Part shown: positions 1-64,000 of the stretch, piece by piece
How the letters are laid out: every line of letters begins with the position of its first letter
How positions within the stretch are numbered: position 1 is the stretch's first letter
NCBI GenBank assembly: GCA_036971475.1
Contig: JBAIZL010000003.1
Span: forward strand, 54,204,342 to 54,268,341
DNA: 64,000 nucleotides
Source: Prosapia bicincta
Lineage: Eukaryota; Arthropoda; Insecta; Hemiptera; Cercopidae
Direction: 5' to 3'
Notes under the pieces: model-generated
What the model was told of the DNA's origin: nothing
Seen by the model: the letters and a program-made list of their open reading frames with translations, nothing else
Databases searched by the model: none
Made by a program: the position numbers and the translations under genes

Positions 1-184
1 AATTCAATACTAAAATGCTTAAGAATACTTTTCGTAATATACAATTTTTTTTTATTTTCAAAAGGTAATTCAAGTAAAAGGTTTAATGTCCTATAGGTTG
101 CTTTAATCACAGACAACATAGTGATCATAAATCTAATGTAAGGTTATAGAGGAGAACATAAAGTGTTATTATTAAAATTTGCAG
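1..184. other. AT-rich non-coding stretch, probably intron
   Basis: No credible ORF. It ends in an acceptor-like TTTGCAG directly before the exon candidate at 185, so it is read as the tail of an intron. Confidence 0.4.
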
Positions 185-282
185 TGCAAACTGATGGTGA
201 ACAAAGCAGAGGATGACATGAGAAAGCAATCCAGAGCCCCTAAGTGCTCCCCAGATACCCCTGCATCGTACAGTGTGCAAAG
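185..282 (+). CDS. Candidate internal exon of an unidentified spliced gene
   Basis: A 98-bp block lies between an acceptor (AAAATTTGCAG) and a donor (CAAAG/GTGAGT). Only one of the three frames is open across it: phase 0 in, phase 2 out, about 32 codons beginning CKLMVNKAEDD. The composition is clearly more GC-rich than the flanks. I do not recognise the peptide. Its exit phase (2) does not match the entry phase of either the exon at 14,355 (1) or the one at 38,043 (0). Either another exon lies between, or it belongs to a different transcript. It sits just outside segmental copy A. Confidence 0.4.
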
Positions 283-807
283 GTGAGTTTATGGGGTACT
301 TATGTTTGCTGTAGTTGGGTATTTGGTTGCATTGTGTTCTGCTATGTAAAGATTTTTAATGAAATGACACAACTAGGCCAGTAAGTTGTAATCCAAGGCT
401 GGAGTTTTATTTTGAATTATTTATTTTCGCCAGCTTTCCCTTCTGTAACCAAATAGCTCTAGGCTCTAGGCTATGCCATGAGAATACAACATACCGTATT
501 GCGAAGTGTTGTAAAAGATACTTTTAAATTTAGTCTAAAATTAAAATGATAAAATACGCGTTGTATAAAAATGCATATAAAATAAGGAGAAAGGAATTTT
601 AGAAATAAAGATTGTAAACAACTGAAAAGTATTTAGACATGGAAAACCCATGTTTCCTGAGGTGAACATAATGCACTTGCCTCAGGATTAGTGGCGAATG
701 GTGTTAGCAGTGGGGGTTTACTTTGTGTTTCCTAAACATAAATATGTCCAAGAAGTTTTATCCATTTACCAGTATTCCTGAATACATTGGCAGGAGATAC
801 AAGTCTT
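283..807. other. Intron-like unique sequence before copy A
   Basis: AT-rich, no ORF and no repeat I can identify. Homology to the second duplicated block begins at about 808 with the shared string TTAATTACACCTTCGCTGG. Confidence 0.4.
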
Positions 808-1189
808 AATTACACCTTCGCTGGGGCGTGGTGTCGATTTATTTATAGAATCTAAAGGGGTCATTGTGTTGAATCAAACGTTTTGTGAAGGCGCCTAACC
901 TGAAACCATTTGTTAATAGAAGTAACTTGACGATATAGTTGCGCTCCATTTATCCGTCTAAAAACTCTCATTCTCAGCAAATTTGCATTGGAGCCCAATG
1001 AACCTGTGGCCTCTCTTCATGCAACTTAGCTTCCTCTAAACCACGTGCAGGTAGTAGTCATGCATTGTCGTGAATTGTACATTAGTGCAAAGGGCAGCTA
1101 ATGGCGACTCGTCAAAGCGTCTCCACGATTCCTTTAAATAATATTTTGTCAAAATGTTGGTGAAAAGACACACATACACAAAAAAAATC

Positions 1190-1214
1190 ACAGACACACA
1201 CACACACACACACC

Positions 1215-1276
<62 letters not shown>

Positions 1277-1370
1277 TATATATGTATGTATATATATATA
1301 TATTTATATATATATATACTGTATATATATTTATACATATATATGTGTGTGTGTGAGAGAGAGAGAGATT
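1190..1370. repeat. Compound microsatellite (AC)n(TA)n(TG)n(GA)n
   Basis: CA repeats, then about 110 bp of mostly TA, then TG and GA runs. The same array is at 33,850-34,015 in copy B with different run lengths. Confidence 0.95.
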
Positions 1371-2089
1371 GAGAGGGACCCTAAATATAACAGTCTTGTT
1401 ATGTCAGTACTAATTGAAATTTAAAAAAACCGAAAAAAAACACTGCCTGTATGTTTTGTGGTAAGGTAAAATATTGAAATGAAATGGTTTTATAATTATA
1501 TATAATAAATTGGTCATGTGTTGTATAGCAAGACAAGTCTAGACGGCGCTAAATATGCAAAGCATATCCAGGGTTGTTTAGGGGCTGCATTTTACCCCTG
1601 TTTCCTTTGAATTAACTGCAAACGATTCTGGGGCTCTATTAATTTTTAAAACGTCACTTCAATATCGTTTCCTTGTGTGTGTTTGTGCGTGCGAACGTTT
1701 ACTTCACTTGTGCGTTTCGACGTTTACTTTTCCCAACGCCGTAATGTAACGATGGAAAAGAGAGTTTAAATGGGGACATTGAATTGTCGAACGCAAAATA
1801 AATTTCCAAATATTTGCAAGAAATCAATATATTCGTCCTTGAAGGATTAAGGTAGTTGGAGTGGGGGGATAAGGACAAGGATAAACCAATGCAAACATGG
1901 GGCTATACCAGCTCAATTGATCTGCAATACGATCGTGGTACAAGTTTGCTTTGGTATAACTGGAAATTTCTTGAAGTAAATATTTGTTACATCTATATAT
2001 TATAATAAAACTATACATTTAGTCCTAAGCAGACGAAAATCCTGGTTTATGGGTATGGAAGAAAGATCATTCAGGGGTATGAATGATCA

Positions 2090-3690
2090 ATATCTACCCA
2101 ACTTACTCCTGAGTGAGCGTGCATGTGTGTGTGCGTGAGTATCTCTGTAAATGTTTTACATTTGCAGACGGTAAATAGTAGAGAGTTTCGAAACAAATAT
2201 CTTCTCAACATTCTTCTTTGTTTTGGAAGAAACTTACAATATGGATTGTAACTAACTTGTATTATAAATCCAGTTTTTGACGTCTTGGATCCGCAGTGGT
2301 GTTTTTTTTAATTTCAAGTGTAACATAAATTTTGTTGAGTTACCTAAATTTATGTCTGAATTTATACTGTATTGTCAGTTTTAATTCCTTGGTTACGTAT
2401 TTTACGTATGTAATATTCAAAATATATGCATGCCATTTGATATACTACATATTAGATTTATTAATACTTAATGTCTCGCGAAATCATGTAGAAGCGCAGT
2501 CTGTTAGTGATTCAATGAACTACTAAAAAGAAAACCTAAATTTATAATTGTTGCTTAGAAACAAACTTTTTGCCCAACATATTATTATGTTTGGGTTAAC
2601 ACCCATTATTTTCCTGTAATGGGCGTAGATGTACGGAAGATGAGCCACACATCTGTCCCTAAGCGTGGCGCCTGTGTAAGGATGACTACGTCAGGTGAAA
2701 ACTTTCCACATTTTGTGTAAAATTATTGTGTTTATATTTATAAACAAGCCGTACTTTTTGTAGTTATCTTCGCTTTATATCAAAAAATAAAATCGTTTCT
2801 ATTTCGATTCCAGACACCTCCAAATACTTTTTACAGTCCGCAAAAAATGTTGAACTATCATTGTTTTCCCTGGAGAATGTATCTATTCCCAGGGGTATTT
2901 ATCTACTCAACTTACTCCTGAGTGCGTGTGCATGTGTGTGTGCGTGAGTATCTCTGTAAATGTTTTACATTTGGAGGAGGTAAATAGTAGAGAGTTTCAA
3001 AACAAATGTCTTCCCAAAATGCTTCTTAGTTTTGGAAGAGACAATTTGGGTTGTAACTAACTTGTATTATAAATCCTGTATTTTACGTCTTGGATTCGAT
3101 AGTGGAGTTTTATAAATTTCAAGAGTAGCATAAATTTGTTTGAGTTACTTAATTTTATGTCTGAATTTATACCGTATTGTCAGTTTTAATTCCATGAATA
3201 CGTATTTTACGTATGCAATATTTAAAGTATATTCATGCCATTTGATATATTACATATTAGGTTTTGTAATACTTGATGTCACGCGGAAATCATGTAGGAG
3301 CGCAATCTGTTAGTGATTCAATGAACTACTAAAAGAAAACCTAAATATATAGTTGTTGCTTAGAAACGGACTTTTTGCACAACATATTATTAAGTTTTTG
3401 TTAACACCCATTGTTTTTCTGTAATGGGCGGACATTTACGGAAGAAGAGCGTACCTCTGTCCCTAAGCGTGGCGCCTGTGTAAGGATGACTTCATTAGAT
3501 GAAAAACGTTCCACATTTTTCCTCACTACAATGATCAGTCTTTGTGTAAATTATTGCGATTTTATTTATAAAACAAACCGTACTTTTTGTAGTTATCTTC
3601 GAAGAAGATTGAAATCAAGAAATAAAATCGTTGCTGTTTCGATTCCAGACACCTCCAAATACTTTTTACAGTCCGCAATAAATGTTAAAC
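2090..3690. repeat. Internal tandem duplication of about 0.8 kb in copy A
   Basis: Unit 1 (about 2,090-2,860) and unit 2 (about 2,893-3,690) both contain the TTACTCCTGAGTG block, a GTAAATAGTAGAGAGTTTC block and the CCCTAAGCGTGGCGCCTGTG block, in the same order and spacing. Copy B has a single unit (34,720-35,390) and a more diverged relative at about 36,550-36,960. No coding capacity is credible. Confidence 0.8.
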
Positions 3691-4036
3691 TTTTCCGCTT
3701 TAGAAGTGAAATTTAAATGCTCACAACACGACACATGATTTTAGACATTTTATTTATATTAAAATTGTTTTGGTAATAAACATATGCTACTCTATATTCA
3801 TATAGTAATGCTACATAGGAAAAATTTTAAAAAGCTTTAAAAAGATGTTACCATGAAACTCATGCACGAAAGACTCGTATTTCATATACAATACATTGTA
3901 TTTATCCTATATATGTAAATTTTGTTATATCATTGTTTTTCCTGGAGTAGCTAATACTTATTTTATTTGTAAAAAATATATAAATAATTTACTGCAGTAT
4001 TTGAAATACATACATTTCATTAACATATCACCTTAT

Positions 4037-4037
4037 G

Positions 4038-4070
<33 letters not shown>
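4037..4070. repeat. (GA)n microsatellite
   Basis: About 30 bp of GA dinucleotides inside AT-rich DNA. Confidence 0.9.
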
Positions 4071-4072
<2 letters not shown>

Positions 4073-4384
4073 GTACTAGCTAGTTTTAATTATTTATAAC
4101 AGGAATAATGTTATTCAAACAATAAGTCATTACTATTATACAACACACGGACAAGCTAGAATAATTCATAATTAAACATATACTAATATAAACCTAACCC
4201 TTTTGTTATGAAAGCCCCAAACAATTCGCTATTTAATCTTAATTATGGCTTGTATCCAATTACATCACCGCAAAGCGCAGATTCTTTTATATTTAAAGTT
4301 TTTTTAACTTTACTGGATATTCTTATTCTGCTTGCATTTTACAAACCTAAGCACTTTTATTAAACATTCAACGAATATAAAAAC

Positions 4385-4925
4385 GTAATGAATAGGCCTA
4401 TTGGTTGCGACTGCATATGTACGTGTATGCAACGAGATAAACCTAAGCCGGCCGTAGTCCTCAGACTGAGTATGTATGTCGCGGTAACGCAGCCAGCAAC
4501 CCACTCTGGTAGCTAACAAGAAGTGTGTATAAACTCCAGTTCCTCACAAAAGTTTACCCACAAGTAAAAGTACACACTGTACACACCGTTTGGAGACGCT
4601 AGCGCTCTGTGGTGTTAAAACTAGGAAGCGTTCAGAGGTGTGCGAAAAACAGTCGTTTATCTCTTGGATAATTGCGGCAATAATTACAAAAAGTGCGCTT
4701 TTTGGTGTAAATAAATCAAAATAATCTTACAGAAAGATTGTGCGTTGTAGTGCGGGAAAAAGTGGAAAATATTTAACCTAACGGAATCCTCCTGACAGAG
4801 GCGCCATGCCTATTGATTGCGACTGTACGTGTATGCAACGAGATAAACCTAAGCCGGGCAGAGTCCTCAGACTGACTATGTGTCGCGGTAACGCAGCCAG
4901 TAACCCACTCTGGTAGCTAACTTAT
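4385..4925. repeat. Two direct copies of a ~120-bp repeat
   Basis: The block running from GAATAGGCCTATTGGTTGCG to CCACTCTGGTAGCTAAC (about 4,389-4,519) recurs at about 4,806-4,921 with small indels. Copy B keeps one copy at about 35,845-35,970. The function is unknown. Confidence 0.75.
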
Positions 4926-6373
4926 GCATCTATGGCGAGATGTTTCTAATTAAGCTTCATTTTACGTTATTCTAACGCTTTAAGTTAGTCACAGTTTGAG
5001 AAAATGTGATCACAAGTCCTCAGAGCAAACTTTATATACTCGTCTCTCAAAGTACAAAGAAATATTAAATCTACAAGGCTTCTGTAGAAGTTCGATCAAA
5101 CTCCACTCTCTGTTACAGCGGTTGTCTCGTGGATATAAGCCAGTGATATCTGAGGAAGTGATTAATAAATAGCTAAACATGAACTCACAATTATGCTTTA
5201 TTGTGGTACGCATCTCGATGTTTCGGGTTATCCTCATTATCAGTGAATACACTACACAATGCTTGAGGTTTACGTAACACGTGTTGTGTGACGACTGTGC
5301 ATAGATCCCAATCTCTAATAGTAACTGCATGATTGTATATCCTCACTGTGGTAATGCAGTCAGGTGCAACCATACTGCAGCATTGCATGCAAGGCGTAAA
5401 CGTTGGCAGGAAGCAAGCAATTCCTTCTATACACAGTAGCTGTTAGATTTTATAGTTTACAATCCAAATTTTATTCTAATCTTTAATTGTTTCGAATAAG
5501 CTAGAAATAATTATAACTTAATTTTCTGTTTTAAAGCGGGAAAACAACCTTTAGATACACACAGAAACCAATAAACACACAGATCTGATGAAATATATCG
5601 GTTGTGGTCCGATTTAATAGTCCGAGAGCTAATGAGCCGTCAGCTGAGCTCTGTGTATTGATGTGCTTGCTTCGTTTATTGCTGGTGTGTGTTTTTACTG
5701 TCCGCCGAAATCGATATTGACGAAATTATTGAGCAACGACTCAACATTTCTTGGTGAACCAATTTTCTTTTCAGAAAAATCTCTAAGCATTAAGAGTTTT
5801 TAAGAAGGCCAGAGGAGGCCAAGGAAGCCTGAGTCAACCTTCTATGATGAAAACATTGAATGCAGTCACAAGTTTTTCTCTGTCGGCAAAACTGTGCGAA
5901 TAGTAGTGACGGAAGTAATTTTGTTGAATCAACGGCACACATAATTCTAAATGCACAGTTACACCTCTGATAAGACATTTTGGGGATATCCAAGTTACTG
6001 ACACGGATAGGAAGTACATTAGCCCTATAAGATTTTCGTCATTAACTTTTAAATTTGACATCTGTAGAAAAACCATAAGATTGTTTAAACAAAACTCTTT
6101 TCAAAAGAAACAAAAGTGCTTTTTGTTTATGAGACAGGCGTAATTTGATGCAAAGTACAATATTTTTCATTGGTAATGGTACATAGCAGCAGAAATTTTC
6201 TACAAAACGATGTCTTTTTTTGTAATTTATTATATCAAACGATTTTTTAAAAGGGCTTCATATTTTTTGTAAGTTGGAAATAATTGTTTATGTTATATCA
6301 CTAGAAAACCTGACTCAGCATTACAACAGTACCTTATATTACTTTTCTATAAAGTAAACGTAGGGGTGTAGGC

Positions 6374-7856
6374 CAGTGGTTACAAACAAACTGTTTTCAA
6401 GGACCCATCGGTCGCTACATTGACAAGGGCCCCTTAAACTCTCAAACCTAAATTGTAGACCACACACATAATAATTTGTGTTATATTAGTTATTAATATG
6501 TCAATTATGGATAGCCTACCCACTTACTTTAATGTGGAAACTGTTCTTACATATGAATACTAAATTTGATTCTACTGCAAGCTTATTACAAGTACATTCA
6601 AGAAGTGTTTTGTTTTTATTTAAGATACAAAATATAAAACTATCACATGTTAAAGTTCGTAGGTCCAGGTGAAATTTGTTAAACTTATTTATATTAATAT
6701 TTTTTTTGTAATAAGAAGTAAATGAAGTAAACACAAAAATCAAAAGTCTGTTATAATTGCTACAAATAATGAAAAACTATTGAATAAAAATTTAATAAGA
6801 ATACTAATGATATTAGTTCAAAACCTATTTTAATGTAACTTGAACAAATCATATCTTAACAATAATTTCAGTGAGATGAGGTGAATCTGTACTTTGAGTT
6901 CGTGATTTCAAAAATGTTAGCTTCCATATTTGAAACTTTTACTCTGAAATCATACTGCATATCAAGCCAATTCCTTAAGTTATTTTTCATGAAGTACATA
7001 GTCGAGGATATAGTCGTTTTGTACTGGCAACCATACTTCTACAATGTTCTTACTATTAAAAACATTTTCTAGTGTGTCACTGTCGGTCAGTTAAAGTCGA
7101 TTTTTTTTCCTCTTCTGAAGGACTCTGAATCTTTTATATTTCAAAGAAGCAGAAAGAATTTCTAATCCAACTTATATTAAGACCTGGCGCAGGACAATAA
7201 GCCTTGAAAGAGGTTGCTAAACTTTGAAGATGGTCAGTTATGCTTTCCTTCATTTGGTTTATTAAGTTTTCATCAGAAGACTCCAAAAACCTTTATAGTG
7301 GGAATATTTGTAAGAGAACATTTATCAACCTTTGTTGCCCACAACAGACATATTTAAACCATAGAACAGACCTTGTCTTCAACTTTGAACGTATCTATAT
7401 TATTACCTTGTACGCATAGAATCAAAATGTTCAAACACAGCTAAGTAAGCAGTCACATAAAGCCAAGAAATGTCTAAGTGAATCTCAATACTTGGTATCA
7501 AGAAGGAAGATTCTGACCTCATCCTTATCATCAAAAAACCTTTTCAGTACCACCTAGAGAGAGCCACCTTACTTCGGTATGAATAAGAGGCGGAGCATTC
7601 TCACTGCCTAATAACAAAGAAAACAATCTAGACTGCAAAGCTTTAATGTAGTTAATACGTTGAACTACCTCATTGAGAGTTTTATGCGAGACTTCAGGCC
7701 ATCTCTTGGCTACTAAAGCCTTTCTATGAATGCTACGGTCAAATACGGCGCAACGAATGTGTTTAAATATAAATATTTTAATATCAGTGACATCACACTG
7801 ACCCCTGAGACATTGCCCGCGGACCTTTAGGGGTTAGTTCCAGTTAAGAACCACTG
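6374..7856 (-). mobile_element. Decayed hAT-family DNA transposon (copy A)
   Basis: The ends are CAGTGGTT and AACCACTG, the terminal inverted repeat typical of hAT elements. They are flanked by near-identical 8-bp duplications, GTGTAGGC on the left and GAGTAGGC on the right, which is the hAT target-site length. On the minus strand, about 7,100-7,760 still reads as pieces of a ZBED5/Charlie-like transposase, including HTEVRWLSLGG followed by DEVRIFLL. Stops and frameshifts break it, so it is not functional. Copy B carries the homologous element at 41,455-42,892 and a partial left piece at 38,927-39,605. Confidence 0.75.
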
Positions 7857-8267
7857 GAGTAGGCACCCGTAGTGTACTTCCACTTTTTCGATGCCGATGT
7901 TACACTCCTTAGCAAATCCACGTATTTGGTTTCTTCATATTTATCAAAAAAGGTTTTCTACATTTTTAGGCAAAGAGTGTGGCCGATGATAAAAATCGTG
8001 GATCAAACCCGTGCATCTCAAAAACTGTTGCTATCACTTTTTAAAAGTACAGAAGTGATTTTCTATCTTGTATTTTGCATTACAGTTATAGTGATACAAG
8101 TCTATAGATTGGTTTTTTGTTTCTGTCTTTTTTTGTTCGTTTTCCTTTACAATATGGTCTAGAAATGTATCTCCATAAGGGGGAGGTTTGTTGTTGGTGC
8201 CACCACTGCTAAGCAACACCACACCGTAATGAAACTATGCTTATACTGAGGTAAGAGTTGTGACGAA

Positions 8268-8502
<235 letters not shown>

Positions 8503-9052
8503 GTAAATCATCTATTCGATTAGACAATAATATCTTTTCAAAAGTTTAAAGAATTTATAAAAATAAATAAATCTTAGTAAACATGTAAATATTATTAATA
8601 ATATTAGTATCATTAACGTCGGCTAAAACCGTGCAACAATCAAGGATAAACCACATTTATATAGCCATGGTTACGTAAAGCCATTTTTCAATATATTTTG
8701 TTGGAATAAGAACAAAAAATATGAAACTTAAAAACGTTTGGAAACTTTGTGAGTATTTGTTAAATTAATTAAGGAAATGTTAACTTACAACAAAATACAT
8801 TCCTATCCTACCGCCTGTGTGTATCAAGTACGAATACCCATGGTGGAAGTAAGGTTAGGCTATCTGTGATTGCTGGCACTTACAATTGTTAAAGACAGCC
8901 TAACTAGAGCCTTATGTAGGCCTATGTTTTGGGTAAATCTTTGGATGGTCCATCATTATTACCGGAAATGTACTTGATGTTTTAGCCAATAAAACTAAAT
9001 AAGGCATTTTGTTTCAGTTTTTAAAGTAAGGTTGAAAATTGTAGGCATGTAA

Positions 9053-9915
9053 GCTATTTATCATCCATTAGCCAAAGCCTTTGTATCGATGCACTTGGAC
9101 TATGTCCCTTCCCATGTAGAACCGCGTTTCTTTCCCTCACAATTGCCTCCTACCTCCCAACAATTGTGACATATTAGCAATTTATCATCCATTAGCCAAA
9201 GCCTTTGTATCGATGCGCTTGGGCTATGTCCCTTCCCATGTAGAACCGGGTTTCCTTCCCTCACAATCGCCTCCTACTTCCCAACAATTGAAGACATATA
9301 AGCTATTTATCATCCATTAGCCAAAGCCTTATATATCGATGCGCTTGGGCTATGTCCCTTCCCATGAAGAACCGCGTTTCCCTCCCTCACAATTGCCTCC
9401 TACCTTCCAACAATTGAAGACATGTAAGTTATTTATCATCCATTAGCCAAAGCCTTTGTATCGATGCACTTGGGCTATGTCCCTTCCCATGTAGAACCGG
9501 GTTTCCCTCCCTCACAATTGCCTCCTACCTTCCAACAATTGAAGACATGTAAGTTATTTATCATCCATTAGCCAAAGCCTTTGTATCGATGCACTTGGGC
9601 TATGTCCCTTCCCATGAAGAACCGCGTTTCCCTCCCTCACAATTGCCTCCTACCTTCCAACAATTGAAGACATGTAAGTTATTTATCATCCATTAGCCAA
9701 AGCCTTTGTATCGATGCACTTGGGCTATGTCCCTTCCCATGAAGAACCGCGTTTCCCTCCCTCACAATTGCCTCCTACCTTCCAACAATTGAAGACATGT
9801 AAGTTATTTATCATCCATTAGCCAAAGCCTTTGTATCGATGCACTTGGGCTATGTCCCTTCCCATGTAGAACCGGGTTTCCCTCCGTCACAATTGCCTCT
9901 TACCTCCCAACATTT
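9053..9915. repeat. 125-bp minisatellite, 7 units (copy A)
   Basis: The string TCATCCATTAGCC recurs at 9,061, 9,185, 9,310, 9,436, 9,561, 9,686 and 9,811, giving a period of 124-126 bp. Units end in CCAACAATTGAAGACATGTAAG. The period is not a multiple of three, so it is not coding. The homologous array in copy B has 15 units. Confidence 0.95.
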
Positions 9916-10489
9916 CCTTCCCCCCTTACTATTATTATATTACTCCCTTTATCCATTCCTTTTAACTGCTTTGTTTCCTTTTATTTCTTCTAGGTAATGC
10001 AAGTCTAACCTAAAAGTATATAAAAGTTGAATGTAAGGAAATATGTCAAACATTTAGTTTAGATTTTAATCTTAAGGAAAAGGTTTCACAGATAATATCC
10101 ATGCAAACGTAGATCCTAATTTGGCTTGATACGTTTCTTAGAATATTTAAAATATTTTATATTTCCCTTGAAATTTTCTTTTTAGTATAAATTTATTAAT
10201 AATATATTAAATTTTAAACGCCGTAATTTATGTGACTTTTAGTGTTTTAGTCATGTTTTCGTCTCTTTATACACGTTTCAACAAATACTTATTTTGTCTC
10301 ATATTCTGAAAAGATTGTCTCTTTCTGCTACCCTGTATTTCTCTCTCCCTCTCACTCTCTCTCTCACACACATTAATATCGGTGTTTAATTTTATCTTCA
10401 TCAATAGGACGAAGATGGCTCTCTGAAAAGCGAAATATTTGTGCCATATTGTCTGATGTGCGATGTTTGTAGTACAACAGCAAAATATA
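9916..10489. other. Pyrimidine-rich non-coding stretch
   Basis: Contains CT/CA runs at about 10,340-10,375 and a segment (about 10,390-10,480) conserved at 45,700-45,800 in copy B. No gene is seen. Confidence 0.4.
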
Positions 10490-11440
10490 ATTTAACAAGA
10501 CTTCCAATTTAATAAAAATAAAATAAACGAAGTGGAAATTTTGTTGTAAATAAATAAATGTGCACAGGAAGACAAATATTTAGTTTGATTTGTTGGAATA
10601 CGTGAAGAGCATGTGGAGCTCTGCGTCAGGAAAGTGAAACAGGGACATTGCTGTAAGGGCTTTATCATTGTATTGAAGGGATTCAAGGAGTGGAGATGAC
10701 GTGATGGTTACCCGTAATTTTATCGTATATACAGAGAGGACAGGTGGAAGAATCTGCGAAGTCCAATCGATGTTGGGACCGTTTTATAGAACTGAATGAA
10801 GCTGGTTAAAGTAAAAGGAGACATCCTTGTAAACGTTTATAGCCAGGGTAAGCGTGTCTGTCTGCTTAATCCATTATAAAACAATCTCTTTTCTGCGTAA
10901 AAGTTGGAATATGGCTTCCTTGCACCTTGCGATGACACCGCCTTTTTGATGTAGTGGAGAGGAAATAGCCTGCAACTCTGAAGTAGAAAGAAAGACCAAT
11001 TTACTTCTATCGATGCTAGTTGAAAGCCTCTCTGAGGCATAACAAATGGCTGAAACTTCCACTTTAAAGTGGTAAACCTTCTGTAAACAAGGCTTCGACG
11101 AAGGTTGTATAGAATCCAGCTCCGCTGGTCTCTGCCGTGGTAGATCCGTCCTTGTAAATTTGGGTCCATTCGATGTCAGGGTAGTTGTTGCCAGTATTTC
11201 TAATGTAGTTGACTTCAAGAGATAGTGCAGTTTTCTGCTTGGCAGAACCGGGTTTACAGAAATATCTGGCATCTCCCGTGGGATATGAGGAGATCAAAAG
11301 GGCCGTCGCTCACCCTGATTGCTGTGAGACTTCTCCTACAGAACGAGAGCTTTCGGTTGTGACTTATTTTGAGTTTCAAGCCGGATATTGGCAGAGTGCT
11401 ACGTTTTCCCGAGGTTTCCGACCTAGCATGACCTTTCAAA
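10490..11440 (-). pseudogene. Retrotransposon RNase H fragment (copy A)
   Basis: Minus-strand frames 11,297-11,064, 11,272-10,874 and 10,686-10,492 together look like the RNase H and C-terminal end of a non-LTR retrotransposon. DIEWTQIYKDGSTTAETSGA matches the RNase H start (Y-x-DGS, then GAGF). After a frame change come an EVSAICYA stretch, then SSTC/CPLC-like cysteines near the end. Several frame changes and stops make it inactive. The same remnant is at 45,850-46,690 in copy B, and a very degraded third piece is at about 40,130-40,300. Confidence 0.6.
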
Positions 11441-11489
11441 AACTTTCCGTAATAACTAAATTATTATGTAATTATTAAAATTACACAAA

Positions 11490-13770
<2,281 letters not shown>

Positions 13771-14354
13771 CTCATATATACAGGCTAACCCCTCTCTCTC
13801 ATACACATTGGCCAGTGGTTACCAACAAATTGTTTTCAAGGACCCACTGAGGGCATCCGTCACTACATTAACAAGGACCCTCCAAATTCAATCAATGCAT
13901 AAATAGGTTGGTTATTCTTCATATAAGGCTAGTTTAAAACTGGTGAACGTTGGAGAAAGAAATTTTTATTACTTTTGTTAATTTTTTAGTCCTAAAATAC
14001 ATAATTTCAGAGATAGTACTCTGCCCCTTATTATATGGTTCCTCCATTGCTTTATGTCTTATATACAAACACTATACTTTTGGATTTAAAAGCTGTCCGA
14101 AATTCGGAGGATTTAAAATGGATCTTCTATATGATAGGAGTAATTCTTTTAAAAATACCTCATATTAGTTATATTTAATTGTTACAGTTATATTTCAATA
14201 TAATTTCGTTTAATATCTTGATACTTCATAATGCCTAGTTAAAAAAAATAATAATAGTTTTTGTCTATGTGTGTGTTTTTAGAATGGCACAGCCGATATT
14301 GTATAATTGGTAAAACTCTAGCTATAATAAAAGAATTTTTTTTTCTTGTTCCAG

Positions 14355-14396
14355 TCACGTGCTGCTTTGGTACGAAGAAGAGGAAGGAAAGGGGAG
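14355..14396 (+). CDS. Small exon of unidentified gene (copy A)
   Basis: A 42-bp exon between acceptor CTTGTTCCAG and donor GGGGAG/GTAATT. In the frame that joins the next exon (phase 1 in, phase 1 out) it encodes TCCFGTKKRKERG, a cysteine pair followed by a basic stretch. The same exon is conserved in copy B at 49,559-49,600 with T changed to A in the peptide, while the surrounding intron has drifted more. The protein is not recognised. Confidence 0.6.
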
Positions 14397-15361
14397 GTAA
14401 TTACTATTAGGTTGTTTTAACTTCACCTAGAAATAAAGTAATTTATTAGTTTTATTAAAATCCACTAATGTAAATAAATAGCTTTATGGCCTGTTCCAAA
14501 CTCGTATATATGTTCAGTTTCCAATATTTGCTGCGTTTAAGCTAAATTTTGGGATCGTCATCCCATGCGTGTTCTTTTGAATATTCAAATATTATAGCAT
14601 CATATTTCGGCTGCCACATTTAGAATTTTCATTTTGTGGTTCTTGTAAGTCTCCGTCTTCAATTCTACTACTACCGTATTATATTTCTAGGAGAAAATAC
14701 ATGAAGTTTAATGAAACTATAGATCCAAAGTATTAAAGTTACTGTATAAATAATATGTTAATACATATGTCAATAACATTAACATAAATAATATGTTAAT
14801 TAAAACATCAGATTTAAACCATTAGCACACTCATGCCTTAAATAAGAAGCCTTCCGCAAGGTTTAAACTTGCACCGCTTGTCACAGTGCTAACGTTACAG
14901 CAAACTGACACTGTGGCCATTTGATGTACTCAGTTATGTCAAGCATTTCTTTATGATAAGTGTAAATAATTGGACATTAAAAATAAGTAGGAACGAACTA
15001 TCAAAGCGTTCCTTCAAGTTATTTATGCTTTTCATTAATTTTAATTTACATTATTTTAAACATATTTATTATATTTGGGAACCCAAGTGCCAGATTATAA
15101 TATTTAACCTGTATTTTTGTTTGTATATAATTCTACGCTCTACGAACATGACTTTAAGAAACTATGAAAAATAAAACATTAGCTATGATGTAGAATAAAA
15201 TTCTTTTTTTTAAATGCATCAACATAGTACCTAATAATTATATATATCACAATATGCATGTCTGCAGGCCTTAAGTTTACCTGACAATTTATTATCATAT
15301 TTATATTGTTTATAAATATCGTATTATGTGACAAGATTTATTCAAATTTCTACCTTTACAG

Positions 15362-15568
15362 CAGTTTTCGATGAGGACATGCTCAGCTATTTGTCAAGCG
15401 CATACCCGAGAATAAAGTTTGTTCCTATTCTCGAGGTGATTCCTGAAGATGATGAAGAAGAGAAAGCGGAAATAGTTTATAAAAAAGCTGTAATATTTTC
15501 TACAAGTGATTCTGCACTATTTCCGCTAAAGATTGAAGTTCCTGCATTCTACAGGACTCAGTCGTTTT
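15362..15568 (+). CDS. Main exon of unidentified gene (copy A)
   Basis: A 207-bp exon between acceptor CCTTTACAG (a second AG follows, CAGCAG) and donor TCGTTTT/GTAAGT. Entry and exit are phase 1, so it can be skipped or duplicated without shifting frame. It encodes about 69 residues containing FDEDMLSYLSSAYPRIKF, an acidic EDDEEEKAE patch, and a hydrophobic/aromatic end (VPAFYRTQSF). It joins in frame to the exon at 14,355. Copy B has the same exon at 50,680-50,886 with a handful of amino-acid changes, which suggests constraint. I cannot assign a family. Confidence 0.7.
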
Positions 15569-16824
15569 GTAAGTTACTTTTTTTTGTTCCTTACATTAAG
15601 AATAATGTTTGTAAAATATTTGAACTGTGAGAGATTGTAGCAAACGGTCGCTGTCTATCAAAGGGCAGTCAGTTGTAAAACCCATAAATAATAATATACT
15701 TCGAAAGACTACATAGTGAGGATAGTGGACTCTATCGCTGGAGAGGAGAGTTAAGTTCGGCATCGAGAGAGCCTGCGATTTATGGAAAAAACTCCCTACA
15801 AATGCATAAAAAGCACGTCCAACTAACACCTGCAGCTTGCGAAATTTTCAGAATTTCCCACCGAAGCCAAAGATAAGATAAAGCAGCATTCATTCTGAAA
15901 AGACAGAAGAAAAATTAGCGGCATAAGGTAGCCAATAAAATTTGAAGAGGATGTAACCCATATGGAAACTATCCAAAGGAAATACAAGTTAGTCAAACTC
16001 CAGGACTCAGGCGGAGGGGGGGGCGACTGGGTATTTTTGGAACAAGTTCTAAATTAAAATGAAAAGAAGTAAACTAGCTAAATAAAAGTAGTAAGGGGTA
16101 TTAGTGAGGGGAAATAAATTTTACGTACTGTATAGAAGCATTTCGAGAATAGGTGAGTGAAGTAACATAAGATATATATTAGTAAGTGGCTGGGCCATCA
16201 AGTGAAGTGAAACAAGAAACCATGCTGGAGATAATTCTTTAACAACTAAAACTATTAATTTATCTTAAATTCAAAACTAACTCTTTAATGTAATAAACAT
16301 TAAGTTTATAAACTTTTCATTAATTTCTTTAGGAAATAATGAATTTCAAATACAACTTTTATCAAACCAAGTGCAGTAACCTATACACGCTTTAAGACAA
16401 TTAAGTGCAATTTTATAAGATTTTATTAGTAGAAAGAATAATTATAGGAGTTTTGATGCATATCGACAAATTAGAGCTGGACAACTACCTGTAAATTTTA
16501 AGACTTTGAACTCAAACTTGAAGTTAATCTGTCATATTAAAAAAACAATTAGCTGTGTATTAATTTGTTTCCCTTAGAGTCAAATATCCTGTTGTAGCCT
16601 ACATCTTAAGTAAACTTCATTACTCATGTAAGCATTTCTATACAACTTCCAATAGACATTGCACAGGGAAGGTTAATGTAAATAATTTTATTTTCATTTA
16701 CAGACCTAAATATTCATTTATCTATTTACTTACCATCTATGTTTCTGAATATCTACCTAATATTATTTATTTATCATTTTCACTACACTAAATGTTTACA
16801 AATTATATTGTATTTTTTCAGAAG
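15569..16824. other. Intron of the unidentified gene (copy A)
   Basis: AT-rich with a G run at about 16,015 that is also in copy B (about 51,367). No other gene seen. Confidence 0.45.
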
Positions 16825-16865
16825 CGACATTTCGGCTTCATGGTTTGGAACGACATCTGGTGGAG
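16825..16865 (+). CDS. Small exon of unidentified gene, copy A only
   Basis: Acceptor TTTTTTCAGAAG and donor GGTGGAG/GTGAGC. There are two AGs three bases apart (a NAGNAG acceptor). Using the first would create a stop with the preceding phase-1 exon. Using the second (start 16,825) reads through as (S)TFRLHGLERHLVE and exits in phase 0. This lies just past the breakpoint of the duplication, so copy B has no equivalent. Confidence 0.5.
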
Positions 16866-17099
16866 GTGAGCAAACATTTTACTACCACTGCTATATATTT
16901 AAGCTTTAAACTAAATAAGTTTAGGAACCCAGCAAGCTCTCTCAGCTTGTATGGGAGCACACCAAGCCGGAGACTCTATATCTTGCTGTATACGTTTATA
17001 GACTAGCCTTGAGTCTTATTGCCTTCAGTAGCTCCTAGTGGTTTAGGATGTACTCTTGACGCAATTACAACCTGTGGGATATTGCCGCATGCCACCGAA
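16866..17099. other. Intron, nothing recognised
   Basis: Short intron-like sequence ahead of a TA repeat; no repeat family or ORF identified. Confidence 0.3.
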
Positions 17100-17100
17100 A

Positions 17101-17101
17101 T

Positions 17102-17155
<54 letters not shown>

Positions 17156-17383
17156 CTTTCTCTTGTTTAATAATTTAAAACAACATAGGTTATTCAAATA
17201 CAAGAATATTTATTAATTTATATTCAAATCTTTTCGTTGGTAAACAGTACCAACATCATCAGGAATTAAAATTACAATAATGTGAAAATACATTCCTGAT
17301 GATGTTGGTACTGTTTACCAACGAAAATCTTTGAATATAAATTAATAAATATTCTTGTATTTGAATAAAATATGTTGTTTTAA

Positions 17384-17442
<59 letters not shown>
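17101..17442. mobile_element. Foldback element flanked by (TA)n on both sides
   Basis: Arms of about 88 bp (17,176-17,266 and 17,300-17,386) are inverted copies of each other, both carrying CGTTGGTAAACAGTACCAAC and CATCATCAGGAAT. The spacer is about 35 bp. TA runs lie at 17,102-17,150 and 17,387-17,442, so the whole is TA-(arm-loop-arm)-TA. A half copy with the same core (TTTTCGTTGGCTAACAGTACC) is next to a TA run at 43,277-43,460. It looks like a MITE inserting into TA repeats. No coding capacity. Confidence 0.75.
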
Positions 17443-17446
<4 letters not shown>

Positions 17447-18171
17447 ATCACAAAATTCAGTGGCGAAATAGAAATCGAATTTCCTTGCAATTTTTCATTT
17501 CCTTCTCTATACAGTGTATGATGATTGACTATAATTTTTGTTTTTTACAGTTTATAGCGTTTCTTTTATTTAGTTTCTAATTTATGAAGCTGATGGTGGA
17601 CTAAAACTTATCATTCTATCCACCTCTTGTAATGCTTCATTATTGCAAGGAACCTTTCTCTTATAATTGCATATACATCCTATGTATTGAATTTCTAGCT
17701 ATGGGATTGTTACCTCAATGCCTAAGTTCTGGATTTCAAACACGTAGTCATTCAGTTTAAACGCGTCCAAGACATCAACTTTTACAAATTTAATAATTAA
17801 ATAAATATTTGAAAAACTGTATTACCATCAATTGCCATCCACTAAGGGTTGAAACAAATTATTTCATTGGTTGAATAAAAAAGTTACAGAATTGTTGGGT
17901 CATCGGCAGCTGTTTTGATAAAAACGAGCGCTGTTTTATAGGTTAATGTTGTTTGCTAATATTATTAGGTTTACGGGGGACTTGCCCCATGGCTACGCTC
18001 CTGATGACAATTACTTGTTACAGCTTAATCACAATGACTAAAAAAGGTTTAGATTTTGCATACATTAAAAAAAACTTCTATACGAGCATTTAAAACCATT
18101 ACATAGATGTGATTTAAAAAGCTGTTGATCCGCATTTAAATTTATTTTTAATATTTATTTTCTATTCACAG

Positions 18172-18284
18172 GATGCTGAAATGAATTTCTACCCGCTTAC
18201 ATGTTCTTTGTCTCGACCAAACTTCGGAATTACCCCTTTTAGACACAAACTTTTCTAAATCTCTTGAAGAACAGGGTCATTTCA
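18172..18284 (+). CDS. Exon of unidentified gene with a probable frameshift (copy A)
   Basis: Acceptor TTCTATTCACAG and donor CATTTCAG/GTGAGC bound a 113-bp block. It enters in phase 0, matching the exit of exon 16,825, and reads DAEMNFYPLTCSLSRPNFG and on to a TAA at 18,256. Past CCCCTTTT at about 18,234-18,241 a different frame stays open to the donor (LDTNFSKSLEEQGHF). One base lost from the T run would keep the whole exon open. So this is either a real inactivating indel or a homopolymer sequencing error. Confidence 0.5.
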
Positions 18285-21200
18285 GGTGAGCAACGAAAAG
18301 AATTACTTAATAAAATAAAACAATACATTAAATTGTATGTTGGTCATTTAAAAATTACTTTTTGTTTTGATTTCTAAATCAATATACATTATTTTGTAAA
18401 TTATTTTATGCTAAGTAAAATGTTAGTTAATAGCAGGGGTGGACGGCGAAAGTGAATTATATCCGTTGTATTTCGTGAATAAATGGGGCTGATGTTTTAA
18501 TTTATACGCTTTACTTTTCTTATTTGAAATAATTAGTTTCTTTTCTTACTTGAAGTAAAGCCATTGTCCTTTACAACCTATAAATTGTGGATGTTGTAAA
18601 TGTTGTAAATTGTGAAAAACATATAATTTCCCCGCTCCGTCTTTGCTTTTCTTATTTGAAGAGGAAATTTACCGTTCTTTGCAATATAAATTTGTGCACT
18701 ACACGCTCCTACGTCAAATGTTTTCATAGAGTCACAAAGCATTGCCCAGTACTTTATTTTTATTTAAGATACAGAATGCAAAAATATCACATGTTACAAT
18801 TCGTAGATGTATCTCTAGAAAAATCATTGTTCCTAAAAATAATTTGTACTAAAAGTATAAAATAGTGGTGTGTTCGTAAAATTTATCAAGTGTGATGCAT
18901 TTTAATTCCATACAATTTAGATTAAATAAAACGAATAAATAATTTAGATAAATTAAGCGACACGAAGTTACAATAAATTTGTTTATTCTGATTTAGCTTC
19001 AACCAGAGTCATCGAAATTCTTCTTGCTTTGCCGCCGGCCTAGGATCGGCACCATTTCGGCCTTATCATCAAAATTTATGGGATGTAACCAACCCGCGTC
19101 CGTGCACCGCACACGTACATCCCGGGGAACGGAACTACGCCGTTTGCAAAATGGGTTAGAGGCAAACAATAACGGAAGATTTTAACAAACTTAAGTAAAA
19201 CAGAACTGACTTTACTGAGGTTTAACAGCATTCAAAGACTAACCTTCCATACATTCTTACGTGATGTAAGACATTGACAGAAAGATTTCCTCCAGGGATG
19301 TGCGGAAGAAGACGGACGAAGCAACAGTGAAACAAAATTTTAGTGAATAAAAGTAGAGCTGACCAGTAAAAAAGGGCCGACCTGGCAGACAAATCTAGTA
19401 AAACATCAAACCAGTACTTCAAAATTACAGCAAAAATTTCAATCAAAATAAATGAAGCAGAGCCTTAAAAAGAATCGCCAATAGAACACGTCGACGTTTT
19501 TGTAACAAGAAATATAACTTTCAGTCATTTTGTATTATTGCTGTGTTGACTTTTTTTGCCTAATAGATTATTCTAAGTATATATATGTATACATTTAGGT
19601 TTAAAAATATAAAATTTTAAATCTTATAAAAAACAGGATTTAAACACAAACATCATGCCATTATTCAAACACCTAATAACTACAATGTGTAAAGAAAAAC
19701 CATTCTAAAGAAGGAACAATTTTGTTAATTTGGAAGAAAAGTAGAATATAAACAGTGAAAGGAAGTGAAAATGCAGCTAGGAAAACCATTGGCATTAGAA
19801 AATACCAGTAAGAATATATCGTATGACAGGTCACCCCGTATCTTTAAAATTTTGTGATTGGAGGAAGTCTCAGCAACAGAGGAGGGGTAGCCAGAGAGGG
19901 AAGCCGAAGACAAAGAAGGCTGTTTTTGGGTGGTATGAGTAGTTAACCCTGACAATCATTTCGAACTCGCTCCGATTTTTAAATTAAAGTATAGAAGGAT
20001 CATTAGGTCTGAGTTAGTTTGTAGGGGTAGCCTGGAAGCCTAATATGTGAGTTTCCCAACCCTTTCAGGGATGTTGCTCTCTAAATGTTGTATTTTTAAC
20101 AGAACTTGTGTTGTGTTTTCTAAGAATTGAAGTTGGTAAAAAAAGGGAGTAAAATTTGTATTTCAGTTGCAGAACGGTGACTAATTTTCAAGTTACTAGG
20201 ATTAAATTTTAATTTTTTAAATTGTCGGTTCAAGAAAATTCTAAAGAAATCCAATATCTAAAATTTAAGCCTAAAGTCGGAAATGAATTGATATAGATAA
20301 AAAAGTATAAAGATAGTGAAACTATAACCTTGTAATAAATAAAGAACTTTCGAATTTTAAAAACTAAATTTGCGGTAACACGTAAAACAGTGACGAAAAA
20401 ATGGAGGCAGAAGAGCGATAACCAACTCAAAATAATACAGAGGGAAGGACTCAATCGGATCATAAAGTAGATCAGCAAAAACAAATTTGGGAAGTTTGTT
20501 TACTAGTTCCAAACTAGTAAGAAAATTTACAAGGACGATGGAACCTGCTGGAGTTATAAGAGGTTAGAGCTTTCTAAATTCCTTCCAATAAGTATAAAGT
20601 TTAATTCTTTGAGGTTAAAATGGAAAATAAACTTTTTTTTTGACGTCAGTTTTTATGAAAATATGTTTTTTAGTATAGTGGATTTATCTTGTTGAACGAA
20701 TAAACGCTGAGACAAATGGGACGCCATACTGGTTTACGTCATAAAACCAAGGTGGCGGTATTAAACTCGTCAGATGTAAAGAAACGTTTAGAAACAGTCA
20801 ATATTTGAAATAATCACTTCAACCTTAAATAAAGATAATTTATTTTAAATGAGTACACAAATTAAAACAAGTAAAAATGTTTGTTAAATGTTGCAAATTA
20901 AGAAGTAGATAAATAAAGGGTTTTTTACAAAAATGTCAGGAATACAAGAGGAACCTTAACATATATAATTGTGCTACTTCTAGAGAACTGAACTGATGGA
21001 AATTTGTTTATATAAAATAATTTTTATGTCTAGAGGGTTTTTGATTTAGAAATAAATGTGGTTATAGAAAATTTGTATCTAATTATGTTCTTGTAATTTA
21101 AAAATGAAATGGTTAGTTGTTTGATAGGAATTAGGGCAGTTGTTAAATCAGTTGTAAATCCAATATATACAAAGCCAGTTGGAAATAAAGAAAATTTAGG

Positions 21201-21900
21201 GTCATGCAGAAATGGCAGGCAACATAAATGAAATGTTTGAAATAATTTATATGTACTTTAAAAAAGGGTTTGAAATAAATTATATTCATGCTTAACTTAA
21301 TCTGTTTTGAAAAATAAATTCACTGTTAAGATTACAGAAGAAACTTTAAAAACAGGACAAAATTCAAAATAATTTTAACCGAACCTTTTGTTTGGTATCC
21401 AGGGCCCATTTTTTTTTTAGAAGGAAATATCATTAAGGGTTTATCCTTAGATAAGAAATAGGGTTAATCATCCTTAAAGTAATAACCATAGCAAAGGAAA
21501 TTGAATGTTATTATAAAATCATAGAAATAAGTTATTGTTTTGGCAAAGAAAGAGTAAGAAGATTTTCAGGTTAGTTATTTAATTACAAATGTGAAAATTT
21601 CTGATATGATTATCATATATAAATATTTGTAATTTTGTTATTTCATCTTGATTTATTAAATATGTGTGATTCTCTAATAAAATTACGATTATTTTCGAGT
21701 TGTTATTTTATGTGGAATTATGAATGTACTACTACGAATTAACTATAGTAAATTAAATAAATGACTCATTAAAAGATAACAATTTCATTAAAAGTTTGTG
21801 GTTTTGTAGAAAAGAGAGATAAATTAAATTTACAAAATTACTAAAGAGTTTTAAAATTTTTTATTTGTACAATTTCCACAAGATCTAGAACCACTGGACG
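18285..21900. other. Long AT-rich non-coding stretch
   Basis: No ORF beyond random length, no repeat family and no convincing exon. A more GC-rich patch at about 19,030-19,140 has no visible coding frame. Confidence 0.35.
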
Positions 21901-21919
21901 TGAGTGACCTGGCTCCTGT

Positions 21920-22768
21920 TGGTGACATTGTCAATTCATTTACAAAAACTTTTGATTGCTGCCGGAAAGGCAATTCCGAAAACCTCATCCAAACCACGAC
22001 GACCACCTGTTTCGTGGTGGAATTATGAATCCTTCGCGTACGAAGAAAACCTTTGAACAAGTCCAAAGGACATCCAACGAGTGAAAAGCTGGAAAAATAT
22101 AAAATCTTCCCTGCGAAAGCACGAAGAATATTTAGGCAATGTAACAACAGCTCCATCTACATGGAAGAAATTACGATACTTCCTTTCGTTTCACTTCCTT
22201 TCCGATGCCATTAATTTCATTAATGTATCCGGATCGAGTTTTGACCACGGATTGTGAGGAAATTGCCAATGTGCTGACGTTATCGGCCTCCAAATATTCT
22301 TCATCTTCTGCATACAAAGATGCTTTCCAGGTGTGCAAGCGTAAACAAAGCCCTAACTTTAACTGTTGGATTGTCTGGAGGTTCTTGTTTGAAAATCCAT
22401 TTCTCTCTTGACGAACTAGAGTCTGCTCTCTCGTCAACGAAAGATTCAGCTCCAGGTCTGGATTATATTGTACACTCCAAGATTCATCATCTTCCCCCCT
22501 CGGCAAAACAAGCTCTCCTTCGGATATACAACCCCATATTCGAGGAGCACGATTTTCCCGATGCACGGTTAAAAGCGACAATAAATCCTCTTTTATAACA
22601 AGGAAAGGACAAAACTAATCCCAGCAGTTACAGACCCATCTCTCTCTGACCAGCTGCTTATGTAAACTACTGGAGAAGATGGTCAACCGATGTCTTGTCT
22701 GGTACCTAGAAACAAACAAACTTCTTTCTAACGATCAGTGTGGTTCCAGACAAGGACGTTCAACAGTT

Positions 22769-22770
<2 letters not shown>
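21920..22770 (+). pseudogene. Non-LTR retrotransposon reverse transcriptase fragment
   Basis: In the plus frame, 22,380-22,598 reads FSLDELESALSSTKDSAPGL and on to LLRIYNPIFEEHDFP, the N-terminal reverse transcriptase blocks of Jockey/R1-type LINEs. After a stop it continues GKDKTNPSSYRPISL, then in a shifted frame LLEKMVNRCLVWYLE and DQCGSRQGRST, the next RT motifs. Upstream (about 21,960-22,200) is the usual spacer between endonuclease and RT, broken by stops. The catalytic YADD-type block is absent because the fragment stops at a TG/AG repeat at about 22,768. It is truncated and dead. Confidence 0.8.
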
Positions 22771-22810
<40 letters not shown>

Positions 22811-22811
22811 C
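22767..22811. repeat. (TG)n(AG)n microsatellite ending the RT fragment
   Basis: Dinucleotide run directly at the truncated 3' side of the retrotransposon fragment. Confidence 0.9.
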
Positions 22812-25800
22812 GTTTGTGTGTTTGTCTATTTTCAGAAAATACTTGTATATAAATTTTCTAGGTGTTTTTAACAAATACTGCTCAGTTGAATAGGTGGATG
22901 CTAATAAATCTCCTCTTTCAACCTAATAACTTACAATATTTATTATAAAATTATTAATATTCAATAGTATCAGGCTTATAGTTTATTGTACACATTCTAA
23001 TTCCCTTAAGGAAATGCATTAAAACACAAAATAGAGTGCAATATTTCCTTATAACCGGACAAGAAATTATAATTTGCTGAGAAATATCAGTAAGTTAGGA
23101 TTTTAGTCCAGTTAAAGAATTAAGATTTTAAACATTTTTAGATTTTATTTTATTTATTATTGTTTGTAGGTTCTATTTAAATTTTATCACATAGTTCCTA
23201 ACTGTACATAGGTATTAAATATATGCATTTAGCTTATAGATAATTTCTATATTTATAGGTATTTACATTGAAAACGATGTAAACATAACCTCTAAATTTA
23301 GAGGAACGCCGTTGTTTAGCCTAAATGAAATTATTTGTTCCAGATGAGGATTCGCGCATGAACTAATAGAGGTTTACACGTGCCGCAAGCTGGGTCTATA
23401 GTTTTACTCTGAAAAGGAAAATGGCGGGGCACCCGTAGACGTTTACACTTGGAAAATAGAAGAACTTGGACTCAAGTGAATGGGAAAGGTAAATTTATTA
23501 TACTATAAAGTAAACGTTTCTAGCTTTACATTTACTCTTATAGGTTCATTTGGCTTTAGATTTAGAGTTATGGGATGTATTTTGTTGAGACACAACCTGA
23601 ATTTTAACATCGCAATTGCTCCTTATTAAAAACATTTAGCGCACATAATAAAAATTATTTCTTCTTACAATTTATCGCTAGCGGCCTTTATTTTGCCAAA
23701 AAATAATCAATAACTGAGTAACGCATTGAACAAACTCAAAGAATTTATTTAAAAAGTAGGGAAATTTATGCCTAACATTCTTTCTATCGTCTTCTGTCTT
23801 GCTTAAAGCGAAGTGTTGAGTTGAGCCGATATTCCGTCATGGAAAGTGGAACATCCCTGCTTGGCCTCACTTACAACATAGATAATAAAATGTACTCACT
23901 TAGAGGCTGCAACACAATTTAAAGAGACGACTTCACGGAACTTGAGATTTTACAGTATTGATAGTTGTTTAGTGTGTGCAAAACAAATTGTCAGTTTAAA
24001 AAGGTTTTACAATTCTTAAACGAATGGTAAGAGGGTAAAGTATGAGCTTTAAGACAAATCAATAAAGTATAATGGAACTAACGCTGTGTGCTGTTCCTCA
24101 CCCTACTATAGCAACAGTACTTTTATAGCACAATAGTATTCCCTAATGAGAACTGCCTTTTTGCTAAGAACCTGTGAATTGTAAAATTGTGACGGGTTAT
24201 TGGGGTAATACATATATATTCCAACATGCATTTCAGTAAATTTTATCAACCTACATCTTGTGAGATTTTGTAATCTTTTCAGTTTATTTTCAACCTCTCA
24301 TCTATAATTGATAGTTGTAAGGTCAGTGATCCCATGGCTCGCGCGATTAGGGTCGTCGGTTTCTTATCTTTTGTTATACAATAAGCTTTTTTTGTTCGTT
24401 GCTATTTTTTTATAATGCTGCGGTATTAAAAATCTCGACTAAAATAGCATTCGTGATTACTTTTATATTACATGTTCCTATAAATTACTTCTTCTTGTAG
24501 ATAACCATTCTTTTCTTGTAGACAACACTTACTTGTAGATTGCTTTTTATTATATTAATAGGAAACCTAATCTTGTAAACTACCTTCTTTGTCTTTGTGT
24601 GAGGTATCAGAACTTTGCTGGTATAAACCTTTATTCCCGTAGATAAAGAGTGTTTAAATGGTGGTTGATTTCAATTTACGTGTTGAATTATAACTTCCTA
24701 GACATGCAATGGTGTTCACATGACCTCTAATGCATCATACAGCTTACAGACAGTGAAGCATGTGGCATTATCGTTTTGCCAATAAACCCATTATAAACCT
24801 ATTTCAACTTTTCCATTAGCGTCAAGTTCACTAGACAGTTCTTTTTCCAACACCGAGTCTTTTTCACTTCCACGTGAAGTTTTCTTATATTTCTGTTCTT
24901 AACTTGAAACGTCTTTTTGTACGTGATAATTGTTTTTACTTGTTCTTTGTAAAGTGCACCATTCCACACATACATGAAGTTTTTTAACACGCTCATGCTT
25001 AGACCTACACTCTGTACAGCTTTATTAAATAAGTTTCTTAAATTAAGTTCTTAAAGTCATATAATTGCCATTGCGCTGGATAAAGATGCAGCCTCTTCAG
25101 AAACTCTTCAGCGAAATGAAAAAAAATCAATCTCCTATCACAATGTTTTTTCAAAGTAGAAAAACAAGTTCTAGTTATCGCCAGCATCACTAAACGTAAG
25201 GGACCGTTCTTTTTCCAGTCTTTCCCACTTTCAGGTGAAGTTGTGTCTAAGTAAATATTTCTTGTTCTCAGCTTCAACTTAAAACTTTTTTTTGTACGTG
25301 TTAATTTTTTTCATGTGTAAATTGTGAAGTGTACTATTTCACACAAACATACTCTCTGTACAGATCTATTAAATAAGTTCTCAAAGCCAAATAATTGCCT
25401 CCGCGTTTGATAACAAACACTTGCTGTTGGTAGCTACAAGGGGAATGGAGTTCTGTACACTACGTGAAGGTAAGTACAAACAGCAATCCCAATGGCTCTT
25501 CTGTGCATAGCAATACTTATGTACTGTACTGTAATATTTTACAAATTATACAGTATGTAATATACATATGCAATTCCCGTGTCTATGTACATGTACTCCT
25601 GTATACTGTAATTGTCTGTAGGTATAGTATTTAACACACCTAGTCCTTATTACCCGCGGATATGGAGGTGCAACTGTAATCATATTTGTCCACATTGTTA
25701 TGCTTGTATTTTTACCTTTTTATTCCTCTCTATTTACAGTTTGAATACCTGTAATAGTTTTTATTTAAAGGACAAAAACATATGAGATTGTTTAATACAT

Positions 25801-27660
25801 TATTAGGCTACAAACATTGCCCCTTCTATTTGCTCATACGCATAAATTAAAAATATTGTAGTTGTAGTTGCATACAGTAGAATTGAAGGAGATAATTCTA
25901 AGATGCAGTGTAAAGTTTAAAACCATGTAACATTAGATTTGTTTTACAAATTACTTTGTTCAAAACGTGGCAACTAATTGTTTACAACGTTGGTATTTAA
26001 TAGGAGAACTCACTAAGTTTAATGAAGCAGGTTTTCTGGAATTAGTTAAAATTTTACCTAATAATGCTTACTTTCGGTTAACAATGTACTTTATAAACGA
26101 ATTGTAGGCTTTCCTGTGGGACCTAAAACCTCACCTATATAACCCAATAAAGAATGGGGGATTTAGAATACCTGGGAAGAGTAAAACTAATTTAAGTCTA
26201 TATTAACAGCTTGAGGATGATATTTTCACTGCCGTTCCCCCGAATAGAATGCGAGATGTAGTCGGTTTGTGTAATATATATATACAAGAGTTATGATAGA
26301 AATATATAATTTAGGGTTTACCTAATGAGTGTAATAGCCTACCTTCGTAGACTTTACCTGGTTTGTGTTACAACCAAATCCATCGTTATAACATACTTTA
26401 TATATATATTTGTATTATATAAAAGGGGTATGATTTATGTAAAGCTCCAGTGTATAGAGTTTGTGTGTGTAACAAAGGTATTTTAAAATTTTTGCAAATT
26501 TGTGGAACTTTGTAATTAGTTTTCGTGTTTTTGTTGACTTTGTACATCATCAGGCATAAGGTTTTAGCAATTGTAGTGACGTAACATAGATATAATGCTG
26601 CCTATTCTATATAAAACTAAGTCTATAACGACTCAAAGTAACACATTGTCAGCAGATATAAAATTAGTTTAATTTATGCGTCTCTAAGGATTGCTTGGAA
26701 TCTACTTTCTGCGCAGCTGTAACAAGATAGAATAAAATGTTCACGTAGATAGTGACTGCCCTAGCCGTTACATCTTGGTCGAATGTTGTCAAAATACAAC
26801 TCTGAGTGCAACTGTAAATACTACGTAAGCTTTAGAAAATATTAAACTACTCCACGGTAAAGTGTCAGTCCGCTCTGGGTGTAGCTGAAACAAAGCTCCC
26901 AGGGCAAGACATGGGAAAACAGAGCTTTTCCTCTTATTCATGAGTTTGTAGTTCCTGTAAAACGTTGGAACAAAGCAGTTTTGCGTATCACGTAGATTAA
27001 TAGTTTAAATTTACCGTAGAACGACGAGGTGATAACGGATTTCAAAATTTTGTACTAAAGTTAGTTGCATTATTTTCGATGAAATTAGTTTCTAAATTTC
27101 GATAAAAAATCGGATTTTCTGTTACATACGTAGATTGTAGCAGTAGAATGACGTGGTGCCAAAAGTTTTTCAAAATTGTGAACAGTTATTTAAATTTTTT
27201 CTACGTAATATATTGTTTTTTCATGTTTTTCTAAGCTCTGGTTGGATACCCCTGAGACCACCCAGCCTCTAGCGAGCTACCTACGTCTCATTGCGTTGCG
27301 GTTAGTATCCCTACCGCGAGTGAAGGAAACGCGATTGATTGCCCATGTACCAAGCTCATAAGCTCTTTCCATGAAGAATCAGGAGATAGTGAAATTAAAC
27401 AGTACGGCGAGTGTCAGGCTAAGAGCGTGATGAATAAACCTGCTAAAGAAGAAAACCTGCTGGAAAAATCCCGTGACAGATCATGCAGAAACTCTGGATT
27501 GTTGGATCACCTTATGCTATTATTGAGACGATTACAGGAATAACATGCACCTCTTCTTCTGGTGCCTACTCGAAACTGAAAAGGCATGCAATCACATTAG
27601 TACTGCCATAGGGGCACTATATATATTTATTTATTTATTCTTTGCATTATGTTTGAAGGT
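22812..27660. other. Non-coding stretch, with one diverged direct repeat
   Basis: No gene seen. A diverged direct duplication pairs about 24,863-25,078 with 25,225-25,405, sharing a GTGAAGTT...TTTTTTGTACGTG...CTCTGTACAG order. A donor-like ACGTGAAG/GTAAGT at about 25,476 could end a small exon, but there is no support beyond that. A short GC-richer block at about 23,340-23,490 has no ORF. Confidence 0.35.
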
Positions 27661-27665
27661 GTAAG

Positions 27666-27714
27666 CTTAGGTTAGGTTAGGTTAGGTTAGGTAAGGTTAG
27701 GTTAGGTTAGGCTA
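27666..27714. repeat. Interstitial TTAGG telomere-type repeats
   Basis: Nine to ten units of TTAGG with one TAAGG and one CTAGG variant. (TTAGG)n is the ancestral arthropod telomere repeat, but this array is far too short and internal to be a chromosome end. It directly abuts the endonuclease fragment to its right. Confidence 0.85.
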
Positions 27715-28530
27715 GGTCCGTAGGGACAGCATCCGTCTGTGTGTGTCGTGGTTGGGGTCATATCTACCCAGTGTGGATGTTGTATGTTGGTCGTTTGGTT
27801 GGAACGTGCTCTCAAGCAATCTATGTCTACGTCTAGTGGTGTGTCGACACAGTGGAGTGCTGTCCAGCTGGGACCGGAATAACTCCCAGTCAGCCAGTCT
27901 GTAGTCCAGCACCTTCCTTAGCTCTCTGCAAACAGGTCTTCCAGAAACCGTCATTATCACGGGGTAGTGATCTGAATTCAGATCTCTATCGACGTGAAGT
28001 TGCGGTGACAATAGCAAACCTTTCGCAATAGCTGTATCCAAAATGTCTTCCGTGTGGTAAGTGCTGTGGTGTGTTGGTTCAGGAAGGGCCAGCAGTATAG
28101 CTGTTGTGTTTTGTATAAAGGTTCGGAGTTGCCGTCCTCCTGTGTTTGTAGACTTATAGCCCCAGCATGTGTGTTTAGAATTCAGGTCCTTTAGAATTTA
28201 GGCGATTATTACCCTACAGGAGGTTTGTAGAAGGACTTCTAAATCGCGAGTGTAATCAACAGAACCCGGGGGTTTGTAGGTTGATACAAGTGTTGTGGTG
28301 CTACCGTTGAGCTCAAGCCTAATAGCTGTTGCTTCAATGTATGTGATTGTGGGCAATAACAATTCAAAATGTTTAATACGTATATCTATTATTATAGCTG
28401 TACCAACGCGGCTTCTAGTTTTCCTGTTAGTGCCGTAAACTTTAAAGGTTTATCTTGGGGGTTTAGGTGTTTCTGGAATAAGCGTTAGTTTTTAGTCAGT
28501 TCTTTGCCTATAGCAAAGAAGCTGTAGTTG
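27712..28530 (-). pseudogene. Non-LTR retrotransposon endonuclease fragment
   Basis: The minus strand reads as an apurinic-type (EEP) endonuclease of a Jockey/R1-type LINE. In order: a TYKPPGSVDYTRDLEVLL segment, a DLNSKHTCWGYKSTNTGGR-like segment (catalytic N and H, then the W-G turn), LPEPTHHSTYHTEDILD, and LNSDHYPVIMTVSGRP with the terminal catalytic SDH. Stops and shifts break the 5' half; the last 110 residues (28,041-27,712) are open. No reverse transcriptase follows, because the reading frame runs straight into CCTAA repeats. Confidence 0.8.
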
Positions 28531-28809
28531 TTTATATTTTACGCCGTTACCTACATGGCAACCTATCCATGTTTGACAGAAGAGACTGGCTGTATGAAGG
28601 AAGTCATGCATTCTGAGTGGTTTTGGGGGGGGGGTAAAGACAAGGTCTTAATAATGCAAAGACCCACTCCCCGGTCAGAGCAGAGTTAACAACTCTTAGG
28701 AGCGGTTCAAATGTTTCTTTCGCCCAGTCTATAGAAGCGGGTGAGGTGTGGTTAGGGATGGGTTAGCGGGTTAGCGGGTGCTGCAGGAGCCACATGAGGC
28801 TCCGATTGG

Positions 28810-28930
28810 GTTTAGGGGGGGGTCCTGGCCTTTGAAGTTTTGGAGTTGCCGGCCTCCTGTGTTTGTAGATTTACAGCCCCAGCATGTGTGTTTAGAATTC
28901 AAGTCGATTATTACCCTACTGGAGGAAGGG
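28810..28930 (-). pseudogene. Duplicate piece of the endonuclease fragment
   Basis: The stretch GTTGCCGGCCTCCTGTGTTTGT...CAGCCCCAGCATGTGTG repeats 28,130-28,180, the HTCWGYKSTNTGG region, about 0.7 kb away. A short secondary duplication or second truncated insertion. Confidence 0.65.
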
Positions 28931-29189
28931 TAATATTTATTACAGTGTATCGTCAGGTGCTGCTGTTAAGCGGATTTATACTGAACTATTACATACATGA
29001 ATGCATTATGCAGCACAAATACGAAATTAGACGTTTTTATATAACACTAATATTACTCTTTTCTCCTTCATATGGTATAAGAAAAATATTGTAGTGTTGA
29101 ATATTTGGAGACATTTGACTAAAAGTGCCTATAGACAAAAATCTATATCAGGACCGGTTTAGGAAATATACTCGTTTAAAGTGATTAAA

Positions 29190-31760
29190 ACACAGCCTGA
29201 TTTTACATTTCCAGGTTTCCACGATACAAGGATTTCTTAACTACAATGTTGTGGTACGAGGACAAATACTCCAACGGCCGGTCAGTGCTGTCAACTCATA
29301 AACATAGAATTTGTCGCCACTGCGCCAACTTACCGTGTGACAACTAGCACAGGTCTCCCCTACCTTTAGGTTCTGCATCAATAATAAGGGCATTATGGTT
29401 ACAAAATCAGATAAGGGTGAGTTCCCATCGTTATTTATAAAGTCGGGTATATTGCGGACATGGAGGATGTTTATGTGATACATCGCACCTTGTCTCGTTC
29501 TATAAAATACTTTTTATAATGAAAACATTATATATAAGTCCAATTGTAAAACCTCGATGTTTATTTTGGGTTTAAGTATTGTTTAAACAGGCGCTGTACA
29601 ACTTGCATGTGGACGATTTTCTTTAAGGATTAAACTTTCCTATATAAATATACCTACGTCCTTCATAGAAAGTTATGTAAGGTTTGTCTTATACCGTAAA
29701 CTTATATTAGGTATGGTTGGCGGCTTAGATCTAAAGCTGATGGCATTTTACCCTAGTGAGTATTATTTCTCATCCCTTCAGGTGACATCTTTATTCAATA
29801 GCAAAGGAACTCTCCAAGTTTTTTCCATTTACACTCATTTTCACTAAGTTTTTAACTTTTCCCAATTTGTAATGAAAAATAAAAAACTAAATAAATGTTT
29901 TTTTCAATATACAACTTCAATATACAAATTATTTTTTCAAACTGTCTAAAATGCATAGAATAATGTTTCATGGCCCTTCTACAATGTTGAGGGAGAATTG
30001 TTATGGATATATTTGTAATATTTGGAGGGGGAAACGTGTGGCGCAGTCAGTAAATAATACAAGTAGACAATCCATGATGTAGGGCACAGACAATTAAATA
30101 AATTACATTCAATTTCATTTTCAATTCCCTGAAATCGTCTGTGAATTATTTCGGAGCATTTCTACTAGCATTATTTACTGGCTTCGCCCCACGTTTTTTT
30201 TATCCAAATATTACAAATATATCCATAGCCACTTACAATTCTCCCTCAACATTGTGGAAGGCCATGAAAAATTATTTATACTTTTTAGTCAGTTTTAAAA
30301 GCGTGGTTTATTTAATTATCTTAAAATGTATTTTATTATTTTCTGCTGTTTGCCGTGTTTGCCTCTCCTTGTTGTTCAGCCGTCACTTTAACCATTGTAA
30401 CGACTGTCACAAACGCAACATTCACTCCCACACATAGCACAAAATTAAATGCACGTTTGACGGGGAATAACCAGGTCATTATGCACTATCACCTATCATG
30501 TGGTTATGATAGAAATACAGAATCTAAGGTTAGAATAAAACTTAGGAGTTGTTTAAGGCTTTTATAGATATATGTTATAAGGGTAAAGATGGGTATATTA
30601 TTAATAATTGGTTTAGCCAGAACACTTTTAGAGGATGATATATTAATTAACAGTTTAGAAATTGTACGCGCTGTTAGGGATGAAAAGCTAGCCTGATTTT
30701 ACATTTCCAGGATTGACGAGTGCAAGGCTTATATTTATAAACGATCACATCTCTGGAAATATTCAAGCCAACAAGATATGTCTTATATGAAACTAAAGAA
30801 GAAATGTTTTTTTTTCATCCGTGGTTGTCATTCTAATTATATCCTTTATAGTATTTTAGTAAACATGAAATAAGTGAATTTTACCCTGACAGACAGATGT
30901 GACGGAAACTGAACTAATAAAAAAGTAGTAAAATCACAGTTTTGTTATATACATAGATAGTTTCAATATGTAACGTAGAAGAGGGTGGTGTTAGTTGTTT
31001 TTCAGAATTTTGTCTAGTTTTCGAGTTATTTACATTTTTGTGTAAGTAAATTATTGTTACAACGTACCAGTAGATACTGAGGTCAAGCAGATATTTTCGA
31101 AACTATTAGATACAATAGTGATTTATGCAGTACAAATCCAATCGAAAATTACTTGTTTTCTATAACCTATTACTCAAACACTGTTAATTATATTTATTTA
31201 AAAATTGAAGACAATAAATAAAAATTGATTTTTTTTCATTTGGTATAATGAAAATCTTGTGTTAAATATTTGCAGAGATATGACTGTTTTAAAACGCCTT
31301 GCAAGTGCAACCAGAATATGTAGTCTGGCTGTTTTTATCACTTTAAACACGTACAACTCTTATTGGCCTTAAAACTTCCGCAGCTATTTTCTTTACTGAT
31401 TTTCATCTTTTTAGTTGCATAAAAGTAAAAAAAATAATAATATTACTTTTTCTTGGACTTATTATATTTTTATAAATAAGTTTACCATCAAATAGCTTCA
31501 TCAGAAGATGGGAAAAGAATAAAGAAACGATTTATCAAATTTAGAGCTCATGACGTCATGAACAGTTAGGAATTACACGCGCTTATAGTGATAAAAACAT
31601 GATGTTCCTCTGATTTTACATTTCCAGGTTTGCACTATGCAAACCTGTTTTTCAAACCTCCATATCTCTGTTAATATTCAGCCCTACGAGATGTACCCTA
31701 TACGAAATGAAAGAAAGAGGTCTGTAATTTTATCCTCTGTTTTTAGTTTTTAAATAACAC
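29190..31760. repeat. Three diverged copies of a dispersed repeat
   Basis: CTGATTTTACATTTCCAGG occurs at about 29,199, 30,695 and 31,613. Each is followed by TTTGCAC/TTCCACG-like sequence; the last two also share a CATCTCTGnnAATATTCA block and a TATACGAAATGAAAG-like block. The type is unknown. The rest of the stretch shows no gene. Confidence 0.5.
29930..30310. mobile_element. Foldback (MITE-like) element
   Basis: The left arm at about 29,930-30,060 and right arm at about 30,165-30,310 are inverted copies, sharing CAATGTTGAGGGAGAATTGT and TGGATATATTTGTAATATTT. The spacer is about 100 bp. The right arm has a few extra bases. No coding sequence. Confidence 0.7.
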
Positions 31761-32267
31761 GCATCGCTCTTTAGTCGGTAAACACCTCCCTTCCCCCGGG
31801 GGTAAGCAGCCCTGTCTAGTTGGTGCTATAATGCTCACCTATTCCTTCTAGCGTGGGACAACTAGGTCATGCCCCTAATTCCACCCACCCTCCCCTATCC
31901 TTCCTTCTAAAAGGGATATCAGGTTAAACACCTGGTAATACCTCAATAAAGTAGTGGTTTTTGCCAAGTGATAGCAATTAATAAAGTAAATTAATAAACC
32001 TGAAGATGTACAACACGTGTCCTGCAAAGTGCATCTGTCTCAGGTACGCACCTCGGCCACACGATATAATGATCTTCCATATGTCCTGCACCAAGGCCAG
32101 TCTAGTCAAACTTTTGTGAAAGCCTTTCACTTGAAACAGTTTGTCAATATTAAAAACCGCCACAGTTAACTTGACAAGTAATATAAACAAACATACTTTA
32201 AAGTTAATTCCAACTTAGGTTGAGCAATAACAATTTTATTTTAGTTATATTTTATTAAATAACTTCC

Positions 32268-32680
32268 TGACCCGACGAACTTCGTATCGCCTAAAAGTCA
32301 ATGAATATTAGCTAAACTTCATTTAGAATTTTATTAACATAATAATAGCTGAACCTATAGTAGTCGATGGAGAAAAGTGTGACAATAAATTAACTTGGCT
32401 AAATGTGTTGGAAAATAATTTTAGATTTATTGGTGTTGCCTAGCTACCAAAATTTGTAATGAATTGAATGAAATATCTTAAGATACGATAAGAAATGAAA
32501 GTCATATTTAATGCTATTTTGGCACATAAATATTATATGTTGGATGTTATTGCTGTGTCGCTAGAAACCTTCCCAGGAATGTACTCAACAATTTCCCAAA
32601 GTTCATGGCGATCGGATCAGTGGTTTAGTAACGCATAAGGCCCATACATACATACATACATACATACATACATACATAAA
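32268..32680 (+). mobile_element. Retroposon (RTE- or SINE-like) with (CATA)n tail
   Basis: Begins near CCTGACCCGACGAACTTCGT and ends with CATGGCGATCGGATCAGTGG, then about nine CATA units (32,643-32,679). Short insect retroposons and RTE-type 3' ends often have this tail structure. There is no ORF, so it depends on another element. Confidence 0.55.
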
Positions 32681-33454
32681 TTTTACCAGCTGCTCAACAC
32701 AAAGTCTGCGTAAGCAGGAATCTACTCTAGTAGGCATTTTATTTAGTCAAGTTCACTATATTCGTTCACATAATTTGCATATATACATACATAAATTTAT
32801 TTTTTATACATAGTAGACCACAATTAATTTAAATAAAGTTACATACTCTATGCGTTTATACAGCTGATTTACCTCATAACCTATAACTGGGACGAAATAA
32901 CCATATTGCATACCTTGCTCCTTTTGTGAAAAGGTTTTTCCCCATATAAAACTAAAAAGAATTCATTAAAATTAATTAATGGTTTGATATTTCAAAAAAC
33001 TGTAGCAAAATCAGTTGACATCCACTACAAGTGGATGAATAAAAAGTATGTTATTAATGGTTGAAATTTGTGAAAGATTCATATATGGGGAGTGGAAACT
33101 AATAGAAGGAATTAAACAAGGTAATTCTTTTACTAACGCCATTTACTGAATATCTAACTTAAAGTAATTATGATTTGAAAATTAAAATGGTGTTTCTATT
33201 GTGGTGGTTAAATAAGTGGTACACACCGGTCATAACAAATTTGGGGTTTACATCGTATTTTTTATTTTGAAGAGTATAAACTGTTAAGATTGGTTATCCG
33301 AGGTCTAGGCAAACCCACTGAATGGAGGGGGGGGGGTCCATGATCCTTCTAAAAATCCGGATACAGTCACTTTTTCGAAATATTTGTCACATTTACTTTT
33401 CTTATTTTTTTTACCATATGCAAGATTTACAGTAAAAGCCAGTAATAAATTAAT
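32681..33454. other. Non-coding stretch before copy B
   Basis: AT-rich, with a nine-base G run at about 33,326. Nothing recognised. Confidence 0.35.
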
Positions 33455-33849
33455 TAATTACACCTTCGCTGGGGCGTTGTGTCGATTTGTTTATATAATC
33501 TAAAGGGGTCATTGTGTTGAATCAAACGTTTTGTGAAGGCGCCTAACCTGAATCCATTTGTTAATAGAAGCCGCAGAAGTAACTTGACGATATAGTTGCG
33601 CTCCATTTATCCGTCTAAAATATCTCATTCTCAGCAAATTTGCATTGGAGCCCAATGGGTCTGTGGCCTCTCTTCATGCAACCCAGCTTCCTCCAAACCA
33701 CGTGCAGGTAGTAGTCATGCATTGTCGTGAATTGTACATTAGTGCAAAGGGCAGCTAATGGGGACTCGTCAAAGCGTCCCCACGACTCCTTTAAATAATA
33801 TTTTGTCAAAATGTTGGTGAAAAGACACACATACACACAAAAAAATCAC

Positions 33850-33851
33850 AG

Positions 33852-33887
<36 letters not shown>

Positions 33888-33898
33888 GTATAAATATA

Positions 33899-33947
<49 letters not shown>

Positions 33948-33971
33948 TGTATATATATTTATACATATATA

Positions 33972-34013
<42 letters not shown>

Positions 34014-34015
34014 TG
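33850..34015. repeat. Compound microsatellite (AC)n(TA)n(TG)n(GA)n
   Basis: Copy B counterpart of 1,190-1,370. Confidence 0.95.
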
Positions 34016-36366
34016 AGAGGGACCCTAAATATAACAGTCTTGTTATGTCAGTACTAATTGAAATTTAAAAAAACCGAAAAAAAACACTGCCTGTATGTTT
34101 TGTGGTAAGGCAAAATATTAAAATGAAATGGTTTTAAAATTATATATAATAAATTGGTCATGTGTTGTATAGCAAGACGAGTCTAGACGGCGCTAAATAT
34201 GCAAAGCAGATCCATGGTTGTTTAGGGGCTGCATTTTAAGCCTGTTTCCTTTGAATTAACTGCAAACGATTCTGGGGTTCTATTAATTTTTAAAACGTCA
34301 CTTCAATATCGTTTCCTTGTGTGTGTTTGTACGAGCGACCGTTTTCTTCACTTGTGCGTTTCGACGTTTACTTTTCCCCACGCCGTAATGCAACGATGGA
34401 AAAGAGAGATTAAAAGGGGACATTGAATTGTCGAACGAAAATAAATTTCCAAATATTTGCAAGAAATCAATATATTCGTCCTTGAAGGATTAAGGTAGTT
34501 GGAGTGGGGGGATAAGGACGGGGATAAACCAATGCAAACATGGGGCTATACCAGCTCAATTGATCTGCAATACGATCGTGGTACAAGTTTGCTTTGGTAT
34601 AACTGGAAATTTCTTGAAGTAAATATTTGTTACATCTATATATTATAATAAAACTATACATTTTGTCCTGAGCAGACAAAAATTCTGGTTTATGGGAATG
34701 GAAAAATGATCATTCAGGGGTATTTATCTACCCAACTTACTCCTGAGTGAGCGTGCATGTGTGTGTGCGTGAGTATCTCTGTAAATGTTTTACATTTGCA
34801 GACGGTAAATAGTAGAGAGTTTCGAAACAAATCTCTTCTCAAAATTCTTCTTTGTTTTGGAAGAGACTTACAATTTGGATTGTAACTAACTTGTATTATA
34901 AATCCGTCTTGGATCCGATAGTGGTGCTTTATAAATTTCAAGTGTAACATAAATTTTGTTGAGTTACCTAAATTTATGTCTGAATTTATACTGTATTGTC
35001 AGTTTTAATTCCTTGGATACGTATTTTACGTATGTAATATTGAAAATATATTCTTGCCATTTGATATGTTACATATTAGGTTTTTTAATACTTAATGTCG
35101 CGCGAAATAATGTAGAAGAGCAGTCTGTTAGTGATTCAATGAACTACTAAAAAGAAAACCTAAATTTATAATTGTTGCTTAGAAACGAACTTTTTGCCCA
35201 ACATATTATTATGTTTGGGTTAACACCCATTATTATTATTACGGAAGATGAGCCATACATCTGTCCCTAAGCGTGGCGCCTGTGTAAGGATGACTACGTT
35301 AGGTGAAAACGTTCCACATTTTGTGTAAAATTATTGTGTCTATATTTATAAAACAAACCGTACTTTTTGTAGTTATCTTCACTCTGTTACAGCGGTTGTC
35401 TCGTGGATACAAGACATAAGTAATATCTGAGCAAGTGATTAATAAATAACCAAACATGAACTCACAATCATACTTATTGGGGTACGCGTCTCGATGTTTC
35501 GGGTTATCCTCATTATCAGTGAATACACTACACAATGTTTGACGTTTTAGTAACACGTGTTGTGTGACGACTGTGCATAGATCCCAGTCCCTAATAGCAA
35601 CTGCGTGATTGCATATCCTCACTGTGGTAATGCAGTTAGGTGCAACCATACTGCAGCATTGCATGCAAGGCGTAAACGTTGGCAGGAAGCAAGCAATTGC
35701 TTTTATCCAATTACATCACCACAAGGCGCAGATTCTTTTATCTTTTAAAGTTTTGTTAACTTTACTGGATATTCTTATTCTGCTTGCATTTCACAAACCT
35801 AAGAACTTTTATTAAACATTTAACGAATATAAAAACGTAATGAATAGGTCTATTGATTGCGACTGCATATGTAACGAGTATGCAATGAGATAAACCTAAG
35901 CCGGGCGTAGTCCTCATACTGAGTATGTATGTCGCGGTACGCAGCCAGTAACCCACTCTGGTAGCTAACAAGAAGTGTGTATAAACTCCAGTTCCTCACA
36001 AAAGTTTACCCACAAGTAAAAGTACACACTGTACACACTGTTTGGAGACGCTAACGCTCTGTGGTGTTAAAACTAGGAAGCGTTCAGAGGTGTGCGAAGA
36101 ACAGTCGTTTATTTCTTGGATAATTGCGGTAATAATTACAAAAAGTGCGCTTTTTGGTGTAAATAAATAAAAATAATCTTACAGAAAGATTGTGCGTTGT
36201 AGTGCACGGATCTGAAGTACATTAGGGCTATAAGATTTTCGTCATTAACTTTTAAATTTTACATTTGTAAAAAAACGATACGATTGTTTAAACAAAACTC
36301 TTTTCAAAAGAAACAAAAGTGCTTTTTGCTTATGAGACAGAGGTAATTTGATGCAAAGTACAATAT

Positions 36367-38530
36367 ATTTATATTGCAAATCTTGTTTTTAAAACTCTAG
36401 ATACATATATAGGTTTTTATAAATTTTTAGCCTAGCATATAATATTTTAAATATGTTTTTATATCTATTATGTTGATAAATTTATATTTCGGTTTTTATG
36501 CATGTTTTGTTTATAATTTACTTATGTCGTTTATTTGTCAAGTATTTAATATGTGAGTAGGGGCTCTATGTTTGAAATACTTAATTTGTTGTGATATCGT
36601 GCTGAAACGCTATCTGTTAGTGATTCAATAAACCAATAATAACAAAAACGAAATTTAAAATTGTTGCTTAGAAACGGAATTTTTACAGAGCATATTATTA
36701 GGTTTTTGTTAACAACCCTTGTCCCCCTGTGACGGGCGGACATGTATGGAAAAGGAGCGATATGTATGTCTCTAAGCCTGACGACTTCGTTAGGTTGAAA
36801 ACGTTCCAAAATTTTCAGCGCTACAAACTTCAATCTTTGTGACTGATTATTGCGTTTATATTTAAAACGGAACTGTACTTTTTGCAGTTATCACCGATGT
36901 TAACCACTATATTATTGCCTCCCTGTTTCGATTCCAGAGAAGTCCAAATTTTTTTCAAGCTACTACATAATGTTTTATTTTTTCGATTTTGGAACAAAAA
37001 ACTTGGAACTTATTTTAAAACTTATTTTGAAATAATTTCAACGTTTGAGTCATTGTTTTGCGTCGCTTATAATCATATAAGCTTACATTTTTCATCTCTT
37101 TTGTATTTGAAGAAAAAAACTTTCTTAGCTCCTTCTTTTTAAACGAAGTAAAATTTTTTAAATGATTTAAAATTTCTGGGAGTGTAAATTTGTAATGGCC
37201 ATATGAAAAATTCAGTAAAGAAAACGTGGGTCGCATTTACTGACCGATTCCTTATACTATTATCTATAGGATAGGAACGTTTCCCCATTGAATGTTCATC
37301 TGGACAATAAAAACTTACTCTTTACACTCTCACACATTCCAAATTATTTTATACATTTTAGTTCGTTTGAAAATGTGATACTAAGAGAGTGTTTTCTTCA
37401 AATTATCATTCTGTGCATTTTAGTATCGTGGAAGTAGTATATGGAAGTTTGCAATCGTTATCTTGCAATGCAATTCGCCCCAAGCTCGTCAAAGTGTTTG
37501 TTATCTCAATGAATATTATTGATTGTGATCCACTGCCGACCCACTTAAAGATATGCATGTGTTTGTACGCTTTTAAATCTTAAATGATTTAATAATTATT
37601 GGAATGCACATTGAAACGTCCTGTAACACTCAATGGTCAGTCTAAGGATCCTACATGCTAATTTTCTAATATTTCCTGAATTTCCTCTTCTTCTTGTTTT
37701 ACATTTAACTAACCATAGCTGCGAAATTTTAAAAATATATGGCTAATTTTGAGTGAATGAATAAAAACTCTTTTAACGATTGAAAATTTTAACAAGATAT
37801 ATACAAGGAGTGCGCAAACTAATAGAAGGAATTGGAGAAAACAAAAGCAAAATAACCTCACATTTTAACAAAACTTTTCTTAAGTCTAACAATAAAAATT
37901 ACTAAATAATTCTAAGTTTCACATATAACAAGGTACACACTATCATGAAGGCCTAAGTCATGTTACTAACTATATAACTTCCCTCATGCCAGAGACGGTG
38001 GCATGATGATGTATATTATAAGGTAACTTGTACATTTTACAGAACCAGCCCAAGAGCCCGGCAGATAGTGGGGATGGACACTGCAACTTGGGTAACACAC
38101 CATCTTCCCTCGGGACTCCATGGGATGAGTGGACTAGGCTTTATGGTATGTTTCTATTTGCCTCTTTACTTTTATATAAATTTACACTGCTTCCTTCCTC
38201 TATTTATAAACATCATCAGCGTAAGTGATTTTTAGAATAAATTTTCTTAAGGTTTGAACCAACGCGTTTAACTGTTATTCAATACAAACTATTGCGGCAT
38301 TTAGACATTCTAGTTAAACCAAAATACTGCGAATAATTTCAAAACACTACAATAATTAAGAATTATGACACCCCAGAACCCTCCAAATATACGTGTAAAG
38401 AGAAGGGTGGCCTCCCTAAGGGCTGTATCCTTGAATGTGCAAGTTTGCTGATTGTATTTGTATTATGCACAACTGTGACAAACTACTTAGCCCGTAGTTA
38501 TTGGCGTTATTGTTTTTATAAATCTTGTCT
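36367..38530. other. Segment found only in copy B
   Basis: Copy A runs straight from the counterpart of 36,366 to that of about 38,530. The segment contains a diverged relative of the 0.8 kb repeat (36,550-36,960) and the exon at 38,043. Otherwise no gene. Confidence 0.6.
38043..38145 (+). CDS. Exon of unidentified gene (copy B only)
   Basis: Acceptor TACATTTTACAG and donor CTTTATG/GTATGT bound a 103-bp exon, phase 0 in and phase 1 out. Only this reading connects in frame to exon 49,559 and then 50,680. The peptide is hydrophilic, rich in P, S, G and D (NQPKSPADSGDGHCNLGN), and ends in WDEWTRLY. The exon is GC-rich against AT-rich flanks. Copy A has lost, or never had, this exon. No family recognised. 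Confidence 0.6.
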
Positions 38531-38701
38531 TCAATAGAATTTGGTATTGTACATAGCAGCAGAAACTTTCTACAAAACTATTTCTTGTTTTGTAATTTAT
38601 TATATCAAACGATTTTTTAAAAGGGCTTCATATTGTTTGTAAGTTGGAAATAATTGTTTATGTTAAAAGCATTTTTAGTGGAAACCATTATTTTCTCTCT
38701 C

Positions 38702-38706
<5 letters not shown>

Positions 38707-38785
<79 letters not shown>
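38707..38785. repeat. (TA)n(CA)n microsatellite
   Basis: TA run followed by about 40 bp of CA. Confidence 0.95.
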
Positions 38786-38788
<3 letters not shown>

Positions 38789-38926
38789 AGTACACGAAGG
38801 TAATAGGTCATCTGGAATGTAAAGAAATGGTTGCTATAACTGAATAAATACAAAAGTTATCACTAGAAAACCTGACTCTCAGCATTACATTACCTTAAAT
38901 TACTTTTCTATAAAGTAAACGTAGGC

Positions 38927-39605
38927 CAGTGGTTACAAACAAATTGTTTTCAAGGACCCATCGGTCGCTACATTGACAAGGGCCCCTCAAATTCTCAAAC
39001 TTAAATTGTAGAATACACGCATAATAATTTGTGTTATATTAGTTATTAGTAAGTAATTTATGGTTTGCCTACCCACTTACTTTAAGGCGGAATCTGTTCT
39101 TATATACGAAAAGTAAATTTGATGCTACCACAAGTTTATTACAAGTACATTCAAGAAGTTTATTGAATATGTTAATGTTACGGTCCGAGTTGACAATGGG
39201 ACACATCTCCCGAAACGGCCGTCCTCAACAAATAATATTAAGTGTTACTATAGGCAAGTTTGTAAATATTTACAAGTGTTTAGCATTAATATTTTGTTTG
39301 GAGTAAGGAGTTAATGAAGTAAACACAAGAATCAAATTTAGTCAGTTTTAATTGCGACAAACATAGAAGCACTACTGAATAAAAATGTAATAAGAAAAGT
39401 AATAATATTAGTTCAAATTTATGATTATGCATTTGAAAGATATCATAACTTGATAATAATGATTTTAGTGAGATGAGTTGAATCCGTACTTTGAGTTCAT
39501 GATTTCAAAAATGTTAGGTCCCATACTTGAAACTTTTACTCTGAAATCATACTGCATATCAAGCCGATTCCTATCGTTATTTTTCATGAAGTACATAGTT
39601 AAGGA
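38927..39605 (-). mobile_element. Left part of duplicated hAT element (copy B)
   Basis: Starts with the CAGTGGTT terminal repeat and follows the left third of the copy A element, then stops at an unrelated A-rich junction (about 39,628). It arose by the internal duplication in copy B. Confidence 0.6.
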
Positions 39606-40129
39606 TGCCTGTTCGAATGGCTAACGTCAAAAAAAAAAAAAAATAGAAAACAATATTGTTAACATAGCAATTACAAACCGTTACATATTTAATTGTAACA
39701 ATTCATGCTAATGAAACATTCTAACCACTACTTTAGTTACAATAACTGTAAAACGTTTTCTTTTTGACGTTACTCATTTTTTAGTGTTTTAATAAATGGT
39801 TTATATTTATACGAAAATTCACTGTACGGAAACTTGCCCGTTATTGCAAGGTTGTCTGTATAAATAAATAGTTGTACGTGACTCGTAAGTCCAGAGCATT
39901 TATTTAGCAATAATCTCTGCGAGTGTAAACATGATTAGTAACTAAACTTATGTTCGAGGGGGTCCATTTGGCTCTGGGGACAGACAAGGCGGGTCTCTAG
40001 ATCTTACCATCAGCTCCTATCTACTCCCATCTTGAGAAAGGTTACAACCAGCTCTAGCATGCTTGTCTGCACTCTCGTTGAAGTCAAGGCTCGAATGCCC
40101 AGAGACCCTTTATCCAGGGAACCCTTTAT

Positions 40130-40300
40130 TTCTGGTTAAAATTTGGAGTATGGGTTCTTTACACCGGACAAAACATCAATTTTTTGTGGTAATGTAGAGG
40201 AAATAGCGTGCAATGCTGAGGATAAAAGAAAAACTGCCTTAGCTGTAGCGGTGCTACTCGAAAGCCTTTAAGTGACATGAAAAATGGTTACCACTTGATA
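40130..40300 (-). pseudogene. Very degraded RNase H remnant (copy B, extra)
   Basis: Weak but collinear similarity to 10,890-11,080, including GAGGAAATAGCGTGCAATGC against the GAGGAAATAGCCTGCAACTC in copy A. No reading frame survives. Confidence 0.45.
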
Positions 40301-41454
40301 TGCAATGTGATTTCCGTGTAAATCACTGGAACCCCTTTCGAACTCAGCATTTATAATGCAGATGGCCATCAGTCACTGCGGTTTCATGTTGGATGACGCT
40401 GGCCAGAACCAGATTCACTGGAATATTAGGAGCTCCCGAGGGATTTGAGGGGAAGGTAAGGCCTATCCCTCACCCTAATTGATGAGCTGCTCAGGGAGAA
40501 CCAGGCCTATAGCGGTTTATTTTGAATATTAAGAGGGACATTGGCAATGCGCTACGTTTTTCAAAAGGTTTAGACCCTACAAAAATTCAATAGAAACTAA
40601 ATATGTAAATATAAAATATAAAAAATATTTATGTTACAGTAGTTATTTAATCGTACAACAATCAAACAGACGCTGAATTTACATTACCATGGTTTCCAAA
40701 AGATATTTTGAATCATATTTTTTCAGTTTGAAAACAAAAATATGAAACTTAAAAACTTTTGGGGACTGTGTAAGTACTATTTAAGTTATTTATCCTAATT
40801 GTGCTTATGTCACTATATATACGTGGCTTCTAGACGGTATAGTTAGTCAATTACGAATAAACCACTGATAGAGTCGAATTATACTTCAGATATACATAGG
40901 GCGTAGGATAGTCTAGCTAGAACCTTTTGTACTTAAACAGTAATGCAGTTATATTTTATTTAGGTAAATACAGTGAACATCTTTGCTCTCTGGTTAATGG
41001 TAAATTTTGAGGTTTCCAACTTATTGCCGAAAATGTAGATATTGTTCTTTTTATCAAGACTAAAATACTGATCGCATTGCTAAATAACTATTAAAACTAT
41101 ATAAATGTCCCATCAGTGTACTCTAGAATTAGTTTGTTTATTGCTCGTGTATTTATTTCTATTAGTCTAAGTATATAAATCATTTCGCTATATTTTATTT
41201 ACAAATGGAGACGTATATTTATGTATATTAATTGTTTATGGTAAGACTGCCACTGTTAGTGAAACCCATTATTCTCTCTCTCGCTCTCTTCCTACCTCCT
41301 ATATAGACACATATATGTACATGAAGGTAATAGGTCATCTGGAATGTAAAGAACGGTTTGCTAAAACTGAATAAATACAAAAGATGTACCTAGGAAACCT
41401 TATTTTCAGCTTTACCTTAAATTACTTTTCTATAAAGTAAACGTAGGCGTGTAG

Positions 41455-42892
41455 GACTGGTTACCAACAAGTTGTTTCCAAGGACCCAATGAAGGCATCG
41501 CTACAATGACAAGGTCCCCACAAATTCTTAAACCTAAATTGTAGACCACACACAGAATAATTTGAGTTATGTTAGTTACTAACAAGTCAATTATGGTTAG
41601 CCTACCCACTTCCTTTAAGGTAGAAACTGTTCTTACATAAGAATATTAAATTTGATGCTACCACAAGTTTATTACAAGTACATTCAAGAAGTTTTATTTT
41701 ATTTAAGATACAAAATATAAAACTATCACATGTTAAAGTTCGTAGGCGAAATTTATTAAACCTATTTTATTAATATTTTGCTTGGAGTAAGGAGTTAATG
41801 AAGTAAACACAAAAATCAAAAGTCTGTTATAATTGCAACAAATCATATCTTAACAATAATTTCCGTGAGATGAGTTGAATCTGTCCTTTGAGTTCATGAT
41901 TTCAGAAATGTTAGGCTCCATACTTCACACTTTTACTCTGACGTCATACTGCATATCAGGCCGATTCCTATATTTATTTTTCATGAAGTACATAGTTGAG
42001 GATGCAAGTTCACATCTGTAGGTAGTTGGAAAATGTAGTATTACCTTCATTACCTTATTGCTAAGTGTTTTGTAGTCTTTTTGTACTGGCAACGAAAATT
42101 CTACAATGATCTTTTTAGTGGACCACTATCGGTCAGTTCAAGTCTATCTTTTTCCTCTTCTGGAGGACTCTGAATCTTTTATATTCCAGAGAAAGCAGAA
42201 CGGAGTTCTAATCCAACTCTCATTAGGATCTGGTCCAGGAAAGTATTCCCTGAAAGAGGTTGCTAAACTTTAAAGGTGGTCAGTTATGCTTTGCTTTATT
42301 TGGTTTATTAAGTTTTCATCAGAAGACTCCAAAAACTTTAATAGTGGAAATATTTGTAAGAGAACATTTATCAAACTTTGTTGCCCACAACAGACATTTT
42401 TAAACCATGGAACAGACCTTGTATTCAACTTTGATCGTATCTATATTATTACCTTGTAAGCATAGAATACAAAACTTCAAACGTTCAAACACAGCTAAGT
42501 AAGCAGTCACACAAAGCCAAGAAATGTCTAAGTAAATCTCAATAATTGGTATCAAGAAGGAAGATTCTGACCTCAGCCTTTTCAGTACCACCTCGAGACA
42601 GCCACCTTACTTCGGTATGGATAATGCGGAGCATTCTCACTGCCCAATAACAAAGAAAACAATCTAGACTACACAGCTTTAATGTAGTTAATACGTTTAA
42701 CTACCTCATTGAGAGTTTTATGCAACACCTCAGGCAGTCTCTTGGATACCAAAGTCTCTCGATAAATCCAACGGTCGGATACGTCCGCAGTGAATGTGTT
42801 AAATATAAATATTTTAATATCAGTGACATCTCACTGACCCCTAAGACATTGCCCGCGGAACCTTAGGGGTTAGTTCCAGTTGGGAACCACTG
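41455..42892 (-). mobile_element. Decayed hAT-family DNA transposon (copy B)
   Basis: Counterpart of 6,374-7,856. The right terminal repeat AACCACTG is intact and followed by GGGTAGGC; the left end is damaged (ACTGGTTACC). The transposase remnant on the minus strand lies at about 42,120-42,770. Confidence 0.7.
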
Positions 42893-43274
42893 GGGTAGGC
42901 ACCCATAGCGTGCTTCCACGTATTTGGTTTCTTCATAATTATCAAAAAAGGTTGTCCACACTTTTTGGCAAAGAGTGTGGCCCAAGATAAAAATCGTTCA
43001 TCTCAAAAACTGTTGATATCACTTTTTAAAAGCCTAGAAATGATTTTTCTATCTTGTATTTTGCATTACAATTAAAGTGATGCAAGTCTATAGATTGGTT
43101 ATTTTCTTCTGTTTTTTTTTTTGTTCATTTTCCTTTACAATATGGTCGAGAAATGTTTCTGCATAAGGGGTGGGTTTGTTGTTGGTACACAATACTCCAA
43201 TATTCACAAAACTCGTAAGCAACACCACACCGTTAAGATACTATGCTCATACTAAGGTAAGAGCTGTGAGCCAG

Positions 43275-43276
<2 letters not shown>

Positions 43277-43308
<32 letters not shown>

Positions 43309-43460
43309 AAGAACAAAAGTCAATATACATATATAAACCAATATATATATTGCAATATGTATTCTTGTGTATTAATAAAGAACTAAGTCAAAATACAAAT
43401 ACAAGAATTATAATTAAATTTACAATTCAAAGCTTTTCGTTGGCTAACAGTACCCACATT
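43277..43460. mobile_element. Half copy of the (TA)n-associated foldback element
   Basis: A TA run (43,277-43,302) is followed by an arm related to 17,176-17,266, ending TTTTCGTTGGCTAACAGTACC, with no opposite arm. It touches the first minisatellite unit. Confidence 0.5.
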
Positions 43461-43464
43461 TTAA

Positions 43465-45268
43465 GCCATTTATCATCCATTAGCCAAAGCCTCTGTATCG
43501 ATGCACTTGTTCTATGCCCCTTTCCATGAAGAACCCCGTTTCCCTCCCTCACAATTGCCTCCTACTTCACAACAATTGAAGACATATAAGCTATTTATCA
43601 TCCATTAGCCAAAGCCTTTGTATCGATGAACTTGAGCTATGCCCCTTCCCATGTAGAACCCCGTTTCCCTCCATCACAATTGTCTCCTACTTCACAACAA
43701 TTGAAGACATATAAGCTATTTATCATCCATTAGCCAAAGCCTTTGTATCGACACACTTGGGCTATGCCCTTTTCCATGAAGAACCCTGTTTCCCTCCCTC
43801 ACAATTGCCTCCTACTTCACAACAATTGAAGACATATAAGCTATTTATCATCCATTAGCCAAAGCCTTTGTATCGATGAACTTGAGCTATGCCCCTTCCC
43901 ATGTAGAACCCCGTTTCCCTCCATCACAATTGTCTCCTACTTCACAACAATTGAAGACATATAAGCTATTTATCATCCATTAGCCAAAGCCTTTGTATCG
44001 ATGCACTTGGGCTATGCCCCTTCCCATGTAGAACCCCATTTTCCTCCCTCACAATTGTCTCCTACTTCACAACAATTGAAGACATATAAGCTATTTATCA
44101 TCTATTAGCCAAAGCCTTTGTATCGATGCACTTGGGATATGCCCCTTCCCATGTAGAACCCCGTTTCCCTCCCTCACAATTGCCTCCTACTTCACAACAA
44201 TTGAAGACATATAAGCTATTTATCATCCTTAGCCAAAGCTTTTGTATCGATGCACTTGGGCTATGTCCCTTCCCATGTAGAACCCCGTTTCCCTCCCTCA
44301 CAATTGCCTCATACTTCACAACAATTAAAGACATATAAGCTATTTATCATCCATTAGCCAAAGCCTTTGTATCGATGCACTTGGGCTATGCGCCTTCCCA
44401 TGTAGAACCCCGTTTCCCTCCCTCACAATTGCCTCCTACTTCACAACAATTAAAGACATATAAGCTATTTATCATCCATTAGCCAAAGCCTTTGTATCGA
44501 TGCACTTGGGCTATGCCCCTTCCCATGTAGAACCCCGTTTCCCTCCCTCACAATTTCCTCCTACTTGACAACAATTGAAGACATATAAGCTATTTATCAT
44601 CCATTAGCCAAGGCCTTTGTATCGATGCACTTGGGCTATGCGCCTTCCCATGTAGAACCCCGTTTCCCTCCCTCACAATTGTCTCCTACTTCACAACAAT
44701 TGAAGACATATAAGCTATTTATCATCCATTAGCCAAAGCCTTTGTATCGATGCACTTGGGCTATGCCCCTTCCCATGTAGAACCCCATTTTCCTCCCTCA
44801 CAATTGTCTCCTACTTCACAACAATTGAAGACATATAAGCTATTTATCATCCATTAGCCAAGGCCTTTGTATCGATGCACTTGGGCTATGCGCCTTCCCA
44901 TGTAGAACCCCGTTTCCCTCCCTCACAATTGCCTCCTATTTCACAACAATTGAAGACATATAAGCTATTTATCATCTATTAGCCAAAGCCTTTGTATCGA
45001 TGCACTTGGGATATGCCCCTTCCCATGTAGAACCCCGTTTCCCTCCCTCACAATTGCCTCCTACCTCACAACAATTGAAGACATATAAGCTATTTATCAT
45101 CTATTAGCAAAAGCCATTGTATCAATGCACTTGGGCTGTGCCCCTTCCCTTGTAGAACCCCGTTTCCCTCCCTCACAATTGCCTCCTACTTCACAACAAT
45201 TGAAGACATATAAGCTATTTATCATCTATTAGCAAAAGCCTTTGTATCGAAGCACTTGGTCTATTTCA
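43465..45268. repeat. 125-bp minisatellite, 15 units (copy B)
   Basis: TCATCC/TCATCT starts at 43,473, 43,598, 43,723, 43,848, 43,973, 44,098, 44,223, 44,347, 44,472, 44,597, 44,722, 44,847, 44,972, 45,097 and 45,222, an almost exact 125-bp period. Variant bases recur every second unit (for example ATGCGCC at 44,347, 44,597 and 44,847), showing 250-bp higher-order units. Copy A has seven units. Intronic and non-coding. Confidence 0.95.
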
Positions 45269-45849
45269 CCTTGTGTCCCTTTTATCCATTTTTTAATTAA
45301 TCCAGTTTTCAATTATTTTGAAGCATTTATCATTTTCCTTTCTCCAAGTATTCTTCTCACTACATACTCTCGACAAATATTTCTTTCTTGTAGGTCTCTT
45401 TATGCACGTTTCTACAAATACTTATTTTGCCTTGTATTCTGGAAAGAGTGTTTCTGGAAAAGAAAAACACATTTCATTACTATGAAACAGTCTTTGTTCT
45501 TGTTTCCAGTTTCTTCCTATTCTTCTTTCCTCTTTTTCCACACTTTACTATTTCTTTCTCTCTCCTAAATCCCTCGCCTTCTCTCCTCTTTTTACTCTGT
45601 ATTTTCGTCTCTTTCCCTTCAATGCTTCTTTCTGCTATGCTGTCTTTCTCTCTTCCTCTCACTCTCTCTCTCTCTCTCTCTGTTTCACACACAATAATAT
45701 CCGTGTTTAAGTTTATCTTCATCAATAGGACGAAGATGGCTCTCTTAAAAGCAAAATATTTGTGCCATATTGTCTGATGTGCGATGTTGGTAGTATAACA
45801 GCAAAATATAATTTAACAAGACTTCCAATTTAATAAAAATAAAATAAAC
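45269..45849. other. Pyrimidine-rich non-coding stretch
   Basis: Long TC-rich runs (about 45,500-45,690). Long frames on either strand are low-complexity artefacts. Counterpart of the 9.9-10.5 kb region but longer. Confidence 0.5.
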
Positions 45850-46690
45850 GAAGTGGAAATTTTGTTGTAAATAAATAAATGTGCACAGGAAGACAAATAT
45901 TTAGTTTAATTTGTTGGAATACGTGAAGAGCATGTGGAGCTCTGCGTCAGGCAACTGAAACAGGGACATTGCTGTGAGGGGTTTATCATTGTATTGAAGG
46001 GATACAAGGGCTGGAGATGGCAGATGGTTACCCGTAATTTTATCGTATATACAGAGAGGACAGGTGGAGGAATCTGCTAAGTCCAATCGATGTTGGGAAC
46101 GTTTATAGAGCTGAATGAAGCTGGTTAACGTAAAAGGAGACTTCCTTGAAAACGTTTATAGCAAGGTTAAGCATGTTTGTCTGCTTAATCCATTATAAAA
46201 CTATCTCTTTTCTGCGTAAAAGTTGGAATATGGTTTCCTTGCACCTTGCGACGGCGTCGTCTTTTTTGAGGTAATAGAAATAGCCTGCAACTCTGAAGTA
46301 GAAAGAAAGACCAATTTACTTGTATCGATGCTAGTTGAAAGCCTCTCTGAGGCATAACAAATTGCTGAAACGTCGCCTTTAAAGTGGTAAACCTTCTGGA
46401 AACAAGGCTTCGATGAAGATTCTATAGAATCCAGCACCACGTGTCTCTACCGGGGTAGATCCGTCCTTGTAAATTTTGGTCCATTCGATGTCAGGGTAGT
46501 TGTTAGCCAGTATTTCTAATGTAGTTGACTTCAAGAGACAGTGCAGTGTTCTGCTTGGCAGGAAATATCTGGCATCTCCCGTGGGATAAGAGGGCATCAA
46601 AAGGGCCGTCGCTCACTCTGATTGGTAAGAGACTGCTACAGAACGAGAGCTTTCGGTTGTAACTTATTTTGAGTTTCAAGCCGGACATTG
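45850..46690 (-). pseudogene. Retrotransposon RNase H fragment (copy B)
   Basis: Same remnant as 10,490-11,440: DIEWTKIYKDGSTPVETRGA at 46,500 downward, then a shifted frame, then a DSSTCPLC segment near 46,060. Inactivated by frameshifts that partly differ from those in copy A. Confidence 0.6.
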
Positions 46691-48501
46691 GCAGAGCGCT
46701 ACGTTTTCCCGAGGTTTCCTACCTAGCATGACATTTCAATAACTTTCCGTAATAACTAAATTATTATGTAATTATTAAAATTACACAAATATTTATATCA
46801 CTGTACCCAATAAAAAAACGTAAAAAAATAAGGCATACACCACATTTACATTACCATGGTTTACTGAAGACAATTGAGTCATATTGTGTTAGACTAAAAG
46901 CAAAATTATGAAGCATAAAATCATTTGGAGTTTTAGTAAGTTTAATCAAATTAATTACCAATGTTTTAGTTATAACAAAATACATCCCAGACACCCAGAC
47001 GGTATATGACGGCAATCACAAATAAACGATTAGGGTAAGTCAGGTTAGGCCTAAAAACTAATAGGTATACTTGATGTCGACATTTACTCGCCCGAAGGTC
47101 CGCATATCTACTTTATGTAGGCCTAAGCTTTGGTTAAACGGTACGTTTCCAAGGTTTCTACCTTCTTGTTGGAAATGTACATATTGTACATATTATTATA
47201 TATAAAATAGCATGGCAATATTAAATTAATACTACTAAATAAGTGCCACAGTAAATTACTTTAGAATTAGTTGATGTGTATCTTTTTACCATTGGCCAAA
47301 GTATTTGAATCGGTTCTCTTTATCTAGTTCACTTTATTATATTTACAAATGGTAATTGGGAGGGGGTTTATTGATATCCGTTTAGTAGTTAGTATTTTTC
47401 TTGCTAATGTCAGTTTTAAAGCTTTTTGCTTCTGACAGCTCTTATACTTCTTTAGGTGTGAGAATAGAGAAACCTAATTACAGATAGAAATCGTAATTTC
47501 CTTAATACGCACCATCCTGAATCTTAATCACTTTGGTTTCGCAGATTCTCTTGTCACTCACTTGAAGGGCGAATATAAAAGAGTAAATTCAAAAGTAAAA
47601 GGTTAAATAGGTTGGATATTTATTCTCTATATAGTGCAAGTTTAAAACTGGTAATTTTGTTTATTTTTTAGTCCTAAAATACATGATTTCAGAGATAATA
47701 TTCTGTCCTCCACTCTATGGTTCTTCCATTGCTTTATGTTTTATATTCAAACACTCTACTTTTCGATTTAATACTATCTGAAATTCAGAGGATGTACAAT
47801 GGATTTTCTGCATGATAGGATTTATTCTTTTAAAAATACCTCATATCGGTTATATTTAATATATACATTTTAGTTGGAGCTCCCGATTGATTTGAGAGAA
47901 CCTAAAGCCTATGCATCCATGCAAACGTGGGACCATCCAGGGGCGGAGCGGTTGTTAGTCAGCATTTATAATGCAGATGACCATCAGTCATTGCGGTTAT
48001 ATATTGGATGATGCCGGGTAGAACCAGTATCACTTGAATATGAGAAGCTCCCGAGGGATTTGAGGGGAACGTAAGCCCTATGCCTCACTCCAATGGATGA
48101 GATTCTCCGTTAGAACCAGGTCTGTAGTGGTTTATTTTTGAATATTAAGACGTACATTGGGAATGCGCTACGTTCTTTAAACGTTTTCGACCCTATCAAA
48201 ATTCAATAATAACTAAATATGTAAATATAAAAGGACAAAAATATTTATATTACAGTAGTTAATTAAATCGTAACACAATTAAACAAACACTGTATTTACA
48301 TTACCATGGTTTCCAAAGGACATTTTGAATAATTTTTTCTTAGTTTGAAAGAGAAAATATGAAGCTTAAAAACTTTTGGAGACTTTGTATGTTTTAATCA
48401 ATTTATTTAAACTGATTTTGCTTATATCACTATATATTCGTGCCCTCTAGATGGTATATCTCTTCAATTACGAATAAACCACTGTTAGAGTCGAATTAGA
48501 C

Positions 48502-48504
<3 letters not shown>

Positions 48505-48574
<70 letters not shown>

Positions 48575-48575
48575 A
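48505..48575. repeat. (TA)n(TG)n microsatellite
   Basis: Counterpart of 13,239-13,378 with a longer TA and shorter TG part. Confidence 0.95.
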
Positions 48576-49558
48576 TGACGTCGACATTTAACCGGGCTGA
48601 AAATAGCCTAATTGGAAGCTATTGTACTTGAACAGTTTTTTGTTGTAGGTAAATATAGAAAAAACCTTTCCTTTGGTTAAATGTTACATTTAGACGTTTC
48701 CAACTTATTACCAAAAAGGTACATATTGTTCTATCAGATAAAATAACTTATTACATAAATATCTAATAAAACTATATAAATGTCCCATCAGTGTACTCTA
48801 GAATTAGTTTATTTATTGGTCGTGTATTTATTTCTATTAGCTAAAGTATATGAATCTATTCATTATATTTGATTTACAAATGGCGACGTATATTAGGCCT
48901 ATGTATATTAATTGTTAATGTTAAAGCACTGTTAGTGGAACCCATTATTCTCTCCCCCCTTTTCTCTCTCTCTCATATATATAGGCTAATTCCTCTCTCT
49001 CATACACATTGGCCAGTGGTTACCAACAAATTGTTTTCAAGGACCCACTGGGGGCATCGGTCACTATATTGACAAGGACCCCCCAAATTCAATAAATGCT
49101 TAAATAGGCTGCTTATTCACTATATAATACTAGTTTAAAACTGGTGAATGTTGGAGAAAGAATTGTTATTATTTTTGTTATTAATCGTTATTATTTTTTA
49201 GTTCTAAAATACATAATTTAAGAGAAAGTACTCTGCTCCTCATTATATGGTTCCTCCATTGCTTTATGTCTTAAATACAAGCAATATACTTTTGGATTTA
49301 AAAGCTGTCAGAAATTCGGAGGATTTAAAATGGATCTTCTGTATGATAAGAGTTGTTCTTTTAAAATTACCTCATATCAGTTATATTTAATTTTTACAGT
49401 TATTTCAATATAATTTCGTTTGATATCTTGATCCTTCGTAATACCTAGTTAAAAAAATTAATAATTTGTGTCTATGTGAGCGATAAGAATGGCGCAACCG
49501 ATATTGTATAACTAGTAAAACTCTAGCTTTAATAAAAGAATGTCTTGTCTTGTTCCAG

Positions 49559-49600
49559 TCACGTGCTGCTTTGGTGCAAAGAAGAGGAAGGAAAGGGGAG
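49559..49600 (+). CDS. Small exon of unidentified gene (copy B)
   Basis: 42 bp between TTGTTCCAG and GGGGAG/GTAATT, phase 1 in and out. Encodes TCCFGAKKRKERG. It links exon 38,043 to exon 50,680 in one frame. Confidence 0.6.
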
Positions 49601-50679
49601 GTAATTACTTTTAGGTTGTTTTAACTTTACCTGGAAATAAAGTAATTTAGTAGATTTATTAAAATCCACTAATATAATTAAAATAGTTTTACAGCTTGTT
49701 CCTTAACGCGTATATTTGTTCAGTTTCCAATATTTGCTGGGTTTAAGCTAAATATTGGGATCCTCATCCCATGTTTTGAATGTAATTGTAATGTTCTTTT
49801 GAATATATTCAAATATTATAGCATCATATTACGGCTGCCAGATTAAGAATTTTCATTTTGTGGTTCATGTAAGTCTCCGCCTTTAATTCTACTACTATAG
49901 TATTATATTTCTAGGAGAAAATACATGAAGTTTAATGAAACTATAGACAAAGTATTAAAGTTACTGTATAAATAATATGTTAATTAAAATATTAGATTTA
50001 AACCATTAGCACCCTCGTGTAACTAAAATAATTTTATTTTTATTAATCACTTAAACTACAGTTTATAACCATCCGAAGTTTAAATTTAGTAAATGTGTTA
50101 AATCTTACTGAGACAGAACGTTTTCGATCGCTATGTGCCGATCTTCATCCGTGTCTTCTGCTTGGAGAGGTCGGGTCATGCGGTGGCGGTTTCAAAGGTA
50201 GATTTTCGATAGTATCAAAGAGTGTGTGTGATTTGAATTGTGTTTATTCGTTTAATATGTTTGTTTTTTGTGTTTTTGTGTGTCTGTTCGGGTAGTCCAG
50301 ATAGTCGTAAACTATTGTTGAAGTGATTAATAAGATTCACCAAACGTAATGGATTACAAAATTCAATTTATTTTTATATTATTAAATTTATTTTAGGAGT
50401 CAAATACCAGCTTATAAAATTCGACCTGTATTTTTTTCTGTATATAATTCTACGCTTTACGAACATGATTTTAAGAAACTATGAAAAATAGAAACATTAG
50501 CTATGATGTAGAATAAAATTATTTTTTTAAAATTCATCAACATAGGAGCTAATAATTATGTATATCACAATATGCATGTCTGCAGGCTTTTATTTTACCT
50601 GACAGTTTATTATCGTATTTATATTGTTTATAAATATCGTATTATTTGACAAGATTTATTCAAATTTCTACCTTTACAG

Positions 50680-50886
50680 TAGTTTTCGATGAGGACATGC
50701 TCAGCTATTTGTCAAGCGCATACCCGAGAATAAAGTTTGTTCCTATTCTCGAGGTGATTCCTGAAGACAATGAAGAAGAGAAAGCGGAAATAGTTTATAA
50801 AAAAGCTGCAATATTTTCTACAAGTGAGTCCGCACTATTTCCGCTAAAGATTGAAGTCCCTGCGTTCTACAGGACTCAGTCGTTTT
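50680..50886 (+). CDS. Main exon of unidentified gene (copy B)
   Basis: 207 bp between CCTTTACAG and TCGTTTT/GTAAGT. Phases and length match 15,362-15,568, and the peptide is nearly the same, with changes such as D to N in the acidic patch and D to E in the FSTSESALF segment. With exons 38,043 and 49,559 it gives one continuous frame. No downstream phase-1 exon is visible before the minus-strand genes begin, so copy B may be cut short. Confidence 0.7.
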
Positions 50887-52179
50887 GTAAGTTACTTTTA
50901 TTTGTTCCTTACATTAGGAAAAATTATTGTAAAATATTTGAACTGTGAGATATTGTAGCAAACTGTCGCTGTCTATCAAAGGGCAGTCCGTTGTAGAACC
51001 TTCGGCAAAAAAGGGCTACTGCACGTACCTGGTATACCATAAATAATAATATGCTTCGAAAGACTTAATAGTAAGGAAAGTGCACTCTATCGCTGGAGAG
51101 GAGAGTTACATTCGTCATCGAGAGACTCTGCGATTTATGGAGAAAACTCTCTACAAATGCATAAAAAGCACGTCCAACTAACACCTGCAGCTTGGGAAAT
51201 TTTCAGAATTTCCCACCGAAGCCAAAGATAAAGTGAAGCAGGATTCGTTCTGATAAGACAAAAGAAAAACTAGCGGCATAAGGTAGCCAATAAAATTTGA
51301 AGAGGATGTAACCTACATGGAAACTATCCAAAGGAAACACGAGTTAGTCAAACTCCAGTACTCGAGCGGGGGGGGGGCGTCTGGGTATTTTTGGAACAAG
51401 TTCTAAATTAAAATGAAAAGAAGTAAACTCGCTAAATAAAAGTAGTAAGGGGTATTAGTGAGAGGAAATAAATTTTACGTACTGTATAGAAGCAATTCGA
51501 GAATAGGAGAATGAAGTAAAATAAGAGAAATATTAGTAAGTGGCTGGGCGATCAAGTGAAGTGAAACAAGAAACCATGCTGGAGATAACTCGTTAACAAC
51601 TAAAACTATTAATTTATCTTAAATTCAAAACCAACTCTTTAAAGTAAAAATAATTAAGTTTTATAAACTTTTTATTAATTTCTTTAAGTAATAATGAATT
51701 TCAAATATAAACTTTATCAAGCCAAGTGCAGTAACCTATACAAGAATTAAGATAATTAAGTGCAATTTTATAAGATTTTATTAGTAGAAAGAATAATTAT
51801 AGGAGTTTTGATGCATATCGACAAATTAGAGCTGGACAACTACCTGTAAATTTTAAGACTTTGAACTCAAACTTGAAGTTAATCTGTCATATTAAAAAAC
51901 AATTAGCTGTATATTAATTTGATTCCCTTAGAGACAAAATATCCTGTAGTAGCCTACATCCTAAGTACACTTCATTACTCATTTAAGCATTTCTATACAG
52001 CTTCCAATAGACATTGCATAGGAAAGGTTAATGTAAATAATTTTATTTTTATTTACAGACCTAAATATTCATTTATCTATTTACTTACCAGTAGTAATGG
52101 GTATACTTTATCCCCCCAATGAGAGAGCAGTATTTCTTACCCCCACTCCTTCCTAAGCCCCGCCCCTTTTGTTTGATAG

Positions 52180-52357
52180 GTCGATGGTGATGAAGATGGC
52201 GTCGACGCCCCGCCCCTGGTGCTGGTGGAGGAGCGGAAGGGCCATCTTGTTCTGGTGATGACGTGAGTTTGGAAAAAATATAATTCTTGGTTGGGGAATG
52301 GAACCTAGGACTTTTGGTTTGCTGGCGTGTGACGCTAGCGACTGAGCTACGAGTCGT
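52180..52357 (-). mobile_element. tRNA-derived SINE head and body (possible exon on the other strand)
   Basis: On the minus strand, GTAGCTCAGTCGCTAGCG (box A type, near 52,350) and GGTTCCATTCC (box B type, near 52,303) are spaced as in a tRNA gene, but the stems do not all pair. This fits a SINE head or a tRNA pseudogene. The following GC-rich body covers 52,180-52,262. On the plus strand that same block has an acceptor (GTTTGATAG), a donor (GATGAC/GTGAGT) and one open frame (VDGDEDGVDAPPLVLVEERK), phase 0 in and 2 out. The phase does not fit exon 50,680. I favour the SINE. Confidence 0.45.
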
Positions 52358-52509
52358 TCAGTTGTGTGTAACTGTACGATTGTGGTACAAGTAGGTCTTG
52401 GTTGGAAATTTCGGTTAAATAAGAGTAATACGTGTATTTTAATAAATATGAATTTATTGTCTCAAAAAATAAAAATATATTGACAAGGACAAATGCGTAA
52501 TTTAAATAC

Positions 52510-52700
52510 AATATATATATATATAAATCTAACAATTATTTTAAAAAATAATAATATTAAGACTAGAATAAATACGAATAATAAAAATATATGAGCAAGA
52601 ACAAATACAATATATATAAATCTAACAATAATTTTAAAAAATAATAATATTATAAATCTAACAATAATTTTAAAAAATAATAATATTAAGACTAGAATCA
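52510..52700. repeat. Short tandem AT-rich repeat
   Basis: Three to four copies of TCTAACAATAATTTTAAAAA followed by ATAATAATATTA, about 40-90 bp apart. Hydrophobic frames across it are artefacts. Confidence 0.7.
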
Positions 52701-52832
52701 ACTCATCAATACATATTTCAAATATAATATAATTAAAATTAAGCAATGATAAAACTAAATATAAATAAGAGTAATATATCACGCACACCAACAGTCACAC
52801 AAATATATTTTTAGAAAATATATTACGCACAG

Positions 52833-53215
52833 TAGGTTAGCGAATATTGGGTTCGCGTGACTTTAAAATTCGGTGCAATATTTGTAGGTGACATCACAGC
52901 AACATCACAGTTATGCGATATCGAAGTCGAACTACACCATCAATTACTCCTCATCAGAATTGAACTACAATATAGGTCAATTCTAGTAACGAGTCTTTGA
53001 TGGTGTGGGTCGATTGCGATAGTGCATAAATATGATGTTGCTGTGGGTGTCAGAGTACAAATATTACACACCCGATTTTAAAGTCACGCAAAACCAGCAT
53101 TCGCATGTATCCTTGGCTGTGGGTAAAATATTTTCTAAGGAAGACAGCTCCAGCCATCGCTGTCCTCAGTGGTGGCCATTCCATTACAACATGCCACCCC
53201 CAAGCAAACACACAC
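52833..53215. repeat. Foldback unit 1
   Basis: Arms 52,833-52,908 and 53,032-53,110 are inverted copies (shared TTTTAAAGTCACGC and GATGTTGCTGTG). The loop contains AACTACAATATAGGTCAATT. The right arm is followed by GCTCCAGCCATCGCTGTCCT and a CCATTACAACATGCCACCCC block. Confidence 0.7.
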
Positions 53216-53235
53216 ACACACACACACAGACGCAC

Positions 53236-53563
53236 ACAGTAAGTAGGTTAGCGAATGCAGGGACCGCGTGGTAATATAGGGGAAATAAAATAATTACGAT
53301 TGGGATCTCAGCAACATCAGCAATTACTCACTATCAGAATTGAACTACAATATAGGTCAATTCTAGTAGTGAATCTTTGATGACGTTGCTGTGGGTTCCA
53401 AATCGTAATTATTTTTATTTCCGATATTACCACGCAAGACCGGCATTCGCATGTATCCTGAGCTTACCGGGTGCGTAAGCTGCCTTAAGGGCTACGGAAG
53501 GCAGCTCCATCCATCGCTGCCTTCTGTGGTGGTCATCCATTACAACATACCACCCCCATGCAC
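53236..53563. repeat. Foldback unit 2
   Basis: Arms 53,240-53,315 and 53,388-53,463 are inverted copies of each other, with the same loop core and the same trailing blocks as unit 1. So the two are tandem duplicates separated by a CA run (53,211-53,228). Confidence 0.7.
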
Positions 53564-53742
53564 AAAGAAATGCGGGTATATATGGTATATACACCTCTTC
53601 AAATGAGGAAAACTGTTGGTTTTACGTGAAAATGAATGTAGGAAGTAATATTTTAAAACAAGTGTCACTGCAAGGTTTAAAATACTGCTCACTATTATCA
53701 TATTCACATGAAAACAATAATCTTACCGCTTTGCGAGAAGTG

Positions 53743-54734
53743 TTATTCCTCTAGACTCCGCATTTCTTCGTCAGTAGTTGACAATAAAGTTGTGACGTCA
53801 ATTCCGTCCAGATCCTCGAGCGTGACTGGCAGCGGCTCAGGAGGTATCTCAGACGTCATTTGTCTCCGTATGTCGGATATAATATAGTCCACAATATCCA
53901 GGCTCTGAGCAATCTCCTCATCTGCGGTGGACGGTGGTGGCTTGGATGCTGGTGGTTGGGGAGGCAGAGATGTTGATGGTGGTGTCACCTCATCTGGCGC
54001 TGCGGTGGACGGTGGCTTGGATGCTGGTGGTTGGGATGCTGAAGGCAGAGATGTCGATGTCCAGGTATGCGCTGGTGGTGGTTGCTGGCCGTCGTACGGG
54101 CGGGACGTCCTCAGATATCTATCCCATGACTGGCTGATTATAATTCGACCGTCGTTTGTGCATGGGAGATAGGATACTCCCGACGAAATATTTAGTGTCA
54201 CCAACGGGTACCCCGCCGCCGTAGCCTCTGATCTCAGTCTCAGCATCTGACTGAAATACCGACAACACAATTTAGTAATATGAAAACACGGAATACTATA
54301 AAATCTGAAAGACTAATTCACAGTATAATTTTAAAAATTAAGTCAATTTAATGAATAAATACAATGTTTATGAAAATATATGTCCAAAATAGGTAATACA
54401 AAACAAAATCTAGTGTAAAATGAAATGCTGAAAAAGAACAGCTACCTTATACTATTTTATTAAAAATCGATATATGTTTAGCACATAATATATCCAACTG
54501 TTTGAGCTCGCTTAAAGTTAATAAAACACGACAGTATAATTATTTGTGAAATTTGTAAAAAGCAATATGAAATGAAGGTTATTCAAAATTAAACACACAT
54601 ATATAAAGTATTTTTAAATAAATATTCGTTGTCACTTACCTAAATAAGTCATCAGCCAAGCCCGGCAATATAGACCTGATCAGCTCCCTCAGCATGTCGT
54701 CGGTATAACGAGTGAGGTTGAATCCAGGCACCAT
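53743..54734 (-). CDS. Two-exon gene for a proline-rich protein
   Basis: Exon 1 is 54,734-54,640 and exon 2 is 54,250-53,743. The donor is TTATTTAG/GTAAGTG and the acceptor GGTATTTCAG/TC. The 389-bp intron is AT-rich and exon phases agree (95 + 508 = 603 nt), giving 200 residues. The N-terminal part is helical and leucine-rich (MLRELIRSILPGLADD). The middle (about residues 85-140) is a P/S/T/A linker with repeated PPASKPP, and the tail is acidic (LEDLDGIDV, EEMRSLEE). I do not recognise it. A TATATAT element sits about 65 bp upstream of the ATG. The acceptor ATG at 54,734 was chosen because an in-frame stop lies upstream. It is not certain whether it belongs to the host or to the viral element. 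Confidence 0.6.
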
Positions 54735-54794
54735 CTCAAGCAACTGTGTCAGGTATCCTCTGAAGCTACTGTGAGAGATCTACTAGTGTGTTGT

Positions 54795-54812
54795 TGATAT
54801 ATACTCCCCAAC
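54795..54812 (-). promoter_or_regulatory. Candidate TATA box of the two-exon gene
   Basis: On the minus strand GGAGTATATATCAAC lies about 65 bp upstream of the proposed ATG. No other promoter element is evident. Confidence 0.3.
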
Positions 54813-54959
54813 GTTTGGTAGGGGTATCAAGTTCTCACAGTTGGTATCCGGTTGTCAAGGTCTACTGGTTCAGCTTCCCACGCCTTCTACCGAGTTCAAC
54901 AACTCTCACTGGCTCCACGACCGCAACGTCCGGTTCTCAAGGTTTACCAGTTCGCAAGC

Positions 54960-55583
54960 CTATGAAAGATAAACACGTATAGTGGCGGATGTGGGCGTTC
55001 TGCACACGCTACATACTTCAAGGCTAAGCGAGCACAATCGACAGGCAAACACATGTCCACATGGTAGACTTGCAACTTGCAATTCTTCTGCACAACAAAT
55101 CTTACATTTCAAACGATCATCCTCATTACGTTGCACTAGATCACCGTCGTCGTCGTCATCGTCGTCATCATCATCATCGTCATCATCGTCATCAAAAACA
55201 GTTCTAATATCGATATTCATTTCTTCTACTTTAAATTTTACAATCCATGCTAATTTACATTCATGAAACCATTCAACGTGTTCGACAAACGGGTCATCTG
55301 TAGGTTCCCAACCTTTGAGACCTCCCCCACAACTAAAACATACAGTATGGTCATCTTCTCCGGTGTAGAAAAAACCGGTCAAGCTTAGAGTATATGGATT
55401 CAATGTTTCGCTTTCCACACCCTTCCAATTACGAAAAGAGGATAATCTGCTGTTCGCAAGTGAATAACGTCGATGAACTGGGTTCTCAATTGTAAGAGAA
55501 TCGGGCCAAACCATGTCTGTCTGTGGAATGACTGAAAATCTTAAATGTCTTGTATTCTTATACACTTGTTCTCTGTGTCTCAT
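54960..55583 (-). CDS. iap: Inhibitor-of-apoptosis protein (BIR + RING)
   Basis: 207 residues. One BIR repeat spans about residues 38-112 with the zinc ligands in order C-x2-C, H, C (CFSC, then H in VEHVEW, then HEC) and the conserved GW. A run of about 16 aspartates (encoded by a GAT/GAC triplet repeat at 55,144-55,196) separates it from a C-terminal C3HC4 RING (CKIC, PCGHVFAC, CSVC). BIR domains bind caspases or IAP antagonists and the RING is a ubiquitin ligase. Baculoviruses, other insect DNA viruses and some adintoviruses carry such genes from their hosts. It lies on the same strand as the viral module, with no introns, which fits a viral cargo gene. A host retrocopy is the alternative. 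An internal ATG at 55,514 is possible. Confidence 0.85.
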   Translation of the reverse strand: MRHREQVYKNTRHLRFSVIPQTDMVWPDSLTIENPVHRRYSLANSRLSSFRNWKGVESETLNPYTLSLTGFFYTGEDDHTVCFSCGGGLKGWEPTDDPFVEHVEWFHECKLAWIVKFKVEEMNIDIRTVFDDDDDDDDDDDDDDDDGDLVQRNEDDRLKCKICCAEELQVASLPCGHVFACRLCSLSLEVCSVCRTPTSATIRVYLS

Positions 55584-56086
55584 ACGGGGTTGAAACCGTC
55601 ATCATTATGCCCACATTACAAGTTTGGAAATAGCCGACGCTATTTACCAGTGACTACCACAAAATGCAGTCCCTACGGGCAATCGACTTTCAAGTAGGGT
55701 GTTAACCCCGACATTCAAGGTCGATTACCCGAATGAAAATGGCTCCAACCACCGCCATTTCCTGTAACTGCCACTCCATGACAAAATGCAGTTCCCAAAC
55801 AGCCAAGAAGGTTTAGGAGGACTTGTCCTACGCCAGGGACCTTCAAAGGCAAAGCTTTTTTTTGGTGCTTTAAAGGTTTACAGGGAGTTACCCCGTGCCA
55901 GGGACCTTTAAAACATTTTTCTTGAAGGTTTACGGGGAGTTAACCCACGCCAGTGACCATCAAGTTTTTTTTAAAAATTTTTTTGAAGCTTTAAAGGTTT
56001 ACAGGGAGTTACCCCGTGCCAGGGACCTTTAAAACATTTTTCTTGAAGGTTTACGGGGAGTTAACCCACGCCAGTGACCATCAAGT
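55584..56086. repeat. Intergenic hairpin cluster
   Basis: A GGGYAATCGAC inverted-repeat hairpin (55,676-55,731) is followed by five related hairpins: 55,807-55,844, 55,869-55,912, 55,921-55,964, 55,990-56,033 and 56,042-56,085. The last four form two tandem 121-bp units. Each has a stem such as TTTAAAGGT/ACCTTTAAA or CTTGAAGGT/ACCATCAAG around a GGGAGTTA-CCC core ending GCCAGGGACC. No ORF. Confidence 0.8.
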
Positions 56087-56087
56087 T

Positions 56088-56436
56088 TTATACTAAGCGA
56101 TAAGCAAAATCTTGCACTGCGCAGTGCACATTTACAATGTACATAAGTGTTTGGTTGCGGTAGTATGCACCTGAAGTAAATACGGCTGTTGTTGCTAGAC
56201 GAGTATTTCTCAGGCAATTCCATGACATGTGGAAATATTGAGCCTTTTCCAAACCTTTTGTGAAAATGGTGGAAAACGGTATGATTCGCAATAGTTGCTC
56301 ATCAAAAGGTATACTACCTTCGTACCAGCTGATACGAGCCTGCCTGTAACCATCGAGCAGACGTTTGTGACGATTCATTTAAATTATGAAATTTGTAAGG
56401 CGGTTTAAAAATGGTAACACTTTGATAGTGTTCGGA
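56088..56436 (-). pseudogene. Broken tandem copy of the exonuclease-like gene
   Basis: Closely matches 56,752-57,138 (the intact gene) but has small deletions that shift frame after the KGLEKAQY motif, and a lost segment near RRISWYEGS. The 5' end is cut off exactly at a CGGGCAATCGAC hairpin (56,437-56,467). The 3' end runs into the hairpin cluster. A third piece with only the 3' end lies at about 56,540-56,612. Confidence 0.8.
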
Positions 56437-56662
56437 CGGGCAATCGACATTCAAGGTCGATTACCCGAAATGGCTCCAACCACAGTCATTGCCTGTAACT
56501 GCCTAACATGACAAAATGAAGTTCCCAATGGAAACAGCCAGTTTTAAACTCTAATATCTTGCACTGCGCAGTGCACATTTACAATCTACATAACATAAAT
56601 GTTGTGTTGCGACGGGCAATCGACTTTCAAGTAGGGTGTTTACCCCGAAGGTCGATTACCCG
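56437..56662. repeat. Duplicated hairpin plus trailing block
   Basis: Hairpins with CGGGCAATCGAC/GTCGATTACCCG arms at 56,437-56,467 and 56,613-56,662 are each followed by AATGGCTCCAACCAC and a CATGACAAAATG block, as at 55,676-55,800. Between them is a 3' fragment of the exonuclease-like gene containing the 16-bp palindrome TGCACTGCGCAGTGCA. Confidence 0.8.
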
Positions 56663-56751
56663 AATGAAAATGGCTCCAACCACCGCCATTTCCTGTAACT
56701 GCCACTCCATGACAAAATGCAGTTCCCAATGCAAACAGCCGGTTTTAAACT

Positions 56752-57210
56752 CTAAGCGATAAGCAAATCATAATAATATCTTGCACTGCGTAGTGCACAT
56801 TTACAGTCTGCATAAGTGTTGTGTTGCGGTAGTATGCATTTGAAGTAAATAGGGCTGTTGTTGTTGTTGCTAGACGAGTATTTCTCAGGCAATTCCATCA
56901 CATGTGGATGGAACTGCCGCAAATATTGAGCCTTTTCCAAACCTTTTGTGAAAATGGTGGAAAACGGTGTTAGCATGATTCGCAATAGTTGTTCATCAAA
57001 AGGTATACTACCTTCGTACCAGCTGATACGATGATATTTTGCCTGTAACCATCTAGCAGATTTTTGTGACGAATCATTTAAATTATGAAATTTGTAAGGC
57101 GGTTTGAAAATGGTAACACTTTGATAGTGTTCGGACACCACAGCCAGTTCCTTCACAACGTATTTGCCATCGTTGTCGACGAAGGCATGAAACTCCACTA
57201 CTGCTTGCAT
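56752..57210 (-). CDS. Small exonuclease-like (RNase H fold?) protein
   Basis: 152 residues. The layout resembles a family I remember from insect genomes next to mobile elements. It starts VVEFHAFVDNDGKYVVKELA, has FKPPYKF at about residue 35, a RISWYEGSIPFD segment near 62-75, KGLEKAQYL near 88-97, and ends with a CKCAL motif. The order (acidic strand, KPP, GxxEK, terminal His/Cys-Ala-Leu) recalls DnaQ-type exonucleases but I cannot confirm catalytic residues. It is on the same strand as the capsid genes, 183 bp downstream of the PC4-like gene, and has been tandemly duplicated (56,088-56,436). Confidence 0.65.
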   Translation of the reverse strand: MQAVVEFHAFVDNDGKYVVKELAVVSEHYQSVTIFKPPYKFHNLNDSSQKSARWLQAKYHRISWYEGSIPFDEQLLRIMLTPFSTIFTKGLEKAQYLRQFHPHVMELPEKYSSSNNNNSPIYFKCILPQHNTYADCKCALRSARYYYDLLIA

Positions 57211-57393
57211 GTTTGTCTGCCAACAAAAGTTTACACAAAAATTAATATTAATAAAAAATTAATACTAAATAAATTCGTAAGATATGAAGTAATTTAAAGA
57301 GCCGCTATGGTATGAAGTAACATACGAACGTGTACCTAGCAAGAAATATATAAATCGTAGAAAGTAACGTATATATATTATTAGGCATGAAAC

Positions 57394-57918
57394 TCAACCA
57401 CTGCTTGCATGCTTCTTGTACAAAACGACTTCCTCGTACAACTTGTCTGCCTCGGGGAGAGTACTGGACACGATCTCGTCCGTGGCTAGACACTCAATGA
57501 TGTAAGACCCTAGTTGTGGTTCATTATAAAACAGTTCGCTGATGCGCCGGTTTACGAGCGGTATGGTATCCATTAATAAATTCCATTCTGGTAGGCCCAA
57601 GGTGACCCTGTGTTTTCCGTCAAACAATGCGATATAACGTTTACCGAAGACAGTCTTTATTGTGATATCGCCGTTAGTTAGTGTAAACTTACGTTGTTCT
57701 CCTTCAGGCAGCGGTAGTCGTGTCTTGAAATCATTAAAGTCGTTGTACGTGAAAAAAACAAATTTTCTACCAGCCTGTATAAGGACGCCTAGTTCGTAGA
57801 CGGTGTGCTGAAAAAGCCCGGTCGCGACAAACTTCGTACACTGGTCATTCAGAAAATACACAGACTTTAGAAATATGCCCAACGGACGAGCGGTACGGTC
57901 TACATCCATCGCGTCCAT
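57394..57918 (-). CDS. PC4-like putative ssDNA-binding protein
   Basis: 174 residues from the ATG at 57,918 (MDAMDVDRTARP). The open frame extends to 57,963, but that N-terminal piece is short and hydrophobic, and the second start has a good context. Residues about 60-135 contain a beta-rich stretch (FFTYNDFNDFKTRLPLPEG, ITIKTVFGKRYIALF) followed by VTLGLPEWNLLMDTIPLVN. This is the order of the PC4/p15 fold: strands, then a W-containing helix. PC4 relatives in viruses bind single-stranded DNA or affect transcription. The C-terminus is acidic then basic (YKKH). It lies 61 bp after the major capsid gene. The family assignment is by pattern only. Confidence 0.6.
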   Translation of the reverse strand: MDAMDVDRTARPLGIFLKSVYFLNDQCTKFVATGLFQHTVYELGVLIQAGRKFVFFTYNDFNDFKTRLPLPEGEQRKFTLTNGDITIKTVFGKRYIALFDGKHRVTLGLPEWNLLMDTIPLVNRRISELFYNEPQLGSYIIECLATDEIVSSTLPEADKLYEEVVLYKKHASSG

Positions 57919-57979
57919 GACGACAACTGAGACTAAATGCGAACAAATAGGGTAATATATCACAGGGTGTGGTCACAGA

Positions 57980-59173
57980 TTACGTAATCTTTTTAACAAC
58001 ACCTGTTAGCAGGTTATAGACAATATGCGAATCGTGAATAATCAAGCAGTAACCGGAAGTATTAGGCGGAATATTTTCAGACGCCTCGATTTCAAGTCTC
58101 ACATCTACAGGCCCTGATTTTATCGTATCGTTTTGTTTCGAACAATCGATTACAAAAATCGGTGCTTTTTGCTTAAAGGTTGACAAGTCTAGACATGGTG
58201 ATGGTTCGCGTGAATAATAGGACTGCTGAAATCTAACGTACATGTCATACAAAATGGCGGTGTCGCCGAGAATATTATCGTAGGGAAAGTACTGAGAGTT
58301 GAGATACAATTTTACATCCGTTACCTTGCAGCTATCAAACTCTGAAGCATTTGCTTTAATCTTGTTTTTGCGATCGATTTGCAACGCGAAAATTACGTAA
58401 CGAGGTTTTTCCAGTTGCGAAGATATCTTTACGGTCCAAGAGAGTTGTTTCGTGGCCGGTAAACCGGGATATTCTATTAGTTCCCATTTCCGGTGTGGTA
58501 CGTGAACGGTGACATCGCGTTCAATCATTTTCAAAAGTTTCAATTTTATCGGATCGGCTACGGAGACGTGCGGAACTCGCCAATAGATAGTATTTATTTT
58601 CAGATCAATATTTGTCGCATCCGTGCTAACTATTGCGTTTAAATTTGAAGATGAACGCAAAAGGACAAGCTCCTGTTTCACGTTGACTACAATTCTATTG
58701 TAATCCTCGAAAAATCCCATCAACATACGCAACGGTATAACTATGTTGAACTCTTTACAATCGTTATTTGTTTTACCCACTCCTAGCCAACCGCAATTTC
58801 CGAGTTTATTTTTCTCGTGTTCGCGCAACGAAAGCAAGTTCTTAATGGTGGTCGTTATACCGACATTCCTGGTCCTGTCTATTTCGTTGCCTCCGATTTC
58901 GTATCTGATATCGTCGAAAAGAAAAGCTATAGCATTATTTATCAAAGACACGTCAGCGGCCGCTCCTCCGTCTTTTGTCGCAGTCAACGTACCTTTTATA
59001 TGCAGCGTGCTCTGAAAAGGTATCGTAATGACATCTTGTTGATGAATGGGAATACGAATTTCATCGTTATTACCAAACGTAGCGGAGGAGTACGGTCGAT
59101 GAGTATGGTACTCCAGTCCGTTGAGGGTGTTGTCGTACTCGGCGCTAGAGTCGATTGCCAAAAGGTTTTCCAT
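57980..59173 (-). CDS. Putative double-jelly-roll major capsid protein
   Basis: 397 residues, the size of compact double-jelly-roll capsid proteins such as PRD1 P3 (about 395). No cysteine-rich or enzymatic motif; predicted almost all beta. The first half has TIPFQSTLHIKGTLTATKDG and FLFDDIRYEIGGNEIDRTRN, and the second half VPHVSVADPIKLKLLKMIER, WELIEYPGLPATKQLSWTVK and FALQIDRKNKI. I remember proteins with these segments from insect and hydrozoan genomes beside adenain-type proteases. Its position directly after the penton-like gene is that of the hexon in Polintons. It overlaps the small upstream ORF by 29 bases. It would form the hexagonal capsid lattice. Confidence 0.75.
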   Translation of the reverse strand: MENLLAIDSSAEYDNTLNGLEYHTHRPYSSATFGNNDEIRIPIHQQDVITIPFQSTLHIKGTLTATKDGGAAADVSLINNAIAFLFDDIRYEIGGNEIDRTRNVGITTTIKNLLSLREHEKNKLGNCGWLGVGKTNNDCKEFNIVIPLRMLMGFFEDYNRIVVNVKQELVLLRSSSNLNAIVSTDATNIDLKINTIYWRVPHVSVADPIKLKLLKMIERDVTVHVPHRKWELIEYPGLPATKQLSWTVKISSQLEKPRYVIFALQIDRKNKIKANASEFDSCKVTDVKLYLNSQYFPYDNILGDTAILYDMYVRFQQSYYSREPSPCLDLSTFKQKAPIFVIDCSKQNDTIKSGPVDVRLEIEASENIPPNTSGYCLIIHDSHIVYNLLTGVVKKIT

Positions 59174-59336
59174 TGTTCACTTTAAAACCCAAAGATCTGA
59201 GGAACCTAACGTTTCGCAGTGTTAACTGTGCCGTCGTCGGACGTAAACTGCCGCCCTTCTTATAGAAGCGCTCGTTAAATATTAGTCCCATCTCGACGTC
59301 TACGTAAATGTAATCGTACGGAAATGTTTTCTCCAC
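59145..59336 (-). CDS. Small conserved-looking ORF between penton and capsid genes
   Basis: 63 residues that overlap the end of the penton gene (62 bases) and the start of the capsid gene (29 bases). It is in a packed same-strand cluster where the gap would otherwise be empty. The peptide has a tyrosine-rich start (PYDYIYVDVEMGLIF) and a basic end (RNVRFLRSLGFKV). I have an impression of similar short peptides in related elements, but cannot confirm it. It could also be a read-through shadow. An internal ATG at about 59,291 is an alternative start. Confidence 0.45.
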   Translation of the reverse strand: MEKTFPYDYIYVDVEMGLIFNERFYKKGGSLRPTTAQLTLRNVRFLRSLGFKVNNGKPFGNRL

Positions 59337-59976
59337 GGAAATCTATTATATCACCGTTCTGATCTCGTAGACTTACAGTGATATTATGAATGACGCTTAC
59401 GTTGACAGGTAAATATATTACGCTCTGAGGGACTTCTACAATTTTATAACCGGGCGGTACCTGCGGATAAAATTCGTGCAAGGTATGGCATTCTATGCCG
59501 TTTTGAAACGATCCTGCGACTATATTGCAATCCACGCGTATCACGTTAACCCTGATGATATCTACAGGCCGGTCAGAAGAGTGTTTATGATTTGCCTCTA
59601 ATTTCTTCTTACTGAACCCCATCAGCTGGCCTATAGACATGGCCTTGTCGAAAAAGATTGCGTGCGAACATTTTATTTCCACTTTGAGTGTGTTATTATT
59701 CGGTGTCAATACTAAAACAGTATCGGGAACTAGTTTCGTTTTAATGTACCTCTCAATATCGGATATTTCGTACGATCCGGTCGGTAATGAAATCGTGTGA
59801 ACGTTTTTATCATCGCCGTAATGAAAAAGATTGTTTACATCCTCAACGATATTTGGTATCGAGTTGTATGTTGCCAGATCGATGAAAGCTATTTCCCACT
59901 CGCCTTTTGATACATCAATTGGTGGGAAAAAGTCACAAGACAAAACAGCAGTGTGATCTGATAGAACTATGCTCAT
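59275..59976 (-). CDS. Penton-like single-jelly-roll minor capsid protein
   Basis: 233 residues from the ATG at 59,976. That start is preferred because it overlaps the protease stop as ATGA; an upstream ATG at 60,009 would add 11 residues. The N-terminal strand (SDHTAVLSCDFFPPIDVSKG) and the EWEIAFIDLATYNSIPNI segment, then HTLHEFYPQVPPGYKI and the C-terminal DRGENISVRLHLRR-like strand, are the hallmarks of Polinton and adintovirus penton-like proteins. It should form the five-fold vertices with the double-jelly-roll lattice. Confidence 0.8.
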   Translation of the reverse strand: MSIVLSDHTAVLSCDFFPPIDVSKGEWEIAFIDLATYNSIPNIVEDVNNLFHYGDDKNVHTISLPTGSYEISDIERYIKTKLVPDTVLVLTPNNNTLKVEIKCSHAIFFDKAMSIGQLMGFSKKKLEANHKHSSDRPVDIIRVNVIRVDCNIVAGSFQNGIECHTLHEFYPQVPPGYKIVEVPQSVIYLPVNVSVIHNITVSLRDQNGDIIDFRGENISVRLHLRRRRDGTNI

Positions 59977-60353
59977 GACGTTAGAAACTTTAGACACAAA
60001 TGACCGCAAACGACTGAGTTGTCTTTTTGATGTCTCTTGTAGTTATAGTGTACGTTAGCGTTTTCGCCAAAATACCTACTTAGCTCAATTGGCGGTCGCA
60101 GATTCCCGAAACTATCATAGTACTCTATAGAGTTTCCTCTCTTTTTGTAACATACCCAATGGGTGCCGGGACCGGTTATACTATCCAAATTCACGATAGC
60201 CGATTCGTTTCTTAAAGGTCGTGCAGGTAATGTATCTCTCATGTATACACCTCTGAACCACGGTACTCCCAATGCTAAAGCGTATCTTTCCAGTTCTATA
60301 TTAGTCAACGGTCTAATGGGTATACAATCTATCGACGTTTTTTTTTCGTACAT
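59973..60353 (-). CDS. Adenain-like (Ulp1-fold) cysteine protease
   Basis: 126 residues. Contains the catalytic triad in the adenovirus protease order: His in GTHWVCY, Asp in YYDSFGNLRPP, and Cys in VVCGHLCLKF near the C-terminus. This family cleaves capsid precursor proteins in virion maturation in adenoviruses and Polintons. The length is shorter than adenain (about 200) but normal for the compact Polinton relatives. The ORF overlaps the end of the phospholipase gene by 25 bases at its start and ends TGA within the ATGA that starts the penton gene. Confidence 0.9.
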   Translation of the reverse strand: MYEKKTSIDCIPIRPLTNIELERYALALGVPWFRGVYMRDTLPARPLRNESAIVNLDSITGPGTHWVCYKKRGNSIEYYDSFGNLRPPIELSRYFGENANVHYNYKRHQKDNSVVCGHLCLKFLTS

Positions 60354-60856
60354 CTTTTCTTCTTCTTCCCGCTACCTTGTTTCTTGTACGGTTTCAAGTA
60401 AAGCCCTTTGCCTTGCAGACGTTTCAACAGGTGTTGAACGGTAGGCTTTCGACGACGACGTCTTTTACCGCCGCCAAATGCTGTCTTAGCTTTCATCGCT
60501 GCCGTTACGGCCAAAGCAGCGGCGCGTTCACCGAGGGATGCGTCACCCGCTTTGACTCTGCTCCAAGCTTTTCCCGCTAAGATTTCGTCGGCTACGCGTC
60601 TTCTATCTGAATCACTGTAGTTGCTGTATGAGATATCGTGTTGTTTACAGGCTTCGTCCAACGGATTTATACCTTTATCACCGCGTGCCAACCGTGTCTT
60701 CAATTTTGTTCCCGGTCCACAATAATTGTACGAAGGTAAGTGTAACTCGACTGGAAGTAAATCGATGGCCTTATTCAAAACACCAGACACTAGTCCACGT
60801 CCTGTCTTTACGACACCGCGTTTACGACTAACAGCTGTTTTCCGTTTGACACCCAT
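60329..60856 (-). CDS. Phospholipase A2-like protein with basic tail
   Basis: 175 residues. Residues about 40-75 carry the parvovirus VP1-unique/PLA2 signature: YNYCGPGTKL (calcium loop), then LDEACKQHDISYSNY, with the catalytic His-Asp pair in the HD motif. In parvoviruses this activity lets the particle leave the endosome. Related domains occur in Polintons and adintoviruses. Before it is a basic N-terminus (KRKTAVSRKRG). After it come an alanine-rich helix (ERAAALAVTAAMKA), GGGKRRRRRKP and a lysine/arginine-rich end, which suggests DNA binding or core packing. It is next to the protease, which could cleave at the basic linker. Confidence 0.85.
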   Translation of the reverse strand: MGVKRKTAVSRKRGVVKTGRGLVSGVLNKAIDLLPVELHLPSYNYCGPGTKLKTRLARGDKGINPLDEACKQHDISYSNYSDSDRRRVADEILAGKAWSRVKAGDASLGERAAALAVTAAMKAKTAFGGGKRRRRRKPTVQHLLKRLQGKGLYLKPYKKQGSGKKKKRCTKKKRR

Positions 60857-61025
60857 TTTATTAATGATTCATAACAGTCAATGTTACGCCTACTTATAAA
60901 ATATGTCTTTCAAGATTGCATATAACTCTCGGAGTCTAGTCGTCTTCATGCATCGTATTTTCAAAACATCGAAAATTATTTTTAAAGTGTTCCCGTATTT
61001 ATTATCGCCTATTGACCTTGTCGAT
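60857..61025 (-). promoter_or_regulatory. Intergenic gap before the phospholipase gene
   Basis: 169 bp between the fibre stop and the phospholipase start, the longest gap in the capsid module. It is AT-rich with CTTATAAAATATG-type sequence, so it may hold a promoter for the downstream genes. No specific element is proven. Confidence 0.3.
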
Positions 61026-62087
61026 CTATTTTTCATTCGACATCTCTCGCATTAGCGTGTCTCGTAGGCTTTGAATAGCCGTATTCAATTGCCTTTGCGA
61101 AACAGCATCGTTATCAGCTATACCATCGGCTATCCCCGATAAGCGCTTAGAGTTTAACCAGTAGTAGTCGCCCGTCTCCTCGGAATGCAGAGTGTATTTC
61201 TTTATCCAAGATTTAATTTCATGAAGCTGACGAACGTTAACAGCGTCGACATCGGTGAAACCGTCTCGAACATTAGTTATACATTTTCCGTTTGCGTTAT
61301 ACATTTCACCGATCGGCAGTAGGGTGAGAAACAGCGTATTTTTCATTAGAAAACCCAGTGTGACCGCATCTTGTTGGTACAAAGGTTCTTCGACCTGAGC
61401 GAGCCGCTTATTTTGAAAACTCCAAACAGTTTTGTCTTTTCGAGGCACCCTATCGTCCACGTATAATTTTGTAGCGGCGTCATTTTTATACAAAGGCGCT
61501 TTAACATTACATATGGCCACTCCGTGAGCGTCAAATTTACCCTCTGCGTTTTTCGATAAGAAATTATCTCTGACGTACTTCATGTTAATAGCGTCAGAGT
61601 CTTTCATAGGCGCCGATACACCGCACACCCTTTGGTCGCCAAAGGAAAAACAATCGGCTAGTTTAATAGGAACCAACGATTCCAAGTAGGCTCTCGTTAC
61701 GGCATCATCTTTTTCTTTCGGCTCTCCGAGACCTCCCAAAGGCAAGCCTTTTGTATGATATCTATTCTTTATTCGAGTCAAACAGTTTTGTTCGAGATAC
61801 GTTTTGGACACTGCATCGCCGTCCTCAACGGGTTGGCCTAGACCGCCTACAGAAAAGCCTTTAGTGTAGTATTTTTTCCTATCCTCGTCGAAACCTAAAC
61901 ATTTTTTCGCTATCGTACCCGCATTGACGGCATCGCTGTCCTCAATAGGATCACCAACATTGCGCAATAACTTACCTATCGCGTCATAATGATTACCATC
62001 GGGAGTCAGACCTATCCCGTGCTGATGATGATGGGGATGCGGAGCGTTAATCTGGTCCGAAAAACGACCAAACTTATCGACGCTCAT
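61026..62087 (-). CDS. Fibre-like protein of eight repeats
   Basis: 353 residues. About eight repeats of roughly 38-40 residues, each with a pattern G-x-x-I/V-x-x-V/P-x-x-x-D-x-D-A-V, then a short helix such as KTYLEQN. Examples are DPIEDSDAVN, QPVEDGDAVS, EPKEKDDAVT, APMKDSDAIN, EPLYQQDAVT and NDAVSQRQL. Between them are glycine and aromatic strands (YHTKGLPLGGLGEP). This is the repeat style of trimeric beta-fibre shafts in phage and adenovirus-like fibres, with a histidine-rich N-terminus (PHPHHHQHGIG). It starts in an ATGA overlap with the stop of the gene upstream. Its likely role is host attachment; no receptor can be named. Confidence 0.7.
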   Translation of the reverse strand: MSVDKFGRFSDQINAPHPHHHQHGIGLTPDGNHYDAIGKLLRNVGDPIEDSDAVNAGTIAKKCLGFDEDRKKYYTKGFSVGGLGQPVEDGDAVSKTYLEQNCLTRIKNRYHTKGLPLGGLGEPKEKDDAVTRAYLESLVPIKLADCFSFGDQRVCGVSAPMKDSDAINMKYVRDNFLSKNAEGKFDAHGVAICNVKAPLYKNDAATKLYVDDRVPRKDKTVWSFQNKRLAQVEEPLYQQDAVTLGFLMKNTLFLTLLPIGEMYNANGKCITNVRDGFTDVDAVNVRQLHEIKSWIKKYTLHSEETGDYYWLNSKRLSGIADGIADNDAVSQRQLNTAIQSLRDTLMREMSNEK

Positions 62088-63043
62088 CTTATTAATGTCC
62101 TAATTTTTCTATTTCCACTGCCTTTTATAAAACCCGCTTCCCTCAGCTCTTCTATAATGGAGGCAATTTCGTTCTCATGACCTGTATGACCTACCTCTTG
62201 AGATGACAAAAGGAGTCGTAACCTATCACAGAGTTCGTTAGGGTTGTCCCAATAGGCATAACCTTTACCGCTATGCAAACCGGTCGGCGGAAATAATCTC
62301 GATATAATTGCCTTGTACTTGGCGGATTTACTAGCACGGTTTATGGCTAATAGATGATTATAACCTTTCCTATGAGCACTGGTTTGTTCACAGATTTGTT
62401 TATAGGTGTTCAGGTCGGCCTTTGTGTATAATGTTTCATCGGGTTTGCGCATAAATATCAATTCATAGAGCCCTTCGGTTCCCTTGTAAGTGTCCGCGTC
62501 GATGATGATGTCACCGTTTTCGTCGTCAAACCTTATATACTTATCGCCTATCATAACAGTACCGTCTCCTGTTATTCGAGGACCGTATGTGTTATCAATT
62601 GTATTCCTATTGTCTTTAATCATTCTCAACACGTAGGTCCGCGGTAGACGATGTTTGAACATTGTATGGACATAACGAACACTATCTTCCTGGCCCGCCG
62701 GTGTTGATAGTAGCTCTTTAACAACACTACTTTGGCGCATCGGTGTAACTGAAGGTCCAGGCTCATCTGTTGATTCAGCTATTACTTCGGTATCGATGAA
62801 TTTCGGAACATGGGTTTGTGAAGCATCATCCTCCATGTCTACATCCATTTCTTCTTCTTTTTTAATTTCCATTTTCGGCTGTGGACGACGAATTTTCGAA
62901 ATTTCCTTAATGATAGGGCTATATTGTTTAGTTAAAATCCGTTCAGCATCTGCATCGCCGAACTTTATCTGCAGATACTTTCTCTTGATGTTCTCCCTCA
63001 AACGGGCGATCTCAGAGATAACTTGCTCCTCCTTTGGTGTCAT
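62084..63043 (-). CDS. Conserved protein with DUF8207-like C-terminal domain
   Basis: 319 residues. An N-terminal coiled-coil-like region (EVISEIARLRENIKRKYLQI), an acidic linker (EEEMDVDMEDD), a middle domain (about 110-190) and a C-terminal part with YWDNPNELCDRLRLLLSSQE and GHENEIASIIEELREAGFI. From memory this end is a domain shared by adintovirus-related loci in insects and cnidarians (I believe DUF8207). The function is unknown. Its TGA shares the ATGA with the fibre start, so the two are likely translated from one transcript or arose by compaction. Confidence 0.65.
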   Translation of the reverse strand: MTPKEEQVISEIARLRENIKRKYLQIKFGDADAERILTKQYSPIIKEISKIRRPQPKMEIKKEEEMDVDMEDDASQTHVPKFIDTEVIAESTDEPGPSVTPMRQSSVVKELLSTPAGQEDSVRYVHTMFKHRLPRTYVLRMIKDNRNTIDNTYGPRITGDGTVMIGDKYIRFDDENGDIIIDADTYKGTEGLYELIFMRKPDETLYTKADLNTYKQICEQTSAHRKGYNHLLAINRASKSAKYKAIISRLFPPTGLHSGKGYAYWDNPNELCDRLRLLLSSQEVGHTGHENEIASIIEELREAGFIKGSGNRKIRTLIR

Positions 63044-63081
63044 ATTGCGAAATGAACAGTAATTCGACTATCAAATAGCTT

Positions 63082-64000
63082 TTAAGACAGTTCCAAAGAT
63101 CGAAAAAACACAGCATAACGCTTTTCACGCAATAGGTACTGTACAACCTGTGATGCGGACGCTTTCATCAATTTCGAATTGTTCCAAGATAAACCTCGGC
63201 AGTATCTGTACATGTTGTTGTCAAAATATGGTATACTTTCCACCTTCTCGGCGCTTCTAAAGACGAAGGTACGTTTTATATTTTCACGCCGTTGCGGTAT
63301 TTCGGCTACTATTAGATTATCATCTCTAGGCATATCTTGCATGTGCCGTTTTAGCGTCGGTATAGAATTTTCGAGAAGATAACTATTCAAAAGCAGAAAC
63401 TCATCAGTATTTGCCCCCGTGTATGTGCACCACATTTGAAGTTGCCTACGATCGACAACAGTATATTTTGATCCGTCAAAAGACAAGCCGAAATGATGAC
63501 ACTGATTAGGCACCGTCGGAAGGGCGGCCTTTAGAAATTCGGTTGTAAACACACCTTGTGCCTTATTATTTACAGGCTCGTAAAATTTACCTCTACTGCG
63601 TAAAGGTAGCGACAAAGGTCTAGGACCGTATTTCACATTGTAGCTAATGTCTACACAACACTTTACACTGCTGATAAGCTTGTACGCCTTTATAGGACCG
63701 ACTATGGGAATTGTCCTTTCCGTGATTACTACACAACGGGACGCGTACGGCAATGAACAGCTGTACTGTAACATGTCGAGGTATACTTGCGTGTACTCTA
63801 TGCCTCCGTGACTGGGAGTCAGTGTCCGATTGAAAAAATCAGGAAACGGCCGGAATCTGGATACCAAGTTTTGCGGATGCCGAACAGTTCCTTTCAACAT
63901 GTGTTCATTGTATAATATCAATTCAAATGGTACACCTCCTTTATCACATTCGTGCATGAACCTAATCCAAATGTCTCGATTATAAATTCTATTTGCGGAT
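63082..64000 (-). CDS. Unidentified protein, cut by the window end
   Basis: Open from the stop at 63,082 to the window edge. The first ATG inside is at 63,957, but the frame continues upstream without a stop (NRDIWIRFMHECDKGG), so the protein probably starts beyond 64,000. At least 305 residues are visible. No motif of DNA polymerase B, integrase or ATPase is seen. It contains several cysteines and aromatic residues (VKCCVDISYN, QMWCTYTG) and ends YAVFFRSLELS. It lies 38 bp upstream of the next gene on the same strand, so it belongs to the same module. Confidence 0.55.
   Translation of the reverse strand, partial: SANRIYNRDIWIRFMHECDKGGVPFELILYNEHMLKGTVRHPQNLVSRFRPFPDFFNRTLTPSHGGIEYTQVYLDMLQYSCSLPYASRCVVITERTIPIVGPIKAYKLISSVKCCVDISYNVKYGPRPLSLPLRSRGKFYEPVNNKAQGVFTTEFLKAALPTVPNQCHHFGLSFDGSKYTVVDRRQLQMWCTYTGANTDEFLLLNSYLLENSIPTLKRHMQDMPRDDNLIVAEIPQRRENIKRTFVFRSAEKVESIPYFDNNMYRYCRGLSWNNSKLMKASASQVVQYLLREKRYAVFFRSLELS

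Follow-up and report, generated by a model that had tools for sequence, protein, structure and literature searches.

The 64,000-nucleotide stretch of DNA analysed here, called the window below, very probably carries a single inserted copy of an endogenous virus, a Polinton/Maverick of the adintovirus (Eupolintoviridae) kind, that has undergone recent amplification in this genome. The genes in the window are the left half of one 21.6-kb element, which, as extension of the contig revealed, runs for 21,596 bp from window position 52,090 to 9,685 bases beyond the window end; an earlier note on this DNA had placed the start of the module at 54,960. This type of element is already known. Its copy number and cargo are unusual, and what is new here is the scale of the amplification, the cargo, and the presence of rearranged genomes.

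The left terminal inverted repeat (52,090-52,523, forward strand) begins AGTAGTAATGGG, and its partner lies in the continuation past the window (L009 9727-9248). Both repeats start with AGTAGT, and their alignment has 480 columns, with 429 identical, 46 gap columns, and 5 mismatches. A 6-bp target site duplication, CTTACC, flanks the element on the left at 52,084-52,089 and on the right, beyond the window, at L009 9728-9733, while elsewhere in the window a diverged second copy of the flank holds the empty target site, with a single CTTACC (16,729-16,734). In its long inverted repeats with AG-type termini and in its 6-bp target site duplication, the element thus matches a Polinton/Maverick. The same duplication length was found at all ten further end pairs fetched, directly in nine and allowing one extra AGT unit in the other, so that it is present in 11 of the 11 ordinary end pairs read when the window element is included. 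Among 40 terminal-repeat matches scored, there are 15 inward-facing pairs, one with a spacing of 20.2 kb and 14 with spacings of 21.56-21.69 kb.

From the window alone, the earlier note had proposed a Polinton/adintovirus-like virion module of co-directional genes with almost no gaps, among them an adenain-like protease, a candidate double jelly-roll (DJR) capsid protein, a parvovirus-type phospholipase, a fibre-like repeat protein, and an inhibitor of apoptosis (IAP). Minus-strand open reading frames (ORFs) are present at each of these places, and the proposal is borne out by the gene set together with the terminal repeats and the target duplication. The DJR capsid protein (57,980-59,173, minus strand, as are all genes described in the window) matches PF21738 at 1.2e-109 in Pfam; no solved structure was matched by its sequence, and of its 1,980 relatives, the 120 listed include four named ones, all leafhopper entries, which makes the earlier placement in an arthropod genome plausible. 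The neighboring 233-aa protein (59,275-59,976) is a candidate penton, or minor capsid, protein on the basis of gene order and family knowledge. It has 1,180 relatives, its structural model is mostly beta and fairly confident (mean pLDDT 86, pTM 0.60), and a profile search of solved structures gave no match. The 126-aa protease (59,973-60,353) can be placed in the adenain/Ulp1 group through a weak match to the African swine fever virus protein S273R (E 0.002), its best sequence match among solved structures; there is no Pfam match above the cut-off, and its catalytic residues, assigned by eye, presumably follow the adenain/Ulp1 pattern. Next to it lies a 175-aa protein with a basic tail (60,329-60,856) and a phospholipase A2 (PLA2)-like domain (PF08398, 5.2e-14), followed by a 353-aa fibre-like protein (61,026-62,087) whose stalk repeats are of the YadA-stalk and T7-fibre types (9.6e-14 and 3.2e-12 in Pfam). 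Two further genes complete this side of the window: a 319-aa protein with no assigned function (62,084-63,043), whose length is identical in 20 of 20 fetched copies, and the C-terminal part (63,082-64,000) of a protein that starts beyond the window and whose full length is 382 aa in 13 of 14 short copies. Searches of PHROGs and NCBIfam returned nothing useful apart from tail-fibre repeats in the fibre protein, and a TraK match was dropped as it fell far under the cut-off.

The replication, integration, and packaging genes lie past the window, where the earlier note had predicted a PolB, a retroviral-type integrase, a packaging ATPase, and long terminal inverted repeats. All of them were found, and their presence rules out a host gene island or a run of ordinary host genes past 64,000. 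The PolB (PF03175, 7.9e-47; open frame of 1,255 aa) is of the organellar/viral, protein-primed type by sequence, with priming itself a prediction. It has a long N-terminal region ahead of the Pfam match, the place of the OTU-like domain in adintovirus PolB; Cys/His motifs were seen there by eye, and the Pfam search matched no domain in it. The integrase has an rve domain (4.6e-13) and, as in Polintons/Mavericks, a chromodomain match, here at 4.7e-4 and 20.5 bits, under the Pfam cut-off of 25.1. In the window copy, the ATPase is split into two frames, each under the Pfam cut-off; in another copy (L023), it is recognized as an A32/FtsK-type packaging ATPase above the cut-off (Pox_A32, 1.4e-6), and of the 20 fetched copies, 14 extend far enough to include this frame, which is open in every one of them. 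The earlier suggestion of intact frames in a recent or active element fits the family of copies and, because of the split ATPase, fits the window copy less than fully.

The IAP-like protein (54,960-55,583; 207 aa) has one BIR (3.3e-19), a C-terminal RING (5.8e-9), and an Asp tract. Closer to the terminal repeat, a proline-rich ORF of 167 aa without a family match (53,743-54,246) may belong to a spliced gene as its second exon, which splice-like signals seen by eye would allow. The small ORFs at 56,088-56,378 and 56,752-57,210 are shortened versions of one ORF in a repeated block (55,717-57,210). A 174-aa protein (57,394-57,918) yields a low-confidence model (pLDDT 63) with two consecutive four-strand-plus-helix (beta4-alpha) units; a tandem PC4-like single-strand DNA binder is our guess from this model, with no Pfam or PDB match to give it sequence support. 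Finally, the gap between the PLA2 and fibre genes (60,857-61,025) is occupied in long copies by a gene for a 474-aa protein with a matrixin catalytic domain (M10, 4.3e-31) and hemopexin repeats (1.2e-4, one stretch), whose best match among solved structures is collagenase 3 (1.9e-17). At least 54 of the 105 copies have this matrix metalloproteinase (MMP) gene. Host-type MMP and BIR-RING genes are known from granuloviruses and baculoviruses, which are also insect DNA viruses. These belong, however, to an unrelated lineage, whereas here both genes are in an integrating DJR element. In the literature collection searched, no paper combined "matrix metalloproteinase" with "polinton" or "inhibitor of apoptosis" with "adintovirus".

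In the one assembly searched, at least 105 capsid gene copies were scored at 98-100% identity, 95 of them without a stop, and a further 126 matches to the capsid Pfam family score higher than the window copy. PolB was scored in at least 37 copies at 99-100%, of which 35 have no stop. These are single-gene counts among the matches listed, as distinct from the intactness of whole elements. MCP and IAP are at the expected place in 33 of the 37 scored PolB copies, and PolB, MCP, and IAP are all free of in-frame stops in 29. At least one virion-module frame is shortened in 8 of the 20 fetched copies, the protease in 6. Because near-identical copies are so many and most have unbroken capsid genes, multiplication was very probably recent. 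Changes found in two or more copies comprise 32 nonsynonymous and 54 synonymous ones, 0.22 of neutral (p 6e-12, a value that is too small since related copies share changes by descent), and single-copy changes comprise 95 and 65, respectively (0.54 of neutral). The list from which copies were chosen was sorted by capsid protein score, and this biases the sample towards intact, conserved capsid genes. Nevertheless, the PLA2, fibre, 319-aa, and A genes, whose own sequences played no part in the choice, have 25 nonsynonymous to 40 synonymous shared changes; those of the penton (3:4) and protease (3:3) show no significant departure from neutral. As shared differences are biased towards synonymous ones, spread probably needed working proteins. 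Modules also recombine between element lineages.

In two elements (C146:267,479,574-267,499,953 and C146:401,098,651-401,120,707), the IAP-side end is found on either side, and each of the two has a 6-bp target duplication of its own; they resemble integrated defective genomes. In adenoviruses, fold-back or symmetric defective genomes have one end duplicated in inverted orientation. A parvovirus counterpart is found in the snapback genomes of AAV (PMC8235507), and the same arrangement is seen here, with the difference that these elements are integrated with target duplications and that the arms of the best case are non-identical. A literature search on symmetric adenovirus genomes found nothing direct. 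Between the two arms of the first element, 21 of 1,857 aligned columns differ and there is one gap, which rules out a single molecule simply folded back on itself. This divergence also fits an origin within the chromosome, by ectopic gene conversion using the inverted terminal repeat of another element as homology. Because the terminal repeats at the two ends are inverted homologues of each other, a conversion event could leave the target duplication in place, and we give such an origin somewhat less than an even chance. Against it stand the occurrence of two separate loci, each with its own duplication, and the presence, in the center of the first, of 610 bases derived from the right side of the element, as template switching would give. 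A third possible case, with capsid genes in inverted arrangement, lies at C313:78.5M (its arms agree at 99.87% over 2,346 bases, with a loop of 3.2 kb and a junction overlap of about 12 bases). We left it out of the count, as it borders on N to the left and on an AT repeat to the right. Separately, an outward-facing pair of IAP genes was seen at C79:64.44M.

How the element as a whole has spread can be read in several ways. A strictly intracellular, self-synthesising transposon, replicating and integrating in germ-line nuclei with particles that never leave the cell, would agree with the finding of all counted copies within a single assembly and with the lack of an extracellular form in these sequence data. 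It would also agree with the outcome of pattern scans for the capsid protein and for alignment A1 in viral contigs, both of which confirmed no relative, although close ones could have been missed. We regard it as rather unlikely, given the constraint in shared changes of the capsid, PLA2, 319-aa, and A genes, and given that PLA2, fibre, and a secreted-type metalloproteinase would best fit leaving and entering cells. Open frames and constraint could also mark a domesticated gene set of viral origin that serves the host, which is very improbable for elements with a complete mobility gene set and dispersed copies with differing target duplications. An assembly artefact or contamination by free virus, to which the run of N adjoining C313:78.5M might point, has a negligible chance in view of the chromosomal flanks, the empty site in a paralogous segment, and the duplications at every ordinary end pair read.

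A more far-reaching reading, which we think less likely than not, is that of a dsDNA virus of animals that still is, or until very recently was, infectious and has hundreds of near-identical germ-line proviruses. Its co-replicating genomes would exchange cargo (IAP, secreted metalloproteinase), and template switching in protein-primed replication would produce the defective genomes with one end duplicated that integrate with their own target duplications. For the main explanation, a recently amplified element of the adintovirus kind, we read directly the gene set, terminal repeats, duplications, empty site, near-identical copies, and pattern of differences, and we infer the steps of the life cycle. 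Starting at the AGTAGT ends, the protein-primed PolB would copy linear DNA, the ATPase would pack it into DJR/penton capsids, and the protease would mature them. Fibre and PLA2 would then bring the DNA into new nuclei, where the integrase would join it to chromosomes with a 6-bp stagger. Meanwhile, the IAP may prevent the death of the producing cell, and the metalloproteinase, in copies that have it, may open tissue; together, these two suggest a tissue-spreading, apoptosis-blocking life style. The window copy, with its split ATPase frame, would be packageable only with ATPase supplied by others.

Vertebrate Maverick/Polinton elements have (AGT)2//(ACT)2 ends, 6-bp duplications, core genes under purifying selection, sizes of 12.7-24.6 kb, and repeats of 46-1,447 bp (PMC8097293). 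The element described here shares with them the PolB, integrase, ATPase, and capsid genes, the type of end, and the duplication length, and its size and repeat length are inside these ranges. It departs from them, as that survey describes them, in its IAP and metalloproteinase cargo; in addition, at most 38 intact copies per genome are given there, compared with 95 of 105 capsid and 35 of 37 PolB copies without a stop here, two figures that count single genes among the matches listed. Adintoviruses, a family now named Eupolintoviridae, likewise have a PolB, an integrase with a chromodomain-like end, a DJR capsid, an adenain-type protease, and a packaging ATPase (PMC11071296; PMC12451622; PMC8363768); the candidate penton gene would be a further one in common. 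Contigs of Drosophila-associated adintoviruses, however, measure 13.3-14.6 kb (PMC8363768), against 21.6 kb and extra accessory genes here.

Polinton virions are described as never seen as yet (PMC8097293), and the present findings bear on the question of whether animal Polintons are still mobile as viruses. From the elements with two IAP-side ends and their own duplications, one could learn what kinds of DNA molecule serve as substrates of the integrase. This genome offers a practical place to test the movement of Polintons as viruses, given its at least 105 near-identical capsid genes, the 35 unbroken PolB genes among the 37 scored, the empty site, and the separate target duplications.

The virion genes at the end of the window belong to an element of 21,596 bp that shows the Polinton/Maverick hallmarks that were tested. 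The long terminal inverted repeats predicted by the earlier note were found at 52,090-52,523 of the window and at 9,727-9,248 of L009, the next ~10 kb of the contig. Both start with AGTAGTAATGGG, and their alignment of 480 columns contains 429 identities, 46 gap columns, and 5 mismatches. CTTACC is present in both flanks. A diverged flank duplicate lies within the window (15,682-16,735, matching 51,037-52,090 at 93%), and there the left flank continues straight into the right flank with a single CTTACC. As this is an empty site, the insertion of the element is younger than the duplication of the flanking DNA.

The empty site derives from a larger diverged duplication (2,377-16,735 and 35,001-52,090, ~35 kb apart, 87-95% identical in pieces), which contains an array of 125-bp units with 7 copies at 9,037-9,912 and 14 at 43,462-45,264. 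Beside the left terminal repeat, there are nested inverted repeats with two similar hairpin-like units (52,840-53,450), and a related 62-base stretch is found, inverted, near the right end. About ten units of TTAGG, the arthropod-type telomere repeat, are located inside the chromosome at 27,667-27,717.

Within the window, the minus strand is tightly packed with ORFs between 53,743 and 64,000, in keeping with the co-directional, nearly gapless genes described previously. Profile searches recognized the double jelly-roll capsid, PLA2, IAP, and fibre-type repeats, all of them identities that had been proposed, and the protease, formerly called adenain-like, has a weak match to African swine fever virus S273R. 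The gene next to that of the capsid is a candidate penton, with a mostly beta predicted structure (mean pLDDT 86). Relatives number 1,980 for the capsid protein and 1,180 for this neighbor, with 120 listed for each; the named entries among the listed capsid relatives are leafhopper. Contigs of the same sizes (for example, 11,270, 9,072, 7,448, and 6,844) recur in both lists, which suggests that the two genes are neighbors elsewhere too.

The polymerase, integrase, and ATPase expected past the window are all present in L009. This stretch holds the start of gene A, whose ORF continues past 64,000; a packaging ATPase; an integrase (rve 4.6e-13), whose chromodomain match is sub-threshold; and a PolB of 1,255 aa (7.9e-47). 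Beyond PolB, small right-end genes on the plus strand include those for a 115-aa protein (6,935-7,282), followed by a second relative in shortened form at 7,499, and for a stand-alone RING protein (8,939-9,181), opposite to the main gene block.

Across the 2.2-Gb assembly, where the window is C199:54,204,342-54,268,341, match totals are lower bounds and stop-free counts consider stops only, leaving frameshifts out. The capsid protein has at least 105 scored matches (1,791 first-look candidates) over 16 contigs, all at 98-100% identity and 95 without a stop. For PolB, there are at least 37 (1,961 candidates; 99-100% identical), of which 35 lack stops; MCP and IAP lie at the expected place beside 33 of the 37, and in 29 all three are free of in-frame stops. 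The Pfam capsid family yields at least 126 scored matches (1,421 candidates), which should be other lineages, since each scores >398 bits and the window capsid 366.8. Tied scores among them (31 rows at E 5.4e-120, 30 at E 4.6e-117) suggest sets of identical domains. Terminal repeats gave at least 40 scored matches of 576 candidates, making 15 inward-facing pairs, 14 spaced by 21.56-21.69 kb and one by 20.2 kb. A 6-bp duplication was present at all 10 further pairs of ends read, in one case after allowing an extra AGT. Growth of a triplet-repeat terminus by one unit would fit sliding-back in protein-primed replication, for which adenovirus offers a parallel. Separately, IAP copies in the same direction at C146:23,403,203 and 23,424,982 (+), 21.8 kb apart, are possibly from elements in tandem.

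The claim that the frames are intact stood in part: the ATPase is open (229 aa) in all 14 fetched stretches that reach it, but in the window copy it is split over two frames by a one-base gap that distinguishes it from the other 14. Twenty 7-kb stretches were sampled across the 44 highest-ranked capsid matches. In 12 of them, comprising 10 among the 14 short copies and 2 among the 6 long ones, every virion-module gene that falls within the stretch has about its normal length; the remaining 8 show one or more shortened frames. The protease is affected in 6, the fibre clearly in 3 (L025, L030, L039), and a single stretch is affected for each of capsid, penton, metalloproteinase, and gene A; part of these may be assembly errors. 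A protease frame cut to 89 aa, near the overlap with PLA2, is seen in five (L024 at 4,730, L025, L031, L039, L040); the cause could be decay, a mistake in the assembly, or a frameshift site.

The long copies, 6 of the 20 stretches, carry ~1.36 kb between fibre and PLA2 encoding a 474-aa protein, in which profiles recognize a matrixin domain at 4.3e-31 and a hemopexin repeat at 1.2e-4. This metalloproteinase gene has at least 91 genome matches (1,065 candidates; 97-100% identical), 83 of them without a stop. It sits where expected beside at least 54 of the 105 capsid genes, with 8 among the 40 copies nearest the window copy and 46 among the remaining 65. The closest copies have a near-identical IAP, but in others that keep 98% identity in the capsid, IAP identity falls to ~81% and its C-terminal part differs. 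Compared with short copies L023 and L036, long copies L025 and L026 show 3-4 base differences in capsid and penton (~2 kb) and 41-45 in fibre and the 319-aa gene (Fisher test against the window copy, 1e-9 for each), while long copies among themselves have similar counts in both parts. By this comparison, L025 and L026 are mosaics that switch near protease/PLA2.

Two rearranged elements were also found. At C146:267,479,574-267,499,953, the left terminal repeat stands on both sides, with two capsid and two IAP genes, inverted; the arms have 98.8% identity across 1,857 columns, the center holds the metalloproteinase gene and 610 bases from the element's right side, and the borders carry duplicated AATGAG. 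The second, C146:401,098,651-401,120,707, characterized from its ends and IAP positions, has outward-facing IAPs ~3 kb from both ends and duplicated TAGAGT. A third candidate (C313:78.5M), with ends not closed, was left out. We prefer to regard these elements as defective genomes produced by template switching and then integrated, a reading with about an even chance of being right. Gene conversion in the chromosome could have made them instead, which is plausible but falls somewhat short of probable. Such rearranged integrated forms appear to be new, as does the metalloproteinase cargo, for which no naming paper was found in such elements within the literature searched. The number of unbroken copies appears new as well, since a vertebrate Maverick survey gives a maximum of 38 intact elements per genome (PMC8097293), although counts are per gene here and per element there.

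Finally, changes were counted in seven genes of the window copy and 20 to 26 others. Those common to two or more copies comprise 32 nonsynonymous (N) and 54 synonymous (S) changes against a neutral expectation of 73% N, a ratio to neutral of 0.22 (p 6e-12, too small because the copies share ancestry); changes seen once are 95:65, a ratio of 0.54. Shared N:S is 1:7 in the capsid, a count biased by having chosen the copies among matches ranked on capsid score, 1:5 in PLA2, 10:10 in the fibre, 8:13 in the 319-aa gene, and 6:12 in gene A; penton (3:4) and protease (3:3) show no significant departure from neutral. In work on vertebrate Mavericks, comparable constraint is interpreted as spread via particles (PMC8097293), and the constraint observed here probably likewise reflects spread through particles.
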